From Spiribacter sp. 1M189 (GTDB lineage: Bacteria > Pseudomonadota > Gammaproteobacteria > Nitrococcales > Nitrococcaceae), in assembly GCF_040838345.1 (NCBI RefSeq), contig NZ_JBAKFF010000001.1, forward strand, positions 992,001 through 1,056,000: a stretch of DNA of 64,000 nucleotides, read 5' to 3'. The position numbers and the translations under genes are program-made. Below, one piece after another: positions 1 to 64,000 of the stretch. The notes under the pieces are model-generated. The model was not told the origin of the DNA and searched no databases. It saw nothing but the letters and a program-made list of their open reading frames with translations. Numbering within the stretch: the first letter of the stretch is position 1; the number at the start of each line of letters is the position of its first letter.

Positions 1-566
1 CGCTGGGTATCGCGCTCGTCCCGCGCCCTCAGCTCCTGCAAAAGATCCGCCAGATTAGCAGCAACACCCTGCTCCATCAACTGCTTATGGCGCCGCCGGG
101 CGCGTTCTCCGGCGCTCGCCGTCAGAAATATCTTCACTGGTGCATCCGGGAAAACGACCGTTCCCATATCGCGGCCGTCGGCCACCAGGCCGGGAGGCTG
201 GCGGAATTCCCGCTGGCGATCGAGCAGCGCCTGGCGGACAGCCGGGACGGCGGCCAGAACAGACGCCCGCTCGCCGCAGGCTTCCGCACGGATTGCGTCA
301 CTTACGACCTCGCCATCGAGTACGACTTCACCGGCGTCGCCACCCTCGGTGGGGAAGCGAATATCCAGTGCCTCCGCGAGCGCCACCAAGCGGTCGATGT
401 CGCTGGACCCGACATCAGCCCGCAGAGAAGCGAGCGCCAGAAGCCGATAGATGGCGCCGCTGTCGAGCAGATGCCAGCCCAACCGCTCCGCCAATGCCCG
501 CGCGATGGTGCCCTTCCCGGCGCCGCCCGGGCCGTCGATTGTGACCACGCCGGCCGGCGCACTCAT
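1..566 (-). CDS. cmk: Cytidylate kinase, 3' end cut by window edge
   Basis: Phosphorylates CMP/dCMP to the diphosphate in the cytoplasm. About 188 codons are visible and the stop lies outside the window. The N-terminus reads [20 protein letters not shown], a P-loop of the Cmk type (GPGGAGKGT), followed by LLDSGAIYR and, further on, [12 protein letters not shown], both typical of CMP kinases. The last visible residues (RARDERDTQ) match the family's conserved RxxRD segment. Its ATG overlaps the aroA stop by four bases (ATGA), so translation is probably coupled to aroA. In many gammaproteobacteria rpsA and ihfB follow cmk; here they would lie beyond the window. Confidence 0.93.
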
Positions 567-1891
567 GCGGCTCTCTCCTCGGCGCGAATGGCCAGACCGG
601 CGCGATGCGCCAGCTCAACGAAGCCGGGGAACGAGGTGTCCACCTCGGCGCAGTCATCAATGGTAACGGGACCGTCCGCGGCCAGCGCCGCCATGGCGAA
701 GGACATGGCAATGCGATGATCACCATAGGCCTTGACATGCCCTCCTCGCAGTTGTCCTCCCACGATGCGGATCCCATCGGGCTGCGGATAGACCTCGATG
801 CCCAGTTTGGCGAGCCCCTCCGCCATAACAGCGATCCGGTCGCTCTCCTTGACGCGCAACTCCTCGGCACCGCGCAGCACCGTCTCACCATGCGCACAGG
901 CAGCCGCCACAAAGATGGCCGGGAATTCGTCGATGGCGAGCGGCACCAACTCCGGCGGGATGTCGATTCCCTGCAGCGGCGCAGGCTCCACGGTGAGTTT
1001 CCCGACCGGCTCACCCGCATCGGTATGCCGGGCATCGATATCAATCGATGCCCCCATGCGCTGGAGGATCTCGATTACCCCGGTGCGGGTGGGATTAAGC
1101 CCGACATTGGTGAATGTCACCGAGGCCTGCGAGGCGATCGAGGCACCCACCAGGAAAAACGCCGCTGACGAGATATCACCGGGGACGGCGACTTCGCCAC
1201 CCGTCAGGGAGGCGCCGCCGGTAATCCGCACCCGCGGGCCTTTCACATCAACGGGCACGCCGAAGGCGGTGAGCATGCGCTCGGTGTGATCTCGGGTCAC
1301 GGCCGGCTCAATCACGCAGGTCTCGCCCTCGGCGTAGAGGCCAGCGAGCAACAACGCCGATTTGACCTGGGCACTGGCCATGGGCATCTCGTAGTCAATG
1401 CCCCGCAGACCCGGCACAGGCTCGATCCGCAGGGGTGCGGTGCCGTTCGATGCGGTGCCGATTCGTGCACCCATACGTGTGAGCGGATCGGTGACCCGGC
1501 GCATCGGCCGCCGCATCAGCGAGGCATCGCCCACCAGCTCGCTCACGAAGGGTTGTCCGGCCAGAAGGCCGCTGAAAAGGCGCATGGAGGTCCCCGAGTT
1601 ACCCAGATCAAGCGGTGAATCCGCGGCCTGCAGCCCGTGCAGCCCCACCCCCTGGATCCTCAAACGGCCATCCTCAGGCCCCTCGATCCGCACGCCGAGC
1701 GCCCGCATGGCGGCCAGCGTGGCCATGGCGTCGTCCCCCTCGAGAAACCCCTCGACCCGGGTCTCGCCCTCGGCAATGGAGCCCAGCATCACCGAGCGGT
1801 GGGAAATGGACTTGTCCCCAGGCACCTGCACGTCGCCGTGCAGCGCCCCGCCCGGCTCCACGATGAACCGTCGGCCAACCTTCAAAGGCAT
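563..1891 (-). CDS. aroA: 3-phosphoshikimate 1-carboxyvinyltransferase (EPSP synthase, class II type)
   Basis: Joins shikimate-3-phosphate and phosphoenolpyruvate in the sixth step of the shikimate pathway. The protein is 442 residues, a normal length. The start MPLKVGRRF was chosen because it begins just 19 bases after the tyrA stop; the reading frame upstream of it is only the shadow of tyrA. Four short motifs used to separate class II enzymes are present: GDKS (class I has GSKS), SAQVK, RDHTE and NPTR. The catalytic/binding region LGNSGTSMR is intact. The gene sits between tyrA and cmk, the usual position in gammaproteobacterial aromatic supraoperons. Confidence 0.96.
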
Positions 1892-1910
1892 CACATCGTC
1901 TCCGTTGTGC

Positions 1911-2789
1911 TTAGCGCTCGAACCAGTGCAGATGAGCATCGCGGGTCTGCTTTGCGCTTCGGAAGATCGCCTCGAGCCCCTCGGCATCGGCAGCCTCGAC
2001 CAGTTCGGCGAGTGTCTCCAGATCGCGCCGGTAACCGCCGAGCGCATCCAGTACCGCCTCGCGATTGCCAAGGCAGATGTCCCGCCACATGACCGGATCG
2101 CTGGAGGCAATGCGCGTGAAGTCGCGGAACCCACCAGCAGCGTAGCGAAGGATTTCTTCGTGATCCGGGGCTCGGGAGAGCATGTCCACCAGGCCGAAGG
2201 CGAGCAGATGCGGAAGATGCGAAGTGATCGCCAGCATGCGGTCATGGTGCTCGACGGACATGGTGATCACCTCCGCCCCGGCGCGCTCCCACATCCATTG
2301 CACGGAGGCCGTGGCATCGTCGCTGGTGTCGGCCGTGGGCGTGAGGATCACGCGACGTCCTTCGAACAGCGTGGCAAAAGCTGCCTCCACACCGCTGTGC
2401 TCGGTACCGGCAATGGGATGGCCGGGGACGAACGTCGTCGGGAAGCGCCCGAGCGCCGCTTCTACGTCATCAACGACACAACCCTTAGCGCTGCCGACGT
2501 CGGTGAGCACGGTGTCGGCGTCAAGACATGGTCGAAGCTGCTCCATGACACCGCGAACGGAACCGAGTGGCACGCCCAGCACGACCAGGTCACAGCCGGC
2601 CAATGCCTCGGATGGGTCAAGGCTGTAGCGGTCAATCGCGCCCAGTTCCCGGGCCCGTGCCAGCTGCTCGGCACGACGTCCCAACCCAACGACTTCGCCG
2701 ACAGCGTCAGCGCGCTTCAGCGCAAGCCCGAGGGAACCCGCGATGAGGCCGACACCGACCAGGCAGACACGCCTTGGCTGAACAGCCAC
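1911..2789 (-). CDS. tyrA: Prephenate dehydrogenase (TyrA family)
   Basis: Oxidatively decarboxylates prephenate (or dehydrogenates arogenate) for tyrosine synthesis. The 292-residue protein opens with a Rossmann fold, GVGLIAGSLGLALKR, near residues 12-26. The usual second GG of GLIGGS is replaced by AG, a tolerated variation. Further family motifs are VGSAKG and FVPGHPIAGTEHSGVEAA (around 120-145). There is no fused chorismate mutase or ACT domain. The start is GTG, nine bases after the pheA stop. Whether it prefers prephenate or arogenate cannot be told from the sequence. Confidence 0.93.
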   Translation of the reverse strand: MAVQPRRVCLVGVGLIAGSLGLALKRADAVGEVVGLGRRAEQLARARELGAIDRYSLDPSEALAGCDLVVLGVPLGSVRGVMEQLRPCLDADTVLTDVGSAKGCVVDDVEAALGRFPTTFVPGHPIAGTEHSGVEAAFATLFEGRRVILTPTADTSDDATASVQWMWERAGAEVITMSVEHHDRMLAITSHLPHLLAFGLVDMLSRAPDHEEILRYAAGGFRDFTRIASSDPVMWRDICLGNREAVLDALGGYRRDLETLAELVEAADAEGLEAIFRSAKQTRDAHLHWFER

Positions 2790-2798
2790 CCGCTTGCC

Positions 2799-3905
2799 CT
2801 ATGCCACCGAGCGCGGGTAGGAACCCAGGATCTTGAGCAGGCTCGCCAGTTGCTGCATCTCCCCCAGCGCACGTTTTAGATCCGGATCCTCGGCGTGGCC
2901 GACCAGGTCGATGAAAAAGACGTACTCCCACATGCCCTCGGGCGAAGGCCGCGACTCAAGTCGCGTCATGTTCAGCCCGTAGCGCGCCAGTGGCGCAAGC
3001 AGACCGGCCAGTCCGCCCGGCCGGTTCTCGCGCGCGATCACCAGCGAGGTCTTGTCCTCTCCGGTGGGCTCGGGGCTCTCCTTGCCGAGCACCAGGAACC
3101 GGGTACTGTTCGCAGCGCCATCCTGAATCGAGGGTTGTGGCACGGGCAGTCCATACCGCTCGGCCGCCGCATCCGAGGCAATCGCCGCCGCCGTCGGATC
3201 GTCGCCTGCCAGGCGGGCCGCCTCGGCCGTACTGGATACCGCGATACGCTCGGCCGCCGGTAGATGCGTCTCCAGCCATGAGCGACACTGCGCGAGACCC
3301 TGCCGATGGGAATAGACCCGGCGGATATCGCCGAGCGAAGTGGCGTGGCTGGCAAGGTTCTGCACGATCGGCATCTCAACCTCGCCGACGATCTGCAGGG
3401 GTGAGGACAGTAGCCGATCCAGCGTATGCGTCACCATTCCCTCGGTGGAGTTCTCCACTGGCACGACGCCGTACTCGGCGCCGCCAGCCTCGACCTCCCG
3501 GAAGACCGCATCGATACCGTCCAGGGGCAGACTACGGATCGAATGCCCGAAGTGTTTGAGCGCGGCTTCCTGCGTGAAGGTCCCCTCCGGACCCAGAAAG
3601 GCAACGCGTAATGGACGCTGGAGCGCGAGGCAGGCGGACATGATCTCGCGGAACAGCCGCGTCACGTCCTCGTCGGCAAGTGGCCCCTGGTTGGCATCCC
3701 GCACCCGCCGGAGCACTTCCGCCTCGCGGGCGGGGCGATAATAGTCACCGGAATCCCCCGCTGCCTGCTTGGCCGCGGCCACCTCCGCCGCCGCCTGCGC
3801 CCGCTCGTTGACCAGTCTCAAGAGCTCGTCATCGATCCCGTCGATACGGGCCCGAATGGATTCCAGCGACTCACCCGTCACGCCTGCCCCCGTTGTGTCA
3901 CTCAA
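2799..3905 (-). CDS. pheA: Bifunctional chorismate mutase/prephenate dehydratase (P-protein)
   Basis: Converts chorismate to prephenate and then phenylpyruvate. Domain order: AroQ-type chorismate mutase (about residues 13-95), prephenate dehydratase (about 98-275, with GPEGTFTQEAALKHFG near its start and NSTRFLVLG near its end), then a C-terminal ACT domain (about 285-365) containing the ESRPSPEG phenylalanine-binding motif, so feedback inhibition by phenylalanine is expected. The 5' end is ambiguous. A TTG at 3905 gives 368 residues and overlaps serA by eight bases. A GTG at 3881, preceded by a GGGGGCAGG ribosome site, gives 360 residues and a more typical N-terminus (TGESLESIRARIDGID). Confidence 0.94.
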   Translation of the reverse strand: MSDTTGAGVTGESLESIRARIDGIDDELLRLVNERAQAAAEVAAAKQAAGDSGDYYRPAREAEVLRRVRDANQGPLADEDVTRLFREIMSACLALQRPLRVAFLGPEGTFTQEAALKHFGHSIRSLPLDGIDAVFREVEAGGAEYGVVPVENSTEGMVTHTLDRLLSSPLQIVGEVEMPIVQNLASHATSLGDIRRVYSHRQGLAQCRSWLETHLPAAERIAVSSTAEAARLAGDDPTAAAIASDAAAERYGLPVPQPSIQDGAANSTRFLVLGKESPEPTGEDKTSLVIARENRPGGLAGLLAPLARYGLNMTRLESRPSPEGMWEYVFFIDLVGHAEDPDLKRALGEMQQLASLLKILGSYPRSVA

Positions 3906-5067
3906 TCACGCGCACGGCAAGAACGCCCTCAGTCTCCCGGAGGCGATCGGCCACATCCGCCGTCAGCTTGCCATCAATATCGACGACACTGTAAGCGAGA
4001 TCACCCCGCGATTTGTTGTACATATCGGCGATGTTCAAGCCGGCCTCCGCGACCGCCGAGGAAATCTGCCCCAGCATGTTGGGCACGTTGGCGTTGACCA
4101 CCGTCAGCCGATCACCGCTGCCGTTACGTGGCAGGATCAACTCCGGGAAATTCACCGAGTTGCTGATATTGCCGGTCTCAAGGAAGTCCCTGACCTCGTC
4201 GGCGGCCATGATGGCGCAGTTCTCCTGCGCCTCGTTGGTGGACGCGCCGATATGCGGCAGCGCCACGACGCCATCCTGACCCTTCAGCGTCGCCGAGGGG
4301 AAATCGCAGACATAGGTGCGAAGCCGCCCCTGATCAAGCGAGCGGACAATCGCCTCATCGTCGACGATGCCGGCGCGGGCGAAATTGAGCAGCACCTGCC
4401 CCTCCCGCGCGCCGGCCAGACGGGCGCCGTTGATCATCCCGCGCGTCTCGTCGGTCTCCGGCACATGCAGGGTGACGATGTCGGCGGCGGCCATCACTTC
4501 GTCCACGCTGTGGGCGCGTCGCACGCCGGCCTCTAGGTTCCAGGCGCTGCGCACGGTGATCTTGGGGTCATAGCCGATGACCTTCATGCCCAGCGAGGAC
4601 GCGGCATTGGCCACGTTGACACCAATGGCGCCCAGGCCGATGACACCCAGGGTCCGGCCCGGCAGCTCGAAGCCGGTAAAGCGCTTTTTCTCCGCCTCCG
4701 CGGTCTGGTTCATCTCGGCATCGCTACCGGTCAGCGACTCGGCAAAGGCCCAGGCGGGGCAGATGTTGCGTGCCGCCAGGAACATGCCGGCGATAACCAG
4801 CTCCTTGACCGCGTTGGCGTTGGCGCCGGGGGCATTGAACACCGGGATGCCCCGCTGACTCATGGCGTCGACAGGGATGTTATTCACACCAGCACCGGCA
4901 CGACCCACGGCCTTGAGCGTCTCGGGGATCGACCAGTCATGCAGTTTGGCGGATCGCAGCAGGACCGCGTCCGGCTGCTGTATTTCCGAGGACACCTCGA
5001 ACCGCTCGCGCGGCAGGCGATCCAGCCCACGGGCCGATATATTGTTGAAAGTCAGTACTTTGTACAT
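3898..5067 (-). CDS. serA: D-3-phosphoglycerate dehydrogenase
   Basis: First step of serine synthesis, oxidising 3-phosphoglycerate with NAD. The 389-residue protein is the short SerA form: substrate domain, Rossmann domain with GVIGLGAIGVNVANAA (about 140-155), catalytic region with RAGIVDDEAI and the His of ALPHIGASTNEA, then a C-terminal ACT domain (about 315-389; TVVNANVPNMLGQISSAV) that normally mediates serine feedback. The start ATG has GAGGAACA immediately upstream. It lies 10 bases after serC, so two serine-pathway enzymes are co-transcribed with the aromatic genes. Confidence 0.95.
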   Translation of the reverse strand: MYKVLTFNNISARGLDRLPRERFEVSSEIQQPDAVLLRSAKLHDWSIPETLKAVGRAGAGVNNIPVDAMSQRGIPVFNAPGANANAVKELVIAGMFLAARNICPAWAFAESLTGSDAEMNQTAEAEKKRFTGFELPGRTLGVIGLGAIGVNVANAASSLGMKVIGYDPKITVRSAWNLEAGVRRAHSVDEVMAAADIVTLHVPETDETRGMINGARLAGAREGQVLLNFARAGIVDDEAIVRSLDQGRLRTYVCDFPSATLKGQDGVVALPHIGASTNEAQENCAIMAADEVRDFLETGNISNSVNFPELILPRNGSGDRLTVVNANVPNMLGQISSAVAEAGLNIADMYNKSRGDLAYSVVDIDGKLTADVADRLRETEGVLAVRVIE

Positions 5068-5077
5068 TGTTCCTCAG

Positions 5078-6160
5078 TTAACCGTGACGTCGCTCAAAAT
5101 CGGCCATAAAGTCGATCAGGGCATCCACCCCGGACTCTGGCATGGCGTTGTAGATGCTCGCCCGCATGCCGCCCACGGAGCGATGCCCCTTCAGCGTATG
5201 CAGCCCGGCCTCCGCAGCCTCGCTAAGGAAAGTGCCGTCGAGCTGATCATCGGCCAGCACAAAGGGCACGTTCATCCACGAGCGCGCCAACGGATCCACC
5301 GGATTGCGGTAGAAAGAGGAGCCGTCAATGGCCGCGTAAAGCTTGTCCGCCTTGCGCTTGTTGCGCTCGGCCATCGCCTCGAGCCCACCCTCGCGCTTGA
5401 GCCACTGGAAGACCAGCCCCGCTATGTACCAGCTGTAGGTGGCCGGGGTATTGAGCATGGAATCCGCTCCGGCCTGTCGCTGGTAATCCCAGATCGCGGG
5501 AACCTGAGCACTGGCGCGATCAAGTAGATCATCGCGGACGATCACCACCGTCAGACCGGCCGGGCCGAAGTTCTTCTGCGCCCCGGCATAGATCACGCCG
5601 AAACGCGAGACATCCAGGGGCCGGGAGAGGAAGGTGGATGACATGTCGCTGACCAATGGCACGTCACCACTTTCCGGAATCTCCGGAAACTCGACGCCCG
5701 TGATGGTCTCATTGGCGCAGTAATGCAGGTAGGCGGCATCGGGATCCCGCTGCCATTCGGACTGCGGCGGAATGGCCATCGGATCACCGCTACCGCCATC
5801 GGCCACGACGTTGACCGATGCGTACTTGCGCGCCTCGGCAATGGCCTTCTTCGACCAGCTACCCGTGTTGACGTAGTCAGCGCTCCCGGCGCTACCCAGC
5901 AGGTTGAGCGGAACGGCGGAGAACTGCGCGGTCGCCCCGCCCTGCAGGAACAGCACGCGGTAGTTATCAGGCACTTTCAGAAGCTCGCGGAGGTCGACCT
6001 CGGCCTGCTCGGCGATGGACACAAAGGCCTTGCCACGATGGCTCATCTCCATAACGGACGTGCCGGTCCCGCGCCAGTCCAGCATTTCCTCGGCCGCCTG
6101 CTGCAGAACCGGTTCCGGCAACGTCGCCGGACCCGCGCTGAAGTTGTAAACACGCGACAT
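5078..6160 (-). CDS. serC: Phosphoserine aminotransferase
   Basis: PLP enzyme converting 3-phosphohydroxypyruvate to phosphoserine (and serving pyridoxine synthesis). It has 360 residues, begins [15 protein letters not shown] (family signature) and contains the PLP lysine in [12 protein letters not shown], followed by [16 protein letters not shown] ribosome site lies upstream of the ATG. The gene follows gyrA by 39 bases and precedes serA, in the conserved gyrA-serC order. Confidence 0.96.
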
Positions 6161-6199
6161 TGTGCGCTCCAGAGTTTTCAGTTGATTGCTAGAGAGGGT

Positions 6200-8770
6200 T
6201 CAGTCTGTATCGGGCTCGGGCTGCGCCGAGTCCTCGTCTTCCTCTCCTAGGGCCTCGACCCGCGCCATCCCGACCAGAGATTCCGCTTCGGAGAGGGTGA
6301 TCAGCTTTACGCCCTGAGTGTTGCGACCCAGCACGGATATCTCCGACGCCCGGGTGCGGACCAGCGTTCCGCCATTGGTGATGAGCATGAGCTCGTCTTC
6401 AGCGGTGACCTGGACAGCCCCCACGACCGCCCCGTTACGCTTCGATGTCTGGATGCCGATCACGCCCATGCCGCCGCGGCCCCGCAGCGGATAGTCATCC
6501 ACCGGGGTCAGCTTACCGTAGCCGTTTTCGGTGATCGTCAGGACATCACCGTCATCGAGGATCAGGCACTGGATCACCGTCTGACCGGGGGCGAGGCGGA
6601 CGCCGCGAACACCGGCAGCGGTCCTGCCCATGGGCCGCACATCGTCCTCCCTGAAACGGATGGCCTTGCCGGCGTCGGTGAGCAGCATGATATCGCGATC
6701 GCCGTCGGTGACGCCGACGTTGACCAGCGTGTCGTCCTCACCCAGGTTCACCGCAATAATGCCCGTCGAACGTGGCCGCGAGAAATGGGACAAGGGTGTT
6801 TTCTTGACCGTCCCCTGGCGCGTCGCCATGAACACGAAGTGATCGCCATCGAACTCGCTCACCGGCAGCACGGCATTGATTCGCTCGTCCGGCTCCAGCG
6901 GCAGCAGATTGACGATGGGTTTGCCGCGAGCGCCCCGGCTGCCATGCGGCAACTCATAGACCTTGAGCCAGTAGCATTTGCCCCGACTGGAGAAGCACAG
7001 CAGCGTGTCGTGGGTGTTCGCCACCCAGAGCTTGTCGACGAAATCCTCGTCACGCATCCGCGTCGCCGCCTTGCCCTTGCCGCCCCGGCGCTGCGCCTGA
7101 TAGGCATCCACCGGCTGGGATTTGGCGTAGCCGCTATGGGAGAGGGTGACCACCACATCCTGCGGCGGAATCAGGTCTTCGATGGACAGATCGAGTCGCG
7201 TCTCAAGGATCTCGGTCCGCCGGTCATCGCCGTAGCGTTCGCGGATCTCCTCGAGCTCCTCGCGGATGACCTGCATAAGGCGATCGCTGCTGCCGAGGAT
7301 ATCGAGCAGATCGGCGATGGTGTCCAGGATCTGCCGATATTCATCGACGATCTTGTCCTGTTCCAGCCCGGTCAGGCGGTGAAGGCGCAGATCGAGAATG
7401 GCCTGGGCCTGCGCCTCGGTGAGGCGATAGGCGTTGCCGATCAGACCGACATCACGGCCGAGCGACTCGGGTCGGGATGCTTCCGCGCCCGCACGCGAGA
7501 GCATCTCACTGACAACGCCTGGCGCCCAGTCACGCGCCACCAGCGCCGTCTTGGCATCCGCGGACGTCGGTGACGCCTTGATCAGGGCGATCACCTCGTC
7601 GATGTTGGCGAGTGCGACGGCCAACCCCTCGAGCACATGTGCCCGATCGCGTGCCTTGCGCAGTTCATAGACCGTGCGCCGCGTGACGACCTCGCGGCGG
7701 TGACGGATGAAAGCGTCGAGCACGTCCTTGAGGTTGTGCTGTCGCGGCTGCCCCTCGTGCAGCGCCACCATGTTGATGCCGAAGACCGTCTCCAGCTGAG
7801 TGTGCTGGTAGAGGTTGTTGAGCACCACCTCGGGGACCTCCCCGCGGCGCAGCTCAATGACCATGCGAATGCCATCCTTGTCGGACTCGTCGCGCAGCTC
7901 GGTGATGCCCTCGATGCGCTTTTCCTTGACCAGCTCGGCGATCTTCTCAAGCAGCCGGGCCTTGTTAACCTGGTAGGGCAGTTCCTCGACGATAATACTC
8001 GCCTTGCCGCTGGCATCATCATGCTCAAAACGGCAGCGTGCCCGCATGACCATCCGCCCGCGGCCAGTGCGATAGGCCTCGCGGATGCCCTCAACGCCAT
8101 TAATGATCCCGCGGGTGGGCAGATCCGGCCCCGGCACATAGGCCATCAGCGCCTCGACATCGAGACTATCATCGTCGATCAGCGCGATACAGGCATCCAC
8201 TACCTCACGGAGGTTATGGGGCGGAACATTGGTGGCCATGCCCACGGCGATACCCGAGCCACCATTGACAAGGAAGTTGGGCACCCGGGTCGGCAACACC
8301 TGCGGCTCCTGCTCGGAGCCATCGTAGTTGTCCGCGAAGTCGACGGTTTCCTTGTCGATATCGGCGAGGAGCTCGTGCGCCATGCGCGCCATGCGCACCT
8401 CGGTATAACGCATCGCCGCGGCGTTGTCGCCGTCGATGGAGCCGAAGTTGCCCTGGCCATCGACCAGCAGGTAGCGCATGGAAAAGTCCTGCGCCATCCG
8501 CACGATGGTATCGTATACGGCCGTGTCACCATGTGGGTGATACTTACCAATGACGTCTCCGACCACCCGGGCCGATTTCTTGTACGGGCGGTTCCAGTCA
8601 TTCCCCAGCTCCCGCATGGCGTAGAGAACGCGCCGGTGTACGGGCTTGAGCCCATCCCGGACATCGGGCAGGGCACGGCCGACAATGACGCTCATGGCGT
8701 AGTCCAGGTAGGACTGCCGCATCTCGTCTTCTAGGTTGACCGGGAGAATTTCCTTGGCGACGCTGGACAT
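6200..8770 (-). CDS. gyrA: DNA gyrase subunit A
   Basis: Breakage-reunion subunit of the type II topoisomerase that introduces negative supercoils. The 856-residue protein aligns without gaps to E. coli GyrA over the first 130 residues. The catalytic tyrosine lies in AAAMRYTE (position 122). The C-terminal domain has the GyrA box QRRGGKG, which separates it from ParC, followed by beta-pinwheel repeats and an acidic tail ([14 protein letters not shown]). In the quinolone region the sequence is [10 protein letters not shown], i.e. Thr at position 83 and Asp at 87; Thr83 is also the natural residue in Pseudomonas aeruginosa. Confidence 0.98.
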
Positions 8771-8815
8771 CTAGCGGATCTCGACTGTAGGGAGCCAATC
8801 GGACGGTAAACGGCC

Positions 8816-8824
8816 ATCATAACA
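8816..8824 (-). promoter_or_regulatory. Extended -10 promoter for gyrA
   Basis: On the minus strand the sequence TGTTATGAT gives an extended -10 element (TG-N-TATGAT, five of six to TATAAT), about 39 bases from the gyrA ATG when a start near 8809 is assumed. There is no convincing -35 hexamer at 17 bases, which is usual for extended -10 promoters. Confidence 0.5.
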
Positions 8825-8861
8825 TGCGCCCGGATGGCCAGGCACCGGCCGCGCCGGGGCG

Positions 8862-9425
8862 CTACTCGCCGTCGACGCGCCGCGCCTGTTCCACCACCAC
8901 CAGTTCGACCGGCACATCCGCCATGCCATTACGACGACCGGTCTCGCCCGCCGCGATGCGATCGATGACGCCCATGCCGTCGATCACCCGGGCGAATACG
9001 GCATAGCCGAAGTCACGCTCGCCATGATCCAGAAAGGCATTATCGGCGAGGTTGACGAAAAACTGCGATGTCGCGCTGTCACGAACCTGAGTACGGGCCA
9101 TGGACAACGTGCCGCGCCCGTTCTTCAGGCCGTTATCGGCCTCATTCACGATCGGGTCCCGTGTCGGCTGGCGCGTCAGCTCCGCGTCAAAGCCACCGCC
9201 CTGGATCACGAAGCCGGGAATGACCCGATGAAAGACGGTTCCGTCATAGAATCCGTCATCGACGTAAGTCAGGAAATTCTCCACCGTCACCGGCGCATCC
9301 TCGGCGAACAGCTCGATGCGGAAATCACCGGCGGTGGTCTCGAACACCACCTGCGGGTTCTGGGCGCTGGCGGCGCCCGCGCCCACGGCGGCGGCGAGGG
9401 CGAATGCGATCGGCAACTGTTTCAT
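8862..9425 (-). CDS. ppiA: Periplasmic peptidyl-prolyl cis-trans isomerase, cyclophilin type
   Basis: Cyclophilin-fold proline isomerase assisting protein folding. The start MKQLPIAFALAAAVGAGAAS was chosen because GGAGGAAAGATC precedes it and it opens a clear signal peptide ending near ASA-Q, so the 187-residue product is probably exported. Core cyclophilin motifs follow: FHRVIPGFVIQGGGF, SATSQFFVNLADN and FGYAVFARVIDGM. It is transcribed divergently from ubiG, and its stop lies about 90 bases upstream of gyrA. Confidence 0.92.
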   Translation of the reverse strand: MKQLPIAFALAAAVGAGAASAQNPQVVFETTAGDFRIELFAEDAPVTVENFLTYVDDGFYDGTVFHRVIPGFVIQGGGFDAELTRQPTRDPIVNEADNGLKNGRGTLSMARTQVRDSATSQFFVNLADNAFLDHGERDFGYAVFARVIDGMGVIDRIAAGETGRRNGMADVPVELVVVEQARRVDGE

Positions 9426-9499
9426 GATCTTTCCTCCGTCTTGAGATGACCCTGGATTCTCGCACACCCCGGCGGGGCGGGCGTGTTAGAATTCAGTCA

Positions 9500-10210
9500 A
9501 TGGACGGCGATAACGCGGATCAGGGAGAAATCGGCAAGTTCGACCAGGATGCTAGTGCCTGGTGGGATGCTAAAGGCCCATTCGCACCGCTCCACGCCAT
9601 CACCCCCCTACGGCTTGACTACATCGAGACTCGAATCGGTTCCTTATCGGGGCTGCGGGTCGCTGATGTCGGCTGTGGCGGAGGCCTGCTCAGCGAGCCA
9701 ATGGCCGCCCGCGGGGCACGGGTGACCGGCATCGATCTCGCACCCGAGACACTCGAGACGGCCCGGTTGCATGCCCGTGCTTCCGGCCTGTCCATCGACT
9801 ACCGGGAAATCGCCGCCGAGGCACTGGCGGCCGAAGCGCCGGGGCGGTTCGATGTCGTGACCTGCATGGAGCTGCTTGAGCATGTGCCTGACCCGGCGGC
9901 CGTGGTCGAGGCCTGCGGCATGCTGGTACGCCCCGGCGGCGCGGTCTTTTTCTCCACCATCAACCGCAACATGCGCGCATGGCTTTTCGCCATCGTCGGC
10001 GCCGAGCACCTGCTGCGGCTGCTGCCCGCCGGAACGCATGACGCCAGGGCCTTCATCCGCCCCGCCGAACTGGCCCGTTGGGCACGTGGCAGCGGTCTCG
10101 AGATGAATCACCTCACCGGCCTGCATTACAATCCGCTGACACGGCAGTATTTCATGGCGGAAGACACTCGCGTGAACTATCTCGTGCACTGCACACGGAC
10201 AAAATCCTGA
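9500..10210 (+). CDS. ubiG: Ubiquinone biosynthesis O-methyltransferase
   Basis: SAM-dependent methyltransferase performing both O-methylations of ubiquinone synthesis. The 236-residue protein shows SAM motif I (VADVGCGGGLLSEPMA, about 51-66) and the UbiG signatures FDVVTCMELLEHVPDP and FFSTINRN. The ATG at 9500 (MDGDNADQGEIGKFD) is preferred over one at 9446, since family members begin shortly before the FDxxAxxWWD motif (here FDQDASAWWD). It overlaps the next gene by one base (TGATG). Ubiquinone is the electron acceptor of the complex I encoded at the other end of the window. Confidence 0.95.
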   Translation: MDGDNADQGEIGKFDQDASAWWDAKGPFAPLHAITPLRLDYIETRIGSLSGLRVADVGCGGGLLSEPMAARGARVTGIDLAPETLETARLHARASGLSIDYREIAAEALAAEAPGRFDVVTCMELLEHVPDPAAVVEACGMLVRPGGAVFFSTINRNMRAWLFAIVGAEHLLRLLPAGTHDARAFIRPAELARWARGSGLEMNHLTGLHYNPLTRQYFMAEDTRVNYLVHCTRTKS

Positions 10211-10911
10211 TGGGCCTGTCGGATCGAGCCCGGGGCGTTCTGCTCGACCTGGACGGCACGCTTTTCGATACGGCACCGGATCTCATCGGCAGCCTGAACA
10301 GGCTGCGCGGTGAACATGGACTCCCGCCACTACCGGCCGCGGACCTGGCCAACTCCGTGGGTCATGGCAGCGTTCCGATGATCGCGCGCGGATTCAATCT
10401 CGACCCCGCCGACCGGCATTTCGAGCCGCTGCGCCAGCGCTTCCTCGAGCTTTACCATGAGCGCCTGAGCGAGGAAACCCGCCCCTATGAAGGCATGGAA
10501 GAAGCGTTGTCGACACTGGAGGCGACCGGGATCCCGTGGGGTATCGTGACCAACAAGCCCGGCTGGCTGACACGGCCGCTGATCAGCGCGCTCGGCTACG
10601 ACAATCGCCCCGTCTGCCTGGTCACGGGTGACGACATCGCCCGGCGCAAGCCTCACCCCCACCAGGTACTCGAAGGTGCCCGCCGACTCGGCCTACCTCC
10701 CTCCGCCTGCCTGGTCGTGGGCGACGCCGAGCGGGATATCCGCGCCGGCCGGCGAGCCGGTACGCTGACCCTGGCAGCGCTTTACGGCTATCTCAGCGGC
10801 GACGATCGGGCTGAACGCTGGGGTGCCGACGGACTCATCGGCCATCCCCTCGAGCTGCTCCGCTGGGTGGCGCCCTCATCGGTACCTGCCGCCGAGCCAC
10901 TTGCGGTCTGA
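10210..10911 (+). CDS. mupP: HAD phosphatase, MupP-like (N-acetylmuramic acid 6-phosphate phosphatase) or phosphoglycolate phosphatase
   Basis: HAD-superfamily hydrolase of 233 residues. Catalytic motif I is LLDLDGTLFDTAPD, motif II IVTNKP, motif III/IV KPHP and VVGDAERDI. Such proteins are often labelled Gph. However, the order ubiG-this gene-yciK is that of Pseudomonas mupP, whose product dephosphorylates MurNAc-6-phosphate in the anhydro-MurNAc/UDP-MurNAc recycling route. The symbol therefore rests on synteny plus general resemblance (WGIVTNKP, YGYL...W.AD segments), not on a proven substrate. The start ATG overlaps the ubiG stop. Confidence 0.75.
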   Translation: MGLSDRARGVLLDLDGTLFDTAPDLIGSLNRLRGEHGLPPLPAADLANSVGHGSVPMIARGFNLDPADRHFEPLRQRFLELYHERLSEETRPYEGMEEALSTLEATGIPWGIVTNKPGWLTRPLISALGYDNRPVCLVTGDDIARRKPHPHQVLEGARRLGLPPSACLVVGDAERDIRAGRRAGTLTLAALYGYLSGDDRAERWGADGLIGHPLELLRWVAPSSVPAAEPLAV

Positions 10912-10914
10912 ACG

Positions 10915-11784
10915 ATGGATCCGCTCGACTACTGCCGGAGCAAGGTCGCACCGGAGGGCTCCAGCCTTTATTACGCCCTGCTCTTCGCTCCGCCTGCGGC
11001 ACGCGATGGCCTGACGGCACTGGCCGCCTATCGCGCGGAGGTACTGGAAGTCCCGCGGGAAGTAAGCGATGCCGGCGTCGGTGCAGTGAAGCTATCCTGG
11101 TGGCAGGAAGAACTCCAGCGCCTTACCGCCGGTGAGCCCCGTCATCCGATCACCCAGGCCTTGTTGCCGGTCGTACGCCGCGACGAGCTCGACACCAGCG
11201 GTCTCGCCGAGGTCATCGAGGCCAGCCGCATGGACCTGGAATACGGCCGCTATCCCACGCTGCGTGAGCTGACCCTGTACTGTCATCGAGCCGGCGGTGC
11301 GGTCGCCGACCTCGCCTGGCGCATCACCGGTGGCGAGGCGACCGATGCAGCGCCCTTCGCCCATGACCTGTCGATGGGCCTGGAACTCACTCGCATGCTG
11401 CGCCATCTGCGACGGGATCTAAGCGCCGGCAGGATCTACATCCCGGAGGATGAGCTCACGATGAGCGGACTCAAGCCCGACGCGCTCTTGCGGGACGAAC
11501 AATCGCAGGCGGCCACGGATCTCCTCTCCCGCCAGGGGGACCGGGCCAGGCGCTTCCTCGACAGCGCCATCAGCCGCTTGCCGGCTCATGCCCGGAAATC
11601 CCAGACCTACGGGCTCATTCTGGCGGTCGTCTACCGGCAGCTACTGGAAAGCATTGCCGGTGACGGCCACGCGGTGACCGACCGCCAGGTCCACCTGACG
11701 CCGCTTCGCAAGCTCTGGCTCGCCTGGCGCACCGCCAGACGACCGCATAATGTCCGCCCCCGACCTGAGGAGTCCGTGCAATGA
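10915..11784 (+). CDS. Squalene/phytoene synthase-like protein, probable non-catalytic NDUFAF6-like factor
   Basis: A 289-residue all-helical isoprenoid-synthase-fold protein. The segment around residues 36-66 (AYRAEVLEVPREVSD, then VKLSWWQEEL) occupies the place of the first Asp-rich DxxxD motif but has no DD. The second motif (normally LRDVxED) reads LRHLRRD, so the Mg-diphosphate ligands are largely lost. This pattern resembles the mitochondrial complex I assembly factor NDUFAF6 rather than active phytoene or squalene synthases. It starts three bases after the phosphatase stop and its stop overlaps yciK. No other carotenoid or hopanoid gene is in the window. Function is inference; a catalytic squalene/phytoene synthase cannot be fully excluded. 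Confidence 0.7.
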   Translation: MDPLDYCRSKVAPEGSSLYYALLFAPPAARDGLTALAAYRAEVLEVPREVSDAGVGAVKLSWWQEELQRLTAGEPRHPITQALLPVVRRDELDTSGLAEVIEASRMDLEYGRYPTLRELTLYCHRAGGAVADLAWRITGGEATDAAPFAHDLSMGLELTRMLRHLRRDLSAGRIYIPEDELTMSGLKPDALLRDEQSQAATDLLSRQGDRARRFLDSAISRLPAHARKSQTYGLILAVVYRQLLESIAGDGHAVTDRQVHLTPLRKLWLAWRTARRPHNVRPRPEESVQ

Positions 11785-12542
11785 CCATCGAGATCAGCGC
11801 CGGCGCACAAGGCCCGGCCAACCCCGAACGGCTTGACGGCCAGCGTGTGCTGATTACCGGCGCCGCCGGCGGACTCGGTAGTGCGCTCTCGGAACGGGCG
11901 GCAGCGGAAGGGGCGGAGCTGGTTCTCCTGGACAAGGACCTCAAAGCCCTGGAATCACTGCATGACCGCATTGAGGGGGCTGGCCACCGGCAGCCGGCGC
12001 TCTATCCCCTCGACATGATGGGCGCATCACCGGATGATTATGCCGAGCTGGCCAACCGAATCGAACAGGAGCTCGGCGGTCTTGATGCGCTCGTCCATGC
12101 GGCCGCAGACTTCGGCGAACCCGCGCCATTGACGCTCTACGATCCGCAGGCCTGGCTCAAGTGCCTGCATGTCAACATCAATGCTAGCTTCCTGCTGACC
12201 CAGGCGCTGCTGGTATTGCTCAAGGCGAGCGGTGGACGGGTCATCTTCGTCAGTGATGAGGCCGGGCGCGAGGGCCGGGCGGCCATGGGCGCCTACGCCG
12301 TCAGCAAATGGGGCGTCGAGGGCATCATGGCGACGCTTGCCGCCGAGCACTCGCCGGTTCATCCGGTGATCAGCTGCAGCGTTGATCCGGGAGCGATGCA
12401 GACGCGCCTGCGGCGTCAACTCTTTACCGGCGAGGCGGCTGACGAAGTCCCCTCGGCCACCGGCGCCGCCGCCGCCGTCAACCGGCTACTCGATCCGGCC
12501 AGCGCACCGGTCAACGGCGGCATGTACCGGGTGGTGGCCTGA
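11781..12542 (+). CDS. yciK: Short-chain dehydrogenase/reductase, YciK family
   Basis: NAD(P)-binding oxidoreductase of unknown substrate, 253 residues. The Rossmann motif is LITGAAGGLGSAL (about 30-42) and the active-site YAVSK lies at about 172-176 within GAYAVSKWGVEG. The catalytic serine region reads VIFVSDEAGREGRAAMG, close to YciK. The ATG overlaps the upstream gene by four bases, giving a four-gene operon ubiG-phosphatase-NDUFAF6-like-yciK. The C-terminal SVDPGAMQTRLRRQ matches the YciK subgroup (PGxxxTxMR). Confidence 0.85.
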   Translation: MTIEISAGAQGPANPERLDGQRVLITGAAGGLGSALSERAAAEGAELVLLDKDLKALESLHDRIEGAGHRQPALYPLDMMGASPDDYAELANRIEQELGGLDALVHAAADFGEPAPLTLYDPQAWLKCLHVNINASFLLTQALLVLLKASGGRVIFVSDEAGREGRAAMGAYAVSKWGVEGIMATLAAEHSPVHPVISCSVDPGAMQTRLRRQLFTGEAADEVPSATGAAAAVNRLLDPASAPVNGGMYRVVA

Positions 12543-12550
12543 CAGATATG

Positions 12551-12588
12551 GCATGCTTGTGACAAGGCCAGTGGAAGTGCAAGCATGC
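12551..12588 (+). repeat. Inverted repeat after yciK, 9-bp arms
   Basis: GCATGCTTG (12551-12559) and CAAGCATGC (12580-12588) are perfect inverted copies separated by 20 bases. It lies between yciK and the PEBP gene. No T-run follows, so it is either a weak (Rho-assisted) terminator/processing hairpin or an operator for the next gene. Confidence 0.5.
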
Positions 12589-12620
12589 GCAACAATTGAA
12601 ACGGGAGTGGAGAACACGCC

Positions 12621-13094
12621 ATGGGATTCGCCTTATCGGCCCTGCAGGTTCGAAGTAACGCCTTCGGACCCCATCAGCCTATTCCGGTCCGCCATACCGG
12701 TGAGGGTGAGGACATCGCACCCCCCATCCACTGGACCGGCGCACCCGAGGGCACCCAGGGCTTCGCCGTGATCTGCCATGACCCTGATGCGCCACTGGTC
12801 AGCCCCGGTAGCTACGGTTTCGTCCACTGGGTTTACTACAATATCCCTGGCGACGTCACGGCGCTGGACGAGGGCAGCGAGGCCTACACGCACGGCGTCA
12901 CGGATTTCGGCAAGCAGACCTTTGGTGGCCCCATGCCCCCGGAAGGCCATGGCATCCATCACTACTACTTCTGGGTGCTCGCCCTGGATCAGTCACTGCA
13001 TCTGGAGCCGGGCCTGACACTCTGGCAGTTTCTCGATCAGGTTGAACCCCACGTTATCGGCATGAACCGGCTGATCGGCACCTACGAGCGCTGA
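12621..13094 (+). CDS. YbhB/YbcL family phosphatidylethanolamine-binding (Raf-kinase-inhibitor-like) protein
   Basis: A 157-residue PEBP-fold protein. The ligand-pocket motifs are visible: DPDAPLVSPGSYGFVHWV (about 54-71) and a downstream GGPMPPEGHGIHHYYFWVLAL (about 107-127; the family's GPxPPxGxHRY). No signal peptide is present, so it is cytoplasmic like E. coli YbhB. The biological role of these bacterial proteins is not established. It converges on the endonuclease III-like gene, overlapping it by 13 bases. Confidence 0.88.
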   Translation: MGFALSALQVRSNAFGPHQPIPVRHTGEGEDIAPPIHWTGAPEGTQGFAVICHDPDAPLVSPGSYGFVHWVYYNIPGDVTALDEGSEAYTHGVTDFGKQTFGGPMPPEGHGIHHYYFWVLALDQSLHLEPGLTLWQFLDQVEPHVIGMNRLIGTYER

Positions 13095-13789
13095 TCCCGG
13101 GCCAGTCCATGGGCACAGTCGTCGCGCAGCGGACAGGCCTCGCACCGCGGGATGCGCGGCCTGCAGTACCATTTGCCAATGGTGACGATCAGGGCGTGAA
13201 ACTCGTTGAACTGCCCGACATCCGGCGCGAGCGCCTTGTGAAATAGCGCCTGCAGATCATCGTATCCGATACGCGGCGAGACCAGGCCGATACGCGAGAA
13301 TATCCGCCGGGTGTAGGCGTCAACCACAAAAACCGGGCGATGGAAGCCGTATAGCAGAACATCGTCCACACTCTCCGGCCCCAGGCCTTTGACCTCCAGC
13401 AGGCGCGCGCGCGCAGACGCGGTCTCCATGCTCCGTATCCCCGCCTCGCCACCGAGCGCGAGCCAGGTCTCGCAGGCGGCGCGTAGCCGCTGCGACTTGA
13501 CGTTGTAGTACCCGCTGGGACGCAGACACTCGGCCAGCGCCTTCGGCGGCGCTGCCAGAATCGCCTCCGGCGTCATCCAGTCAAGGGCCCGCAGACCGTC
13601 GATGACCTGCTCGACGTTACGCCATGCCGCATTCTGGGTAAGCACCGCACCCACCAGCACTTCAAACGCGCTCTCCGCCGGCCACCAGCTCTGGGGCCCC
13701 AGTGCGCCGTGCAGCCTGTGGAACAGTCGAGGGACCGCTGCACTGTCGGCGACCGGCAATGTCTGGCTACCGGCGTCTTTTGTGGTCAT
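13082..13789 (-). CDS. Endonuclease III-like HhH-GPD DNA glycosylase, likely monofunctional (MagIII-like)
   Basis: Base-excision-repair glycosylase of 235 residues. It has a helix-hairpin-helix (VKGLGPES, 133-140), the catalytic aspartate D157 in FVVDAYTRR, and a 4Fe-4S cluster motif C209-x6-C216-x2-C219-x5-C225. At the position of the Nth Schiff-base lysine (GVGRKT) the sequence is GLGPES, with Glu139, so AP-lyase activity is not expected. This resembles 3-methyladenine glycosylase III-type enzymes. The ATG at 13789 (MTTKDAGS) was chosen over upstream codons that lie inside rluB; even so it overlaps the rluB end by 23 bases. Confidence 0.82.
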   Translation of the reverse strand: MTTKDAGSQTLPVADSAAVPRLFHRLHGALGPQSWWPAESAFEVLVGAVLTQNAAWRNVEQVIDGLRALDWMTPEAILAAPPKALAECLRPSGYYNVKSQRLRAACETWLALGGEAGIRSMETASARARLLEVKGLGPESVDDVLLYGFHRPVFVVDAYTRRIFSRIGLVSPRIGYDDLQALFHKALAPDVGQFNEFHALIVTIGKWYCRPRIPRCEACPLRDDCAHGLARDQRS

Positions 13790-14606
13790 GTGCTGACCGC
13801 CCTCCCGCGGTCCGGGGCGATGAGCGCCGATGGCCCGGATGAGCCCTCTCTCCACTGCGATCGCCCTCTAGGTTGACGAGGTCGGCAAGGTGCCGAATCT
13901 CCCCGGCGGTGAGGGCGTGGACCTGGCCTTCGCGCAACCCGGCCGGCATCTCGATCGGCCCGTACTGGACCCGCATGAGGCGGCTCACCTGCACACCCTG
14001 CGACTCCCAGAGCCGTCGCACCAGCCGGTTCTTTCCCTCGCGGAGTCTGACCCGATACCAACGGTTCGCCGCTTCGCCAGCATCCAGCGGCTGAATGGAC
14101 TCAAAGGCGGCCTGGCCATCATCCAGCGTCACCCCCTCGGTGAGTCGTCGCAGCGTCGCCTCATCGAGTTGGCCGAAAATGCGCACGGCGTAATCACGGA
14201 CGAGACGATAGGAGGGATGCGCGAGGCGGTTGGCAAGCTCGCCGTCCGTGGTCAGCAGCAGCAGGCCCGATGTGTTGATATCGAGACGCCCGACCGCCAG
14301 CCAGCGCCCACCTTTGAGTGGCGGCAGGCGCCGGAAGACCGTGCGTCGGCCCTCCGGATCGCTGCGGGTGACAAGCTCGCCCGTTGGCTTGTGGTAGACG
14401 ATCACGCGACGGTCGCCCGGCGCCAGTGCCGCCGCACTCACCGGCCGGCCATCCAGATGGATGCGTGCCCCGGGCTCGACCCGATCACCCAGACTGGCCT
14501 GACGGCCATTCACCTGCACCCGGCCGGCCTCAATGCGCCGCTCCATTTCCCGGCGCGAGCCCAGTCCGGCACGTGCCAGCACCTTCTGCAGTTTCTCTGA
14601 GCTCAT
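13767..14606 (-). CDS. rluB: 23S rRNA pseudouridine(2605) synthase
   Basis: Converts U2605 of 23S rRNA to pseudouridine. The 279-residue protein has an N-terminal S4 RNA-binding domain (KLQKVLARAGLGSRREMER) and a RsuA/RluB catalytic domain with the active-site Asp in VGRLDINTSGLLLLTTDG. REGKNRLVRRLWESQG and PAGLREGQVHALT are further RluB-type segments. The C-terminal 40 residues are basic and probably disordered. The ATG overlaps the scpB stop by four bases, matching the common scpA-scpB-rluB order. Confidence 0.93.
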   Translation of the reverse strand: MSSEKLQKVLARAGLGSRREMERRIEAGRVQVNGRQASLGDRVEPGARIHLDGRPVSAAALAPGDRRVIVYHKPTGELVTRSDPEGRRTVFRRLPPLKGGRWLAVGRLDINTSGLLLLTTDGELANRLAHPSYRLVRDYAVRIFGQLDEATLRRLTEGVTLDDGQAAFESIQPLDAGEAANRWYRVRLREGKNRLVRRLWESQGVQVSRLMRVQYGPIEMPAGLREGQVHALTAGEIRHLADLVNLEGDRSGERAHPGHRRSSPRTAGGRSAHDHKRRR

Positions 14607-15178
14607 GCGGGCCCCTGGTCGGGGATCGGCAGATCGAGCTCCGGGTGATCCGGGCCCGGCTCGCCAATCTCTATCAGTGTCGGCAGCTCACTGAGGCTGC
14701 TCAGATTGAAGTAATCGAGGAAATCACGGGTCGTGGCAAAAACCGCCGGCCGACCCGGTGCATCCCGATGGCCGGCGACACGCACCCAGCCACGTTCCTG
14801 CAGCGTACGCATGATATTGCTGCTGAGCGTCACGCCACGGATTTCCTCGATCTCCGCCCGTGTGATCGGCTGGCGATAGGCAATGATCGCCAGCGTCTCG
14901 AGCACCGCCCTCGAATAGCGGGCGGGTTTCTCGTCCCACAACCGGGATATCCACTCGGCGTATCGCTCCGGCACCTGGAGACGGTAACCACTCGCCACAT
15001 GCTGCAGCTCAATCCCCCGACCGGCAAGCTGTCCGGAGAGCCGCTCCAGCGCCTGTTCCACGGTTTTTCGCGGTGGCGGGTCATCGCCGAAGACCACCTG
15101 CAGCTGGTCAATGGATAGCGGTTCACCCGCCGCGAGCAAGGCCGCCTCCAGAATGTTCTCCATGGCCGGCTCACTCAT
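14603..15178 (-). CDS. scpB: Segregation and condensation protein B
   Basis: Winged-helix partner of ScpA in the SMC-kleisin chromosome condensation complex. It has 191 residues with family motifs LEAALLAAGEPLS near the N-terminus, YSRAVLETLAIIAYRQPITRA (with one mid-break at Y) and the winged-helix end GRPAVFATTRDFLDYFNL. Both ends overlap neighbours by four bases (scpA upstream, rluB downstream). The smc gene lies about 7 kb to the right in the same orientation. Confidence 0.94.
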   Translation of the reverse strand: MSEPAMENILEAALLAAGEPLSIDQLQVVFGDDPPPRKTVEQALERLSGQLAGRGIELQHVASGYRLQVPERYAEWISRLWDEKPARYSRAVLETLAIIAYRQPITRAEIEEIRGVTLSSNIMRTLQERGWVRVAGHRDAPGRPAVFATTRDFLDYFNLSSLSELPTLIEIGEPGPDHPELDLPIPDQGPA

Positions 15179-16005
15179 TGCGGCCCTGCCTGCGGCATCA
15201 CATCGCCGCTGCGCAGGTAGAGCGGCGCGAAGGGTTCCGCCTGGACGAGCTCCACCAGCGCTGCCTTGAGCAGCTCGAGGATGGCGAGGAAAGTCACCAC
15301 CACACCCGCTCGCCCCTCCTCGGGACGCAGCAGCGCGTTGAGTGCCATGAAGCGCTCGCCCTCCAGTCGCTCCAGTGTCTCGCTCATCCGCTCGCGCACC
15401 GAGAGCGCCTCACGCTGGATCTGATGATGACTGTACATGGCGGCGCGCTCCAGCACCTCGGAGAAGGCCGACAGCAGTTCGCCGAGATCCACCGAGGGCA
15501 GCCGCCTGGCTGGTCTCAACGCGGGGCAGGCCGCCGTGCCGGGGAAAATGTCCCGCGCCACCCGCGGCAGCTCGTCAAGCCCTTGTCCGGCAGCCTTGAA
15601 CTGTTCGTACTCACGCAGTCGCCGGACCAGCTCTGCGCGCGGGTCAGGGTCTTCGTCCGACGCCGCGGCAGGCGGCCGGGGCAAGAGCATCCGTGACTTG
15701 ATCTCGGCCAGCATGGCGGCCATGACGAGGTATTCGGCGGCGAGCTCCAGGCGCAGATCCTTCATGAGGTCCACGTACTGCATGTACTGCCGGGTGATCT
15801 CGGCGATGGGAATATCCAGGATATCCAGGTTCTGGCGCCGTATGAGGTAAAGGAGCAGGTCCAGGGGCCCCTCGAAGGCCTCCAGAAAGACCTCGAGCGC
15901 ATCCGGCGGGATGTAAAGATCCCGCGGCAGGTCGGAGAACGGCTCGCCCTGGACGGTGGCGACCACCGACGGATCGAGCAGTCCCTCCGGGCCGGCCTCA
16001 CTCAT
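15175..16005 (-). CDS. scpA: Segregation and condensation protein A (kleisin)
   Basis: Kleisin subunit bridging the SMC heads. The 276-residue protein has the ScpA N-terminal signature FEGPLDLLLYLIRRQNLDILD (about 44-64) followed by PIAEITRQYMQYV and MAAMLAEIKSRMLLPRP. An Ala/Asp-rich linker precedes a C-terminal winged helix (VVVTFLAILELLKAALVEL, about 240-258). Its ATG overlaps the trpS stop by four bases, so trpS-scpA-scpB-rluB reads as one translationally coupled unit. Confidence 0.94.
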   Translation of the reverse strand: MSEAGPEGLLDPSVVATVQGEPFSDLPRDLYIPPDALEVFLEAFEGPLDLLLYLIRRQNLDILDIPIAEITRQYMQYVDLMKDLRLELAAEYLVMAAMLAEIKSRMLLPRPPAAASDEDPDPRAELVRRLREYEQFKAAGQGLDELPRVARDIFPGTAACPALRPARRLPSVDLGELLSAFSEVLERAAMYSHHQIQREALSVRERMSETLERLEGERFMALNALLRPEEGRAGVVVTFLAILELLKAALVELVQAEPFAPLYLRSGDVMPQAGPQ

Positions 16006-17225
16006 CGCTGCCGATAATCCAGTCCGATGGCCGAGCGGACCTCCTGCATGGTCTGGCGCGCCACGCCCCGAGCCCGGTCACAGCCTTCGCTGACGACCTG
16101 CTGGACATGCTCCGGGTCGGATGCCAGTTCGGCCGCCCGCTCACGGATCGGCGCCACCTCGGCCTGCACGCCGCCGATGAGCGGCTTCTTGCAGTCAAGA
16201 CAGCCGATGCCTGCCGAGCGACAACCACTCTGCACCCACGCCCGGGTGTCCGCATCGGAATAGACCTTGTGCAGATCAAAGACCGGGCATTTCTCCGGCT
16301 CGCCCGGATCGGTGCGTCGGACACGGGCCGGATCCGTTGGCATGGTGCGGATCTTCTGGTCGATATCGGCATCTGACTCGCGCAACGACAGGGTGTTGCC
16401 ATAGGATTTCGACATCTTGCGCCCGTCCAGCCCCGGCATTCTTGGCGCATGGGTGAGCAATGCCTCCGGTTCGGCCAGTACGCTGCGGCCACCTCCGTCG
16501 AGATAGCCGGCGAGGCGGGCCCGATCGGCAATGGTGAGATTCTGTTGTGTCTCGAGCAGTGCCTGCGCCTCGCCAAGGGCCTCAGTATCCCCTGACTCCT
16601 GGTAACGACGGCGCAGCTCGCGGTACAGCCGCGCCTGCTTCTTGCCCATTTTGCCCACCGCGGCCTCGGCCTTGTCTTCGAAGCCGGGCTCGCGGCCGAA
16701 CAGGTAGTTGAACCGCCGCGCCAGCTCGCGCGTGAGCTCCACATGCGAGACCTGATCCTCGCCCACTGGCACACCGCTGGCACCGTAAATGAGGATATCG
16801 GCACTCTGCAGCACCGGATAACCGAGAAAGCCGTAGGTGGCGAGATCCCTTTCCCGCAGCTCCGCGATCTGATCCTTGTAGGTCGGCACACGTTCAAGCC
16901 AGCCCAGCGGCGCGATCATCGACAGCAACAGATGCAGCTCGGCATGTTCGATGACCCGCGACTGAATGAACAGCGTCGACAGGTTGGGGTTGACCCCGCA
17001 GGCGAGCCAGTCCACCACCATGTCCCAGACGCTCTCGGATATCACCTCACGCTTTTCGTAGGCGGTGGTCAACGCATGCCAGTCGGCCACGAAGAAAAAG
17101 CACTCATTGGTCTCCTGCAACGCGATCCAGTTACGGAGCACGCCGTGATAGTGCCCGAGGTGCAGGCGACCGGTGGGTCGCATACCCGAGAGGATGCGAT
17201 CGCCGCTGGCTAGGGTCTGACTCAA
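16002..17225 (-). CDS. trpS: Tryptophanyl-tRNA synthetase, long form
   Basis: Charges tRNA-Trp. Class I motifs are GRLHLGHYHG (HIGH) and DGRKMSKSYGN (KMSKS). At 407 residues it is about 70 longer than E. coli TrpS, owing to an insertion around residues 170-245 (GKKQARLYRELRRRYQES and flanks) seen in the TrpS variant of many proteobacteria. A short C-terminal Cys-rich stretch (CRSAGIGCLDCKKP) may bind metal. The start is TTG, supported by GCGGAGGCCAAC directly upstream; the next in-frame ATG would remove part of the catalytic fold. Confidence 0.93.
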   Translation of the reverse strand: MSQTLASGDRILSGMRPTGRLHLGHYHGVLRNWIALQETNECFFFVADWHALTTAYEKREVISESVWDMVVDWLACGVNPNLSTLFIQSRVIEHAELHLLLSMIAPLGWLERVPTYKDQIAELRERDLATYGFLGYPVLQSADILIYGASGVPVGEDQVSHVELTRELARRFNYLFGREPGFEDKAEAAVGKMGKKQARLYRELRRRYQESGDTEALGEAQALLETQQNLTIADRARLAGYLDGGGRSVLAEPEALLTHAPRMPGLDGRKMSKSYGNTLSLRESDADIDQKIRTMPTDPARVRRTDPGEPEKCPVFDLHKVYSDADTRAWVQSGCRSAGIGCLDCKKPLIGGVQAEVAPIRERAAELASDPEHVQQVVSEGCDRARGVARQTMQEVRSAIGLDYRQR

Positions 17226-17272
17226 GTTGGCCTCCGCTTTTTGCCGGACAGACTACCGGTCATGATAGCGGA

Positions 17273-17896
17273 TTACGCCTCGAAAACGTGTGCGTCACCG
17301 GCACCGCGACGGATCACCGCCGGCGCATCGCCGCTGAGATCGATGACGGTACTGGGCTCCAGCCCGCCGGGGCCGGCATCGATCACCGCGTCCACCTGGT
17401 TGCCCAACCGCTCGCGCATGTCCACCGGATCCGTCATCGGCTCGGTCTCCCCCGGCAACAGGAGCGTGCTGGTGGTCAGCGGCTCGCCCAGCGCCTCCAG
17501 CAGCGCAATGGCCACTGGATGATCGGGCACCCGGATGCCGATGGTCTTACGGCGTGCATGCTGGATGCGCCGCGGCACCTCGGCGGTGGCCCGCAGCACA
17601 AACGTATAGGGCCCCGGCGTGTGTGCCTTCAACAGCCGGAATGCCGTGTTGTCCAGGCGGGTATAGCTGCCGATATCGGAGAGATCACGGCAGGCCAGCG
17701 TGAAATGGTGACGTTCCTCCAGCCCGCGAAGGCGCCGGATCCGGTCGACCGCCGTCTTCTCGCCCATGGCACAGCCCAATGCATAGGTCGTTCCGCTGGG
17801 ATAGACGATGACGCCTCCATCGCGGACGATTTCAATGGCCCGGCGGATGAGCCGCGGCTGCGGAGTCTGGGGATGGATCTCGAAGTACTGGCTCAT
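17273..17896 (-). CDS. yciO: Sua5/YciO family protein (threonylcarbamoyl-AMP synthase-like)
   Basis: A 207-residue YrdC-fold protein of the YciO subgroup, related to the enzymes that make threonylcarbamoyl-AMP for the tRNA t6A modification. Visible features are GGVIVYPSGTTYALGC near residues 27-42, KxxxRxRG-type binding residues (IRRLRGLEERHHFTLAC) and TIGIRVPDHPVA. YciO proteins have weak or unproven TC-AMP synthase activity, so the substrate is uncertain. It stands alone between trpS and the divergent yciI. Confidence 0.85.
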   Translation of the reverse strand: MSQYFEIHPQTPQPRLIRRAIEIVRDGGVIVYPSGTTYALGCAMGEKTAVDRIRRLRGLEERHHFTLACRDLSDIGSYTRLDNTAFRLLKAHTPGPYTFVLRATAEVPRRIQHARRKTIGIRVPDHPVAIALLEALGEPLTTSTLLLPGETEPMTDPVDMRERLGNQVDAVIDAGPGGLEPSTVIDLSGDAPAVIRRGAGDAHVFEA

Positions 17897-17967
17897 GCCC
17901 TCGCCTCTCCTCGGTGTTCACCATGGTCAGTTATGGTAGCGTCTGACAGCCTTACAGGACGATAGAC

Positions 17968-18267
17968 ATGTACTACGCAATCATCAGTGAAGACATCGAA
18001 GATAGTCTCGAGCGCCGTATCGGGGCGAGACCCGATCACCTCGCCCGCGTGGAGGCACTGCGTGACGAGGGACGGCTGCTCGTGGCAGGCCCGCATCCTG
18101 CCATCGATAGCGATGACCCGGGACCAGCGGGATTCAGTGGCAGTCTCATCATCGCCGAATTCGAATCGCTGGCGGCGGCAAGGGAGTGGGCCGATGCCGA
18201 CCCCTACGTCGCCGCCGGTGTCTATCGCCAGGTCACGGTCAAACCCTTCCGGAAGGTTCTGCCATGA
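17968..18267 (+). CDS. yciI: YciI-like protein
   Basis: A small 99-residue dimeric alpha-beta barrel protein. The sequence [28 protein letters not shown] and the C-terminal [20 protein letters not shown] are family hallmarks, including the conserved His (H44 region) and Asp of the putative active site. The biochemical role of YciI is not established. Its stop overlaps the bolA start by four bases. Confidence 0.88.
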
Positions 18268-18578
18268 GCGACATCTCCAGGAGCGAGCGACCCGCAATGA
18301 TTCGGGAGAGGCTCTGCCACGCGCTGGATGTGCGGCATATCGATGTGCGCGATGATAGCCACCTGCACGCCGGTCATGCCGGCGCGAAGGCCGGCGGCGG
18401 GCATTACCACGTCCAGGTGATCAGCGATGACTTCACCGGACAGGCTCGCCTCCAGCGTCATCGCCTGGTCTATGACGCCATGGGTGATGCCATCCGCGAC
18501 GATTGCATCCACGCACTCAGTATCGAGGCCCTGACGCCCGCTGAGGCCGAGCCACCCAAACCAACCGCCAGTGAGTAA
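18264..18578 (+). CDS. bolA: BolA family protein
   Basis: A 104-residue BolA-fold protein, a partner of monothiol glutaredoxins in Fe-S handling and, in E. coli, a morphology/stress regulator. The core reads [20 protein letters not shown], followed by [14 protein letters not shown], which matches BolA (DES..HAGH....HF..V...F.g....RHR.VY..l). The ATG at 18264 overlaps the yciI stop (ATGA). The downstream PpiC gene begins almost at its stop, so yciI-bolA-PpiC is one operon. Confidence 0.92.
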
Positions 18579-18582
18579 GCCA

Positions 18583-19416
18583 ATGCATTCCAACCCTGTA
18601 TTCACCCTGCGACGCCTGTTGCCCGCCCTTCTGCTGGCGGCCGGCCTGAGCACTGCCCAGGCCCAGGAGGCTGTGGTCCTCGCCGAGATCAATGGCGAGC
18701 CCATCACCGAGCGCGAACTCGATCTGCTCGTGGAGCAGCAGACCCAGGGCAGGTCGGACATCCCGCCCGCCCAGCGGCGGCAGTTCCTGCAGGAGACCAT
18801 CAACCTGATGCTGCTCGCCCAGGCCGGAGAGGCCGATGGGCTCGAGGAGAATCCTGATCTGCAGGCCCAGCTCAACAACAACCGCCGGACCTCCCTCGCC
18901 CAGGCGTTTGTCCGCCAGCTGACCACCGAGGAGCCGGTGGCCGAGTCGGTGCTGCGCGAACGCTACGAGGCGGAATACGGCGGCGACACCCCGCTTGAGT
19001 ACAAGGCACGTCATATCCTGGTCTCGGAGCGTGATCAGGCCGAGGGCATCATCAGTCGGCTCGAAAACGGCGAGGACTTCACCGATCTGGCCCGCCAGTA
19101 TTCCCAGGACGGCAGTTCCGAGCGCGGCGGCGACCTCGGCTGGTTCGCCGCCGGCGACATGGTGGCGCCGTTCTCCGAGGCGGTGGCGGGCCTGAAGGCC
19201 GGCGAGCTGACAGCGGAGCCGGTGGAGACCCGGTTCGGCTGGCATGTCATCCGCCTCGACGAGACCCGTGAGACGGCGGCGCCGGCGTTTGGCGACGTCG
19301 CCGGTCAGCTGCGCATGCGCATCATCAACGAGCGGATCCAGGAGCGCCTGGCGACGCTGCGCGATAATGCGAACATCGATTACGAAGCCTCGTGGGCCAC
19401 ACCCGATAACGGGTAG
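18583..19416 (+). CDS. Periplasmic parvulin-type peptidyl-prolyl isomerase (PpiC/SurA-like)
   Basis: A 277-residue exported folding factor. It starts with a signal peptide (RLLPALLLAAGLSTAQAQ), then a SurA_N-like helical region with NGEPITERELD, then a parvulin domain (about 140-235) with ARHILVSERDQAE, GGDLGWFAAGDMVAPFSEAV and TRFGWHVIRLDE. The ATG at 18583 was preferred to a GTG at 18571 because GAGTAAG precedes it and the signal peptide then has a normal length. It follows bolA directly and converges on ligA. Confidence 0.88.
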   Translation: MHSNPVFTLRRLLPALLLAAGLSTAQAQEAVVLAEINGEPITERELDLLVEQQTQGRSDIPPAQRRQFLQETINLMLLAQAGEADGLEENPDLQAQLNNNRRTSLAQAFVRQLTTEEPVAESVLRERYEAEYGGDTPLEYKARHILVSERDQAEGIISRLENGEDFTDLARQYSQDGSSERGGDLGWFAAGDMVAPFSEAVAGLKAGELTAEPVETRFGWHVIRLDETRETAAPAFGDVAGQLRMRIINERIQERLATLRDNANIDYEASWATPDNG

Positions 19417-19434
19417 CCGCGCCGAACGGACCCG

Positions 19435-19453
19435 GGCCGCCCGCGAGGGCGGC

Positions 19454-19454
<1 letters not shown>
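19435..19454. terminator. Convergent hairpin between PpiC and ligA
   Basis: GGCCGCCC and GGGCGGCC form a perfect 8-bp stem closed by a GCGA tetraloop (GNRA type), in the 37-base space between two converging genes and touching the ligA stop codon. There is no T-run on either strand, so termination may be Rho-assisted or the hairpin may stabilise 3' ends. Confidence 0.5.
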
Positions 19455-22482
<3,028 letters not shown>

Positions 22483-22535
22483 GCCAGTGTCCGCTCCCAT
22501 AACCGGCGTCAGGTTGCAACGCCGCTTGTCTTAAC

Positions 22536-25500
22536 TCAAGCATCCGCCCCGGCCATCTCCACGGCGGATTCCACATCAACGGCCACCAGACGAGAGACAC
22601 CGGCCTCCGCCATGGTCACGCCGGCGAGATGACTGGCAGCCTCCATGGTGGTCTTGTTGTGGGTGATGACGATGAACTGAACACGGGATGACATCTCACG
22701 AAGCAGGTCACAGAAGCGCCCCACGTTCGCCTCATCCAGCGGCGCATCCACTTCGTCCAGCATGCAGAACGGCGCGGGGTTGAGCTCGAAGATCGCGAAC
22801 ACCAGCGATACCGCGGCGAGCGCCTTCTCGCCCCCCGATAACAGGTGGATGTTGGTAATCCGTTTGCCCGGCGGGCGCGCCATGATCGTCACACCCGTCT
22901 CCAGCAGATCATCCTCGGTCATTTCCAGGAACGCCTCGCCGCCGCCAAACAGCCGGGGGAAAAGCCGCTGCAGCCCGCTGTTGACCTTCTCGAAGGTCTC
23001 CCGGAAGCGGGCGCGGGTCTCCCGATCAATTCGCTGGATGGCACCCTGCAACGTCTCCAGCGCCTCGGCCAGATCCGACTGCTGCTCATCCAGATAACCC
23101 TTGCGCTCCGCCAGCGCCCGATGCTCATCAATCGCCGCCAGGTTGATCGGACCAAGACGGCGGATGCGGCTGTCGAGCCGCTCCAGCTCAGTCTCCCATT
23201 CCGCCTCCGTCGCCTGCGCCGGTAATGCCTCCGCCGCTTGCAGCTGATCCACTTCGATGGCGTCGAGCTGCTCCTGTTGCGTGCCCAGCCGCGCCCCGAT
23301 TTCGGTATCCCGGTGCCGGGCCGACTCGGCCGCCTCGCGCAGTTCCGCCACGGCCCGCTCGGCCGCCATACGCTGCTGATCGAGTGTGCGCAGCGACGCC
23401 TCGGTTTCCTCGAGGCCGCGTCGCGCTTCAGTCAACTCGCCTTCCACGTCCACGCGCCGGGCGAGGAGCGCCTGTCGCTCATCCTCGAGTTCCCCTTGCG
23501 GATCATCGACGGCGTCAAGCGCCGCCTGCAGTTCGTCGCGACGTTGCGCATACCGTTCGCGCTGCTGCTCGAGTCGCGCGATCGCCTCGTCCATGGACTG
23601 ACGGGCGGTTTGTGCACTCTCCAGCCGGACGGCCAGATCCTGACGGCGGTCCCGGGCCGACGCGGCATTGTCACGGGCCTCGTCGAGCGCCGCCTGCGCC
23701 GATTCACGGTCGGCCTCCAGCGGCCGCTGGCGCTGCTGCGCCGCCTCGGCTTCATCAAGCGCCGCCTCAAGCCGTTCCCGCGCCTCGCGGATCGACGTGT
23801 CGGCGCTCGCCATGGCCTGCTGCAGCTCGGCGTGTTCGCTCTGCAGTGCCGCGGCGCGTTGCCGGCGGGCGTCCATCTGGGCCTGCTCGGACTCCAGGCG
23901 CGCGTGCTGCGCCGCCAGATCCCGGTCAATCGCATTGCGCCGGTCGATTTCGGCCTCGAGCCGGGCATCCAGGTCATCCAGCACGGCATTCTCCCTGGCC
24001 AGTGCCGATTCGGCATCGGCCGCTTCCTGCTGAAGCCGGGTGATGGCCTTCTGCGCCGCATCGATCTCGCGGCGCCTGGCGACCACGCCGGCCTCTGGAT
24101 TGTCCTCCACCGCCATCAGGCGCAGCCAGTGGTGGCCGTGCCAGTGTCCATCGCGCGTGACCACGGAGTGGCCCTGGGGCAAAGTCGCCAGCAGCGCTCG
24201 AGCGCCGCCGTCATCCTCGGTGGCGTGGACGCCCGCCAGCAACTCCGCCAGCGCGTCCGTGCCGCGCACATACCGGCTAAGCGGCCGCCCGCCAGCATTG
24301 GCGTCATGGGAAGCGCTCGTTCGGGATTCCTGAAACAGCATGACCCGACCACTGGCCGGTGCAGCAAGCGAACCGGCAAAGAGTTGATCATCCACCGCTT
24401 CAACCGCCTGTAGCGCCTCGCCAAGGACCATCTCGACGGCGAGTTCCCAGCCCGGCTCAACATCCAGGCGATCGGCAAGCCGGCGACTGGGGTCCAGATC
24501 GAGTTGGGCAAGCCAATCGGCAACGCCCTCTCTGGCACCCAGGGCGGCTTCCTGCAGGGTCTCCAGCGAAGCCAGCCGGGCTTGTTGCTCGGCGAGCGCC
24601 GTGCGCCGGGAAGACAGCCGCTCGCTTGCGTCATCACGCTCGATACAGCGGTCACTGATGTCGCTCTGCCAGCCTTCGATGCGCTCATGCCGATCGGCTC
24701 GATCCGCCGCGAGTTCATCGATGGCCGACCGAAGCGCATCCAGCGGTGCGGCATCCGCCTCAGCCAGCGTGGCGAGTTCGCTATCCAGACGCTCGCGGCG
24801 ACGCTGCTGATCCACCTGTCGCCCCTCGAGCTGCTCGATGCGGGTGCGCTCCACCTGGGCGCGACGCTCGGCATCGGCACGCTCGTCGGCCAGCACATCC
24901 CGCGCCTCCCGGGCCGTCTCCAGCTGGAGGCGCGCTTCCGCCACACGGGCATCAGCCTCGCCGAGGCTCGCATCGGCTTCGTCAAGCTCCGGCTGCAGAG
25001 TCGCGAGCCTGTCGTCGAGAACACGCTGCTTCTCGCGATCCTGCTCAAGCGACTGCGTATTCTCGCCGATGGACTCACTGATCCGGGTCAGCTCGCGTTG
25101 ACTGTCCTCACGGATCTGCCGGTTATGGCTGATGCGCTGCTCCAGGCGGGCGATATCGGAGCCGAGCTGGTAGTACCGTCCCTGGATGGCGTTGAGCCGA
25201 TCACTCGCCTCCGACTGGCTGGCACGCAGCGAGGTCATTTCACGCTCGCAGCGGCGCTGCTCGGAGAGCCGCGCCTCGAGGGCCGTGTTGCGCTCTGCGA
25301 GCTCGGACTGGATGCGGGCACGCTCGGCCTCCAGCCCGCGAATGCGCAGCATCAAGAGCTGGGCACGGCGCTGGCGCTCCTCGGCCTTGAGTTCGCGATA
25401 GCGCTCGGCGGTTTCCGCCTGTCTCGAGAGCTTGTCCAGCTGCCGGCTCACCTCGTCCCGGACGTCTTCCAGGCGGTCGAGATTCTCACGGGTGTCGCGC

Positions 25501-26051
25501 ATGCGCCGTTCGGTCTCCCGCCGACGCTCTTTGTAAAGACTGATGCCCGCCGCTTCCTCGAGATAGGCGCGCAGCTCCTCGGGCTTGGCCTCGATCAGCC
25601 GGGAGATGGTGCCCTGCTCGATAATCGAGTAGCTCCTGGGGCCGAGCCCGGTGCCGAGGAATACATCGGTAATGTCACGACGCCGGCAGCGGCTGCCATT
25701 GAGGTAGTAAACCGACTGGCCATCGCGGTTGACCTGACGGCGGACGGCGATTTCAGCGAAGGCCGCGTACTGGCCGCCGAGGCTGCCGTCGGCGTTATCG
25801 AAGACCAGCTCGATACTCGCCTGGCCGACGGGCTTGCGGCTCCCCGAACCGGTAAAGATGACGTCGGCCATGGAGCCGCCGCGCAGATGCTTCGCCGAGC
25901 TCTCTCCCATGACCCAGCGCACGGCATCGATAATATTGGACTTGCCACAGCCATTGGGGCCGACGATGGCCGTTATGCCGCCGGGAAGCGGCACCGGTGT
26001 CGAGTCGACAAACGATTTAAAGCCGTTGAGGCGGATTCTGCTGAGCCGCAT
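22536..26051 (-). CDS. smc: Chromosome segregation protein SMC
   Basis: ATPase of the SMC-ScpAB condensin. The 1171-residue protein has Walker A (VGPNGCGKSNIIDAVRWV) near residues 29-46, two long Arg/Glu/Ala/Gln-rich coiled coils (about 170-500 and 670-1000) flanking a hinge (about 510-660, including GWELAVEMVLGEALQAVE), then the signature LLSGGEKALAAVSLVFAIF and Walker B CMLDEVDAPLDEANVGRF. The start is the first ATG of a typical MRLSRIRLNGFKSFVD N-terminus. Its partners scpA/scpB are at 14.6-16.0 kb; zipA and ligA follow downstream. Confidence 0.97.
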   Translation of the reverse strand: MRLSRIRLNGFKSFVDSTPVPLPGGITAIVGPNGCGKSNIIDAVRWVMGESSAKHLRGGSMADVIFTGSGSRKPVGQASIELVFDNADGSLGGQYAAFAEIAVRRQVNRDGQSVYYLNGSRCRRRDITDVFLGTGLGPRSYSIIEQGTISRLIEAKPEELRAYLEEAAGISLYKERRRETERRMRDTRENLDRLEDVRDEVSRQLDKLSRQAETAERYRELKAEERQRRAQLLMLRIRGLEAERARIQSELAERNTALEARLSEQRRCEREMTSLRASQSEASDRLNAIQGRYYQLGSDIARLEQRISHNRQIREDSQRELTRISESIGENTQSLEQDREKQRVLDDRLATLQPELDEADASLGEADARVAEARLQLETAREARDVLADERADAERRAQVERTRIEQLEGRQVDQQRRRERLDSELATLAEADAAPLDALRSAIDELAADRADRHERIEGWQSDISDRCIERDDASERLSSRRTALAEQQARLASLETLQEAALGAREGVADWLAQLDLDPSRRLADRLDVEPGWELAVEMVLGEALQAVEAVDDQLFAGSLAAPASGRVMLFQESRTSASHDANAGGRPLSRYVRGTDALAELLAGVHATEDDGGARALLATLPQGHSVVTRDGHWHGHHWLRLMAVEDNPEAGVVARRREIDAAQKAITRLQQEAADAESALARENAVLDDLDARLEAEIDRRNAIDRDLAAQHARLESEQAQMDARRQRAAALQSEHAELQQAMASADTSIREARERLEAALDEAEAAQQRQRPLEADRESAQAALDEARDNAASARDRRQDLAVRLESAQTARQSMDEAIARLEQQRERYAQRRDELQAALDAVDDPQGELEDERQALLARRVDVEGELTEARRGLEETEASLRTLDQQRMAAERAVAELREAAESARHRDTEIGARLGTQQEQLDAIEVDQLQAAEALPAQATEAEWETELERLDSRIRRLGPINLAAIDEHRALAERKGYLDEQQSDLAEALETLQGAIQRIDRETRARFRETFEKVNSGLQRLFPRLFGGGEAFLEMTEDDLLETGVTIMARPPGKRITNIHLLSGGEKALAAVSLVFAIFELNPAPFCMLDEVDAPLDEANVGRFCDLLREMSSRVQFIVITHNKTTMEAASHLAGVTMAEAGVSRLVAVDVESAVEMAGADA

Positions 26052-26084
26052 TGACGCTTGAGGCCATCCCGCGCTGAAGCGTCA
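26052..26084 (-). repeat. Inverted repeat abutting the smc start codon
   Basis: TGACGCTT (26052-26059) and AAGCGTCA (26077-26084) are perfect 8-base inverted copies with a 17-base loop. In the mRNA one arm ends directly at the smc ATG and the loop holds the only purine-rich (GGGATGG) candidate ribosome site. It may be a translation-controlling hairpin or an operator. Confidence 0.45.
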
Positions 26085-26137
26085 AAAATACCCATTTTGG
26101 CCGTGACTGGGAAATCTCGCGGTGTTGCGGCCCCTCG

Positions 26138-28021
26138 CTAGCCGTCCCCGCCGCGGCCGAGGCGGCGGTAGAGGGTGCTCCGACTGATGCCAAGCGCACG
26201 GGCCGCCGCGCTGTAATTGCCATCGTGGGCTGCCACCGCCGCCTCCATGCAACGCCGCTCGGCGGCTCGCAGGTCCCCGGACGCGTCCGCGATCGCCAAC
26301 GAGGCCGGCGCCGCATCCGCCATCAGGGTCTCTGGCAAATCGCCGACGCTGACGGGCTGGCCCGGCTCGCGCAGTGCGATGGCCGTGCGAAGCACGTTGT
26401 GAAGCTCCCGCAGGTTGCCTGGCCAGTGGTGGTCCAGCAACCTCTCCCGGGCATCCGCCGACAGCTTCGCCCGTGAATCCTCGTTTGCAATGAACCGGTC
26501 GATCAGCGCCGCCAGATCCGCCCGTGAGCGCAGCGGCGGGAGCTGAATTCTCAGACCGCAGAGACGGTAATAGAGATCGGCGCGAAAGCGCCCCTCGGCG
26601 ACCATCGCGGCCAGGTCGCAATGCGTGGCGCTGATCAGCGAGAAATCCACTTCGCGCGGCGCGCCCCCGCCCACCGGCAAGACGCTGCGCTCCTGGATGA
26701 CCCGCAGCAGCCGGGTCTGCAGGGCCAGCGGCATATCACCGATCTCGTCGAGAAACAGCGTACCGCCATTCGCCTCCATGACACGGCCGTCAGCCCCGCT
26801 GGCACTGGCGCCGGTAAAGGCACCCGGAACGTAACCGAACAACTCCGCCTCCGCGAGCCCCTCGGGTATCGCGGCGCAGTTCACCGTCACCAGTGGCCCG
26901 TCGGATCGCGGACCGCGCTGATGCAGCGCCCGTGCGACCCACTCCTTACCGGTCCCGGTCTCCCCCTCGATCAATAGAGGGATCCCGCGGGCGAATACGC
27001 GATGCGCACGCTGCAGCGTCTCCGCGACCGCCGGGTCGCCGGCATGCAGTTCGCTGAACCGATCCTGGTCGCGTGCCCGATCCGTGTCAGTCAGAGGAAC
27101 AGAATGTGCGGTGGCGTGATGCGTGGGCTTGATCACACGGACGCAGACGGTGATGCCACTCGTGGTGCGGATCATCTGCGAGATCGAATCACTCCTCAGG
27201 AGGTGCTCCAGTGATCCCTCGAACAGGGCCTCGAATCCGGTGCCCGGCGCCAGGTCGGCGAAATGCGAGCGTGCCACGGCATTCAGCGCGAGCAGCCGAC
27301 CGTCACCATCCACCGCGGCAATGCCCTCGCCGAGAGTACCCAGGAGCTCCGGCCGGGCATGGAAATGCAGATAGATGGCCTCCGGGAACTCCGCCGCCAG
27401 CATCCGGTTCTCGATCATCCGGGCACCCATTCGAACGAGTCCGAGGGCATGCAGCTGACGCGCCGGCTGATCACCCGAGACGTCAAGCAGTCCGATGATT
27501 CCGCCGGCCGGATCACGGATGGGCGTTGCCGCACAGGTCAGGAATGTATTGCACTCAAGAAAGTGTTCCGGCCCATGAACGGAGGCACAGCGGCCTTCGG
27601 CCAGGGCAACGCCGATGGCGTTGGTGCCACGCGCCCCCTCGCCCCAGCACGCGCCGGGCGAGAGCGCCACCTGCTGGCTGCGCTCGCGGAAGCCCGGATC
27701 CCCCTGGCGCTCGAGAATCACGCCGTGGGCATCCGCCAGGAGGACCGCGCTGCCACTGCCGGCGATCTGCTGGTGAAGGTTTTCGAGCTCCGGGAGGGCA
27801 AATGCGATGAGCCGTTCGTTCTCGGCCCGGACGAGTCGCAGGGCGGCGGCATCGAGCACGGCGTCAGCGGCGCAGAGCCCCGGCGAGAGACCCGCACGCT
27901 GAACACGCTGCCAGGAGGCTGCAACCCCATCGGCGGCACCGGGCGGCGACAGGTCGCCCGCCAGCAGCTGGCGTCGGACATCCACCAACTCATCACGGCC
28001 GCTCAATGGCCGATCATCCAT
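26138..28021 (-). CDS. acoR: Sigma-54-dependent transcriptional activator, AcoR-like
   Basis: A 627-residue enhancer-binding protein. It has an N-terminal sensor region with a GAF-like part ([54 protein letters not shown]) and a PAS-like stretch (about 230-320). The AAA+ domain carries Walker [16 protein letters not shown], the sigma-54 contact motif GAFTGA and Walker [16 protein letters not shown]-terminal Fis-type helix-turn-helix ([20 protein letters not shown]) ends the protein. The ATG follows AGGAGGAGG. It is divergent from an aldehyde dehydrogenase, the typical arrangement of AcoR/acetaldehyde-dehydrogenase regulators. The effector (acetoin, aldehyde or alcohol) cannot be read from the sequence. 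Confidence 0.88.
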
Positions 28022-28033
28022 GGCCTCCTCCTC

Positions 28034-28050
28034 TGTCGCATTCTGCGACA
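28034..28050. promoter_or_regulatory. Palindromic activator-binding site (TGTCGCA-N3-TGCGACA)
   Basis: A perfect 7+3+7 palindrome, 12 bases upstream of the regulator's ATG and about 110 bases upstream of the -24 element of the divergent dehydrogenase. A degenerate second copy (TGTCTCA-ACC-CGGCACA, 28054-28070) is centred 20 bases away, i.e. about two helical turns, and a half site TGCGACA recurs at 28205-28211. Position fits an upstream activating sequence for the AcoR-like protein and autoregulation of its own gene. Confidence 0.75.
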
Positions 28051-28159
28051 GGTTGTCTCAACCCGGCACATTGGCCGGCGGACTCTGGCGGTCCGCTTAC
28101 TGATCAGCATCGCCCCAAAAAACGCTCATGACAAGGGTAGGCGCGTTGGCAGGCCATGC

Positions 28160-28174
28160 TGGCCCGGATCTTGC
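28160..28174 (+). promoter_or_regulatory. Sigma-54 (-24/-12) promoter of the aldehyde dehydrogenase
   Basis: TGGCCCG-GATC-TTGC matches the TGGCACG-N4-TTGC consensus at all but one specified base, with the exact GG-to-GC spacing. Transcription would start near 28186, leaving a leader of about 48 bases to the ATG at 28235. The divergent gene encodes a sigma-54 activator, which supports the call. Confidence 0.8.
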
Positions 28175-28234
28175 CATACCGGAGGGTGTCGGCCCATTCA
28201 TCGGTGCGACAACACGAACAACGGAGGAGAGAGC

Positions 28235-29755
28235 ATGATCTACGCAAATCCCGGTAGCAGTGACGCCATCGTCAGCTTCAAGACCCAGTACGGCAACTTC
28301 ATCGGTGGCGAGTGGAAGGCCCCGGTGGATGGCGAGTACTTCGAGAACCCCACACCGGTCACCGGCCAGACCTTCTGCAGCATCCCCCGCTCCAAGGCCG
28401 CCGACATCGAGCTCGCCCTGGACGCCGCCCACGCCGCCAAGGACGCCTGGGGAAAAACGCCGGTCGCTGAGCGCGCGGTCATTCTCAACCGCATCGCTGA
28501 TCGCATGGAGGAGAATCTCGAGAAAATCGCGGTCGCCGAAGCCTGGGAAAATGGCAAGCCTGTGCGTGAAACGCTGGCCGCCGACATCCCGCTAGCCATT
28601 GATCACTTCCGCTACTTCGCTGGCGTGATCCGCGCCCAGGAAGGCACGCTCGGCGAGCTGGACAACGACACCGTGGCCTATCATATCCATGAGCCACTGG
28701 GCGTGGTCGGGCAGATCATCCCCTGGAACTTCCCGATCCTCATGGCGACCTGGAAAATCGCACCGGCGCTCGCCGCTGGCAACTGCATCGTTTTGAAGCC
28801 CGCCGAACAGACACCGGCCAGCATCCTGCTGCTGGTGGAGATGATCGCCGATCTGCTGCCGGCCGGCGTACTCAACGTGGTCAACGGCTTCGGCGCCGAG
28901 GCAGGCAAGGCCCTGGCCTCGAATCCGCGCATCGCCAAGGTCGCGTTCACCGGCGAGACCACCACCGGGCGGCTGATCATGCAGTACGCCTCGGAGAACC
29001 TGATCCCGGTCACCCTGGAGCTGGGCGGTAAGTCGCCCAACGTCTTCTTCGAGGACTGCTTTGCCGCGGACGACGGCTTCCGGGAGAAGTCGCTCGAGGG
29101 CTTTGCCATGTTCGCCCTTAACCAGGGCGAGGTCTGCACCTGCCCGTCGCGGGCGCTCGTACAGAAATCGTTCTACGGCGATTTCATGGACGCCGCCCTT
29201 GATCGCGTCAGCCGTATCAAGACCGGCAATCCGCTTGACACCGACACGATGGTGGGCGCTCAGGCGTCGCGTGATCAGCTCGAGAAAATCCTCGCCTACC
29301 TCGATATCGGTAAGCAGGAGGGCGCGAAGGTGCTGGCCGGTGGCGAGCAGCTTCACCCGGAGGGTGATCTGGCAGGCGGGTTCTATGTCCAGCCCACGGT
29401 TTTCGAGGGCCACAACCGCATGCGGGTCTTCCAGGAGGAGATCTTCGGGCCGGTCGTCTCGGTCACCGACTTCAGCGACATGGATGATGCACTGGCGATC
29501 GCCAATGACACGCTCTACGGCCTGGGCGCCGGGGTCTGGTCGCGCAGCGCGCATACCACCTACCGCATGGGCCGCGGCATCCAGGCCGGTCGCGTCTGGA
29601 CCAACTGCTACCACCTCTACCCGGCGCATGCCGCGTTTGGCGGTTACAAGCACTCGGGTATCGGCCGCGAGAACCACCTCATGATGCTGGCGCACTACCA
29701 GCAGACCAAGAACCTGCTGGTCAGCTACAGCGAGGCACCGATGGGGCTGTTCTGA
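28235..29755 (+). CDS. exaC: NAD-dependent aldehyde (acetaldehyde) dehydrogenase
   Basis: Oxidises aldehydes, probably acetaldehyde, to the acid. The 506-residue protein resembles ExaC/AldB/Aco[20 protein letters not shown], the catalytic Glu in [13 protein letters not shown], and the nucleophile region [18 protein letters not shown] (Cys-x-Cys with an extra cysteine, as in this subgroup). The C-terminus has [10 protein letters not shown] and [13 protein letters not shown]. The ATG is preceded by GGAGGAGAGAGC. Its acetate product would be activated by the acetyl-CoA synthetase at 36.9 kb. Expression is probably sigma-54-dependent through the divergent AcoR-like protein. Confidence 0.92.
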
Positions 29756-29777
29756 GTTCTGCACGCGCTAGGATAAG

Positions 29778-29804
29778 GCGTCGGCCGCGACAAGCGGCCG
29801 GCGT
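29778..29804 (+). other. Intercistronic hairpin between aldehyde dehydrogenase and DUF779 gene
   Basis: An 11-bp stem (core CGGCCGC/GCGGCCG, outer pairs including two G-T wobbles) with a GACAA loop lies in the 75-base gap. No T-run follows, so it looks like a 3'-stabilising or partial termination element that could lower expression of the second gene relative to the first. Confidence 0.5.
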
Positions 29805-29830
29805 CTGCTCAACAGTCGGAGGAGAGTCTC

Positions 29831-30184
29831 ATGGTGGAAAAAGAAGCCAAGGTCAGCGCCACACCGGCTGCGGAAGCGCTGGTCAGGGAGCTGCGGCAAC
29901 GCCACGGCCCGCTGGTCTTTCACCAGTCGGGCGGCTGCTGTGACGGCAGTGCGCCGATGTGCTACCCCCGCGATGAATTTCGCATTGGCGCCCGGGACGT
30001 TCACCTGGGTGACATTGCCGGTGAGCCGTTCTACATCGGCGGCGATCAGTATGAACTATGGGCCCACACCAACCTGATCATCGATGTCGTCGAGGGAAGA
30101 GGCTCGGGCTTCTCGCTGGAGGCGCCCGAGGGCAAACGCTTCCTGACCCGCTCCGAGGTGTGTGGCGTGCCCGCTTCGCGCTAG
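29831..30184 (+). CDS. DUF779 family protein
   Basis: A 117-residue protein of unknown biochemical function. DUF779 proteins are repeatedly found next to acetaldehyde dehydrogenases, as here. The conserved core is GPLVFHQSGGCCDGSAPMC, with C36, C37 and C44, and another cysteine, C111, near the C-terminus. Together with Asp/Glu/His residues (DQYELWAHTNLIIDV) these could bind a metal or serve a redox role; this is inference. GGAGGAGAGTCTC precedes the ATG. It probably shares the sigma-54-dependent transcript of the dehydrogenase. Confidence 0.88.
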   Translation: MVEKEAKVSATPAAEALVRELRQRHGPLVFHQSGGCCDGSAPMCYPRDEFRIGARDVHLGDIAGEPFYIGGDQYELWAHTNLIIDVVEGRGSGFSLEAPEGKRFLTRSEVCGVPASR

Positions 30185-31353
30185 CTGCCGGCGGCAAAGA
30201 AGGCGCGGATGCGTTCCACGGCCTCGGCGAGGCGGTCAGTGTCGGTGGTGTAGGCAAAACGCAGGTGGCGTTCCGGGGCAGTGCGCTCGAAGTCGAGTCC
30301 CGGGGTCACCGCGACGCCAGCCCGCTCCAGTAAATCCTCGGCCAGGGTAAAACTGTCATCGCACAGCGATGAGACATCGGCGTACAGATAGAAAGCGCCG
30401 GCGGGATCTCCCGGGATATGAAATCCCAGCGATCGAAGCGCTGGCAGGAGGAAGTCCCGGCGCTGACGGAACGCCTCGCGCCGGGATTCGAAGATCTCCA
30501 GCGCCCTGTCACTGAAGCAGGCAAGAGCGGCATGCTGCGCCGGTGTCGAAGCGCTGATGAACAGGTTCTGCATGAGCTTCTCCGCGACCGGCACCCATTC
30601 GGACGGAACCACCATCCAGCCCAGCCGCCATCCGGTCATGCCGAAATACTTCGAGAAGCTGTTGACCACCACCGCGTCCGGCGCATGCGCCACGGCCTGC
30701 GCCGGGTCCTCTCCATAGTGGAGGCCGTGGTAGATCTCGTCGACGATCAGACCGATGTGGCGGCGCCGCCCAAGCGCTGCAAGGCCCTGCAGGTCAGCCG
30801 CACTGGCCAGCGTGCCGGTCGGGTTGCCCGGCGAGCCAATCACCATGGCGGCCGTCGCATCATCGCAGGCTTCGGCCGCCAGACCCGGCGTGAGCTGGTA
30901 ATCGGTCCCGGCATCCACCCGTACGGCTCGGGGCACAGCGTCCACCAGCTCGACAAAATTGCGATTGCAGGGGTAACCCGGGTCGGGCAACAGGACATTG
31001 CGGCCGGGATCGGCCAGCATGGCGAGTGCCACCACCAACGCGCCGCTCGCGCCCGGAGTGATCAGAATACGCCCGGCATCCACGTCCAGCCCGTAGCGTG
31101 ACCGATAGTGGCCAGCGATGGCCTCCCGTAACGCCGGCAGACCCGCCGCCGGCAGATAACCGGTATGCCCGTGGGCCAGGGCCTGCTCACCGGCGAGTCG
31201 AACCGGCCCGGCGGTGGGAAAGTCCGGCTCGCCGATTTCCATGTGCACGATATCGCCGCCACGCGCCTCAAGCTCGCGGGCGCGGGCGAGCAGCGCCATG
31301 ACATGAAACGGCTGAATGCGATGACTGCGGGCGGAAAGCGGCGGGAGCGACAC
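30181..31353 (-). CDS. Pyridoxal-phosphate class I aminotransferase
   Basis: Fold-type I aminotransferase of 390 residues. PLP motifs: GYLPAAGLPALREAIA, ITPGASGALVVALAML, SPGNPTGT, VDEIYHGLHY and the Schiff-base lysine in NSFSKYFGMTGWRLGWMV. The GTG at 31353 (SLPPLSARSHRIQPFHVM) gives the usual N-terminus and is preceded by AGGGTCATC; a longer reading back to 31437 would run into the divergent gluQRS. It could serve aspartate, alanine or aromatic amino acids. No hisC-type gene is in the aromatic operon, so a role in aromatic transamination is possible but unproven. It converges on the DUF779 gene with a four-base overlap. Confidence 0.85.
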   Translation of the reverse strand: MSLPPLSARSHRIQPFHVMALLARARELEARGGDIVHMEIGEPDFPTAGPVRLAGEQALAHGHTGYLPAAGLPALREAIAGHYRSRYGLDVDAGRILITPGASGALVVALAMLADPGRNVLLPDPGYPCNRNFVELVDAVPRAVRVDAGTDYQLTPGLAAEACDDATAAMVIGSPGNPTGTLASAADLQGLAALGRRRHIGLIVDEIYHGLHYGEDPAQAVAHAPDAVVVNSFSKYFGMTGWRLGWMVVPSEWVPVAEKLMQNLFISASTPAQHAALACFSDRALEIFESRREAFRQRRDFLLPALRSLGFHIPGDPAGAFYLYADVSSLCDDSFTLAEDLLERAGVAVTPGLDFERTAPERHLRFAYTTDTDRLAEAVERIRAFFAAGS

Positions 31354-31426
31354 GATGACCCTAAAGGTTGGCCCAGAAAACCGCAGTGTAGCAACCGTGG
31401 CAGCGGGATGACGCGGATGCGCTAAC

Positions 31427-32332
31427 ATGCCCACCATGAGCGGTGAGTCCTACATCGGGCGGTTTGCGCCGAGCCCCACGGGTCCGCTGCACCAGGGTTC
31501 GGTCATCGCGGCCCTGGCCAGCTACCTGGATGCCCGGGCCGCCGGCGGTACATGGCGGCTGCGGATCGATGACGTGGACAGCGGCCGTGCCCGTGACGAT
31601 GCCGCAGCGGACATACTCCGTACGCTTGAGACACTCGGCCTGCACTGGGACGGCCCGGTCCAGTACCAGGCGCCGCGTCGTGACCACTACCAGGATGCCC
31701 TGGAGCGCCTGCGAGACGCTGGCCTGGCTTACCCCTGTGCATGTACCCGCCGCGAGATCGCTGCGGTCGCTTCGGTGGGCCCGGCCGGGATGATCTATCC
31801 GGGCACCTGCCGGGATGGCCTGCCGGCCGGGCGCGGCGCCCGTAGCTGGCGATTCGCCATGGCGCCCGGCGAACTGTCCTTCCACGATCGCCATGCAGGC
31901 GAGCAGTCACTGGAGCCCGCCTCCTGCATTGGCGATTTCGTCATTCGCCGGGGCGATGGCCTGCATGCCTACCATCTCGCCATGGCGGTCGATGACGGCG
32001 ACCTTGGGGTCACTGACGTGGTCCGCGGCGGCGACCTGCTACCGGCAACCTTCCCGCAACTCGCCCTCCAGCGATCGCTTGACCTTCCGACACCCCGTTA
32101 TCTGCATCTGCCGATCGCCGTCGGCCCCGGCGGCCATAAGCTGAGCAAGACCAATGGTGCTGCGCCGGCCGATCTGACCGATCCGGGGGGCACGCTCATG
32201 GACGCATTGACCTTTCTCGGTCAGGCGCCGCCAGCGGAAATCGCCGGCGCGCCGGTTGGGGAAGTGCTCGCCTGGGCAGTCGCCCATTGGCGGCCAGCGC
32301 ATATCCCCCGATCTTCCGAGGTGCGGGTATAA
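31427..32332 (+). CDS. gluQ: Glutamyl-Q tRNA(Asp) synthetase
   Basis: A truncated glutamyl-tRNA synthetase paralogue that attaches glutamate to queuosine at the tRNA-Asp wobble base. It has 301 residues, lacking the anticodon-binding domain. Motifs: IGRFAPSPTGPLHQGSVIAA (HIGH variant), the zinc-ligand region CACTRREI...YPGTC and KLSKTNGA (KMSKS variant). A second ATG at 31436 (MSGESYIGRF) is an equally good start. In Pseudomonas the same order gluQRS-small protein-cbrA-cbrB is found, downstream of dksA; dksA is not here. Confidence 0.93.
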   Translation: MPTMSGESYIGRFAPSPTGPLHQGSVIAALASYLDARAAGGTWRLRIDDVDSGRARDDAAADILRTLETLGLHWDGPVQYQAPRRDHYQDALERLRDAGLAYPCACTRREIAAVASVGPAGMIYPGTCRDGLPAGRGARSWRFAMAPGELSFHDRHAGEQSLEPASCIGDFVIRRGDGLHAYHLAMAVDDGDLGVTDVVRGGDLLPATFPQLALQRSLDLPTPRYLHLPIAVGPGGHKLSKTNGAAPADLTDPGGTLMDALTFLGQAPPAEIAGAPVGEVLAWAVAHWRPAHIPRSSEVRV

Positions 32333-32351
32333 CGACAGCCGCGCGGCCTGT

Positions 32352-32366
32352 GATACCGTTGGTAAC
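32352..32366. promoter_or_regulatory. 15-bp palindromic site, copy 1 (before small protein-cbrA-cbrB)
   Basis: GATACCGTTGGTAAC, a near-palindrome matching GTTACC-NTT-GGTAAC, lies between the gluQRS stop and the GGGGAGGAG ribosome site of the next gene. The flanking bases extend it (CTGT...ACAG). Similar sites lie before acsA (36861) and before the symporter (38889). Confidence 0.6.
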
Positions 32367-32384
32367 AGGTTGGGGAGGAGAGCA

Positions 32385-32579
32385 ATGCCCAAACCGAGTG
32401 CGACCAACGGATCGGTCAGCCTTTTTCTGCTGGGCGTGGGGCTCGTTTTATTCGTCTCACCGCTCACGATCTGGTGGCTGGACCGAACACCGCCCTGGTA
32501 CATGCCCTTCGTGGCATGGTTCGGATTCATCCTGCTGATCGCCCTCAGCATCGGCCGGCGGGGACGACATGACCTTTAG
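32385..32579 (+). CDS. Small two-helix membrane protein upstream of cbrA
   Basis: A 64-residue protein starting MPKPSATNGSVSLFLLGVGL after a strong ribosome site (GGGGAGGAGAGCA). Two hydrophobic helices (about 11-31 and 40-57) flank SPLTIWWLDRTPPWYMPFV, and the tail GRRGRHDL is basic, so both ends are likely cytoplasmic. It overlaps cbrA by 11 bases. A small gene at this position is also known in Pseudomonas between gluQRS and cbrA. Function unknown; a role as an accessory to CbrA is suggested only by position. Confidence 0.85.
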   Translation: MPKPSATNGSVSLFLLGVGLVLFVSPLTIWWLDRTPPWYMPFVAWFGFILLIALSIGRRGRHDL

Positions 32580-35511
32580 TCTCGCCGGGCTTTTCATCGC
32601 CGCGATCGCGTATCTGTCGCTGCTTTTTCTCATCGCCCATGCCAGCGAGCGGGGCTGGATTCCGGAGACCCTCGTCCGGCATCCAGCCGTCTATGTACTC
32701 TCGCTCGGTGTCTACGCCACCACCTGGAGTTACTACGGCAGCGTCGGGTTTGCGGCCAACGCCGGCCTCACCTACGCCACGATCTACATCGGGGTCACCC
32801 TCGCCTTCGCCCTGACGCCGGTACTGCTGATGCCACTCCTGCGGCTTACCCGCCGCCATCAGCTCACATCCATTGCCGATCTTTTCGCATTCCGTTTCGA
32901 CAGCCGGGCCGCGGGGATTCTGGTGACGTTGATGCTGCTCACCGGCAGCCTCCCGTATCTGGCCCTGCAGATCCGGGCGGTGTCCGAATCCACGCAGGTG
33001 CTCAGTGGCGACTCCCCGCCCCATCTGGTGGCCGTGGTGTTCTGTGTCATGGTCACGGTATTCGCCATCATCTTCGGCGCGCGTCATGTCACGCCGCGCG
33101 AAAAACACAGTGGCCTGGTGGCTGCGATCGCTTTCGAATCGCTGGTCAAGCTTGCGGCGCTGCTGCTGGTGGCCTGGCTGGCCATCGAGCTTGCCTTTGG
33201 TGGGCCCGCCGGTCTCGGGGACTGGCTGGCGGACCACCCCGACCGGCTGGAGGCCTTCCATGCAGGCGCCGACGCCCCGGAGTGGACCGGTCTGATCTTC
33301 CTCGCCTTCGCCGCGGCATTTCTCCTGCCCCGGCAGTTTCACATGCTCTTCACCGAAAACCTCCAGGACCAGGGACTACGCACGGCGAGCTGGGGTTTCC
33401 CGCTCTTCCTGCTTCTGCTGGCGACGGCCATCCCGCCCATTCTGTGGGCCGGGCAGGCACTGGGGCTGTCGACGCCGGCGGATTACACCGTGCTCGGCGT
33501 TGCCGGCGAGAGCGGATCGGCGGCCGTGGTGCTGTTCACCTACCTCGGAGGCATCTCCGCGGCGAGCGCCATGATCATCGTCTCGACACTGGCGCTCTCC
33601 TCGATGTGCCTGAATCATCTGGTGCTGCCGGTGATGCGGATCACCGGTCGACAGGATCTCTACCAGACACTGCGCTGGACGCGGCGCGCGCTGATCGCGG
33701 CGGTCATCGCCGCGGGCTATTTCTTCTACCTGAGCCTCGAGCGGACCGAGGGGCTTGTCTCCTGGGGGCTGATTTCGTTTCTCGCCATGGCCCAGCTCGT
33801 CCCGGGTGTGCTGGCCGTACTCTACTGGCCCGGCGCGACTCGTCAGGGATTCGTCAGTGGCCTCGTGGCAGGTGGCGTCATCTGGGGCGTGGCAGGTCTG
33901 CTCCCGGCGCTCAGCACCATGGGTCCGATCCGCATCATTGGCCTGGATCTGAGCGTCGCCCAGTCGGCAGCCCATTTCGGCGCCCTCGCCTTCTGGTCTG
34001 TAGCCGCCAATACCCTGGTGTTCACCGCGGTTTCCCTGATCACCCGCCAGGATCCGCGCGAGAGCGAGGCGGCCTCTGCCTGCCGTGAGGTCAGCACCCG
34101 AATCCCCGCGGGTTCGGTGATTGCCGAGTCCCCGACACAGATGGTCGATCAGCTGGCGCCCGTGACCGGTCTGCCGGCCGCACGGGCCGAGGTCGCCAAG
34201 GGCCTCGAGGACCTGCAACTGGCCTGGACGGAAAACCGACCGGATCGGCTGCAGCAGTTACGCGAACAGATCCGGCGCAACCTGTCCGGCATGATGGGAC
34301 CGGTTCTGGCGCGGGATATCGTCGACGAGTGCCTGCGGCTGGATGCCGACAGCCGGGGTGCCATTGCCCAGAACGTACGCATCATCGAAGAGCGGCTCGA
34401 ACAGGCTCGGGGCGGATTCCGCGGAATCGCCGCGGAACTCGATGCCCTGCGGCGTTATCATCGCCAGATCCTCGAGGACCTGCCACTGGGAGTCGTGGCG
34501 GTGACGCCGGCCGGCCGGATCGCCCGCTGGAACCCGGCCATGCACCAGATGACAGCAATCAGCGCCGGTCGCGCACTGGGGCAAGCCGTTGCCGAGTTAC
34601 CGGAACCCTGGGGTGAGTTACTCAAGGGCTTTGCCGACGAGGATGAAAGCCATGCCTACAAGCGGCCGGTGATGCTCGCCGGCGGCACGCGCTGGATGAG
34701 CCTGCACAAGGCCATGATCGGAGACCCGGCGGGTACCCTGAATGGTGACCGGCTGTTACTCATGGAGGATGTGACCGACGTCCAGCGCCTGGAGAACGAG
34801 CTGGCGCACAGCGAGCGGCTGGCCTCCATCGGCCGTCTGGCGGCCGGCGTCGCCCATGAGATCGGTAACCCCATCACCGGCATCGCCTGCCTGGCCCAGG
34901 AACTGCGCGAGGACCGGGCCGATGATCATGCCCGCCAGATACTCGAGCAGACCGAACGCATCAGCCATATCGTCCAGACACTGGTGGACTACGCGCATGC
35001 CGGTCGTGGCGAGGCCTCGACCCGACCCCAGGCCACGGCCCTGCGGCCGGTGGTGGAGGAAGCCGAGCGCCTGGTCCGGCTCAACCCCCGCTCCCGTGGG
35101 ATCATTTTCAGCCCGGAGTTGCCGGGCGACGTTGCGGTCATGGCCGATCACCAGCGTCTCGTGCAGGTGCTGGTGAACCTCTACAGCAATGCCGTGGATG
35201 CCTGCGATCCCGGGGGGCGGATCGCCACGGCGGTCCGGCTGCAGCGCGACGCGGTCACCCTGCGTATTCTGGATACGGGGCACGGGATACCCTCTGGCAT
35301 CCGCGACAGGGTGCTGGAGCCCTTCTTCACGACCAAGACCCTTGGCCACGGTACCGGCCTCGGTCTGGCGCTTGCCCAGAACATCATCACCAACTACGGC
35401 GGCAGTCTGCGCATCCAGCCACGACGCGGCCGCAGTGGCGGCACGGAGGTCATGATCCGCCTGCCACGCGCTCAGATCATCGACACGGAGGTTGAGCCAA
35501 TCCATGGCTGA
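32569..35511 (+). CDS. cbrA: Sensor histidine kinase with SSS-type transporter domain, CbrA
   Basis: A 980-residue chimeric sensor. The first ~490 residues are a sodium/solute symporter-like domain of 12-13 helices (begins MTFSLAGLFIAAIAYLSLLF). A linker and coiled region (about 540-640) are followed by a PAS-like domain (ILEDLPLGVVAVTPAGRIARW). The kinase core has His763 in AAGVAHEIGNPITG, an N-box NLYSNAVDAC, and G-boxes DTGHGIP and GHGTGLGLALAQNI. With CbrB it controls carbon/nitrogen-source use in Pseudomonas; histidine transport has been attributed to CbrA there. The start overlaps the upstream small gene, and cbrB starts inside its last codons. Confidence 0.92.
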   Translation: MTFSLAGLFIAAIAYLSLLFLIAHASERGWIPETLVRHPAVYVLSLGVYATTWSYYGSVGFAANAGLTYATIYIGVTLAFALTPVLLMPLLRLTRRHQLTSIADLFAFRFDSRAAGILVTLMLLTGSLPYLALQIRAVSESTQVLSGDSPPHLVAVVFCVMVTVFAIIFGARHVTPREKHSGLVAAIAFESLVKLAALLLVAWLAIELAFGGPAGLGDWLADHPDRLEAFHAGADAPEWTGLIFLAFAAAFLLPRQFHMLFTENLQDQGLRTASWGFPLFLLLLATAIPPILWAGQALGLSTPADYTVLGVAGESGSAAVVLFTYLGGISAASAMIIVSTLALSSMCLNHLVLPVMRITGRQDLYQTLRWTRRALIAAVIAAGYFFYLSLERTEGLVSWGLISFLAMAQLVPGVLAVLYWPGATRQGFVSGLVAGGVIWGVAGLLPALSTMGPIRIIGLDLSVAQSAAHFGALAFWSVAANTLVFTAVSLITRQDPRESEAASACREVSTRIPAGSVIAESPTQMVDQLAPVTGLPAARAEVAKGLEDLQLAWTENRPDRLQQLREQIRRNLSGMMGPVLARDIVDECLRLDADSRGAIAQNVRIIEERLEQARGGFRGIAAELDALRRYHRQILEDLPLGVVAVTPAGRIARWNPAMHQMTAISAGRALGQAVAELPEPWGELLKGFADEDESHAYKRPVMLAGGTRWMSLHKAMIGDPAGTLNGDRLLLMEDVTDVQRLENELAHSERLASIGRLAAGVAHEIGNPITGIACLAQELREDRADDHARQILEQTERISHIVQTLVDYAHAGRGEASTRPQATALRPVVEEAERLVRLNPRSRGIIFSPELPGDVAVMADHQRLVQVLVNLYSNAVDACDPGGRIATAVRLQRDAVTLRILDTGHGIPSGIRDRVLEPFFTTKTLGHGTGLGLALAQNIITNYGGSLRIQPRRGRSGGTEVMIRLPRAQIIDTEVEPIHG

Positions 35512-36838
35512 AGTACTCATCATCGAGGACGAGACCATCATCCGGGATGCCATCCAGCGCCATCTGTCGCGCCATGGCATGGGCGTGAGCACCGCCGAGT
35601 CGCTGGAGGAGGCACTGGACCAGGGCCCCCTCGCCAACCATGACCTTATTCTCGCGGATATTCGCCTGCCCGGGCGCAGCGGCATGGAGGTCATCGACGA
35701 GGCCGGGCCGGTCCCCGTGATCATCATGACCAGCTATGCCAGCATCCGCTCGGCGGTGGACGCCATGCGCCGCGGTGCCGTCGACTACATCGCCAAGCCG
35801 TTCGATAACGAGGAGCTCCGGCTGACCGTCGACCGGGCCCTGCGGGAGCATGCGCTGCAGCGTCAGAACGCTGCGCTGCGCGCCCAGGTCAATGCCGATT
35901 ATCCGGTCAACGGCATCGTCGGTCGCAGCCCCGCGATGGGCCAGGTCTTCGAGCGTGTCGACCGCGTGGCGCCCACCAACACCACCGTCCTCATCCTGGG
36001 CGAATCGGGCACCGGCAAAGAGCTGGTGGCCCGCGCGCTGCACGAGCAGAGCAATCGCCGCGACGGTCCCCTCATCGCGGTGAATTGCGCCGCCATCCCG
36101 GAATCGCTGATCGAAGCGGAGCTGTTCGGCCATGAAAAAGGGGCGTTCACGGGCGCTGACGCCACTCGGGAGGGACTCGTCGAATCGGCAAGCGGCGGTA
36201 CGCTGTTCCTCGACGAGATCGCTGAGCTCCCCGCCGCTGCCCAGGCACGGTTGCTGCGCGTGCTCCAGGAAGCGGAGATTCGGCGCGTGGGGGCATCCCA
36301 CTCGCGGCAGGTCGACATCCGCCTGGTGGCAGCCACCCATCGCGACCTGCAGACACTGGTGAGCCGGGGACAATTCCGCGAAGACCTGTATTTCCGCATC
36401 AATGTCATGGAAATACGGTTGCCACCGCTACGTGAGCGCGGCGAGGATATACCGGAATTGGCTCGATTCCTGCTTGAAAAGGCGTGTCGACGTCTGAATC
36501 GTCCGGCGATGGAATTCAGTGAAGAAGCATTGAGGCAGATCATGGATCATGGCTGGCCAGGTAACGTCCGCGAGCTTGAGAATGTGATAGAACGCGCGGT
36601 GATCCTCGCTGATGGCGGAACTGTCACGACGGATGATCTGGCACTGCCGGGTCGGACGGCACCGGCCGATAACAATGCGCTGAACCTCTCGCTTGAGGAT
36701 TACTTTCGGGAATTCGTGCGCACTCACGAGGGGGAACTCACCGAGACCGAACTTGCCCGACGCCTGGGCATCAGCCGCAAGGCGCTGTGGGAGAAACGCC
36801 AGCGGCTTGGAATCCAGCGTCGACGCCAAGCAGGATAG
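35504..36838 (+). CDS. cbrB: NtrC-type sigma-54 response regulator, CbrB
   Basis: A 444-residue activator. The receiver domain (residues 3-115) has acidic pocket E8-D9, phospho-acceptor D52 in [10 protein letters not shown], and K102-type lysine in YIAKPFDN. The AAA+ domain has Walker [17 protein letters not shown], the sigma-54 motif GAFTGA and Walker [14 protein letters not shown]. The C-terminal Fis-like helix-turn-helix is [20 protein letters not shown]. The ATG at 35504 was preferred over a TTG at 35492 that directly abuts the GGAGG. It ends 55 bases before acsA. No crcZ-like RNA gene is evident after it. Confidence 0.92.
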
Positions 36839-36860
36839 GGGGCGCGCCCCGATACAGGAC

Positions 36861-36875
36861 GTTACATTCGGTAAC
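36861..36875. promoter_or_regulatory. 15-bp palindromic site, copy 2 (before acsA)
   Basis: GTTACATTCGGTAAC: perfect GTTAC/GTAAC arms around five bases, three bases before the AGGAGGAG ribosome site of acsA. As RNA it would be a 5-bp hairpin. It is one of three related sites in this cluster. Confidence 0.6.
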
Positions 36876-36893
36876 CTAGGAGGAGAAAACGGC

Positions 36894-38831
36894 ATGGCCG
36901 CAGAAAAACAGTATCCGGTACCGCCGGAGACCGCTGAGCACGCACTGCTCACCCGCGCAGAATACGATCGGATGTACCGGCAGTCGCTGGATGACCCGGA
37001 CACGTTCTGGAGTGAACAGGCGGAGCAGTTCATCACCTGGTTCCGGAAATGGGACCGGGTGAGCAATAACGACCTCGGCAAGGGTCAGATCCGCTGGTTC
37101 GAGGGTGCCAGGCTGAACGTCAGCTACAACTGCCTGGATCGTCATCTGGAGACCCATGGTGACCGCAACGCCATCATCTGGGAGGGTGATGAGCCCGGCA
37201 ACACCCGGCACATCACCTACCGCGAGCTCCATGAGGAAGTCTGCCGGCTCGCCAATGTGTTGAAGGATCGCGGCGTGTCGAGGGGTGACCGCGTGTCCAT
37301 CTACATGCCGATGATCCCGGAAGCGGTGGTCGCCATGCTGGCCTGCACCCGTATCGGCGCGGTGCACTCCATCGTCTTCGGCGGCTTCTCGCCCCATGCA
37401 CTGCGCGACCGGATCGAGGATGCCGACTGCCGGACGGTGATCACCGCCGACCAGGGCCTGCGCAGCGGTAAGCCCGTTCCCCTGAAGGAAAACGTGGAGA
37501 AGGCCATCGACGGGCTGGATACCGTCCACACCGTGGTCACGGTCCGTCATACGGGCAACGAGGTGAGCTGGAATCCCGATCGTGACATCTGGTACCAGGA
37601 GTCGCTCGCCGAGGCGTCACCGGTGTGTGAGCCCGAGGAGATGGATGCCGAGGATCCGCTCTTCATCCTGTATACCTCCGGCTCCACGGGCAAGCCGAAG
37701 GGCGTGCTCCACACCACCGGTGGCTACCTGCTCCAGGCATCGATGACCTTCAAGTACGTCTTCGACTACCACGATGGTGAGGTCTACTGGTGCACCGCCG
37801 ATGTCGGCTGGGTCACCGGACACAGCTATATCGTCTACGGCCCGCTCTCCAACGCGGCCACCAGCCTGGTGTTCGAGGGCGTGCCGACCTACCCCGACGC
37901 CGGCCGCTTCTGGCAGGTCATCGACGATCACAACGTCAACATCTTCTACACCGCGCCAACGGCCATTCGCTCACTCATGGGCCAGGGCGAGGAGCTGGTG
38001 AAGAAGTACTCCCGGAAGAGCCTTCGCATCCTCGGCACCGTGGGCGAGCCCATCAACCCCGAGGCCTGGGAGTGGTACTACCGCGTAGTGGGCGACCAGC
38101 GCTGCCGCATCGTTGACACCTGGTGGCAGACGGAGACCGGCGCCATCATGATCTCGGCGCTGCCCGGCGCCATCGATCTGAAGCCGGGTTCAGCCACCCT
38201 GCCCTTCTTCGGTGTCGAACCGCAGCTGGTGGATAACGAGGGCAACATCCTCGAGGGCGCGACCGACGGCAACCTCTGTATCGCCCGTGCCTGGCCCAGC
38301 ATGATGCGCACCATCTATGGCGACCATGAGCGCTTCATGAACACCTACCTCACCACTTACGCCGGTAAGTATTTCACCGGTGACGGCGCCCGCCGGGATG
38401 AGGATGGCTATTACTGGATCACCGGCCGCGTCGACGATGTGCTCAACGTCTCGGGACACCGTATGGGGACCGCGGAGATCGAGAGCGCGCTGGTGCTGCA
38501 TGACGCCGTGGCCGAGGCCGCGGTGGTGGGTTATCCGCATGATCTCAAGGGCCAGGGCATCTATTGCTATGTCACGCTGGTCAAGGGCGTGGAGCCGAAC
38601 GATGGGCTCCACAAAGAGCTCACCGACCTCGTGCGCAAGGAAATCGGTCCGATCGCCAAACCGGACGTGATTCAGTGGGCACCCGGTCTGCCCAAGACCC
38701 GATCCGGCAAGATCATGCGCCGCATCCTGCGCAAGGTGGCGACCAACGAGCTCGACAGCCTGGGGGATACCAGCACGCTGGCGGATCCCACGGTGGTGGA
38801 TGAGCTCATCACCAACCGCGCCAATCAGTAG
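36894..38831 (+). CDS. acsA: Acetyl-CoA synthetase (AMP-forming)
   Basis: Activates acetate to acetyl-CoA through acetyl-AMP. The 645-residue protein shows [21 protein letters not shown] (P-loop-like A3 motif; 21 residues, core [10 protein letters not shown]), [33 protein letters not shown] and the C-terminal [13 protein letters not shown] with the lysine that Pat/CobB-type acetylation controls in other bacteria. The ATG follows AGGAGGAGAAAACGGC. It sits directly after cbrB and before an acetate-type symporter, consistent with a carbon-scavenging block that also takes the product of the aldehyde dehydrogenase at 28.2 kb. Confidence 0.96.
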
Positions 38832-38841
38832 CGGATCCGAT

Positions 38842-38866
38842 GACGGCGGCCGATTCGGCCGCCGTC
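38842..38866 (+). terminator. Hairpin after acsA
   Basis: GACGGCGGCCG and CGGCCGCCGTC form a perfect 11-bp stem with an ATT loop, 10 bases past the acsA stop. Only GTTA follows instead of a T-run, so intrinsic termination may be incomplete. Confidence 0.55.
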
Positions 38867-38888
38867 GTTACCGTCCGTCACACTTCGA

Positions 38889-38905
38889 CGTTACCCTTGG
38901 TAACG
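38889..38905. promoter_or_regulatory. Palindromic site, copy 3 (before symporter operon)
   Basis: CGTTACC-CTT-GGTAACG is a perfect 7+3+7 palindrome and the best copy of the motif. It lies about 185 bases upstream of the DUF4212 gene and 72 bases upstream of a sigma-54-like element at 38977, a suitable position for an activator site. A half site CGTTACCG is present at 38866-38873. Confidence 0.7.
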
Positions 38906-38976
38906 AATTCATGTCCAGGATCTGCACCGCGCGGGCAAGAGCCGGGACAATCGGGGATCTCGACGGCGACGCGGGA

Positions 38977-38992
38977 TTGCACGATTCTTGCA
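38977..38992 (+). promoter_or_regulatory. Candidate sigma-54 promoter of the symporter operon
   Basis: TTGCACG-ATTC-TTGCA matches TGGCACG-N4-TTGCA at every specified base except the first G of the -24 GG. Spacing is exact. With a start near 39003 the leader would be about 85 bases. The remaining part of the 38832-39089 gap shows no other convincing promoter beyond a TATAAC near 39024 without a good -35. Confidence 0.5.
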
Positions 38993-39089
38993 TCAGGTTA
39001 AGGCAGACGGACGCGGATTCGTCGTATAACAAGGCGGCAGGTCAATCGGACACTGCCACCGGTGTGACATCTGCAGGAGGAGCTAAAGC

Positions 39090-39356
39090 ATGGCTTCAAG
39101 TAAGGAAGAGGCGGCAATCGCCTATTGGAAGGAGAACGTCAGACTGTTGATCACGCTGCTGATCATCTGGTTTGTCGTCTCCTACGGACTGGGTATCATT
39201 CTCGCCCCGGCACTCAACAGCATCGTAATCGCTGGTTACCCCCTCGGGTTCTGGTTCGCCCAGCAGGGCGCCATTTATGCGTTTATCGTCCTGATTTTCG
39301 TCTACGTGTTCAAAATGAATGCGCTGGATCGGAAATACGACGTGCACGAAGAATAA
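39090..39356 (+). CDS. Sodium/solute symporter small subunit (DUF4212)
   Basis: An 88-residue membrane protein with two helices (about 17-40 and 55-76) and the family-defining PLGFWFAQQGAIYAF and MNALDRKYDVHEE. DUF4212 proteins occur in tandem with a large VC_2705-type sodium:solute symporter subunit, which follows here after 15 bases. GCAGGAGGAGCTAAAGC precedes the ATG. It probably assists assembly or activity of the large subunit. Confidence 0.92.
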   Translation: MASSKEEAAIAYWKENVRLLITLLIIWFVVSYGLGIILAPALNSIVIAGYPLGFWFAQQGAIYAFIVLIFVYVFKMNALDRKYDVHEE

Positions 39357-39371
39357 CGAGGGGAATTCGAC

Positions 39372-41126
39372 ATGGATCTGGCACTCACTACCTATCTGAT
39401 CGTCGGCGCCACCTTCGTGCTCTACATCGGTATCGCGATCTGGGCCAAGGCCGGCACCACCGGCGAATTCTATGTCGCGGGCAAAGGGGTCAACCCGATT
39501 GCCAACGGCATGGCCACCGCGGCGGACTGGATGTCCGCGGCTTCCTTCATCTCCATGGCCGGCCTCATCGCCTTCCTGGGCTATGACGCGTCGGTCTACC
39601 TGATGGGCTGGACCGGCGGCTACGTGCTCCTGGCCCTGCTCCTGGCGCCTTATCTGCGCAAGTTCGGGAAGTTCACGGTCCCCGAGTTCATCGGTGACCG
39701 CTTCTACTCCAAGACCGCCCGCGTCATCGCCGTCATCGCCCTGATCGTCGCCTCGATCACCTACGTGATCGGGCAGATGAAGGGCATCGGCGTCGCGTTC
39801 TCGCGGTTCCTAGAGACGAGCTACGAGATGGGGCTTTTCATCGGCATGGCGATCGTCTTCTTCTATGCCGTCATCGGCGGCATGAAGGGCATCACCTACA
39901 CGCAGATCGCCCAGTACTGCGTCATGATCTTCGCCTATACCATTCCGGCGGTGTTCATCTCGCTGGCCATCACCGGCAATCCGCTGCCCCAGCTCGGACT
40001 GGGCGGTACCGTCTCGGATGGCACGTACCTGCTGAACAAGCTGGACAACATTCTGGTGGATCTCGGCTTCTCCCAGTACACGGCGATGAAGGGAAGCATG
40101 CTCAACATGTTCTTCCTGACCATGTCGCTGATGATCGGCACGGCGGGCCTGCCTCACGTCATCGTGCGTTTCTTCACGGTGCCGAGGGTGCGGGATGCCC
40201 GCCTGTCCGCTGGATGGACGCTGATCTTCATTGCCATCCTCTACACGACGGCCCCGGCAGTCGGCGCCATGTCCTTCTACAACCTGATCAATACGGTTCA
40301 GCCGGGCCCGATCGGGTCGGAAGACGGCAACCTCCTCTATGAGGATGTGCCGGGCTGGTTCTCGCGCTGGCAGGAGACCGGACTCCTCCAGTGGGAGGAC
40401 AAGAACGATGACGGCCGTATCCAGTACTACGACTCGAATAACCCGGCCTTTGCCCCGACGGCTGCGGAGTACGGCTGGGAAGGCAACGAGCTGACCGTCG
40501 ACCGCGACATCATGGTCATGGCCAACCCGGAGATCGCGCAGTTGCCCAACTGGGTGATCGCGCTAACGGTGGCCGGCGGCCTGGCAGCGGCGCTGTCTAC
40601 GGCAGCAGGCCTTCTTATGGCAATCTCTTCGTCGATATCCCATGACTTGATCAAGGGTGTCATCAACCCGGGGATAAGTGAAAAGAGCGAGTTGTTAGCC
40701 GCTCGAATCGCCATGGGCTCAGCGGTCCTTGTAGCCGGCTACCTGGGTCTGAATCCACCAGGATTTGCGGCACAGGTCGTGGCACTGGCCTTCGGACTGG
40801 CGGCATCCTCGCTGTTCCCGGTCCTCATGCTCGGTATCTTCAGCCGCCGCATGAATAGTGCCGGGGCCATCGCGGGCATGCTCTCGGGCCTCACCTTCAC
40901 CCTGATCTACGTGTTCACCTACAAGGGATGGTTCTTCATCCCGGGCACGAACACGCTGCCGGACACGCCGGAGCACTGGTTCATGGGTATTGGGCCACAG
41001 GCCATTGGCGCCATCGGCGCGTTGATCAACGTGGTTGTGGCCACCCTGGTATCCCGTGCGACGGCACCGCCGCCGAAGGATATCCAGGAGCTGGTGGAGA
41101 GCATCCGCGTGCCACGCGCGAGCTGA
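39372..41126 (+). CDS. actP: Sodium:solute symporter, VC_2705 family (acetate/monocarboxylate type)
   Basis: A 584-residue SSS-family transporter with about 13 helices. The N-terminal part has FYVAGKGVNPIANGMATAADW and SFISMAGLIAFLGYD, and later GTAGLPHVIVRFFTVP, as in ActP-like acetate permeases. An extended loop (about 310-385) contains DKNDDGRIQYYD, resembling an EF-hand calcium loop. The downstream conserved helix is LAAALSTAAGLLMAISSSISHDL. The gene name is given by similarity and acsA proximity; the transported substrate (acetate, lactate, pyruvate, propionate) is not determined. An intrinsic terminator follows. Confidence 0.88.
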   Translation: MDLALTTYLIVGATFVLYIGIAIWAKAGTTGEFYVAGKGVNPIANGMATAADWMSAASFISMAGLIAFLGYDASVYLMGWTGGYVLLALLLAPYLRKFGKFTVPEFIGDRFYSKTARVIAVIALIVASITYVIGQMKGIGVAFSRFLETSYEMGLFIGMAIVFFYAVIGGMKGITYTQIAQYCVMIFAYTIPAVFISLAITGNPLPQLGLGGTVSDGTYLLNKLDNILVDLGFSQYTAMKGSMLNMFFLTMSLMIGTAGLPHVIVRFFTVPRVRDARLSAGWTLIFIAILYTTAPAVGAMSFYNLINTVQPGPIGSEDGNLLYEDVPGWFSRWQETGLLQWEDKNDDGRIQYYDSNNPAFAPTAAEYGWEGNELTVDRDIMVMANPEIAQLPNWVIALTVAGGLAAALSTAAGLLMAISSSISHDLIKGVINPGISEKSELLAARIAMGSAVLVAGYLGLNPPGFAAQVVALAFGLAASSLFPVLMLGIFSRRMNSAGAIAGMLSGLTFTLIYVFTYKGWFFIPGTNTLPDTPEHWFMGIGPQAIGAIGALINVVVATLVSRATAPPPKDIQELVESIRVPRAS

Positions 41127-41177
41127 GACTGACGGTGCGGTGCGTCGATGGAATGACGCACCGAGCCGCTAAACTCG

Positions 41178-41213
41178 AAAGCCCCGGTCACCGTCAGGTG
41201 CCGGGGCTTTTTA
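41178..41213 (+). terminator. Intrinsic terminator after the symporter
   Basis: AAAGCCCCGG pairs with CCGGGGCTTT around an inner CACC-GTCA-GGTG hairpin (one bulged T), followed by five Ts. The A-run on the left could let it act weakly on the opposite strand for the convergent DUF294 gene, which ends at 41254. Confidence 0.9.
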
Positions 41214-41253
41214 ATGGCGCGGCGGGGTCACTCGTTGGGACGCAGGGCCCGCC

Positions 41254-43158
41254 CTAGAGCTGAAAGCGCAGCTCGAGTTTTTTCTGTAGCCTACGGGCCT
41301 CGCGGAAGGCCTCCTTGAGAATCCGGCGATCCATCGGGTTGAGCTCATCAGGATCAAGCCGGTTGCCCATGGCCTCGCCCGCCGCTGCCTGACGCTGATG
41401 CTCCCGCATGCGCAGCAGCTGCACAAAGGCGAACGAGCGCTCGAAGGCCCCGGCATCCTCGGCACTGAGCACCCCGGCCTCTACAAGGCCACGGAAACGG
41501 GCCGGCGTATTGGATTCAACGATGCCGGCCTGCAGCGCCATGACCCGTGCCGCATCGACAAAGGGCGTCAGGCCCCGAACCTTGAGATCGAGCCGGTTGA
41601 CGCCGTCATCGTCCTTGTCCGTTACGAAGTCGCGGAAGACGCCCAGCGGCGGTTTGATGGCGAGGCAGTTGCCCGCCAGGGTATGCAGGAAGACACTGTT
41701 ACCGGCGGCGATTTCGACCACCCGCTGGTGAAGGGCCTCACCCGCGGCGAGATCGCCCCAGATCGGACGAAAATCGAAATAAATCGTGGAGTTGAGCAGG
41801 TTCTCCGGCGTGGCGCTGCCGACCATGCCGCGGAAGGTGTCCTCCCACTCGGCCAGGCTGAGGCAGAGATTGGGGTTGCTGGCCATGACATTGCCGGTGC
41901 AGAGCGTGAACCCGCAGGCATCCAGCACCTCATTGATACGCCAGGCCGTGGGCAGCAGGCGCTCCCGGACTGTCTCCGGCGACTCGGCACCCGGATCGAA
42001 CAGGATGCCGTTATCCTGGTCCGTCACCCGCGTCTGCTCGCTGCGCCCCTCACTGCCGAAAGCGATCCAGGTGAATGGCACGCCAGGATCCCCCCGCTCT
42101 TCCAGCACCAGTTCAATGGCACGGGTGACCGTTCGGTCATTCAGGAGGGTGATGATCCGTGTGATCTGCTCCACGCCCGCGCCATGGGCCATCATGCTGT
42201 CAATCAGCGCGCCCACCTGGCTGCGGGCATGGACCAGGGCGTCAACGCCCTCGGCACCCGTGATCGAGCGGGTGAGGTGAACCAGATTGATGCGCTGGAG
42301 CGCGAAGATGTCCCGCTCGGATATCACGCCGGCAAGCCGTCCCGCATGATCGGTGATGATCATGTGCCGGATGCGATGCCGCGCCATCTCGACGATGGCC
42401 TCAAAGGCGTAGGTGTCGGTATCGAGGGTCAACGGATCGCCGGTCATGACCGTGCTGAGCGGCTCATCAAGGTCACTGCCCCCGGCCACCACGGCACGCA
42501 GGTCGTGCAGGGTAAAGATCCCCCTGGGACGGTTATCATCATCGGTGACCAGCACACTGCCCACCTTGCGCTCATGCATCGCCTCCACGGCCCCGCGTAC
42601 CGGTGTACCCGGGGCGCAGGTCAGCGGGTCACCCTTCATGAGATCGCCAAGCGGCGTATCGAGGGTGGAATCGCCGCCTAGATTGCCGGCGGCATGCTGC
42701 TGGATATCCTGCTGGACCTGGTCGAGCAGGCTGCTCACGCCCCGCAGGCAGTAATCACGGAAAACGGCGCTCTCACTGATGAGATGCTCGAATGCCGAGC
42801 GCGCCAGCCGCAGACAGCGCACATTGGTGCCGGCCCGGTAGACCGTTCGCGTCGCCCGCTGACCGATCATCGCAGCCATGGGGAAGTTCTCGCCCGTCTC
42901 GAGCTGAAAGCGCTCCACGCCGGATTCGCCACCGCCCGGCCGCTCGGCATCGACCCGACCCTCAACGATCACATAGAAGTGCGGCGCCCGGCCCGCGGCC
43001 GGCTCGAGGATGACCGTCCCGGCGGTGTAGTCGCGGAGTTCGCAATGCTCGAGGAAGTATCGCTGGAGGCCTTTGGGTAGCCGGTCGAACGGGGCGTTAT
43101 CCTTGAGGAACTCCCGGCCCACGGCCGTGGCATCGGTGCCCGCGTTGGCGCCAACCAT
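41254..43158 (-). CDS. cNMP-binding/CBS/DUF294 putative nucleotidyltransferase
   Basis: A 634-residue multidomain protein. Domain order: cyclic-nucleotide-binding-like domain (about 20-145; FYVIVEGRVDAE, GENFPMAAMIG), a CBS pair (about 170-290; SVLVTDDDNRPRGIFTLHDL, HMIITDHAGRLAGVISERDI), then a DUF294 nucleotidyltransferase-like domain with the motif AFGSEGRSEQTRVTDQDNG (GS...DxD, the pol-beta/GlnD-type metal site) and a C-terminal DUF294 helical domain. Such proteins are thought to be GlnD-like signal transducers, but no substrate is known. It commonly neighbours acetate-type symporters and DnaQ-like exonucleases, as here. Confidence 0.88.
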   Translation of the reverse strand: MVGANAGTDATAVGREFLKDNAPFDRLPKGLQRYFLEHCELRDYTAGTVILEPAAGRAPHFYVIVEGRVDAERPGGGESGVERFQLETGENFPMAAMIGQRATRTVYRAGTNVRCLRLARSAFEHLISESAVFRDYCLRGVSSLLDQVQQDIQQHAAGNLGGDSTLDTPLGDLMKGDPLTCAPGTPVRGAVEAMHERKVGSVLVTDDDNRPRGIFTLHDLRAVVAGGSDLDEPLSTVMTGDPLTLDTDTYAFEAIVEMARHRIRHMIITDHAGRLAGVISERDIFALQRINLVHLTRSITGAEGVDALVHARSQVGALIDSMMAHGAGVEQITRIITLLNDRTVTRAIELVLEERGDPGVPFTWIAFGSEGRSEQTRVTDQDNGILFDPGAESPETVRERLLPTAWRINEVLDACGFTLCTGNVMASNPNLCLSLAEWEDTFRGMVGSATPENLLNSTIYFDFRPIWGDLAAGEALHQRVVEIAAGNSVFLHTLAGNCLAIKPPLGVFRDFVTDKDDDGVNRLDLKVRGLTPFVDAARVMALQAGIVESNTPARFRGLVEAGVLSAEDAGAFERSFAFVQLLRMREHQRQAAAGEAMGNRLDPDELNPMDRRILKEAFREARRLQKKLELRFQL

Positions 43159-43202
43159 GCGCGTCTCCTGGAAAAATCAGCCGCTTCGGTCGACAGAGTA
43201 CC

Positions 43203-43233
43203 TCGACAAACCCCGACCGTAATAGCCTATACT
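43203..43233 (+). promoter_or_regulatory. Candidate sigma-70 promoter of the receiver gene
   Basis: TATACT at 43228-43233 (five of six to consensus) with TCGACA at 43203-43208 as a five-of-six -35, though the spacer is 19 bases. A second TCGACA is at 43189-43194, 14 bases further upstream, giving a direct repeat that might be an operator. Confidence 0.45.
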
Positions 43234-43278
43234 GGAACTAAAACGAGGAGGAGGCAGCATCGCTGATGCTGGATTGTC

Positions 43279-43653
43279 ATGTATAAGAATATTCTACTCG
43301 TGGATCACGAATCCAACCTCGCCACCGCCCTTCAGTTCCTGCTAGGCCATGCCGGATTCAATGTGACCCTGGCCGGCACCTATGCCGAGGCGGAGGCCGC
43401 TGCCGACAGGACGCGGCCAGACCTGGCGCTGATCGACGCCAGCCTGCCCGACCGCAGCGGCTACGATCTGTGCCAGGCCCTGGTGGCCCGACCGGGGCTA
43501 CAGCATCTCCCTGTTCTCATGCTGACCACCCGCAGCCTGCAGGTAGAGCGCGAGAAGGCACTATCCCTGGGTGCCACCGACTTCGTCGTCAAGCCGTTCG
43601 ATCCCGCGGCGATCCTGGGCCGGGTGCAGGAGCTGCTCCGAGAGGCTGCCTGA
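43279..43653 (+). CDS. Single-domain response regulator (CheY-like)
   Basis: A 124-residue receiver with no output domain. Phospho-acceptor D53 in LALIDASLPDRSG, conserved Thr/Ser in LMLTTRS and Lys in DFVVKPFDP are present. In the acidic pocket the usual DD pair is D9-H10 (LLVDHES), so metal binding may be altered. The strong GAGGAGGAG ribosome site lies 25 bases from this ATG and is better placed for a six-codon leader at 43266 that overlaps the start. The next gene starts three bases after its stop and encodes a degenerate sensor kinase. Confidence 0.87.
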   Translation: MYKNILLVDHESNLATALQFLLGHAGFNVTLAGTYAEAEAAADRTRPDLALIDASLPDRSGYDLCQALVARPGLQHLPVLMLTTRSLQVEREKALSLGATDFVVKPFDPAAILGRVQELLREAA

Positions 43654-43655
43654 GG

Positions 43656-45239
43656 GTGCGGGCTTTCCGGCTCCCCCGGCTGCGAAAACGGCTCTGGCTG
43701 GCCATCGTCGGTCTGGCGACCCTGGAGCTGGTTGCCATCATTCTACTGGTACCGGTTCACCCCCTGCTGGCGGCCGTTGCCGGTGCACTGGGCACTCTGG
43801 GTGCCGGGTTCGTTATCGACCGACACATCGGTCGGCCCCTGGTGGCAACCGAACGTGGCGCCGGCATCATCGCTACTTCCAACCCCGGTCACCGCGTGGA
43901 GATAAACGGCAATCACTGGCTCGGCCGACTCCCGGAGACGGTTGAGAAGCTCGGTGGCGCTGTCGCCCGCAGCCGTCGGGAACTGGAAGAAGCGGCCGCC
44001 GCATGGACCACGCGAATCGAGGCCAGAAAGACCCGCCTGGAGACCATCCTCCGAGAGATCCGCGAAGGGGTGCTTGTCTGCGGACCCGACGGACGCATCA
44101 GCCTCTACAACCGAACCGCGCGCGAGCTCCTCAGTGCCGAGCCGGCGCTGGGCCTCGGCCGAAATATCAACGAGGTCCTCAACGAGGGGCCGCTGCGACA
44201 CACGCTGCGCCTGCTCGAGCCGGGCGAGGGCGGGACCGAGGCAGCCGCCGATGCCGAGCTGGTCTGCGCAACGGCCAGTGGCGAGCGATTGCTGCGTTGC
44301 CGGGTGGCACGCCTTGTCACCGATGATCCCGATACCGCCGGCTTCGTGATGACATTACAGGATGTCTCACGCCAGACACGCTCTGCCCTGCGTCGCGAGC
44401 AGAGCCTGCGCGAAGCCGTGGAGGCCCTGCGCAACCCGTTGACGAGCCTCAACACCGCCAGTGAAAGTCTGCGACTGGCTCAGGCTGCCGACATGGCCGA
44501 GGACGCGGCGCGCTTCAGTGACATGGTCTGTGAAGAGACACAGCGACTGACCGCGGGCTTCAAGGCGCTCTCCACCGAGACCATGTCCGTCGTCACCGAT
44601 AACTGGCGCCTGGAAGACGTTCATCTCGGCAGCCTGGTGGATGGCATCAAGCAGACCGGCGACAGCGCCGCCCTGCCACGCATTCAGTGTCGAGCCGACG
44701 TCTGGGTATCCGCCGAGCCGTATCTGCTCAGCCAGGTTGTTGAGGCCCTGATGGCGCGGCTCGTCACGGACCTCGGCGTATCGGCCGTCGCCCTGTCGGG
44801 ACGCGAGGAAGGCAGCCTCGTCTATCTGGAAATGAACTGTCGGGTGACGTCGTTGCACCGGATCAGCTCGATGAATGGCTGGATGCCGGCCTCGAAGACG
44901 TGGGTGGGACCGTCACGCTGCGCGAGGTCCTGCAGCGACATGACACGACGGCATGGAGCCAGCCGGATCTGTCACGCACCGGTCGAGCGCTTCTGCGGCT
45001 GCCGCTGCCGGGCGCGCCAGAAAAGGTGCGCACCACCGAAATCGTCCCGGCGCGTCCGGAGTTCTATGATTTCGCTGTCGAGGATACGGAACCCGTTCGC
45101 CCGCTGGGCGCGGAGGCCGAAGCGAGCCTGGCAAGCCTGGATTACGTGGTCTTCGACTGTGAGACGACAGGGCTCGCCCCAAGCCAGGGCGACGAGATCG
45201 TTTCCATTGGGGCGGTCCGCATTCACCGTGGCCAGGTGA
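43656..45239 (+). pseudogene. Degenerate sensor-kinase part of a frameshifted kinase/exonuclease fusion
   Basis: From a GTG at 43656, about 395 residues read sensibly: two membrane helices (about 13-31 and 36-53), a HAMP-like/coiled segment, a PAS domain (TRLETILREIREGVLVCGPD; 130-230) and a dimerisation domain. Where kinases have HELRTPL this protein has EALRNPL, so Glu256 replaces the phospho-accepting His, and no N-box or G-box follows. After SLVYLEMN (about 44837) the frame runs into unrelated sequence up to 45239, while the -1 frame continues as SGDVVAPDQLDEWLDAGLED into the exonuclease at 44900. The intact form was evidently one protein of about 690 residues; a lost G near AACTG/TCGGG explains the break. 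Confidence 0.75.
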
Positions 45240-45727
45240 TGCACGGCGAAACCTTTGAACTGCTGGCCAATCCGGGCCGACCCATTCCGGCGCTTGCGAC
45301 AAGCATTCACGGCATCAGCGACGAGGACATCGCCGACGCCCCGCCGGTCGAGGAAGTCGTCCGGCGGTTCCATGCCTACGCGGGCGATGCCGTGCTGGTC
45401 GGTTTTAATATCGCCTTTGATATGCGCTTTCTGCGACTCAAGCAGCGCCGCTGCGATGTGCGGTTCGACAACCCCACACTGGATGCGCTGCTGCTCTCCA
45501 TCCTGTTGCACGACCACACCGGCGAGCACACGATGGAGAGCGTAGCCGAACGGCTCGGCGTGGGTGTCGGCGGACGACATACGGCCTTGGGGGATTCACT
45601 GACGACGGCCGAGATATTCACCCGCCTCATCGAGCTGCTGCCGGGCGAATCCATCAGTACGCTTAGCGAAGCCATCAGCGCCCAGGAGCGGATGGTGGAA
45701 TTCCGCCGCCAGCAACGCGCGTTCTGA
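44900..45727 (+). CDS. DnaQ-like 3'-5' exonuclease (C-terminal part of the frameshifted fusion)
   Basis: A DEDDh exonuclease domain: ExoI FDCETTGLAP (D86, E88), ExoII GFNIAFDMRFL (D174) and ExoIII GRHTALGDSLTT (H227, D232) are all intact, so nuclease activity is likely if the part is translated. Residues 1-75 form the linker to the sensor part. The GTG at 44900 is only the first possible start in this frame; the frame stays open further upstream without another start codon. That supports synthesis as a fusion in the intact allele. A hairpin terminator follows the stop. Confidence 0.85.
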   Translation: MGGTVTLREVLQRHDTTAWSQPDLSRTGRALLRLPLPGAPEKVRTTEIVPARPEFYDFAVEDTEPVRPLGAEAEASLASLDYVVFDCETTGLAPSQGDEIVSIGAVRIHRGQVMHGETFELLANPGRPIPALATSIHGISDEDIADAPPVEEVVRRFHAYAGDAVLVGFNIAFDMRFLRLKQRRCDVRFDNPTLDALLLSILLHDHTGEHTMESVAERLGVGVGGRHTALGDSLTTAEIFTRLIELLPGESISTLSEAISAQERMVEFRRQQRAF

Positions 45728-45740
45728 CAACCCACCCATC

Positions 45741-45774
45741 AAAAAGCCCCGGGGCATCCGCCACGGGGCTTTCC
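45741..45774. terminator. Bidirectional terminator between exonuclease and pnp
   Basis: AAAGCCCCG pairs with CGGGGCTTT over a 12-base loop. On the minus strand the stem is followed by TTTTT, so it is the stronger terminator for pnp; on the plus strand only TTTCC follows. Confidence 0.85.
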
Positions 45775-45820
45775 AGGCAGAGGCCGATCCGAGTCGGCCT
45801 GCGACGCGATGACGCCGGCG

Positions 45821-47932
45821 CTAGCTCTCGGCGCCCTCTTCTTCCAGCGCCTTGATGCTGAGCCGGATGCGGCCCTGGCGATCCACTTCGAGGACCTTGA
45901 CCTGCACCATCTGGCCTTCCTTGAGCTCATCACTCACGCTCTCCACCCGACGGTTGGAGATCTGCGAGATGTGCACAAGACCATCGCGACCCGGCAGGAT
46001 GTTGACGAAGGCGCCGAAGTCCATGAGCTTGATGACCTTGCCTTCGTAGACCTGACCGACTTCGACATCCGCCGTGAGGAGCTCAATGCGGCGCCTTGCC
46101 TCTTCGCCGGCTGCCTTGTCCACCGAACCAATCGTCACCGTGCCGTCATCGGTGATGTCGATGGTCGTACCGGTTTCTTCCGTCAGCTGGCGGATCGTAG
46201 CACCACCCTTGCCGATCACATCGCGGATCTTCTCGGGGTCGATGCGCAGCGTGATCAGCCTCGGGGCGTAGGCCGACATCTCCTCGCGGTGTTCGCCGAT
46301 GACATCGTTCATGCGACCGAGGATATGCAACCGACCATCGCGCGCCTGCTCGAGCGCCCGCTCCATGATCTCGCGGGTGATACCGTTGATCTTGATGTCC
46401 ATCTGCAGCGCCGTGACACCGCTGTCGGTGCCGGCCACCTTGAAGTCCATGTCACCCAGATGGTCCTCATCACCGAGGATATCGGTCAGGACAGCGAACT
46501 CGTCGCCTTCCTTGATAAGCCCCATGGCGATACCGGCCACAGGCGCCTTGATCGGCACACCGGCGTCCATCAGCGAGAGGCTGGTACCGCAGACCGAGGC
46601 CATGGAGCTTGAGCCATTCGACTCGGTGATCTCGGAGACCACGCGGACCACGTAGGGGCAGTCCTCCGGGGACGGCATGACCGCCTGAATGCCCCGCTTG
46701 GCCAGTTTGCCGTGGCCGATCTCCCGGCGCTTGGGCGTGCCCATGAAGCCCGTCTCACCCACGCAGTAAGGCGGGAAGTTGTAATGCAGCATAAAGGGCT
46801 CGCGGCGCTCGCCCTCGATGGCATCGATGATCTGGGCATCGCGGCCAGTCCCCAGGGTCGTGACGACAATCGCCTGCGTCTCGCCGCGGGTGAAGATCGC
46901 CGAACCGTGGGTGCGCGGTAGCGTGCCGACCTCGATGTCGATGGGCCGGACCGTCTGCTGATCACGGCCATCGATGCGCCGCTCGCCGCTCAGAATCCGG
47001 CCGCGGACGATCTTCTTCTCAAGGGTCTTGAAGGCCTCGCCAACCGCGTCGCCACTCCAGCCTTCGGTGCCTTCTTCGGCAGTGACAAGCTCGGCGTTGA
47101 CCTGTTCGCGCACCACTCCGATGGCCTCCTGCCGGGCCTGCTTGTCGGCGATCCCGTAGGCCTCGGTGAGCGGATTTTCAGCCAGTTCACGGACTCGACC
47201 CGCGAGGGTTTCGTCAGCGGGCGCCGGCGCCCACTCCCAGCGCGGCTTGCCAGCCTCGGCAGTGAGCTCGTTAATGGCGGAAATAGCCGACTGCATCTGC
47301 TCGTGACCGTAGAGCACCGCATCGAGCATGGTCTGCTCGGACAGGCGGTCGGCCTCCGACTCCACCATGAGCACGGCCTGGTCGGTGCCGGCGACCACCA
47401 GATCGAGTTCGGAGTCCTCAAGCTGGCTGAACGTGGGGTTGAGGATGAACCCGCCTTCCCGATACCCGACCCGGGCGGCCCCGATGGGTCCCTCGAAGGG
47501 AATGCCGCTGATGGCCAGTGCCGCAGACGTGCCCAGCATCGCTGGAATGTCCGCATCGACTTCGGGATTCATGGAGATGACCGTCGCGATCACCTGGACC
47601 TCGTTGGAGAATCCGGCGGGAAAGAGCGGCCGGATCGGCCGATCGATCAGTCGCGAGACGAGTGTCTCCTTCTCGGAGGGCCGGCCTTCGCGCTTGAAAA
47701 ATCCACCGGGGATCTTGCCGGCCGCGTAGGTACGCTCCTGGTAATTGACCGTGAGGGGCAGGAAGCTGCGCCCGGGCACCTCCTCACGCTTGCCCACCAC
47801 GGTGACCAGCACGACGGTGTCGGCCATGTTGACGAGCACGGCGCCGGTGGCCTGGCGGGCGATCTTGCCCGTTTCGAGCGTTACGGTCTGTTCACCGAAC
47901 TGGAAGGACTTCTTGACGGCGGTTGGAGTCAC
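45821..47932 (-). CDS. pnp: Polyribonucleotide nucleotidyltransferase (PNPase)
   Basis: Phosphorolytic 3'-5' exoribonuclease of the RNA degradosome. The 703-residue protein has two RNase PH domains ([20 protein letters not shown] in the first; [13 protein letters not shown] and [18 protein letters not shown] in the second), a KH domain ([16 protein letters not shown]) and an S1 domain ([18 protein letters not shown]). The start is GTG with AGGGGTG upstream. Only 33 bases separate it from rpsO, so the long RNase III processing hairpin of E. coli between these genes has no room here. Confidence 0.97.
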
Positions 47933-47965
47933 TGCAAATACACCCCTGGTCGGTTTCTGTTCGCC

Positions 47966-48235
47966 TTACTTGCGCAGGCCCAGTCTTTCGATAACGGACT
48001 GATAACGCTCAAGGCTCTTGCGGTGCAGGTAGTCCAGCAGCTGCCGGCGCTGATTGACCAGCTTGAGAAGACCGCGGCGGGAGTGATGATCCTGCTTATG
48101 GGTGGCGAAATGTTCGGTGAGATGCTGGATGCGGGCGGTCAGAAGGGCGATCTGGACCTCTGGGGACCCAGTATCCCCGTCGGAGCGTCCGTAATCACGG
48201 ACGATCTCCTGCTTCTGCTGAGCGCTGAGTGACAT
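47966..48235 (-). CDS. rpsO: 30S ribosomal protein S15
   Basis: Primary 16S rRNA binder of the small subunit. The 89-residue protein contains [36 protein letters not shown] and [13 protein letters not shown], all family hallmarks. The ATG at 48235 (MSLSAQQK) is preceded by AGGAGTCATTG; a TTG one codon upstream is not needed. It lies between truB and pnp in the standard order. Confidence 0.98.
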
Positions 48236-48279
48236 CAATGACTCCTGGTTAACTCGCTGATTTAACAGAATGGGGCATT

Positions 48280-49218
48280 CTAGCCCCCGCTGCTTCGCTG
48301 AACAAGCAATCGCCGCGGCGCCACGGCGCCGTCGTCGTCCGCTCGACCGATACCGAGGAACGCTCCGGTATCGCTGTACACTCTCAATAGGGTCGCCGTC
48401 AGGGACTCGGGGGCGAGCGCTGTCGCCGGTGATACGGCCTGCCCCTGGCAGAAGGCCGGCGCTCCGCCTGCGGGGAGCACCGCGGCCGGATGATCGATAA
48501 GCGCCTGATCCGGCGGCAACAAGTGCTCATCCAACGCCTCGGGCCCGCTGGATGCTTTGTCCTCGAGATCCTCCAGCGCCCACATGACAGGCTCGCGGAA
48601 GGGCCCGAGGGCGGTGCGCCGCAGCGCCTCGACATGGGCGCCGCAGCCAAGGCATTCGCCGATATCCGAGACCAGGCTGCGGATATAGGTGCCCTTGGTG
48701 CAGTCCACGCGGAGTTCGATCCGATCCGGCGCGACCCATCGACCGGCGAGGCCGTGAATGATCACCCGCCGCGGCTCTCGATCCACAACGATGCCCTCGC
48801 GGGCGAGCTCATGCAGCCGGCGGCCCTGGTGCTTGAGCGCGGAGAACATGGGCGGAACCTGCTCAATCTCACCCCGGAAGCGCCCGAGCACCGAATCCAG
48901 CGCGTCGTCATCCAGATCGGGAACCGGCCGCTGCTCGAGGACCGTCCCATCGGCATCGGCACTGTCCGTGGTCACACCGAGGCGGGCCGTGGCCACATAC
49001 TGCTTGTCGGCATCCAGCAGCCAGCCGCTGATCTTGGTGGCCTCGCCAAAACACAAGACCAGCAGCCCCGTGGCCAGGGGATCCAGGCTGCCGGTGTGGC
49101 CGGCCTTGCGGGCATCAAGCCAACGACTCACCCGACGCAGTGCGCGGTTGGAGGTCATGCCCGACGGTTTATCGAGCAGAAGGATCCCGTCTATCTGCCG
49201 GCCTTTCTTGCGCGCCAT
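48280..49218 (-). CDS. truB: tRNA pseudouridine(55) synthase
   Basis: Makes pseudouridine 55 in the T loop of tRNAs. The 312-residue protein has the catalytic motif [19 protein letters not shown], with the nucleophilic Asp, and the TruB segments [35 protein letters not shown] and [18 protein letters not shown]-terminal PUA-like region (about 250-312) is present. It starts nine bases after rbfA. Confidence 0.97.
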
Positions 49219-49227
49219 GCCGTCCGA

Positions 49228-49608
49228 TCAATCAGTATCCGGCTCGGCTGCCCCATCATCGGGACGCACCTCGTCGATCAGCCGATTCAGACGGGCACCA
49301 CGATCGAATACCGGATCGTAGTGAAAGCGCAGGGCGGGCACCGTCCTGAGCGAGAGGCGGCGGGCGAGCTGGCGGCGCAGGAAACCCGCAGCCCCGTTGA
49401 GGGCCTTCACCATTTCCCGCGACGCCGCCTCGTCCATGCCCAGCCCGGTGACATAGACCTCGGCATGGGCGAAATCGCGGCTCGCCCGCACCTCGGAGAC
49501 GGTCACCGAACCGACCCGCGGGTCGCGGACCTCGTCACGAATCAGCTCGGCCAGCTCCTGCTGGATCTGATCCCCGACCCGGCGGGCGCGCGAAAAATCC
49601 TTCGGCAT
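49228..49608 (-). CDS. rbfA: Ribosome-binding factor A
   Basis: A 126-residue KH-like factor for late 30S maturation and cold growth. Recognisable by RRVGDQIQQELAELIRDEVRDPR at the N-terminus (21+ residues overall), VTVSEVRASRDFAHAEVYV and the conserved C-terminal RFHYDPVFDRGARLNRLI. A short acidic tail ends the protein. It begins three bases after the infB stop. Confidence 0.96.
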   Translation of the reverse strand: MPKDFSRARRVGDQIQQELAELIRDEVRDPRVGSVTVSEVRASRDFAHAEVYVTGLGMDEAASREMVKALNGAAGFLRRQLARRLSLRTVPALRFHYDPVFDRGARLNRLIDEVRPDDGAAEPDTD

Positions 49609-49611
49609 CGG

Positions 49612-52239
49612 CTACAGCGACCGCTCGATGGTCACGCGCTCATAGCATTCGATCTGGTCGCCGACCCGAACGTCGTTGTAGTTACGCACGCCGATACCGC
49701 ACTCGGTACCGGACTGAACCTCGTTAACGTCGTCCTTGAACCGCCGCAACGACTCCAGATCGCCCTCAAAGACGACCACGTTGTCGCGCAGCACGCGGAT
49801 CGGGTTACGCCGCCGGACCACGCCGTCCACCACCAGGCATCCGGCGATCTGGCCCAGCTGCGAGGACCGGAAGACATCGCGCACCTCAGCGGTGCCGATG
49901 ATCTGCTCCTGCGTCTCCGGCTCCAGCATCCCGCTGATCGCACTTCTCAGCTGATCGATCGCGTCGTAGATGATGCTGTAGTAGTGCAGCTCGACCTCGT
50001 TTTCCTGGGCAAGCCGCCGTGCCTTGGCATCGGCACGGACGTTGAAACCGATCAGCAGCGCTTCAGAAGCCAGGGCCAGATTGACGTCAGACTCATTGAT
50101 CGCACCAACGCCGGTGGCGACCGGGGTAATCCGGACTTCTTCATTGGAGAGGTTAGTGAGCGACTGCGTCAGCGCCTCCACGGACCCCTGGACATCGCCC
50201 TTGATGACCAGATTGACCGTCTTCACCTCCTGGTCCTGCATCTGCGAGAAGAGCTCGTCCATCCGGGCGGCCTTCTGCGCCTGCAGCCGTTTGTCGCGAC
50301 TCTTCTCGCGGCGATGATCGGCCAGCTCCCGGGCCTTGCGCTCATCCTCGACCACCAGCACCTCGTCGCCGGCCTCCGGTAGCCCGGACAGGCCCAGGAC
50401 AACAACCGGTGTCGACGGACCCGCCGTCTTCACTCGCTCGCCGCGCTCATCGAGCAGCGCCCGGACACGGCCGTATTCGGTTCCCGAGATGATCATGTCG
50501 CCCTGCTGAAGCACACCGTTCTGGACGAGAATGGTGGCGACCGGTCCACGGCCGCGGTCCAGGCTCGACTCAACCACGATGCCCGAGGCCGGGCAATCGC
50601 GGACGGCCTTGAGCTCGAGCAGCTCTGACTGCAGCGCCACCGCTTCCAGGAGCGCTTCCACGCCCTGGCCGGTCAGCGCCGAGCAGGGAATGAACTGGGT
50701 ATCGCCGCCCCACTCTTCCGGAATGACTTCCCGTGCCGCCAGCTCGTTCTTGACCCGGTCCGGATCGGCATCCTCGCGGTCGATCTTGTTGACGGCCACC
50801 ACAATGGGCACTCCGGCGGCCCGGGCGTGCTTGACCGCCTCTTCGGTCTGCGGCATGACGCCATCGTCGGCGGCCACCACGAGGATGACGACATCGGTGA
50901 CCTGGGCGCCACGCGCCCGCATCGCCGTAAAGGCCTCATGGCCGGGCGTATCGAGGAAGGTCAGATCGCCCCCCTCGGTATTCACGCGATAGGCGCCGAT
51001 GTGCTGAGTGATACCGCCTGCCTCGCCAGAAGCCACCTTGGCGCGGCGAATGAAATCCAACAGCGTGGTCTTGCCGTGGTCGACGTGACCCATGATGGTG
51101 ACCACCGGCGAACGCGCCACCTCCTCACCAATCGGCTCTGCGGCCTGACCAAGCACTGCCTCTTCGAGGTCGTCCTCGCGCACAATGTGCGGGCGATGGC
51201 CCATCTCCTCGACGAGCAGAACAGCGGTATCCTGATCGATCGCCTGGTTGATGGTGGCCATCACGCCCTGCTTCATCATCTCCTTGATGAGATCGGCCGC
51301 CTTCACGCTCATGCGCTGCGCAAGTTCGCCCACCGTGATGGTTTCCGGCACCTGCACATCACGCACCACCGGCGCCGTCGGCTTCTCGAACTCCTGCTGC
51401 AGGGCGGAGCTGGCGGCGCCGGCCGCACCCCGACGTCGCGCCTGACGCCCCCCGGCCCCGGCCTTCTTGCGCGCCTTGCCCTTGCCGCGTGAAGCTTTGC
51501 GTGCGGCGCGCTCCTCGGCCTCGCGCTCGCGTTTGGCTTCGGCTTCGAGACGCTTGCGCTCCTTTTCGTCCTCGATTTCCTTCTTGCGTGCCGCCTCGGA
51601 ATCCGCCTTCTGTTGTTCGGCCTCGATATCAGCAACCGTCTGCGCTTCGGCTTCGGCCTCCGGGGTCGCCGCGCCTTCCGACGCTGCTTCCTCGGCCACG
51701 GATTCCGCACCGGACGGCTCAGCCGCCGCAGCCTCTGCCTCCCGAGCGGCCGCTTCCTCGGCTTCCTGGCGCTGACGCTGGGCCTCGGCCTCGGCCGCCT
51801 GGCGACGGGCTTCTTCCGCCGCCTTCACATCGCGCTGCAAGGCGCGCTCAAGCACCTGGGCGTCCTGCTCCGCGGCCTCCGCCTCGACCACGCTCCGCTT
51901 GACGTAGGTGCGCTTCTTGCGCACCTCGACATTGACCGTCCGACCGGTCGCAGCCCGACTACCGCGGGCACTGCGCCGCTCCCCGCCACCGGCGGAAGGC
52001 ATACGCAACTGGCTGTGGCTGCGCCGCTTGAGCGTAATCTGGGACGGCCCTTCCTCATCGGCCTCGTCCTTGCGCCCGTGAGTTGAGCGGATGTGATCGA
52101 GCAGAGCCGACTTATCCGACTCGGCAAACTCCGCATCCGGATCCTCGCAGGACAGCCCCGCCTCTCGCAGCTGAATCATCAGCCGGTCCAGGGGCACTCC
52201 GGTCTGCTCCGCAAAATCTCTGACCGTGCTCTGCGCCAT
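49612..52239 (-). CDS. infB: Translation initiation factor IF-2
   Basis: GTPase that delivers initiator tRNA to the ribosome. The 875-residue protein begins with an IF2_N fold ([20 protein letters not shown]), then a long Ala/Glu/Arg-rich low-complexity helix region (about 110-280), a second N domain ([20 protein letters not shown]), the G domain ([27 protein letters not shown]) and C-terminal domains ending in [20 protein letters not shown]. The ATG at 52239 has GGAGGAATTGTAT upstream. It is co-transcribed with its ligand's gene, the initiator tRNA, if the two terminators at 54.3 kb are read through. Confidence 0.97.
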
Positions 52240-52270
52240 ATACAATTCCTCCGTCCCGGATCCTCCGGGC

Positions 52271-53767
52271 TTAGTCCTGGCCCTCGCCCTCCTCGGCGAA
52301 CCAGGGCTCTCGAGCCTTCATGATCAGAGCGCCAGCGCGCTCTGCATCAAGACCCTCGATTTCAACCAGATCATCCACCGACTGCTCCGCGAGATCCTCC
52401 ATGGTGCGGATACCCTGAGCAGCCAGATTCGCCGCCAGGCCCTCATCCATACCTTCCATGGCGAGCAGATCCTCAGCCGGGGCTTCCGCGGCGGCCGCCT
52501 CGGCCTCGCGCTCGGCCAGCACGTCGCGCGCGCGCTGGCGCAGCGCATTGACCAGGTCCTCGTCGAACCCTTCAATCTCCAGCAGCTCGACCACCGGCAC
52601 GTACGCCACTTCCTCGAGGCTGGAGAATCCTTCCTCAACCAGCAACCCGGCCAGATCCTCGTCGGCATCCAGTTCACGAACGAACATGTCGACGAGCTCG
52701 GCCGCCTCGGCCTCGCTCTTAGCCTCCGCCTCGGCGGCGGTCATGACGTTGAGCTCCCAACCGGTCAGCTCACTCGCCAGGCGCACATTCTGACCGCCAC
52801 GACCGATGGCCTGCGAAAGCTGCTCCTCGCCCACCGCGATATCCATGCTGTGCCGATCCTCGTCAACCACGATGGATTCCACCTCGGCCGGGGCCATGGC
52901 ATTAATGACGAACTGCGCCGGATTCTCGTTCCAGAGAATGATGTCGATGCGCTCGCCAGAGAGTTCGTTGGACACGGCCTGAACCCGTGAGCCACGCATA
53001 CCGACGCAGGCTCCTACCGGGTCGATGCGACTATCCAGTGCATTGACAGCGATTTTGGCACGAAGCCCGGGATCGCGCGCCGCGCCGAGAATCTCCAGCA
53101 GGTCCTGCCCCACCTCGGGCACCTCAAGCTTGAACAGCTCGACCAGGAACTCCGGGGCGGAGCGGCTGGAAAACAGCTGCGGCCCACGGGCCTCCTCCCG
53201 CACCTCGCGCAACCAGGCGCGCAGACGATCGCCGGGGCGCACCGCCTCGCGGGGAATCATATCCTCGCGGGGAATAAAGGCCTCGGCATTGCCACCGAGA
53301 TCCAGGAATACGTTGCCGCGCTCAACACGCTTGACGATTCCCGTGATCAGCTCACCGACACGATCCCGGTAGGCTTCCACCACCTGGGCGCGCTCGGCGT
53401 CGCGGACCTTCTGGACGATCACCTGCTTGGCCGTCTGGGCGGCAATGCGGCCGAAATCCACCGACTCCATGGGCTCTTCGATGAACCCGCCGACCTCTAT
53501 CGTCGGATCCGTCCCGCGTGCCTCGCTGATCGGGATCTGCTGGTCGGGAAATTCCAGCTCGTCATCATCCTCAACCACCTCCCAGCGTCGGAACGTCTCG
53601 TAATCGCCGGTGCGACGATCCACCGCGACACGCGCCGCGATCTCGCCTTCATGGCGCTTCTGCGTCGCCGAGGCGAGGGCCGCTTCGATCGCCTCGAAGA
53701 TCACTTCCTGTTCGACGCCCTTCTCGTTGGCGATGGCGTCCACTACCAGCAGAATTTCCTTGCTCAT
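52271..53767 (-). CDS. nusA: Transcription termination/antitermination factor NusA
   Basis: RNA polymerase-associated pausing and termination factor. The 498-residue protein has an N-terminal polymerase-binding domain (ending near 125), an S1 domain ([20 protein letters not shown]), two KH domains ([35 protein letters not shown]) and two acidic repeat domains at the C-terminus (about 365-425 and 440-495), the gammaproteobacterial form. Like E. coli NusA it may autoregulate the operon through the upstream terminators. Confidence 0.97.
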
Positions 53768-53801
53768 CTTCTACCGTTCTCCGATTGCAATTCGCAGCCG
53801 C

Positions 53802-54254
53802 TCAAGGCTCCAGCTCAACGTGCGCGCGATCAATATCCGCCAGCGACACGACGGTCCGCTCACCCGACTCATCCACCACCACGCCGTCTTCTCTCAAGCC
53901 GATCAGCCGCCCATGTAGCTTGCGCCGCCCATTCATCAGCGTGCGCAGGCGGATGCGAATCCACTCGCCGACAAAACGCTCATAGTCCGATGTCTTGAAG
54001 ATGGGACGATCGAGGCCGGGCGAAGAGACCTCAAGGAGATAATCGCCGGCGATCGGCTCTTCTACATCGAGCACACCGCTTACCTGGTGGCTGACGCGGG
54101 CGCAGTCGTCGACGTCGATCCCCTCGGGACCATCGATGAATACGCGCAGTACGCCCTGTTGTCGTCCCGGGTGGTATTCCACTCCGACGAACTCGTATCC
54201 GAGACCTTCGACGACGGGCTCCAGCAGATTGGTGACGCGTTCAGGCGCTTTCAT
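53802..54254 (-). CDS. rimP: Ribosome maturation factor RimP
   Basis: A 150-residue factor for 30S assembly. Motifs: LLEPVVEGLGYEFVGVEYHP at the N-terminus, RVFIDGPEGIDVDDCARVSHQ and YLLEVSSPGLDRPIFKTSDY. The ATG at 54254 (MKAPERV) was chosen because the only upstream alternative, a TTG at 54284, lies within a terminator hairpin. First protein gene of the rimP-nusA-infB-rbfA-truB-rpsO-pnp operon. Confidence 0.95.
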   Translation of the reverse strand: MKAPERVTNLLEPVVEGLGYEFVGVEYHPGRQQGVLRVFIDGPEGIDVDDCARVSHQVSGVLDVEEPIAGDYLLEVSSPGLDRPIFKTSDYERFVGEWIRIRLRTLMNGRRKLHGRLIGLREDGVVVDESGERTVVSLADIDRAHVELEP

Positions 54255-54282
54255 GTCTATCTTGTCCGGTCCTGCCCGGAAC

Positions 54283-54306
54283 AAAAAATGGGCCCGTGGC
54301 CCATTT
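54283..54306 (-). terminator. Terminator/attenuator 2 between initiator tRNA and rimP
   Basis: On the minus strand AAATGGGCC-ACG-GGCCCATTT forms a 9-bp stem followed by a run of Ts (the pairing Ts plus three more before G). It lies only 28 bases upstream of the rimP start, so any transcript reaching rimP from the tRNA promoter must pass it. Confidence 0.85.
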
Positions 54307-54338
54307 CCATCGCCGGCTGCCGCGCAGGCGGCACCGGC

Positions 54339-54363
54339 AAAAAAAAAGGCCGCAAGCGGCCTT
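54339..54363 (-). terminator. Terminator 1 downstream of initiator tRNA
   Basis: On the minus strand AAGGCCG-CTTG-CGGCCTT is followed by an uninterrupted T-run, a classic intrinsic terminator 16 bases after the tRNA CCA end. A further GC-rich hairpin without T-run (54312-54338; GCCGG and GCCGC arms) sits between this and terminator 2. Confidence 0.92.
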
Positions 54364-54379
54364 CTCGAAGATGCCTATT

Positions 54380-54456
<77 letters not shown>

Positions 54457-54469
54457 ACCGACAACGCAC

Positions 54470-54498
54470 AGGATAGGGATCGAGCGGCTTTATTTCAA
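54470..54498 (-). promoter_or_regulatory. Sigma-70 promoter of the initiator tRNA
   Basis: On the minus strand TTGAAA (54493-54498), a 17-base spacer and TATCCT (54470-54475) lie so that transcription would begin about 54463, seven bases before the tRNA 5' end. The stretch between -10 and start is GC-rich (TGTGCG), as expected for stringently controlled stable-RNA promoters. Confidence 0.75.
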
Positions 54499-54503
54499 GG
54501 CCT

Positions 54504-54830
54504 TTATCGACGCTGCCGCTTCATCAGGCGACGCCGCAGGTCATGTCGGTAGACAAAGCCGGGCAAAGCAAAAGTGGCGAACAGCGACAACGCAATGACC
54601 CAGAACTCCCAGCCCTGAATCTGGAGCTGCCCCTGGGTCCGGTATTCCATGCCGGCGCCAACGAGGCCAACCACGAAGAAGAGGATCAGCCATTCCAGAA
54701 GCCGCACCCACTCCGGCTTGCCCCGGGATGGCGCCGGCCAGACGAAGGCGATGCGCTCGCTCGTCCAGGGCAGATTCGCCGCGAGCACTGCAATCAGCAA
54801 CAGGACGATAATGGCGACGCCGGTCGTCAT
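54504..54830 (-). CDS. DUF2818 family membrane protein
   Basis: A 108-residue protein with three hydrophobic helices (about 3-20, 43-62 and 75-93) and the motif NLPWTSERIAFVWP. DUF2818 genes typically follow nuoN in beta- and gammaproteobacteria, as here (seven bases after the nuoN stop). The C-terminus is strongly basic (RHDLRRRLMKRQRR). A role in complex I assembly or stability is suggested by position only. Confidence 0.88.
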   Translation of the reverse strand: MTTGVAIIVLLLIAVLAANLPWTSERIAFVWPAPSRGKPEWVRLLEWLILFFVVGLVGAGMEYRTQGQLQIQGWEFWVIALSLFATFALPGFVYRHDLRRRLMKRQRR

Positions 54831-54837
54831 CGTTGAC

Positions 54838-56280
54838 TCAGAGCCCGAATGCGGCCCGACAGATCTCGATCAACGTATCGGGGAACAGCCCGAGCAACAG
54901 CACAAGTCCCCCATTCGCCGCCACGACCACCCGGGGGCCTATCGGTGCCTCCAGCGGTGTGGGTGACTCCGCCCGGTCAAAGTAGACGGCCTTGAGAACC
55001 CGAAGATAATAAAAAGCCCCGATAACGGCGAAGATCACCGCGACTACAGCAAGCCAGATCATGCCGGAATCCACCAGCGCCTGCAGCACCAGCCACTTCG
55101 CGTAGAAACCCACGGTGCCCGGGATGCCCGTCATCGAGAACATCAACAGCAGCATGACCAGCGCGTAGCCGCTATGCCGGTCGTTCAGCCCGCGCATGTC
55201 ATCGATCATCTCCGCCTCGAAGCCCTTCCGGGAGAGCAGGATGATCATTCCGAATCCGCCAGCCACCATGATGCCGTAGCTGATCGCGTAAAACAGCGCG
55301 GCGGCATAGCCCTCCTCAGTGCCGGCAATCAGACCGAGGAAGAGGAAACCGATATGAGAGATGGTGGAGTAGGCCAGCATCCGCTTGAAGTTGGTCTGCA
55401 CCAGCGCGAAGAGATTACCCACGGCCAGCGAGCCGACGGCGAGGATAATCGCCATGACCTGCCACTGATCATGCAGCTGCCCCAGGCCGTCGGCGAGCAG
55501 ACGCAGGAACAGAGCGAGCGCCGCAATCTTCGGCGCGCTGCCAAGGAACGCCGTCACCGCCGTCGGTGCGCCCTGGTAGACATCGGGAATCCACATATGG
55601 AAAGGGGCAGCGCCGAACTTGAAGGCGATACCAACCAGTGCGAAGGTCATCCCGAACGCCATCAGCAGCAGGTTATCGCCAGCCGCCGCCCTCGTCGCGA
55701 TGTCATCGATCAACAGGCTGCCTGAGGCGCCGTAGATCATCGACATGCCGTAGAGGAGCATGCCGGAGGACAGCGCGCCGAGCACGAAGTACTTCATCGC
55801 CGCTTCGGCGCCGATCCGGCTGTCGCGGTCGAAGGCGACCATCGCATACAGACTCAGCGAGAGAAGCTCGAGGCCGACGTAGAGCACCAGCAGGCTGCTC
55901 GCGGACGCCATGACGAACATGCCCAGCGTCGCAATCAGCGCGAGCATGTAGAACTCGCCCTTGAGCAGATCGCGCTGACGCAGGTAATCCCGACTGTATC
56001 CCAGCGTGACCGCGGCAAGGCCGGCAATCGCCACTTTCAGCACAGCGGCCAGGCTGTCGCTGACATACATCCCATTGAAGGTGATCTCACGGTCGCCGCC
56101 CCAGTGCGTGGATACAGCCAGCCAGATCGCCACCAGCAGGGTGGCCTGGGTCAGGAAAAAGGCGATCCGGCCCTCCTGGCTGCGATCGAAAAGATCCGCA
56201 ATGAGCACGACACAAACCATGACCCCGAGCCAGATCTCCGGGGCGGCCAGTGCGAATTGGGGCATCTCGAAATTCATCAT
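54838..56280 (-). CDS. nuoN: NADH-quinone oxidoreductase subunit N
   Basis: Antiporter-like proton-pumping subunit of complex I with 14 predicted helices, 480 residues. Key features: the TM5 glutamate region LYVGLELLSLSLYAMVAF and the TM7/8 lysine region FKFGAAPFHMWIPDVYQGAPT, with later FKRMLAYSTISHIGF. Two ATGs (MMN) are adjacent at the start. Last nuo gene of the operon, preceded by nuoM. Confidence 0.97.
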   Translation of the reverse strand: MMNFEMPQFALAAPEIWLGVMVCVVLIADLFDRSQEGRIAFFLTQATLLVAIWLAVSTHWGGDREITFNGMYVSDSLAAVLKVAIAGLAAVTLGYSRDYLRQRDLLKGEFYMLALIATLGMFVMASASSLLVLYVGLELLSLSLYAMVAFDRDSRIGAEAAMKYFVLGALSSGMLLYGMSMIYGASGSLLIDDIATRAAAGDNLLLMAFGMTFALVGIAFKFGAAPFHMWIPDVYQGAPTAVTAFLGSAPKIAALALFLRLLADGLGQLHDQWQVMAIILAVGSLAVGNLFALVQTNFKRMLAYSTISHIGFLFLGLIAGTEEGYAAALFYAISYGIMVAGGFGMIILLSRKGFEAEMIDDMRGLNDRHSGYALVMLLLMFSMTGIPGTVGFYAKWLVLQALVDSGMIWLAVVAVIFAVIGAFYYLRVLKAVYFDRAESPTPLEAPIGPRVVVAANGGLVLLLGLFPDTLIEICRAAFGL

Positions 56281-56298
56281 CGTCCTCGGGCCAGGGTG

Positions 56299-57822
56299 CT
56301 AGAGGGTCGGCACCACGATTCGGAAGAGCGCATCCAGCGACGGCGCCATGACATCGATCAACGGTGCCGGATAGATGCCGAAAAAGAGCACCACCGCGGC
56401 GAGGCTTCCCAGCAGAAGGCGCTCGCGGGGGCTGACGTCCTGCAACTCGTCGACCGCCTCGCTTTTGACCTCTCCATAAACGACCCGCTTGATCATCCAG
56501 AGGCTGTAGGCCGCCCCAAGAATGAGGGTCAGCCCCGCGATCGCGGCATACCAGAATCCCGCCTGGAAACTGGCCAGAATCACCATGAACTCCCCCACGA
56601 ATCCGGAGGTGCCGGGCAGACCTGCATTGGCCATGGCGAAGAGCACGAAGAACCCGGCAAATACCGGCATGCGGTTGGCAACACCGCCATAATCGGCGAT
56701 CCGCCGAGTGTGCATACGGTCATAGAGGACACCCACGCACAGGAACATCGCCGCGGAGACGAAACCATGCGAGATCATCTGAACCATCCCGCCCTCAAGC
56801 GCCATGAGCGCACCGTCCCGGCTACCGCTACCGGCGAGGATGCGGAAGATCAGGAAGAACGCCAGGGTGACAAAGCCCATGTGCGCGATGGATGAGTAGG
56901 CAATGAGCTTCTTGAGATCCTCCTGGACCATCGCCACCAGCCCGATGTAGACCACGGCGATGAGGGACAGGCCGATCAGGAGCCAGTCCAGCGCCATGCT
57001 CGCCTCGGGCGTAATGGGCAGGCTGAAGCGGAGGAAACCATAGCCGCCGATCTTCAGGGTGATCGCCGCGAGGATGACCGAGCCCCCGGTCGGCGCCTCG
57101 ACGTGGGCGTCCGGTAGCCAGGTATGCACCGGAAACATCGGTACCTTGACCGCAAAGGCCGCCAGGAACGCAAGGAAGACCAGCGTCTGTGTCGCCAGTG
57201 GAAGCTGCAGTCCATAGAAATCCTGGATCGCGAAGCTACCCGCCTCGGTGCGCAGATAGATCAGCGCAACCAGCATCATCACCGAACCAAGGAAGGTATA
57301 CAGGAAGAACTTGAGGGTCGCGTAGATCCGGTTCGGGCCGCCCCAGATTCCGATGATCAGGAACATCGGAATCAGCATGGCCTCGAAGAACACGTAGAAC
57401 AGGATGGCATCCAGCGCGCTGAACACGCCGATCATGATGCCCTCCATAATGAGGAATGCCGCAAGATACTGGGCCGGCTTGTAACGCACGACCTCCCAGG
57501 CCGCCACGACCACCAGCAGCGTGGAGAACGCGGTCAGCACGACCAGCGGCATGGAAATGCCGTCAACCCCCAGGTAGTAATCGATTCCGAACGCCTGGAT
57601 CCAGGGGGTACGCTCAATAAACTGCATCCCCGCGACGCCGACCTCGAAGCCGACCCAGAGCGCCAGGGCAAGCACGAAGACCAGCGCTGCCACTGCCAGT
57701 GCCGACCAGCGGGCCCGATCGGCATCCGCCCTGCCGAGGACGAGCACACCCGCCCCGCCGACGATCGGCAACCAGATCAACAGGCTCAGTAAGGGCCAAC
57801 CTTCAAACATGTTCAGAACCAT
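56299..57822 (-). CDS. nuoM: NADH-quinone oxidoreductase subunit M
   Basis: Antiporter-like subunit, 507 residues. Conserved proton-channel elements: FYVFFEAMLIPMFLIIGIWG with the TM5 Glu, KVPMFPVHTWLPDAHVEAPT with the TM7 Lys, and DLKKLIAYSSIAHMGFV. The ATG at 57822 overlaps the nuoL stop by 10 bases; a second ATG at 57810 (MFEGWPLL) is also possible. Confidence 0.97.
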   Translation of the reverse strand: MVLNMFEGWPLLSLLIWLPIVGGAGVLVLGRADADRARWSALAVAALVFVLALALWVGFEVGVAGMQFIERTPWIQAFGIDYYLGVDGISMPLVVLTAFSTLLVVVAAWEVVRYKPAQYLAAFLIMEGIMIGVFSALDAILFYVFFEAMLIPMFLIIGIWGGPNRIYATLKFFLYTFLGSVMMLVALIYLRTEAGSFAIQDFYGLQLPLATQTLVFLAFLAAFAVKVPMFPVHTWLPDAHVEAPTGGSVILAAITLKIGGYGFLRFSLPITPEASMALDWLLIGLSLIAVVYIGLVAMVQEDLKKLIAYSSIAHMGFVTLAFFLIFRILAGSGSRDGALMALEGGMVQMISHGFVSAAMFLCVGVLYDRMHTRRIADYGGVANRMPVFAGFFVLFAMANAGLPGTSGFVGEFMVILASFQAGFWYAAIAGLTLILGAAYSLWMIKRVVYGEVKSEAVDELQDVSPRERLLLGSLAAVVLFFGIYPAPLIDVMAPSLDALFRIVVPTL

Positions 57823-59789
57823 CCCCGCCAGCTACCCACGAACACCGTCAGCAGCAGCAGGAGGCCGACGATCATCGCAAAGGCATAGTGATACAGATAT
57901 CCGGACTGGGCACCGCGCAGCACCGCCGCCATTCGGCCGATGGTGCGCGCCGTCCCGTTGACGAGCACGCCGTCGATGATGCCCTGATCACCGCCCCGCC
58001 AGAGGATACGGCCGACGAGTCGACCGCCACCGGCGAACACGGTGTTGTAGAGGTCATCGAAACCGTACTTGCGCTGCAACACCCGAACCACCACCGCAAA
58101 GCGCGCGTTGATGGCGGGCAGCAGATCCGGGCGACGGAGATAGAGGAACCAGGCGGTCACGGCACCGGCCACGGCAAGCCAGAACGCCGGGTTGACCGCG
58201 GCATGGAGACCGAATGCGAATGGTCCGTGGAACTTCTCCGCCAGCTTAACGAGGACATCGTTGGCTGGCGCGACATGGATGGAGTCAGCAAAGAAACCGC
58301 CGAACAGAAGCGGCTGAATGGTGAAGTAGCCAATGAGCGCCGCCGGTACCGCCAGCGCCACGAGCGGCCATTCCATCACCGGCAGCACGTAGCGTGGCAG
58401 ATGTTTCATATGCTCCTTGGCATGCGGATCAATGCGCTCTTCCCCCCAGAACACCATGAAATACAGCCGGAAGCTGTAGAGCGCCGTCACGAACACACTG
58501 AGCAGCACGGCCCAGTAGGCGAAAACCGCTCCGGCCCGATCGGAGAGGTGCACCGCCTCGATGATCGCATCCTTGGAGTAGTAACCGGAGAAGAACGGCG
58601 TGCCCACCAGCGAGAGCGTCGCCAGCAGCATGGTGATATGCGTGATGGGCATGTAGCGGCGCATGTTGCCCATCCGGCGCATGTCCTGCTCATGATGCAG
58701 CGCCACGATAATCGCGCCTGCGCCCAGGAACAGCAGCGCCTTGAAGAAGGCGTGGGTCATGACGTGGAACACGCCCGCCGCGTACGCCGAGGCGCCGAGG
58801 CCGACGAACATGTAACCGAGCTGCGACAGCGTTGAGTAGGCGATCACCCGCTTGATATCGTTCTGGACCAGACCGACCAGCCCCATGAAGAATGCGGTGA
58901 TCGCTCCCAGCACCAGCACCACCGAGAGGGCCGTATCGGAGAGTTCGAACAGCGGCGACATGCGCGCCACGAGGAAGATGCCCGCGGTGACCATGGTGGC
59001 GGCATGAATGAGCGCCGAGATCGGTGTCGGACCCTCCATGGAGTCCGGCAGCCAGACATGGAGTGGCACCTGCGCCGATTTACCCATGGCGCCAATGAAC
59101 AGCAGGATGGCGGCGACCGTGGCCACCAGTGCTTCCGTACCAAACAGCGTCATGGTCTGGTCGGGTGCCGCCGCGGCGGCCGTGAAGACCTCGGCGTAGT
59201 CCAGGCTGCCGTAGTACATCAGTACCGCGGCAATGCCCAGCAGAAAACCAAAGTCGCCCACCCGGTTGACGAGGAAGGCCTTCAGGTTGGCGAAGATGGC
59301 CGTTTCCTTGCGATACCAGAAGCCGATCAGCAGATAAGAGACCAGCCCCACCGCTTCCCAGCCGAAGAACAGCTGCAGAAAGTTGTTCGCCATGACCAGC
59401 ATCAGCATGGCGAAGGTGAACAGGTTGAGGTAGCTGAAGAAGCGCTGGTAGCCGGCGTCGTCGTGCATGTAACCAATGGTGTAGACATGGACCGCCAGCG
59501 AGACACTGGTCACGACCACCATCATCAACGCGGTCAGCCGGTCGACCAGGAAGCCGACCTCCATGTTCAGTCCGCCGACGACGGCCCACTGGTAGATGGT
59601 CTCGTTGTATGGCCCGACACCGCCCCAGAGATGCTGATAGAAAACCCAGAGGGACAGCAGTGCCGATACCGCCACGGCGCCCACCGTGATGCGATGGGCA
59701 TTGGCCCGCCCGATCCGGGCACCGGCAAGCCCCGACACGGCGGCACCGAACAGGGGCGCGAGGACAATGAGTAGATAGATCGTCTTCAT
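57813..59789 (-). CDS. nuoL: NADH-quinone oxidoreductase subunit L
   Basis: Largest antiporter-like subunit, 658 residues, with the long lateral helix and extra C-terminal membrane segment. Conserved segments include FFGWEAVGLVSYLLIGFWY, GKSAQVPLHVWLPDSMEGPT and DIKRVIAYSTLSQLGYMFVG. It starts three bases after nuoK. Confidence 0.97.
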   Translation of the reverse strand: MKTIYLLIVLAPLFGAAVSGLAGARIGRANAHRITVGAVAVSALLSLWVFYQHLWGGVGPYNETIYQWAVVGGLNMEVGFLVDRLTALMMVVVTSVSLAVHVYTIGYMHDDAGYQRFFSYLNLFTFAMLMLVMANNFLQLFFGWEAVGLVSYLLIGFWYRKETAIFANLKAFLVNRVGDFGFLLGIAAVLMYYGSLDYAEVFTAAAAAPDQTMTLFGTEALVATVAAILLFIGAMGKSAQVPLHVWLPDSMEGPTPISALIHAATMVTAGIFLVARMSPLFELSDTALSVVLVLGAITAFFMGLVGLVQNDIKRVIAYSTLSQLGYMFVGLGASAYAAGVFHVMTHAFFKALLFLGAGAIIVALHHEQDMRRMGNMRRYMPITHITMLLATLSLVGTPFFSGYYSKDAIIEAVHLSDRAGAVFAYWAVLLSVFVTALYSFRLYFMVFWGEERIDPHAKEHMKHLPRYVLPVMEWPLVALAVPAALIGYFTIQPLLFGGFFADSIHVAPANDVLVKLAEKFHGPFAFGLHAAVNPAFWLAVAGAVTAWFLYLRRPDLLPAINARFAVVVRVLQRKYGFDDLYNTVFAGGGRLVGRILWRGGDQGIIDGVLVNGTARTIGRMAAVLRGAQSGYLYHYAFAMIVGLLLLLTVFVGSWRGWF

Positions 59790-59792
59790 CTC

Positions 59793-60098
59793 CTATCCCC
59801 GCATACTGTCCAGATCGCCCACATTGATGGTGTTCCGGTTGCGGAACAGCACCACGAGAATGGCGAGGCCGATGGCCGATTCCGCCGCAGCAACCGTGAG
59901 TATGAAGAACACGAAAACCTGACCGTGGATGTCGCCGAGGAAATGCGAGAAGGCGATGAAGTTGAAGTTCACCGCAAGCAGGATCAGCTCGATGGACATG
60001 AGCAGGACGATGGCATTCTTTCGGTTGAGAAAGATGCCCGCCATGCCGATGGAAAACAGCAGTGCGCTGAGAACCAGATAGTCGGAGAGCGCTAACAT
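59793..60098 (-). CDS. nuoK: NADH-quinone oxidoreductase subunit K
   Basis: Small membrane subunit, 101 residues, three helices. It keeps the buried glutamates of the central hydrophilic axis ([17 protein letters not shown] and [17 protein letters not shown]). It ends [13 protein letters not shown], normal for the family. Confidence 0.97.
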
Positions 60099-60115
60099 GA
60101 ATGCCCCGGTTGTTG

Positions 60116-60727
60116 TTATGAGTCGGTTTCGCGTTCGCTCGGCATCTGCACAAGGCGCAGGCGGTCGGCCTTGCGGGTGCGGACCTGTGCCGAGATATCC
60201 TGGTGCTTGGTTCCCGCTCGACGGCGATGCGTGAGCATGATCGCGGCGATGATGGCCAGTAGCAGGACGATCGCCGCGAGCTCGAACGGATAGACGTAAA
60301 CCGTGTAGAGGACACTGCCCAGCAGTCGTATGTTGTTCGACTCAGCGGCGCCCCCTGCCGCCTCCGCGGGTGGCCCGCCGATATCGACCACGCCGGCACC
60401 GATCACCAGCAGCATCTCCAGCACCATGACGAGGCCCACCAACGCGCCAATGGGCAGATAGCGCGCGAAGCCCTCCCGCATCACCGACAGATTGATATCA
60501 AGCATCATCACCACGAACAGGAACAGCACCATGACCGCGCCGACGTAGACCAGAATCAGCGCAATGCCCAGGAACTCCGCTTCCGCCAGCAGCCATAGCG
60601 CCGCACTGGTGAAAAACGCCAGCACCAGCGCGAGTGCCGAGTGCACCGGATTACGCGAGGTAATCACCAGTGTCGCCGCGAGCAGCAGGATCGCTGCGAA
60701 GACGTAGAAGATGACTTTTTCGATCAC
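60116..60727 (-). CDS. nuoJ: NADH-quinone oxidoreductase subunit J
   Basis: Five-helix membrane subunit of 203 residues. The TM3 pi-bulge segment [18 protein letters not shown] is present. The start is GTG. The hydrophilic C-terminal extension (after about 165; [19 protein letters not shown]) is usual for this subgroup. Confidence 0.95.
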
Positions 60728-60750
60728 GTGCTGCCCCCAGCCCCCTGCGC

Positions 60751-61239
60751 TTACCGGTACGGCGCGTCTGCTGCCCGATCCTCGGCCAGCTGCGCCTCGT
60801 ACTTCTCGCCCAGCGCCAGGAGCTCATCCTTGGGAATGATCTGCTCACCACGCCGCTCGAAATGATATTCGTGGATCCGCGTCTCGACGATCGAGTCCAC
60901 CGGGCAGGACTCCTCGCAGAAACCGCAGTAGATGCACTTGAACAGGTCGATGTCGTATCGCGTGGTGCGGCGGGTGCCGTCCTCGCGTTGCTCCGACTCG
61001 ATGGTGATCGCGAGCGCGGGACAGACCGCCTCGCAGAGTTTGCAGGCGATGCAGCGCTCCTCGCCATTGGGATAGCGACGCAGCGCATGAAGCCCGCGGA
61101 AGCGCGGCGACTGCGGCGCCTTCTCTTCCGGATACTCAAGCGTGTATTTCGACTCGAACAGATGCCGCCCGGTAAGCCGCATACCCTTGAGCAGCTCGGT
61201 GAGCATGAACGTGCCGAAGAATTCCTTAACTGCCTGCAT
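60751..61239 (-). CDS. nuoI: NADH-quinone oxidoreductase subunit I (2x 4Fe-4S)
   Basis: Carries clusters N6a and N6b linking the peripheral arm to the quinone site. The 162-residue protein has two CxxCxxCxxxCP motifs: [12 protein letters not shown] and [12 protein letters not shown]. The ATG at 61239 (MQAVKEFF) was preferred to a TTG two codons upstream because it gives the standard length. Confidence 0.97.
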
Positions 61240-61253
61240 CGTCAATTACCTGC

Positions 61254-62276
61254 TCATGAAAACCATGGTCCGATTTCGGCCAGAATCATGCCTGCCACGA
61301 CAATCAGCCATACCACTGTAACGGGGATCAGCACCTTCCAGCCGAGGCGCATGATCTGGTCATAGCGATATCGAGGGAAAGTGCCCCGGAACCAGATGTA
61401 GAGAAACAGGAAAAAACAGACCTTGAGTGCGAACCAGACGAGCCCCGGCACCCAGCTGAACAGCGGGCCCAGAAGCGGGATCCCGTGAAATGGCGAATAC
61501 CAACCACCAAGGAACATGATCGCCGCCAGACCGGAGATCAGGATCATGTTCGCGTACTCGGCGAGGAAGAAAATCGCAAACGCCATGCCCGAGTATTCGA
61601 CGTGGAAGCCGGCGACGATCTCGGATTCACCTTCCGCCACGTCGAATGGCAATCGGTTGGTCTCTGCCACCCCGGAAATCCAATAGACGATGAACAGCGG
61701 CAGCAGCGGCAGCCAGAACCAGTTCCAGATCGGCCCTTCCTGGGCCCGGACGATGTCGCCCATGTTGAGGCTGCCAGCGGCCATCAAGACGCCCACTAGC
61801 GCAAAACCCATGGCGATTTCGTAGGAAACCACCTGCGCCCCGGCCCGAAGTGCACCGAGGAGCGCATATTTCGAGTTGGAGGCCCAGCCCGCCAGGATGA
61901 TCCCGTAGACGCCCATCGACGTCATCGCCAGGACGTAGAGCAGGCCGGCGTTGATGTCGGCGATCACCAGCCCATCGCCCACTGGCAGGACCGCCCATGC
62001 CGCGAGCGCGGGCATGATCGAGAGCATGGGCGCCAGCACAAAGAGGAAGCGGTTGGCGTTCTGCGGCAGCACGACTTCCTTCATGAGCAGCTTGAGCGCG
62101 TCGGCGATGGGCTGCAGCAGCCCGTGCCATCCAACCCGGTTCGGACCGCGGCGCAGCTGCATGGAACTGATGACCTTGCGCTCGGCGTAGGTCATGTAGG
62201 CCACCGCCACGAACAGCGGCACGATGAGTGCCACGATCTTGGCCACGATCCAGCTGAGTTCGATCAATGCGCTCAT
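61254..62276 (-). CDS. nuoH: NADH-quinone oxidoreductase subunit H
   Basis: Quinone-site membrane subunit, 340 residues, eight helices. Motifs: [20 protein letters not shown] (quinone-channel loop), [34 protein letters not shown] and [20 protein letters not shown]. The ATG at 62276 (MSALIELSW) overlaps the nuoG stop by four bases, which decides it against a longer frame. Confidence 0.97.
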
Positions 62277-64000
62277 GCACTGTCTCCGGAGGCGCTGACT
62301 TCCACCGGCCCGATCAGCGCGCCGAGTCCCTCGCTGCCTGCAACACCCGCGGGGATCCACACACTGCCCGCCGGCACCGCCTCGCTGAGCTCGAGCGGCA
62401 TGGAACGGGTGACGCCCCCCTGGGTGACGCGCACCTGCCCGGTGGAGTCCAGCCGCAGGCGCGCCGCATCACTCGGGTTCATGGTTGCCGTGACCGGCGC
62501 GGCATGGTCGGTGGCCTGCAGCGAGTCGGCATGGCGGGTGAGCGGATCGACTCCGAACATCGCCGCCTGCCCGATCCGCATCAGCTCCGTCTCGGTGATC
62601 GGCGAGGCCTTCACGGGGTTCGTGGGTCGACCGGCGACAACCTCACCGGCGATCGACTGGACCTCATGATGAATCTCATCCGGTGCCTGATACTCGAAGC
62701 CGTCGAGCTCAAGCACGTTGGCGAGCACACGCAGGAGCCGCCAGGCGGGCCTTGCCTCACCCTGCGGCTGACCGACTCCGGCGAAGGTCTGCCAGCGCCC
62801 CTCGGCGTTGACCAGCGTTCCCGCCGTCTCCCCCAGTGCCGCGATGGGCAGCAGGACGTCGGCGTTCTGCCGCAGCGCCGGCGAATCATGAGTCGCCAGT
62901 GCGATCACCGTCTCCGCCGCGCCCAATGCCCTGGTGGCCGCCGCCGCATCAATCAGATCGTGCTCCGGCTCGATGCCCATGAGCAGGTAGGCCTTGCGCG
63001 GGTCCGCCACCATGGCGGCCGCGTCCAGCCCGGCCGCAGCCGCGCCATCGACACGGCGCCCGGGCAATGCCCCGGCGAGCCACGCGCCCGCCGCATTGGC
63101 GCCATTGGTGAGCTCGCCATAGGCGGCTCCCGTCATTCCAGTGATCACAGCCGCCAGGTGACGCAGCTCCGCCCCCGCGGGATGCGCCTCGGCCAGGCCG
63201 CCAAGCAGCACGGCACACCGTCCTTCTCCGCAGAGGCCGGCCGCGATGGCTTGCGCCTCGGCCCCGGGCGCCTCGTCGCCGAGCCAACCGGCAATCTCTT
63301 CCGGCTCGTCGACCCCCTTGCCTCGGGCAACCGCTCGGGCGACAGCGGCGAGTGCCGCCGGCATCTGTGCTGCCGTTACCACCTGCTCGGCCGCCAGATC
63401 GATATTCCAGTCAAACGCGCGGGGGTTGAGCGCCATGATCCGGCCACCGGCTTTCGCCGCCTTGCGCAGGCGGTGGTTGATCAGCGGCTGCTCATGGCGG
63501 GGGTATGCGCCGATGACGAGCGCGGCATCAAGCTGCTCAAGGTCGGCCACCGGCATCTGCAGGCCCGGGTATCCCGTGGCTTCGACGCCGTCGCGGAAAT
63601 CAGCCCGACGCAGCCGGCTGTCGATGTTGTCACTACCAAGTGCCCGCATGATCCGCCCGAGGAGGTACATTTCCTCCAGGGTGGAGGATGGCGAGAGCAA
63701 TGCCCCGAGGGCCTCCGGGCCGTGCTGGTCAACGACCTCGCGCAGCGCGTTGGCAACTTTCTCGATAGCGGTCTGCCAGTCGACACTGTGCCATTCGCCA
63801 TTCTCCCGAATCTGCGGCGAGAGGAGGCGCTCGGCGCTGTAGACGCCCTCGTAGGAGAATCGGTCCCGATCGCTGATCCAGCACTCGTTGACCGCCTCAT
63901 TGTCCCGCGGGACGACCCGCTTGATCGTACCCCGGACCTGATGGAGATCGATGTTGGAGCCGAGGCAGTCATGCGGCGCAATGCTCGCATGGCTGAGCAT
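62273..64000 (-). CDS. nuoG: NADH-quinone oxidoreductase subunit G, 5' end cut by window edge
   Basis: Peripheral-arm iron-sulfur subunit. About 576 codons of the molybdopterin-oxidoreductase-like C-terminal part are visible: [20 protein letters not shown] at the left, then [32 protein letters not shown] and a C-terminal MopB-like beta domain. The N-terminal Fe-S region (2Fe-2S and 4Fe-4S ligands) is outside the window. The coding frame is open to the window end, so the true start is beyond it. The many Ala/Gly/Asp/Glu residues in the middle part (about 215-330) are typical of the loosely conserved NuoG MopB domain. Confidence 0.95.

Follow-up and report, generated by a model that had tools for sequence, protein, structure and literature searches.

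The window analysed here is a 64,000-nucleotide stretch of the Spiribacter sp. 1M189 genome. It contains a cluster of genes for the kinase CbrA, the regulator CbrB, an acetate-CoA ligase and a two-subunit symporter, together with four palindromic sites (Table 1). The PAS, HisKA and HATPase domains of CbrA were recognized by Pfam, while the Pfam SSF model gave no score on this protein at E 0.001; residues 1-967 aligned with CbrA of two Pseudomonas-group loci (L011 and L013) at 46-47% identity. CbrB showed 53-56% identity to CbrB of six Pseudomonas-group, Gilvimarinus and Cellvibrionaceae loci. The small cbrX-like open reading frame had no match in Pfam or NCBIfam. The gluQ gene was also found 5' of cbrA in L010-L013 and L017. 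Judged by its neighbourhood, the large symporter subunit is probably an acetate-type importer. No CrcZ-type RNA gene was found after cbrB, where acsA starts 55 bp on; the Rfam scan of 31000-41500 at E 0.1 gave one sub-threshold match, away from the palindromes, and none at the sites.

Table 1. Genes and sites of the cluster, in window coordinates
Feature	Position	Strand	Remarks
gluQ (tRNA glutamyl-Q synthetase)	31427..32332	+	NCBIfam TIGR03838 above cut-off; upstream neighbour as in Pseudomonas
Site 1, GATACCGTTGGTAAC	32352..32366	.	candidate CbrB operator before cbrX, over extended -10-like element
cbrX-like small ORF, 64 aa	32385..32579	+	overlaps cbrA by 11 nt; named by position
cbrA	32569..35511	+	SLC5-type transporter domain, PAS, histidine kinase
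cbrB	35504..36838	+	receiver, sigma-54 AAA+ (GAFTGA), HTH
Site 2, GTTACATTCGGTAAC	36861..36875	.	exact palindrome, 18 nt 5' of acsA start codon
acsA, acetate--CoA ligase	36894..38831	+	NCBIfam TIGR02188 above cut-off
Site 3a, GTTACCGTCCGTCAC	38867..38881	.	weaker tandem palindrome, 23 bp before 3b
Site 3b, GTTACCCTTGGTAAC	38890..38904	.	proposed CbrB upstream activating site
Putative sigma-54 box, TTGCACGATTCTTGCA	38977..38992	+	first G of -24 GG replaced by T
DUF4212 small subunit, sodium/substrate symporter	39090..39356	+	PF13937, TIGR03647
VC_2705-family sodium/solute symporter, large subunit	39372..41126	+	TIGR03648, 848 bits vs cut-off 321

Occurrence of the palindrome

The preliminary description of this DNA had listed three 15-base sites, starting at 32352, 36861 and 38890. 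All three are present with exact coordinates, but a fourth, weaker site at 38867 had been overlooked. With up to two mismatches to GTTACNNTNGGTAAC, nine strand-wise matches were observed in the window (eight in the cluster and one at 653), where 0.68 were expected, and none of 100 shuffled windows had nine or more. Exact GTTACN5GTAAC was found twice in the 1,946,169-base (1.95-Mb) genome, both times within the cluster. When up to one mismatch was accepted, the genome contained eight sites, as compared with 57 for a control, the pattern read backwards. The four sites outside the cluster were inside ORFs of 941, 706, 225 and 207 aa, the two shorter of which are weak evidence of coding because the ORF call was mechanical. 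The recurrence noted earlier is far above chance by both the window shuffles and the genome-wide scan that had been called for, in which the motif was rare and concentrated here, with four of the eight sites in the cluster (32352, 36861, 38867 and 38890).

The survey of relatives covered 59 genomes, and 48 acs loci were tabulated, including the window. The cbrAB-positive label takes in G004, whose AAA+ domain is missing, and G027, with cbrAB on other contigs. Eleven genomes (G003, G008, G030, G033, G043, G044, G046, G048, G050, G052 and G057) were left out because acs or cbrAB was cut by contig ends or there was no close AcsA. Among these, G030, G033 and G043 had a palindrome upstream of acs, and G003, G008, G030, G033, G043 and G050 had site 1; no palindrome was found in the short stretches scanned of G048, G052, G044 and the cbr contig of G046. 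Two acs loci on viral contigs were not informative.

A palindrome adjoined acs (within 700 bp upstream or 250 bp downstream) at 25 of 31 cbrAB-positive loci and at none of 17 cbrAB-negative loci (Fisher 2.4e-8 over the 48 loci). The positive loci lacking it beside acs were G028, G029, G031, G034, G040 and G042. On the AcsA tree the cbrAB label changes six times, three of these forced by starred branches; among three independent pairs, agreement is seen in about two, opposition in none and no difference in about one, which leaves the sign test uninformative. Fifty-nine permuted half-sites gave a mean of 0.37 and a maximum of 3 target matches in the cbrAB-positive loci, where the true half-site gave 62. 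The exact arrangement GTTAC-Nx-GTAAC was present in these loci as 25 pairs at x = 5, 19 of them at target gaps, and as one pair at most for each of the remaining x values between 0 and 20. Tandem pairs of palindromes in relatives are mostly spaced by 20-24 bp. In G027, palindromes are located at acs and at a divergent symporter, with cbrA and cbrB on other contigs of the draft, so the sites are in trans. CbrB orthologues (at least 65% identity to that of the window) occurred in 40 of 59 genomes, all of the window's own order, which is not that of Pseudomonas. The conservation check in relatives, also called for earlier, had a divided outcome: the acs-side palindromes track cbrAB, but site 2 is poorly kept in the genus.

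Promoter-like elements beside the sites

NtrC-type sigma-54 activating sites are tandem palindromes about two turns apart before a -24/-12 box. The putative sigma-54 box before the symporter operon scored 12.7 of 19.3 bits (shuffle p ~0.005), and the centre of site 3b is 80 bp from this box, i.e. at the distance of an activating site. Symporter boxes of 12.7-16.1 bits were present in G000, G006, G009, G010 and G011, and those of G004 and G005 reached only 6.7 bits. In the survey, a box scoring 9 bits or more followed 27 of 34 acs-adjacent palindromes at a distance of up to 150 bp (tandem copies share boxes). The best box upstream of acs averaged 8.9 bits in 28 cbrAB-positive loci, compared with 4.2 in 13 cbrAB-negative loci. 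The palindromes 3' of acs in G023, G041 and G049 had no box of 9 bits. This genome has rpoN, as do all 14 of the 14 genus members, G004 among them.

Site 1 is of a different kind. It overlaps an extended -10-like element, TGaTACCGT, at 32351-32359, and TG[AC]TACNTT is kept there in relatives (n = 25). The second base of site 1 is A or C in all 25 copies and in all 11 further copies, and T in 45 of 50 other sites. The -35-like TCGCC of relatives was not found in the window, which has AACGAC at 32331-32336 instead. Site 1 was considered as a sigma-54 activating site and rejected, as boxes of at least 9 bits lie within 150 bp 3' of only 4 of 25 copies, against the 27 of 34 beside acs. Since it is located over the extended -10-like element, CbrB probably represses its own operon. 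Two earlier proposals are retained in part: site 1 recurs in relatives, but it is imperfect in every one of them that has it, and the predicted autoregulation has a site before cbrXAB, but one that looks placed like that of a repressor over a core promoter rather than like that of an activator. A similar sequence, TGNTACNTT, was not found upstream of cbrA in five stretches of Pseudomonas-group loci.

Site 2 is the least conserved of the sites in the genus. Among eight same-genus cbrAB-positive acs loci, the window included, it was exact in G000 and G010, had one mismatch in G004 and was absent from five. No sigma-54 box was found within 250 bp of the window acsA (best 1.5 bits), and a strong one was lacking over the same distance from acs at all eight loci (best 7.3 bits). 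The window also has a 13.3-bit match at -435, which was rejected as the acsA promoter; it lies inside the cbrB coding sequence and may be codon-driven. Because of the missing box and the absence from five of eight loci, site 2 does not qualify as an ordinary activator site. Control of acetate genes by CbrB, as first proposed, is well supported in general, except at site 2 and acsA.

CbrB as the predicted regulator

The proposal that CbrB binds these sites is supported by the co-occurrence with cbrAB, the GTTAC half-site, the recognition helix and the sigma-54 boxes. The recognition helix is nearly identical to that of L011, LGVSRKCLWERRQRLGI, and the CbrB subsites of P. putida are TGTTAC and GTAACA in the accessible part of PMC6296734. 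We infer that the palindromes are very likely operators of the CbrB encoded in the same cluster. Upstream of the symporter operon, as well as beside acs in many relatives, a single palindrome or a pair would serve phosphorylated CbrB as an activating site, with the sigma-54 promoter in most cases 60-105 bp further on. At cbrXAB, the imperfect copy over the extended -10-like element would be where CbrB probably blocks sigma-70 RNA polymerase. Phosphorylated CbrB most likely represses cbrXAB and uses sigma-54 to switch on the symporter and, in relatives, acs. Acetate, or a small carboxylate like it, may be the signal that enters by way of CbrA. The joint reading, i.e. CbrB operators with sigma-54 activation at the symporter (acs in relatives) and repression of its own operon, is in our judgement probable.

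The preliminary description had offered a LuxR-type acetate regulator encoded elsewhere (CrbR/ErdR) as another owner of the sites. In Pseudomonas and Vibrio, according to the portions of the literature available, CrbR regulates acs and actP, and this genome has four GerE-type genes, two of them with a receiver domain. However, with 14 of 16 first-look candidates scored, the genome yielded no SLC5 hybrid kinase like CrbS: the two matches at E<=1e-20 were CbrA itself and a kinase whose alignment was confined to residues 594-969. The ACTU sequences given in the part of PMC5715377 that was accessible (e.g. TACTACCATCGTCGAAT) have a different core and even spacing, which the window palindromes do not fit, and in G036 and G038, which do have a kinase like CrbS, no palindrome lies at acs. 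With no such kinase found and differing ACTU sequences, this alternative is weakened and appears very unlikely. It had also been suggested that copies 1 and 2 act as RNA hairpins, since both end 18 nt 5' of start codons with strong ribosome sites. At the second base of site 1, A or C faces A in every copy seen; the letters are conserved, yet the stem never pairs in full. The predicted promoter lies 3' of site 3 and of most acs sites in other genera, and Rfam matched nothing at the sites (E 0.1). The broken stem and the position of site 3 weaken the hairpin explanation, and we give it hardly any credence.

Two other explanations keep a regulator of the NtrC type. CbrB of this genus could work without sigma-54 at most sites, either by simple repression or in the manner of a sigma-70-type regulator, and the boxes would then be relics. 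This fits the lack of a strong box at the eight same-genus acs loci, and also G004, which has an open receiver-HTH CbrB without the AAA+ domain and the 6.7-bit symporter box, yet keeps all three sites. On the other hand, G004 is an 86%-complete draft, CbrB of the window has an intact AAA+ domain with GAFTGA, all 14 genus members have rpoN, and the symporter box is kept at 12.7 bits or more in five genomes, so that we consider this explanation unlikely. Another NtrC-type regulator might share or own the palindrome: G001, which lacks cbrAB, has an exact copy elsewhere, just after the gene of a 41%-identical NtrC-type regulator, and in the genome studied here four regulators besides CbrB match CbrB at E<=1e-60. 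Such paralogues are present in 16 of the 17 genomes with cbrAB-negative loci, none of which has an acs-side palindrome, and this makes a second owner highly improbable.

Comparison with known systems

Like those of NtrC-type regulators, the predicted activating sites consist of tandem palindromes spaced by about two turns, in most cases with a -24/-12 box 60-105 bp further on; they differ from NtrC-type sites generally in the half-site sequence and in that a palindrome also lies over the -10-like element of the regulator's own operon. As far as the accessible parts of the sources go, the cluster is like CbrXAB of Pseudomonas and Azotobacter in the order gluQ-cbrX-cbrA-cbrB with cbrX overlapping cbrA (PMC8871633, PMC6296734, PMC6591292, PMC13022988), in combining an SLC5-kinase with an NtrC-type regulator that has GAFTGA and a near-identical recognition helix, in its GTTAC/GTAAC half-sites, and in having a target promoter right after cbrB. 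Unlike in Pseudomonas, acs rather than crcZ follows cbrB. The half-sites here form one compact palindrome with N5 only, 11 bp from start to start, whereas they are 20-22 bp apart in five Pseudomonas-group, Gilvimarinus and Cellvibrionaceae loci, so the arms are about one turn closer; non-palindromic F/R subsites some 20-25 bp apart, the Pseudomonas type, were not found here. P. putida cbrX is, in the text available, under Hfq/Crc control, whereas direct autorepression is predicted here.

An effect of CbrB on acsA is already known. In P. aeruginosa, as far as stated in the available part of PMC3480352, cbrB is needed for acsA expression and good growth on acetate, CrcZ lifts the repression that Crc exerts at a CA motif in the acsA transcript, and upstream of CbrB-only genes no CbrB sites are reported. 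The difference from this CbrAB-CrcZ-Crc route is that candidate CbrB-type operators are found here at the acs and symporter promoters themselves; direct promoter control would be what is new. The accessible text of a sigma-54 regulon paper (PMC12316311) does not mention acetyl-CoA synthetase, acsA or CbrB, and the parts seen of the open-licence literature described neither a palindromic CbrB site nor direct control of acs by CbrB, which is weak evidence of absence. A 2022 review describes CbrAB as unique to Pseudomonadaceae (PMC8871633, available part), and a CbrA/CbrB homologue in another gammaproteobacterium is mentioned in passing in the portion seen of PMC4136832.

The cluster is also like the CrbS/CrbR switch, which controls acs and an acetate symporter through an SLC5/STAC-class kinase (PMC5715377, PMC5436829, accessible parts). 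In those parts, CrbR is LuxR-type with a different motif and CrbS is a hybrid kinase, of which this genome yielded none, unlike the CbrB system described here. RpuS/RpuR of Sinorhizobium likewise has an SLC5/STAC kinase controlling a monocarboxylate symporter, but it is a different system with pyruvate as substrate (PMC9100948, available part). Of the 11 positions at which Pseudomonas CbrA is reported to contact histidine, six were changed in all 27 CbrA aligned; CbrA here carries residues like those of CrbS at such positions and shares pocket residues T53, I74, A251 and R257 with it. These CrbS-like residues suggest that CbrA may sense acetate.

More tentatively, we propose, as possible rather than probable, that CbrAB outside the Pseudomonas group is an acetate or short-carboxylate sensor with a CrbS-type pocket whose CbrB drives acs and acetate symporters directly, by means of sigma-54. 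If so, the derived features would be those of Pseudomonas, namely histidine sensing, widely spaced CbrB sites and the indirect route to acsA by way of CrcZ; G004 would have gone further still and lost the AAA+ domain of its CbrB but not the operators. The very likely CbrB operators of the cluster suggest that a system described as special to Pseudomonas would also run acetate use, more directly, in another bacterial group. Its operator is compact and its predicted acetate regulon small, so that operator spacing, autorepression and the ligand of an SLC5 sensor would each be open to test in a simple setting. What CbrA senses is still called elusive in the part of PMC13022988 available, and the comparison with Pseudomonas bears on this question.

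Distribution and specificity of the palindrome

Three 15-base sites had been placed in the cluster by the preliminary description, and their coordinates matched exactly on re-check; a further palindrome, absent from that list, was found 23 bp from the third site. In a scan of the Spiribacter sp. 1M189 genome (1,946,169 bases), where the window occupies C1:992001-1056000, GTTAC-N5-GTAAC had two exact copies and eight sites at up to one mismatch, versus 57 for the control, which was the pattern read backwards at the same tolerance. Both exact copies and half of the eight fall in the cluster, and the other four lie within ORFs of 941, 706, 225 and 207 aa by a mechanical ORF call.

Palindromes and neighboring features
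Feature	Position	Strand	Remarks
Sigma-54-activator-like gene and adjoining aldehyde-dehydrogenase-like ORF	26138-29755	-, +	identities by eye
Site 1	32352		before cbrX; one mismatch
Site 2	36861		before acsA; exact
Additional palindrome	38867		before symporter; one mismatch
Site 3	38890		before symporter; exact
Sigma-54 box	38977		TTGCACGATTCTTGCA; putative
DUF294/CBS/cyclic-nucleotide-type gene and small receiver protein	41254-43653		beside symporter
Palindrome in genome G001	L218, 5321		GTTACCCCTGGTAAC; exact

Specificity was assessed in 41 loci (691,318 bases). The half-site matched 62 times at target positions and 18 times elsewhere in the 28 loci with cbrAB, the latter including palindromes of a distant third locus, and 0 and 2 times, respectively, in the 13 loci without cbrAB. 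The 59 permuted half-sites gave a mean of 0.37 target matches and a maximum of 3. Exact GTTAC-Nx-GTAAC pairs in the loci with cbrAB numbered 25 at x = 5, 19 of them in target gaps; no other x between 0 and 20 gave more than 1 pair.

For co-occurrence with cbrAB, 59 genomes (own, genus, family, order and class) were scanned. Neighborhoods of acs were taken from 40 relatives, plus further pieces, and 48 acs loci including the window were tabulated. Among the genomes with cbrAB, 25 of 31 carried the palindrome, at up to one mismatch, near acs (no more than 700 bp before or 250 bp after the gene), versus none of the 17 lacking cbrAB (Fisher 2.4e-8), a test limited by relatedness, since on the AcsA tree the cbrAB label needs at least 6 changes (3 forced by starred branches) and of three independent pairs about two differ as expected, none oppositely and about one not at all. 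Site 2 was kept in three of eight same-genus loci with cbrAB (exactly in G000 and G010, with one mismatch in G004). Of the six exceptions, four (G028, G031, G034 and G042) combine site 1 with a palindrome at a third locus lying farther away, whereas G040 has the third-locus palindrome only and G029 site 1 only. We take the palindrome to be a real, conserved operator.

Three side observations were made. Upstream of acs in L174, L178, L184 and L186 (G028, G034, G040 and G042), TGTTAC located about 43-44 bp before GTAAC replaces the palindrome. The copy in G001, which is without cbrAB, directly follows an NtrC-type regulator gene (41% identical) with an adjoining kinase gene. G003 carries two different cbrA on separate contigs (L216 and L194; 92% and 74% identical to that of the window), possibly from a mixed bin.

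Promoter context of the sites

Of 34 palindromes located 60-420 bp upstream of acs or just after it, 27 had a putative sigma-54 box no more than 150 bp away that scored 9 bits or higher out of a possible 19.3, with tandem palindromes sharing one box in this count. Examples are TGGCAAGCGGCTTGCT (G023), TGGCACGGCTTTCGCT (G039) and the box of the window. Measured from the centre of the palindrome, the box began 60-105 bp away in 24 of these 27 cases and 48-133 bp away overall. Tandem palindromes recurred, mostly spaced 20-24 bp (31 bp in G027). The best score upstream of acs averaged 8.9 bits in the 28 loci with cbrAB versus 4.2 in the 13 without, and rpoN was found in all 14 genomes of the genus. 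Among the palindromes lacking such a box are those that follow acs in G004, G005, G023, G041 and G049. In the best reading, the symporter would be activated through sigma-54.

Site 2 lies in a cbrB-acsA gap of 55 bp in the window. No strong sigma-54 box was found within 250 bp of acs in the eight same-genus loci with cbrAB (best 7.3 bits, G004), and acsA may be transcribed by read-through from cbrXAB.

Site 1 reads TG[AC]TAC-N5-GTAAC in all 25 aligned copies, drawn from 28 loci with cbrAB, with T at palindrome base 8 in 25 and at base 7 in 23. At the other sites the second base is T in 45 of 50 and the centre is free. The second base is also A or C in 11 further site 1 copies, including that of G027, which lies on another contig; G025 and G040 had no site 1 at up to one mismatch. 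TGnTACnTT resembles an extended -10 element. Relatives also show a weaker TCGCC block at the spacing expected of a -35 element (17 bp), which is missing from the window. Since the palindrome overlaps the -10-like element, site 1 is best read as an operator-promoter overlap through which CbrB would repress its own synthesis. PMC6591292 describes cbrX feedback in P. putida as running through Hfq/Crc.

The third site is flanked by a divergent SSS-like gene and a DUF294-like gene in several other genera. The neighbor in G028 and G037 matched the SSS superfamily model with a score below cut-off, those in G032, G046 and G053 showed 24-25% partial matches only, and three neighbor ORFs of G032, G053 and G040 had no NCBIfam match at E 1e-30. 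The operator may thus be tied to the function of transport and not to a single family of transporters. G023, G041 and G049 differ: there, the palindrome that follows acs stands before a small receiver protein, joined in G023 by an exonuclease-domain gene. Same-genus loci retain the DUF294/CBS/cyclic-nucleotide-type gene and the small receiver protein next to the symporter whether or not cbrAB is present.

The cbrB of G004 (L151, upstream of acs) is one open frame encoding a receiver and an HTH, 174 residues counted from the second codon, with the AAA+ domain missing. Three sites are kept and the symporter box is weak (6.7 bits). An assembly fault is possible because the draft is 86% complete.

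Sensor pocket of CbrA

PMC13022988 lists P. putida CbrA residues contacting histidine in simulations; with an inferred numbering offset of 2, the Pseudomonas-group references L013 and L011 fit 11 and 10 of 11 positions. An alignment of 27 CbrA of this order shows Y51, W55, Y75, K196 and F406 conserved, S53T, A56S, C74I, S251A and H257R in every sequence, and A, S or T in place of F248. Variation at positions 56, 74, 251 and 257 is likewise seen within the set of five Pseudomonas-group, Gilvimarinus and Cellvibrionaceae sequences. At 53, 56, 74, 251 and 257, six CrbS-like kinases from the same loci carry T, T, I, A and R, and at 248 they carry S. The SLC5 part is overall nearer to Pseudomonas-group CbrA (47%) than to CrbS (37-38%). 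In 19 of 481 columns six CbrA of this order agree with CrbS and differ from both references; these include 4 of the 11 contact positions (hypergeometric 0.0005), versus none in the 38 columns of the opposite kind. The pocket lends support to a putative acetate-type ligand for CbrA of this order; the polarity of the change is set by CrbS as outgroup.

CbrB as the putative binder and known systems

The half-site is identical to the CbrB subsites TGTTAC/GTAACA published in PMC6296734, and the CbrB recognition helix is nearly the same as that of L011. No CrbS-like kinase was found in the genome of Spiribacter sp. 1M189. In G027, cbrA and cbrB were found on contigs separate from those of acs and the symporter, yet palindromes accompany both acs and the symporter. 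The likely binding protein is CbrB.

Downstream of cbrB, five loci of the Pseudomonas group, Gilvimarinus and Cellvibrionaceae have two half-sites whose starts are separated by 20-22 bp (the second is GTAACG in L013), whereas in the palindrome described here the separation is 11 bp, shorter by about one turn. Since P. putida CbrB is reported in PMC6296734 as monomeric on non-palindromic subsites, the compact palindrome predicts binding as a dimer here. According to PMC3480352, P. aeruginosa depends on CbrB, via CrcZ and Crc, both to express acsA and to grow on acetate, whereas here CbrB-type operators stand at the promoters themselves. A review confines CbrAB to a single family (PMC8871633); the cluster represents a variant of this known two-component system from beyond that family.
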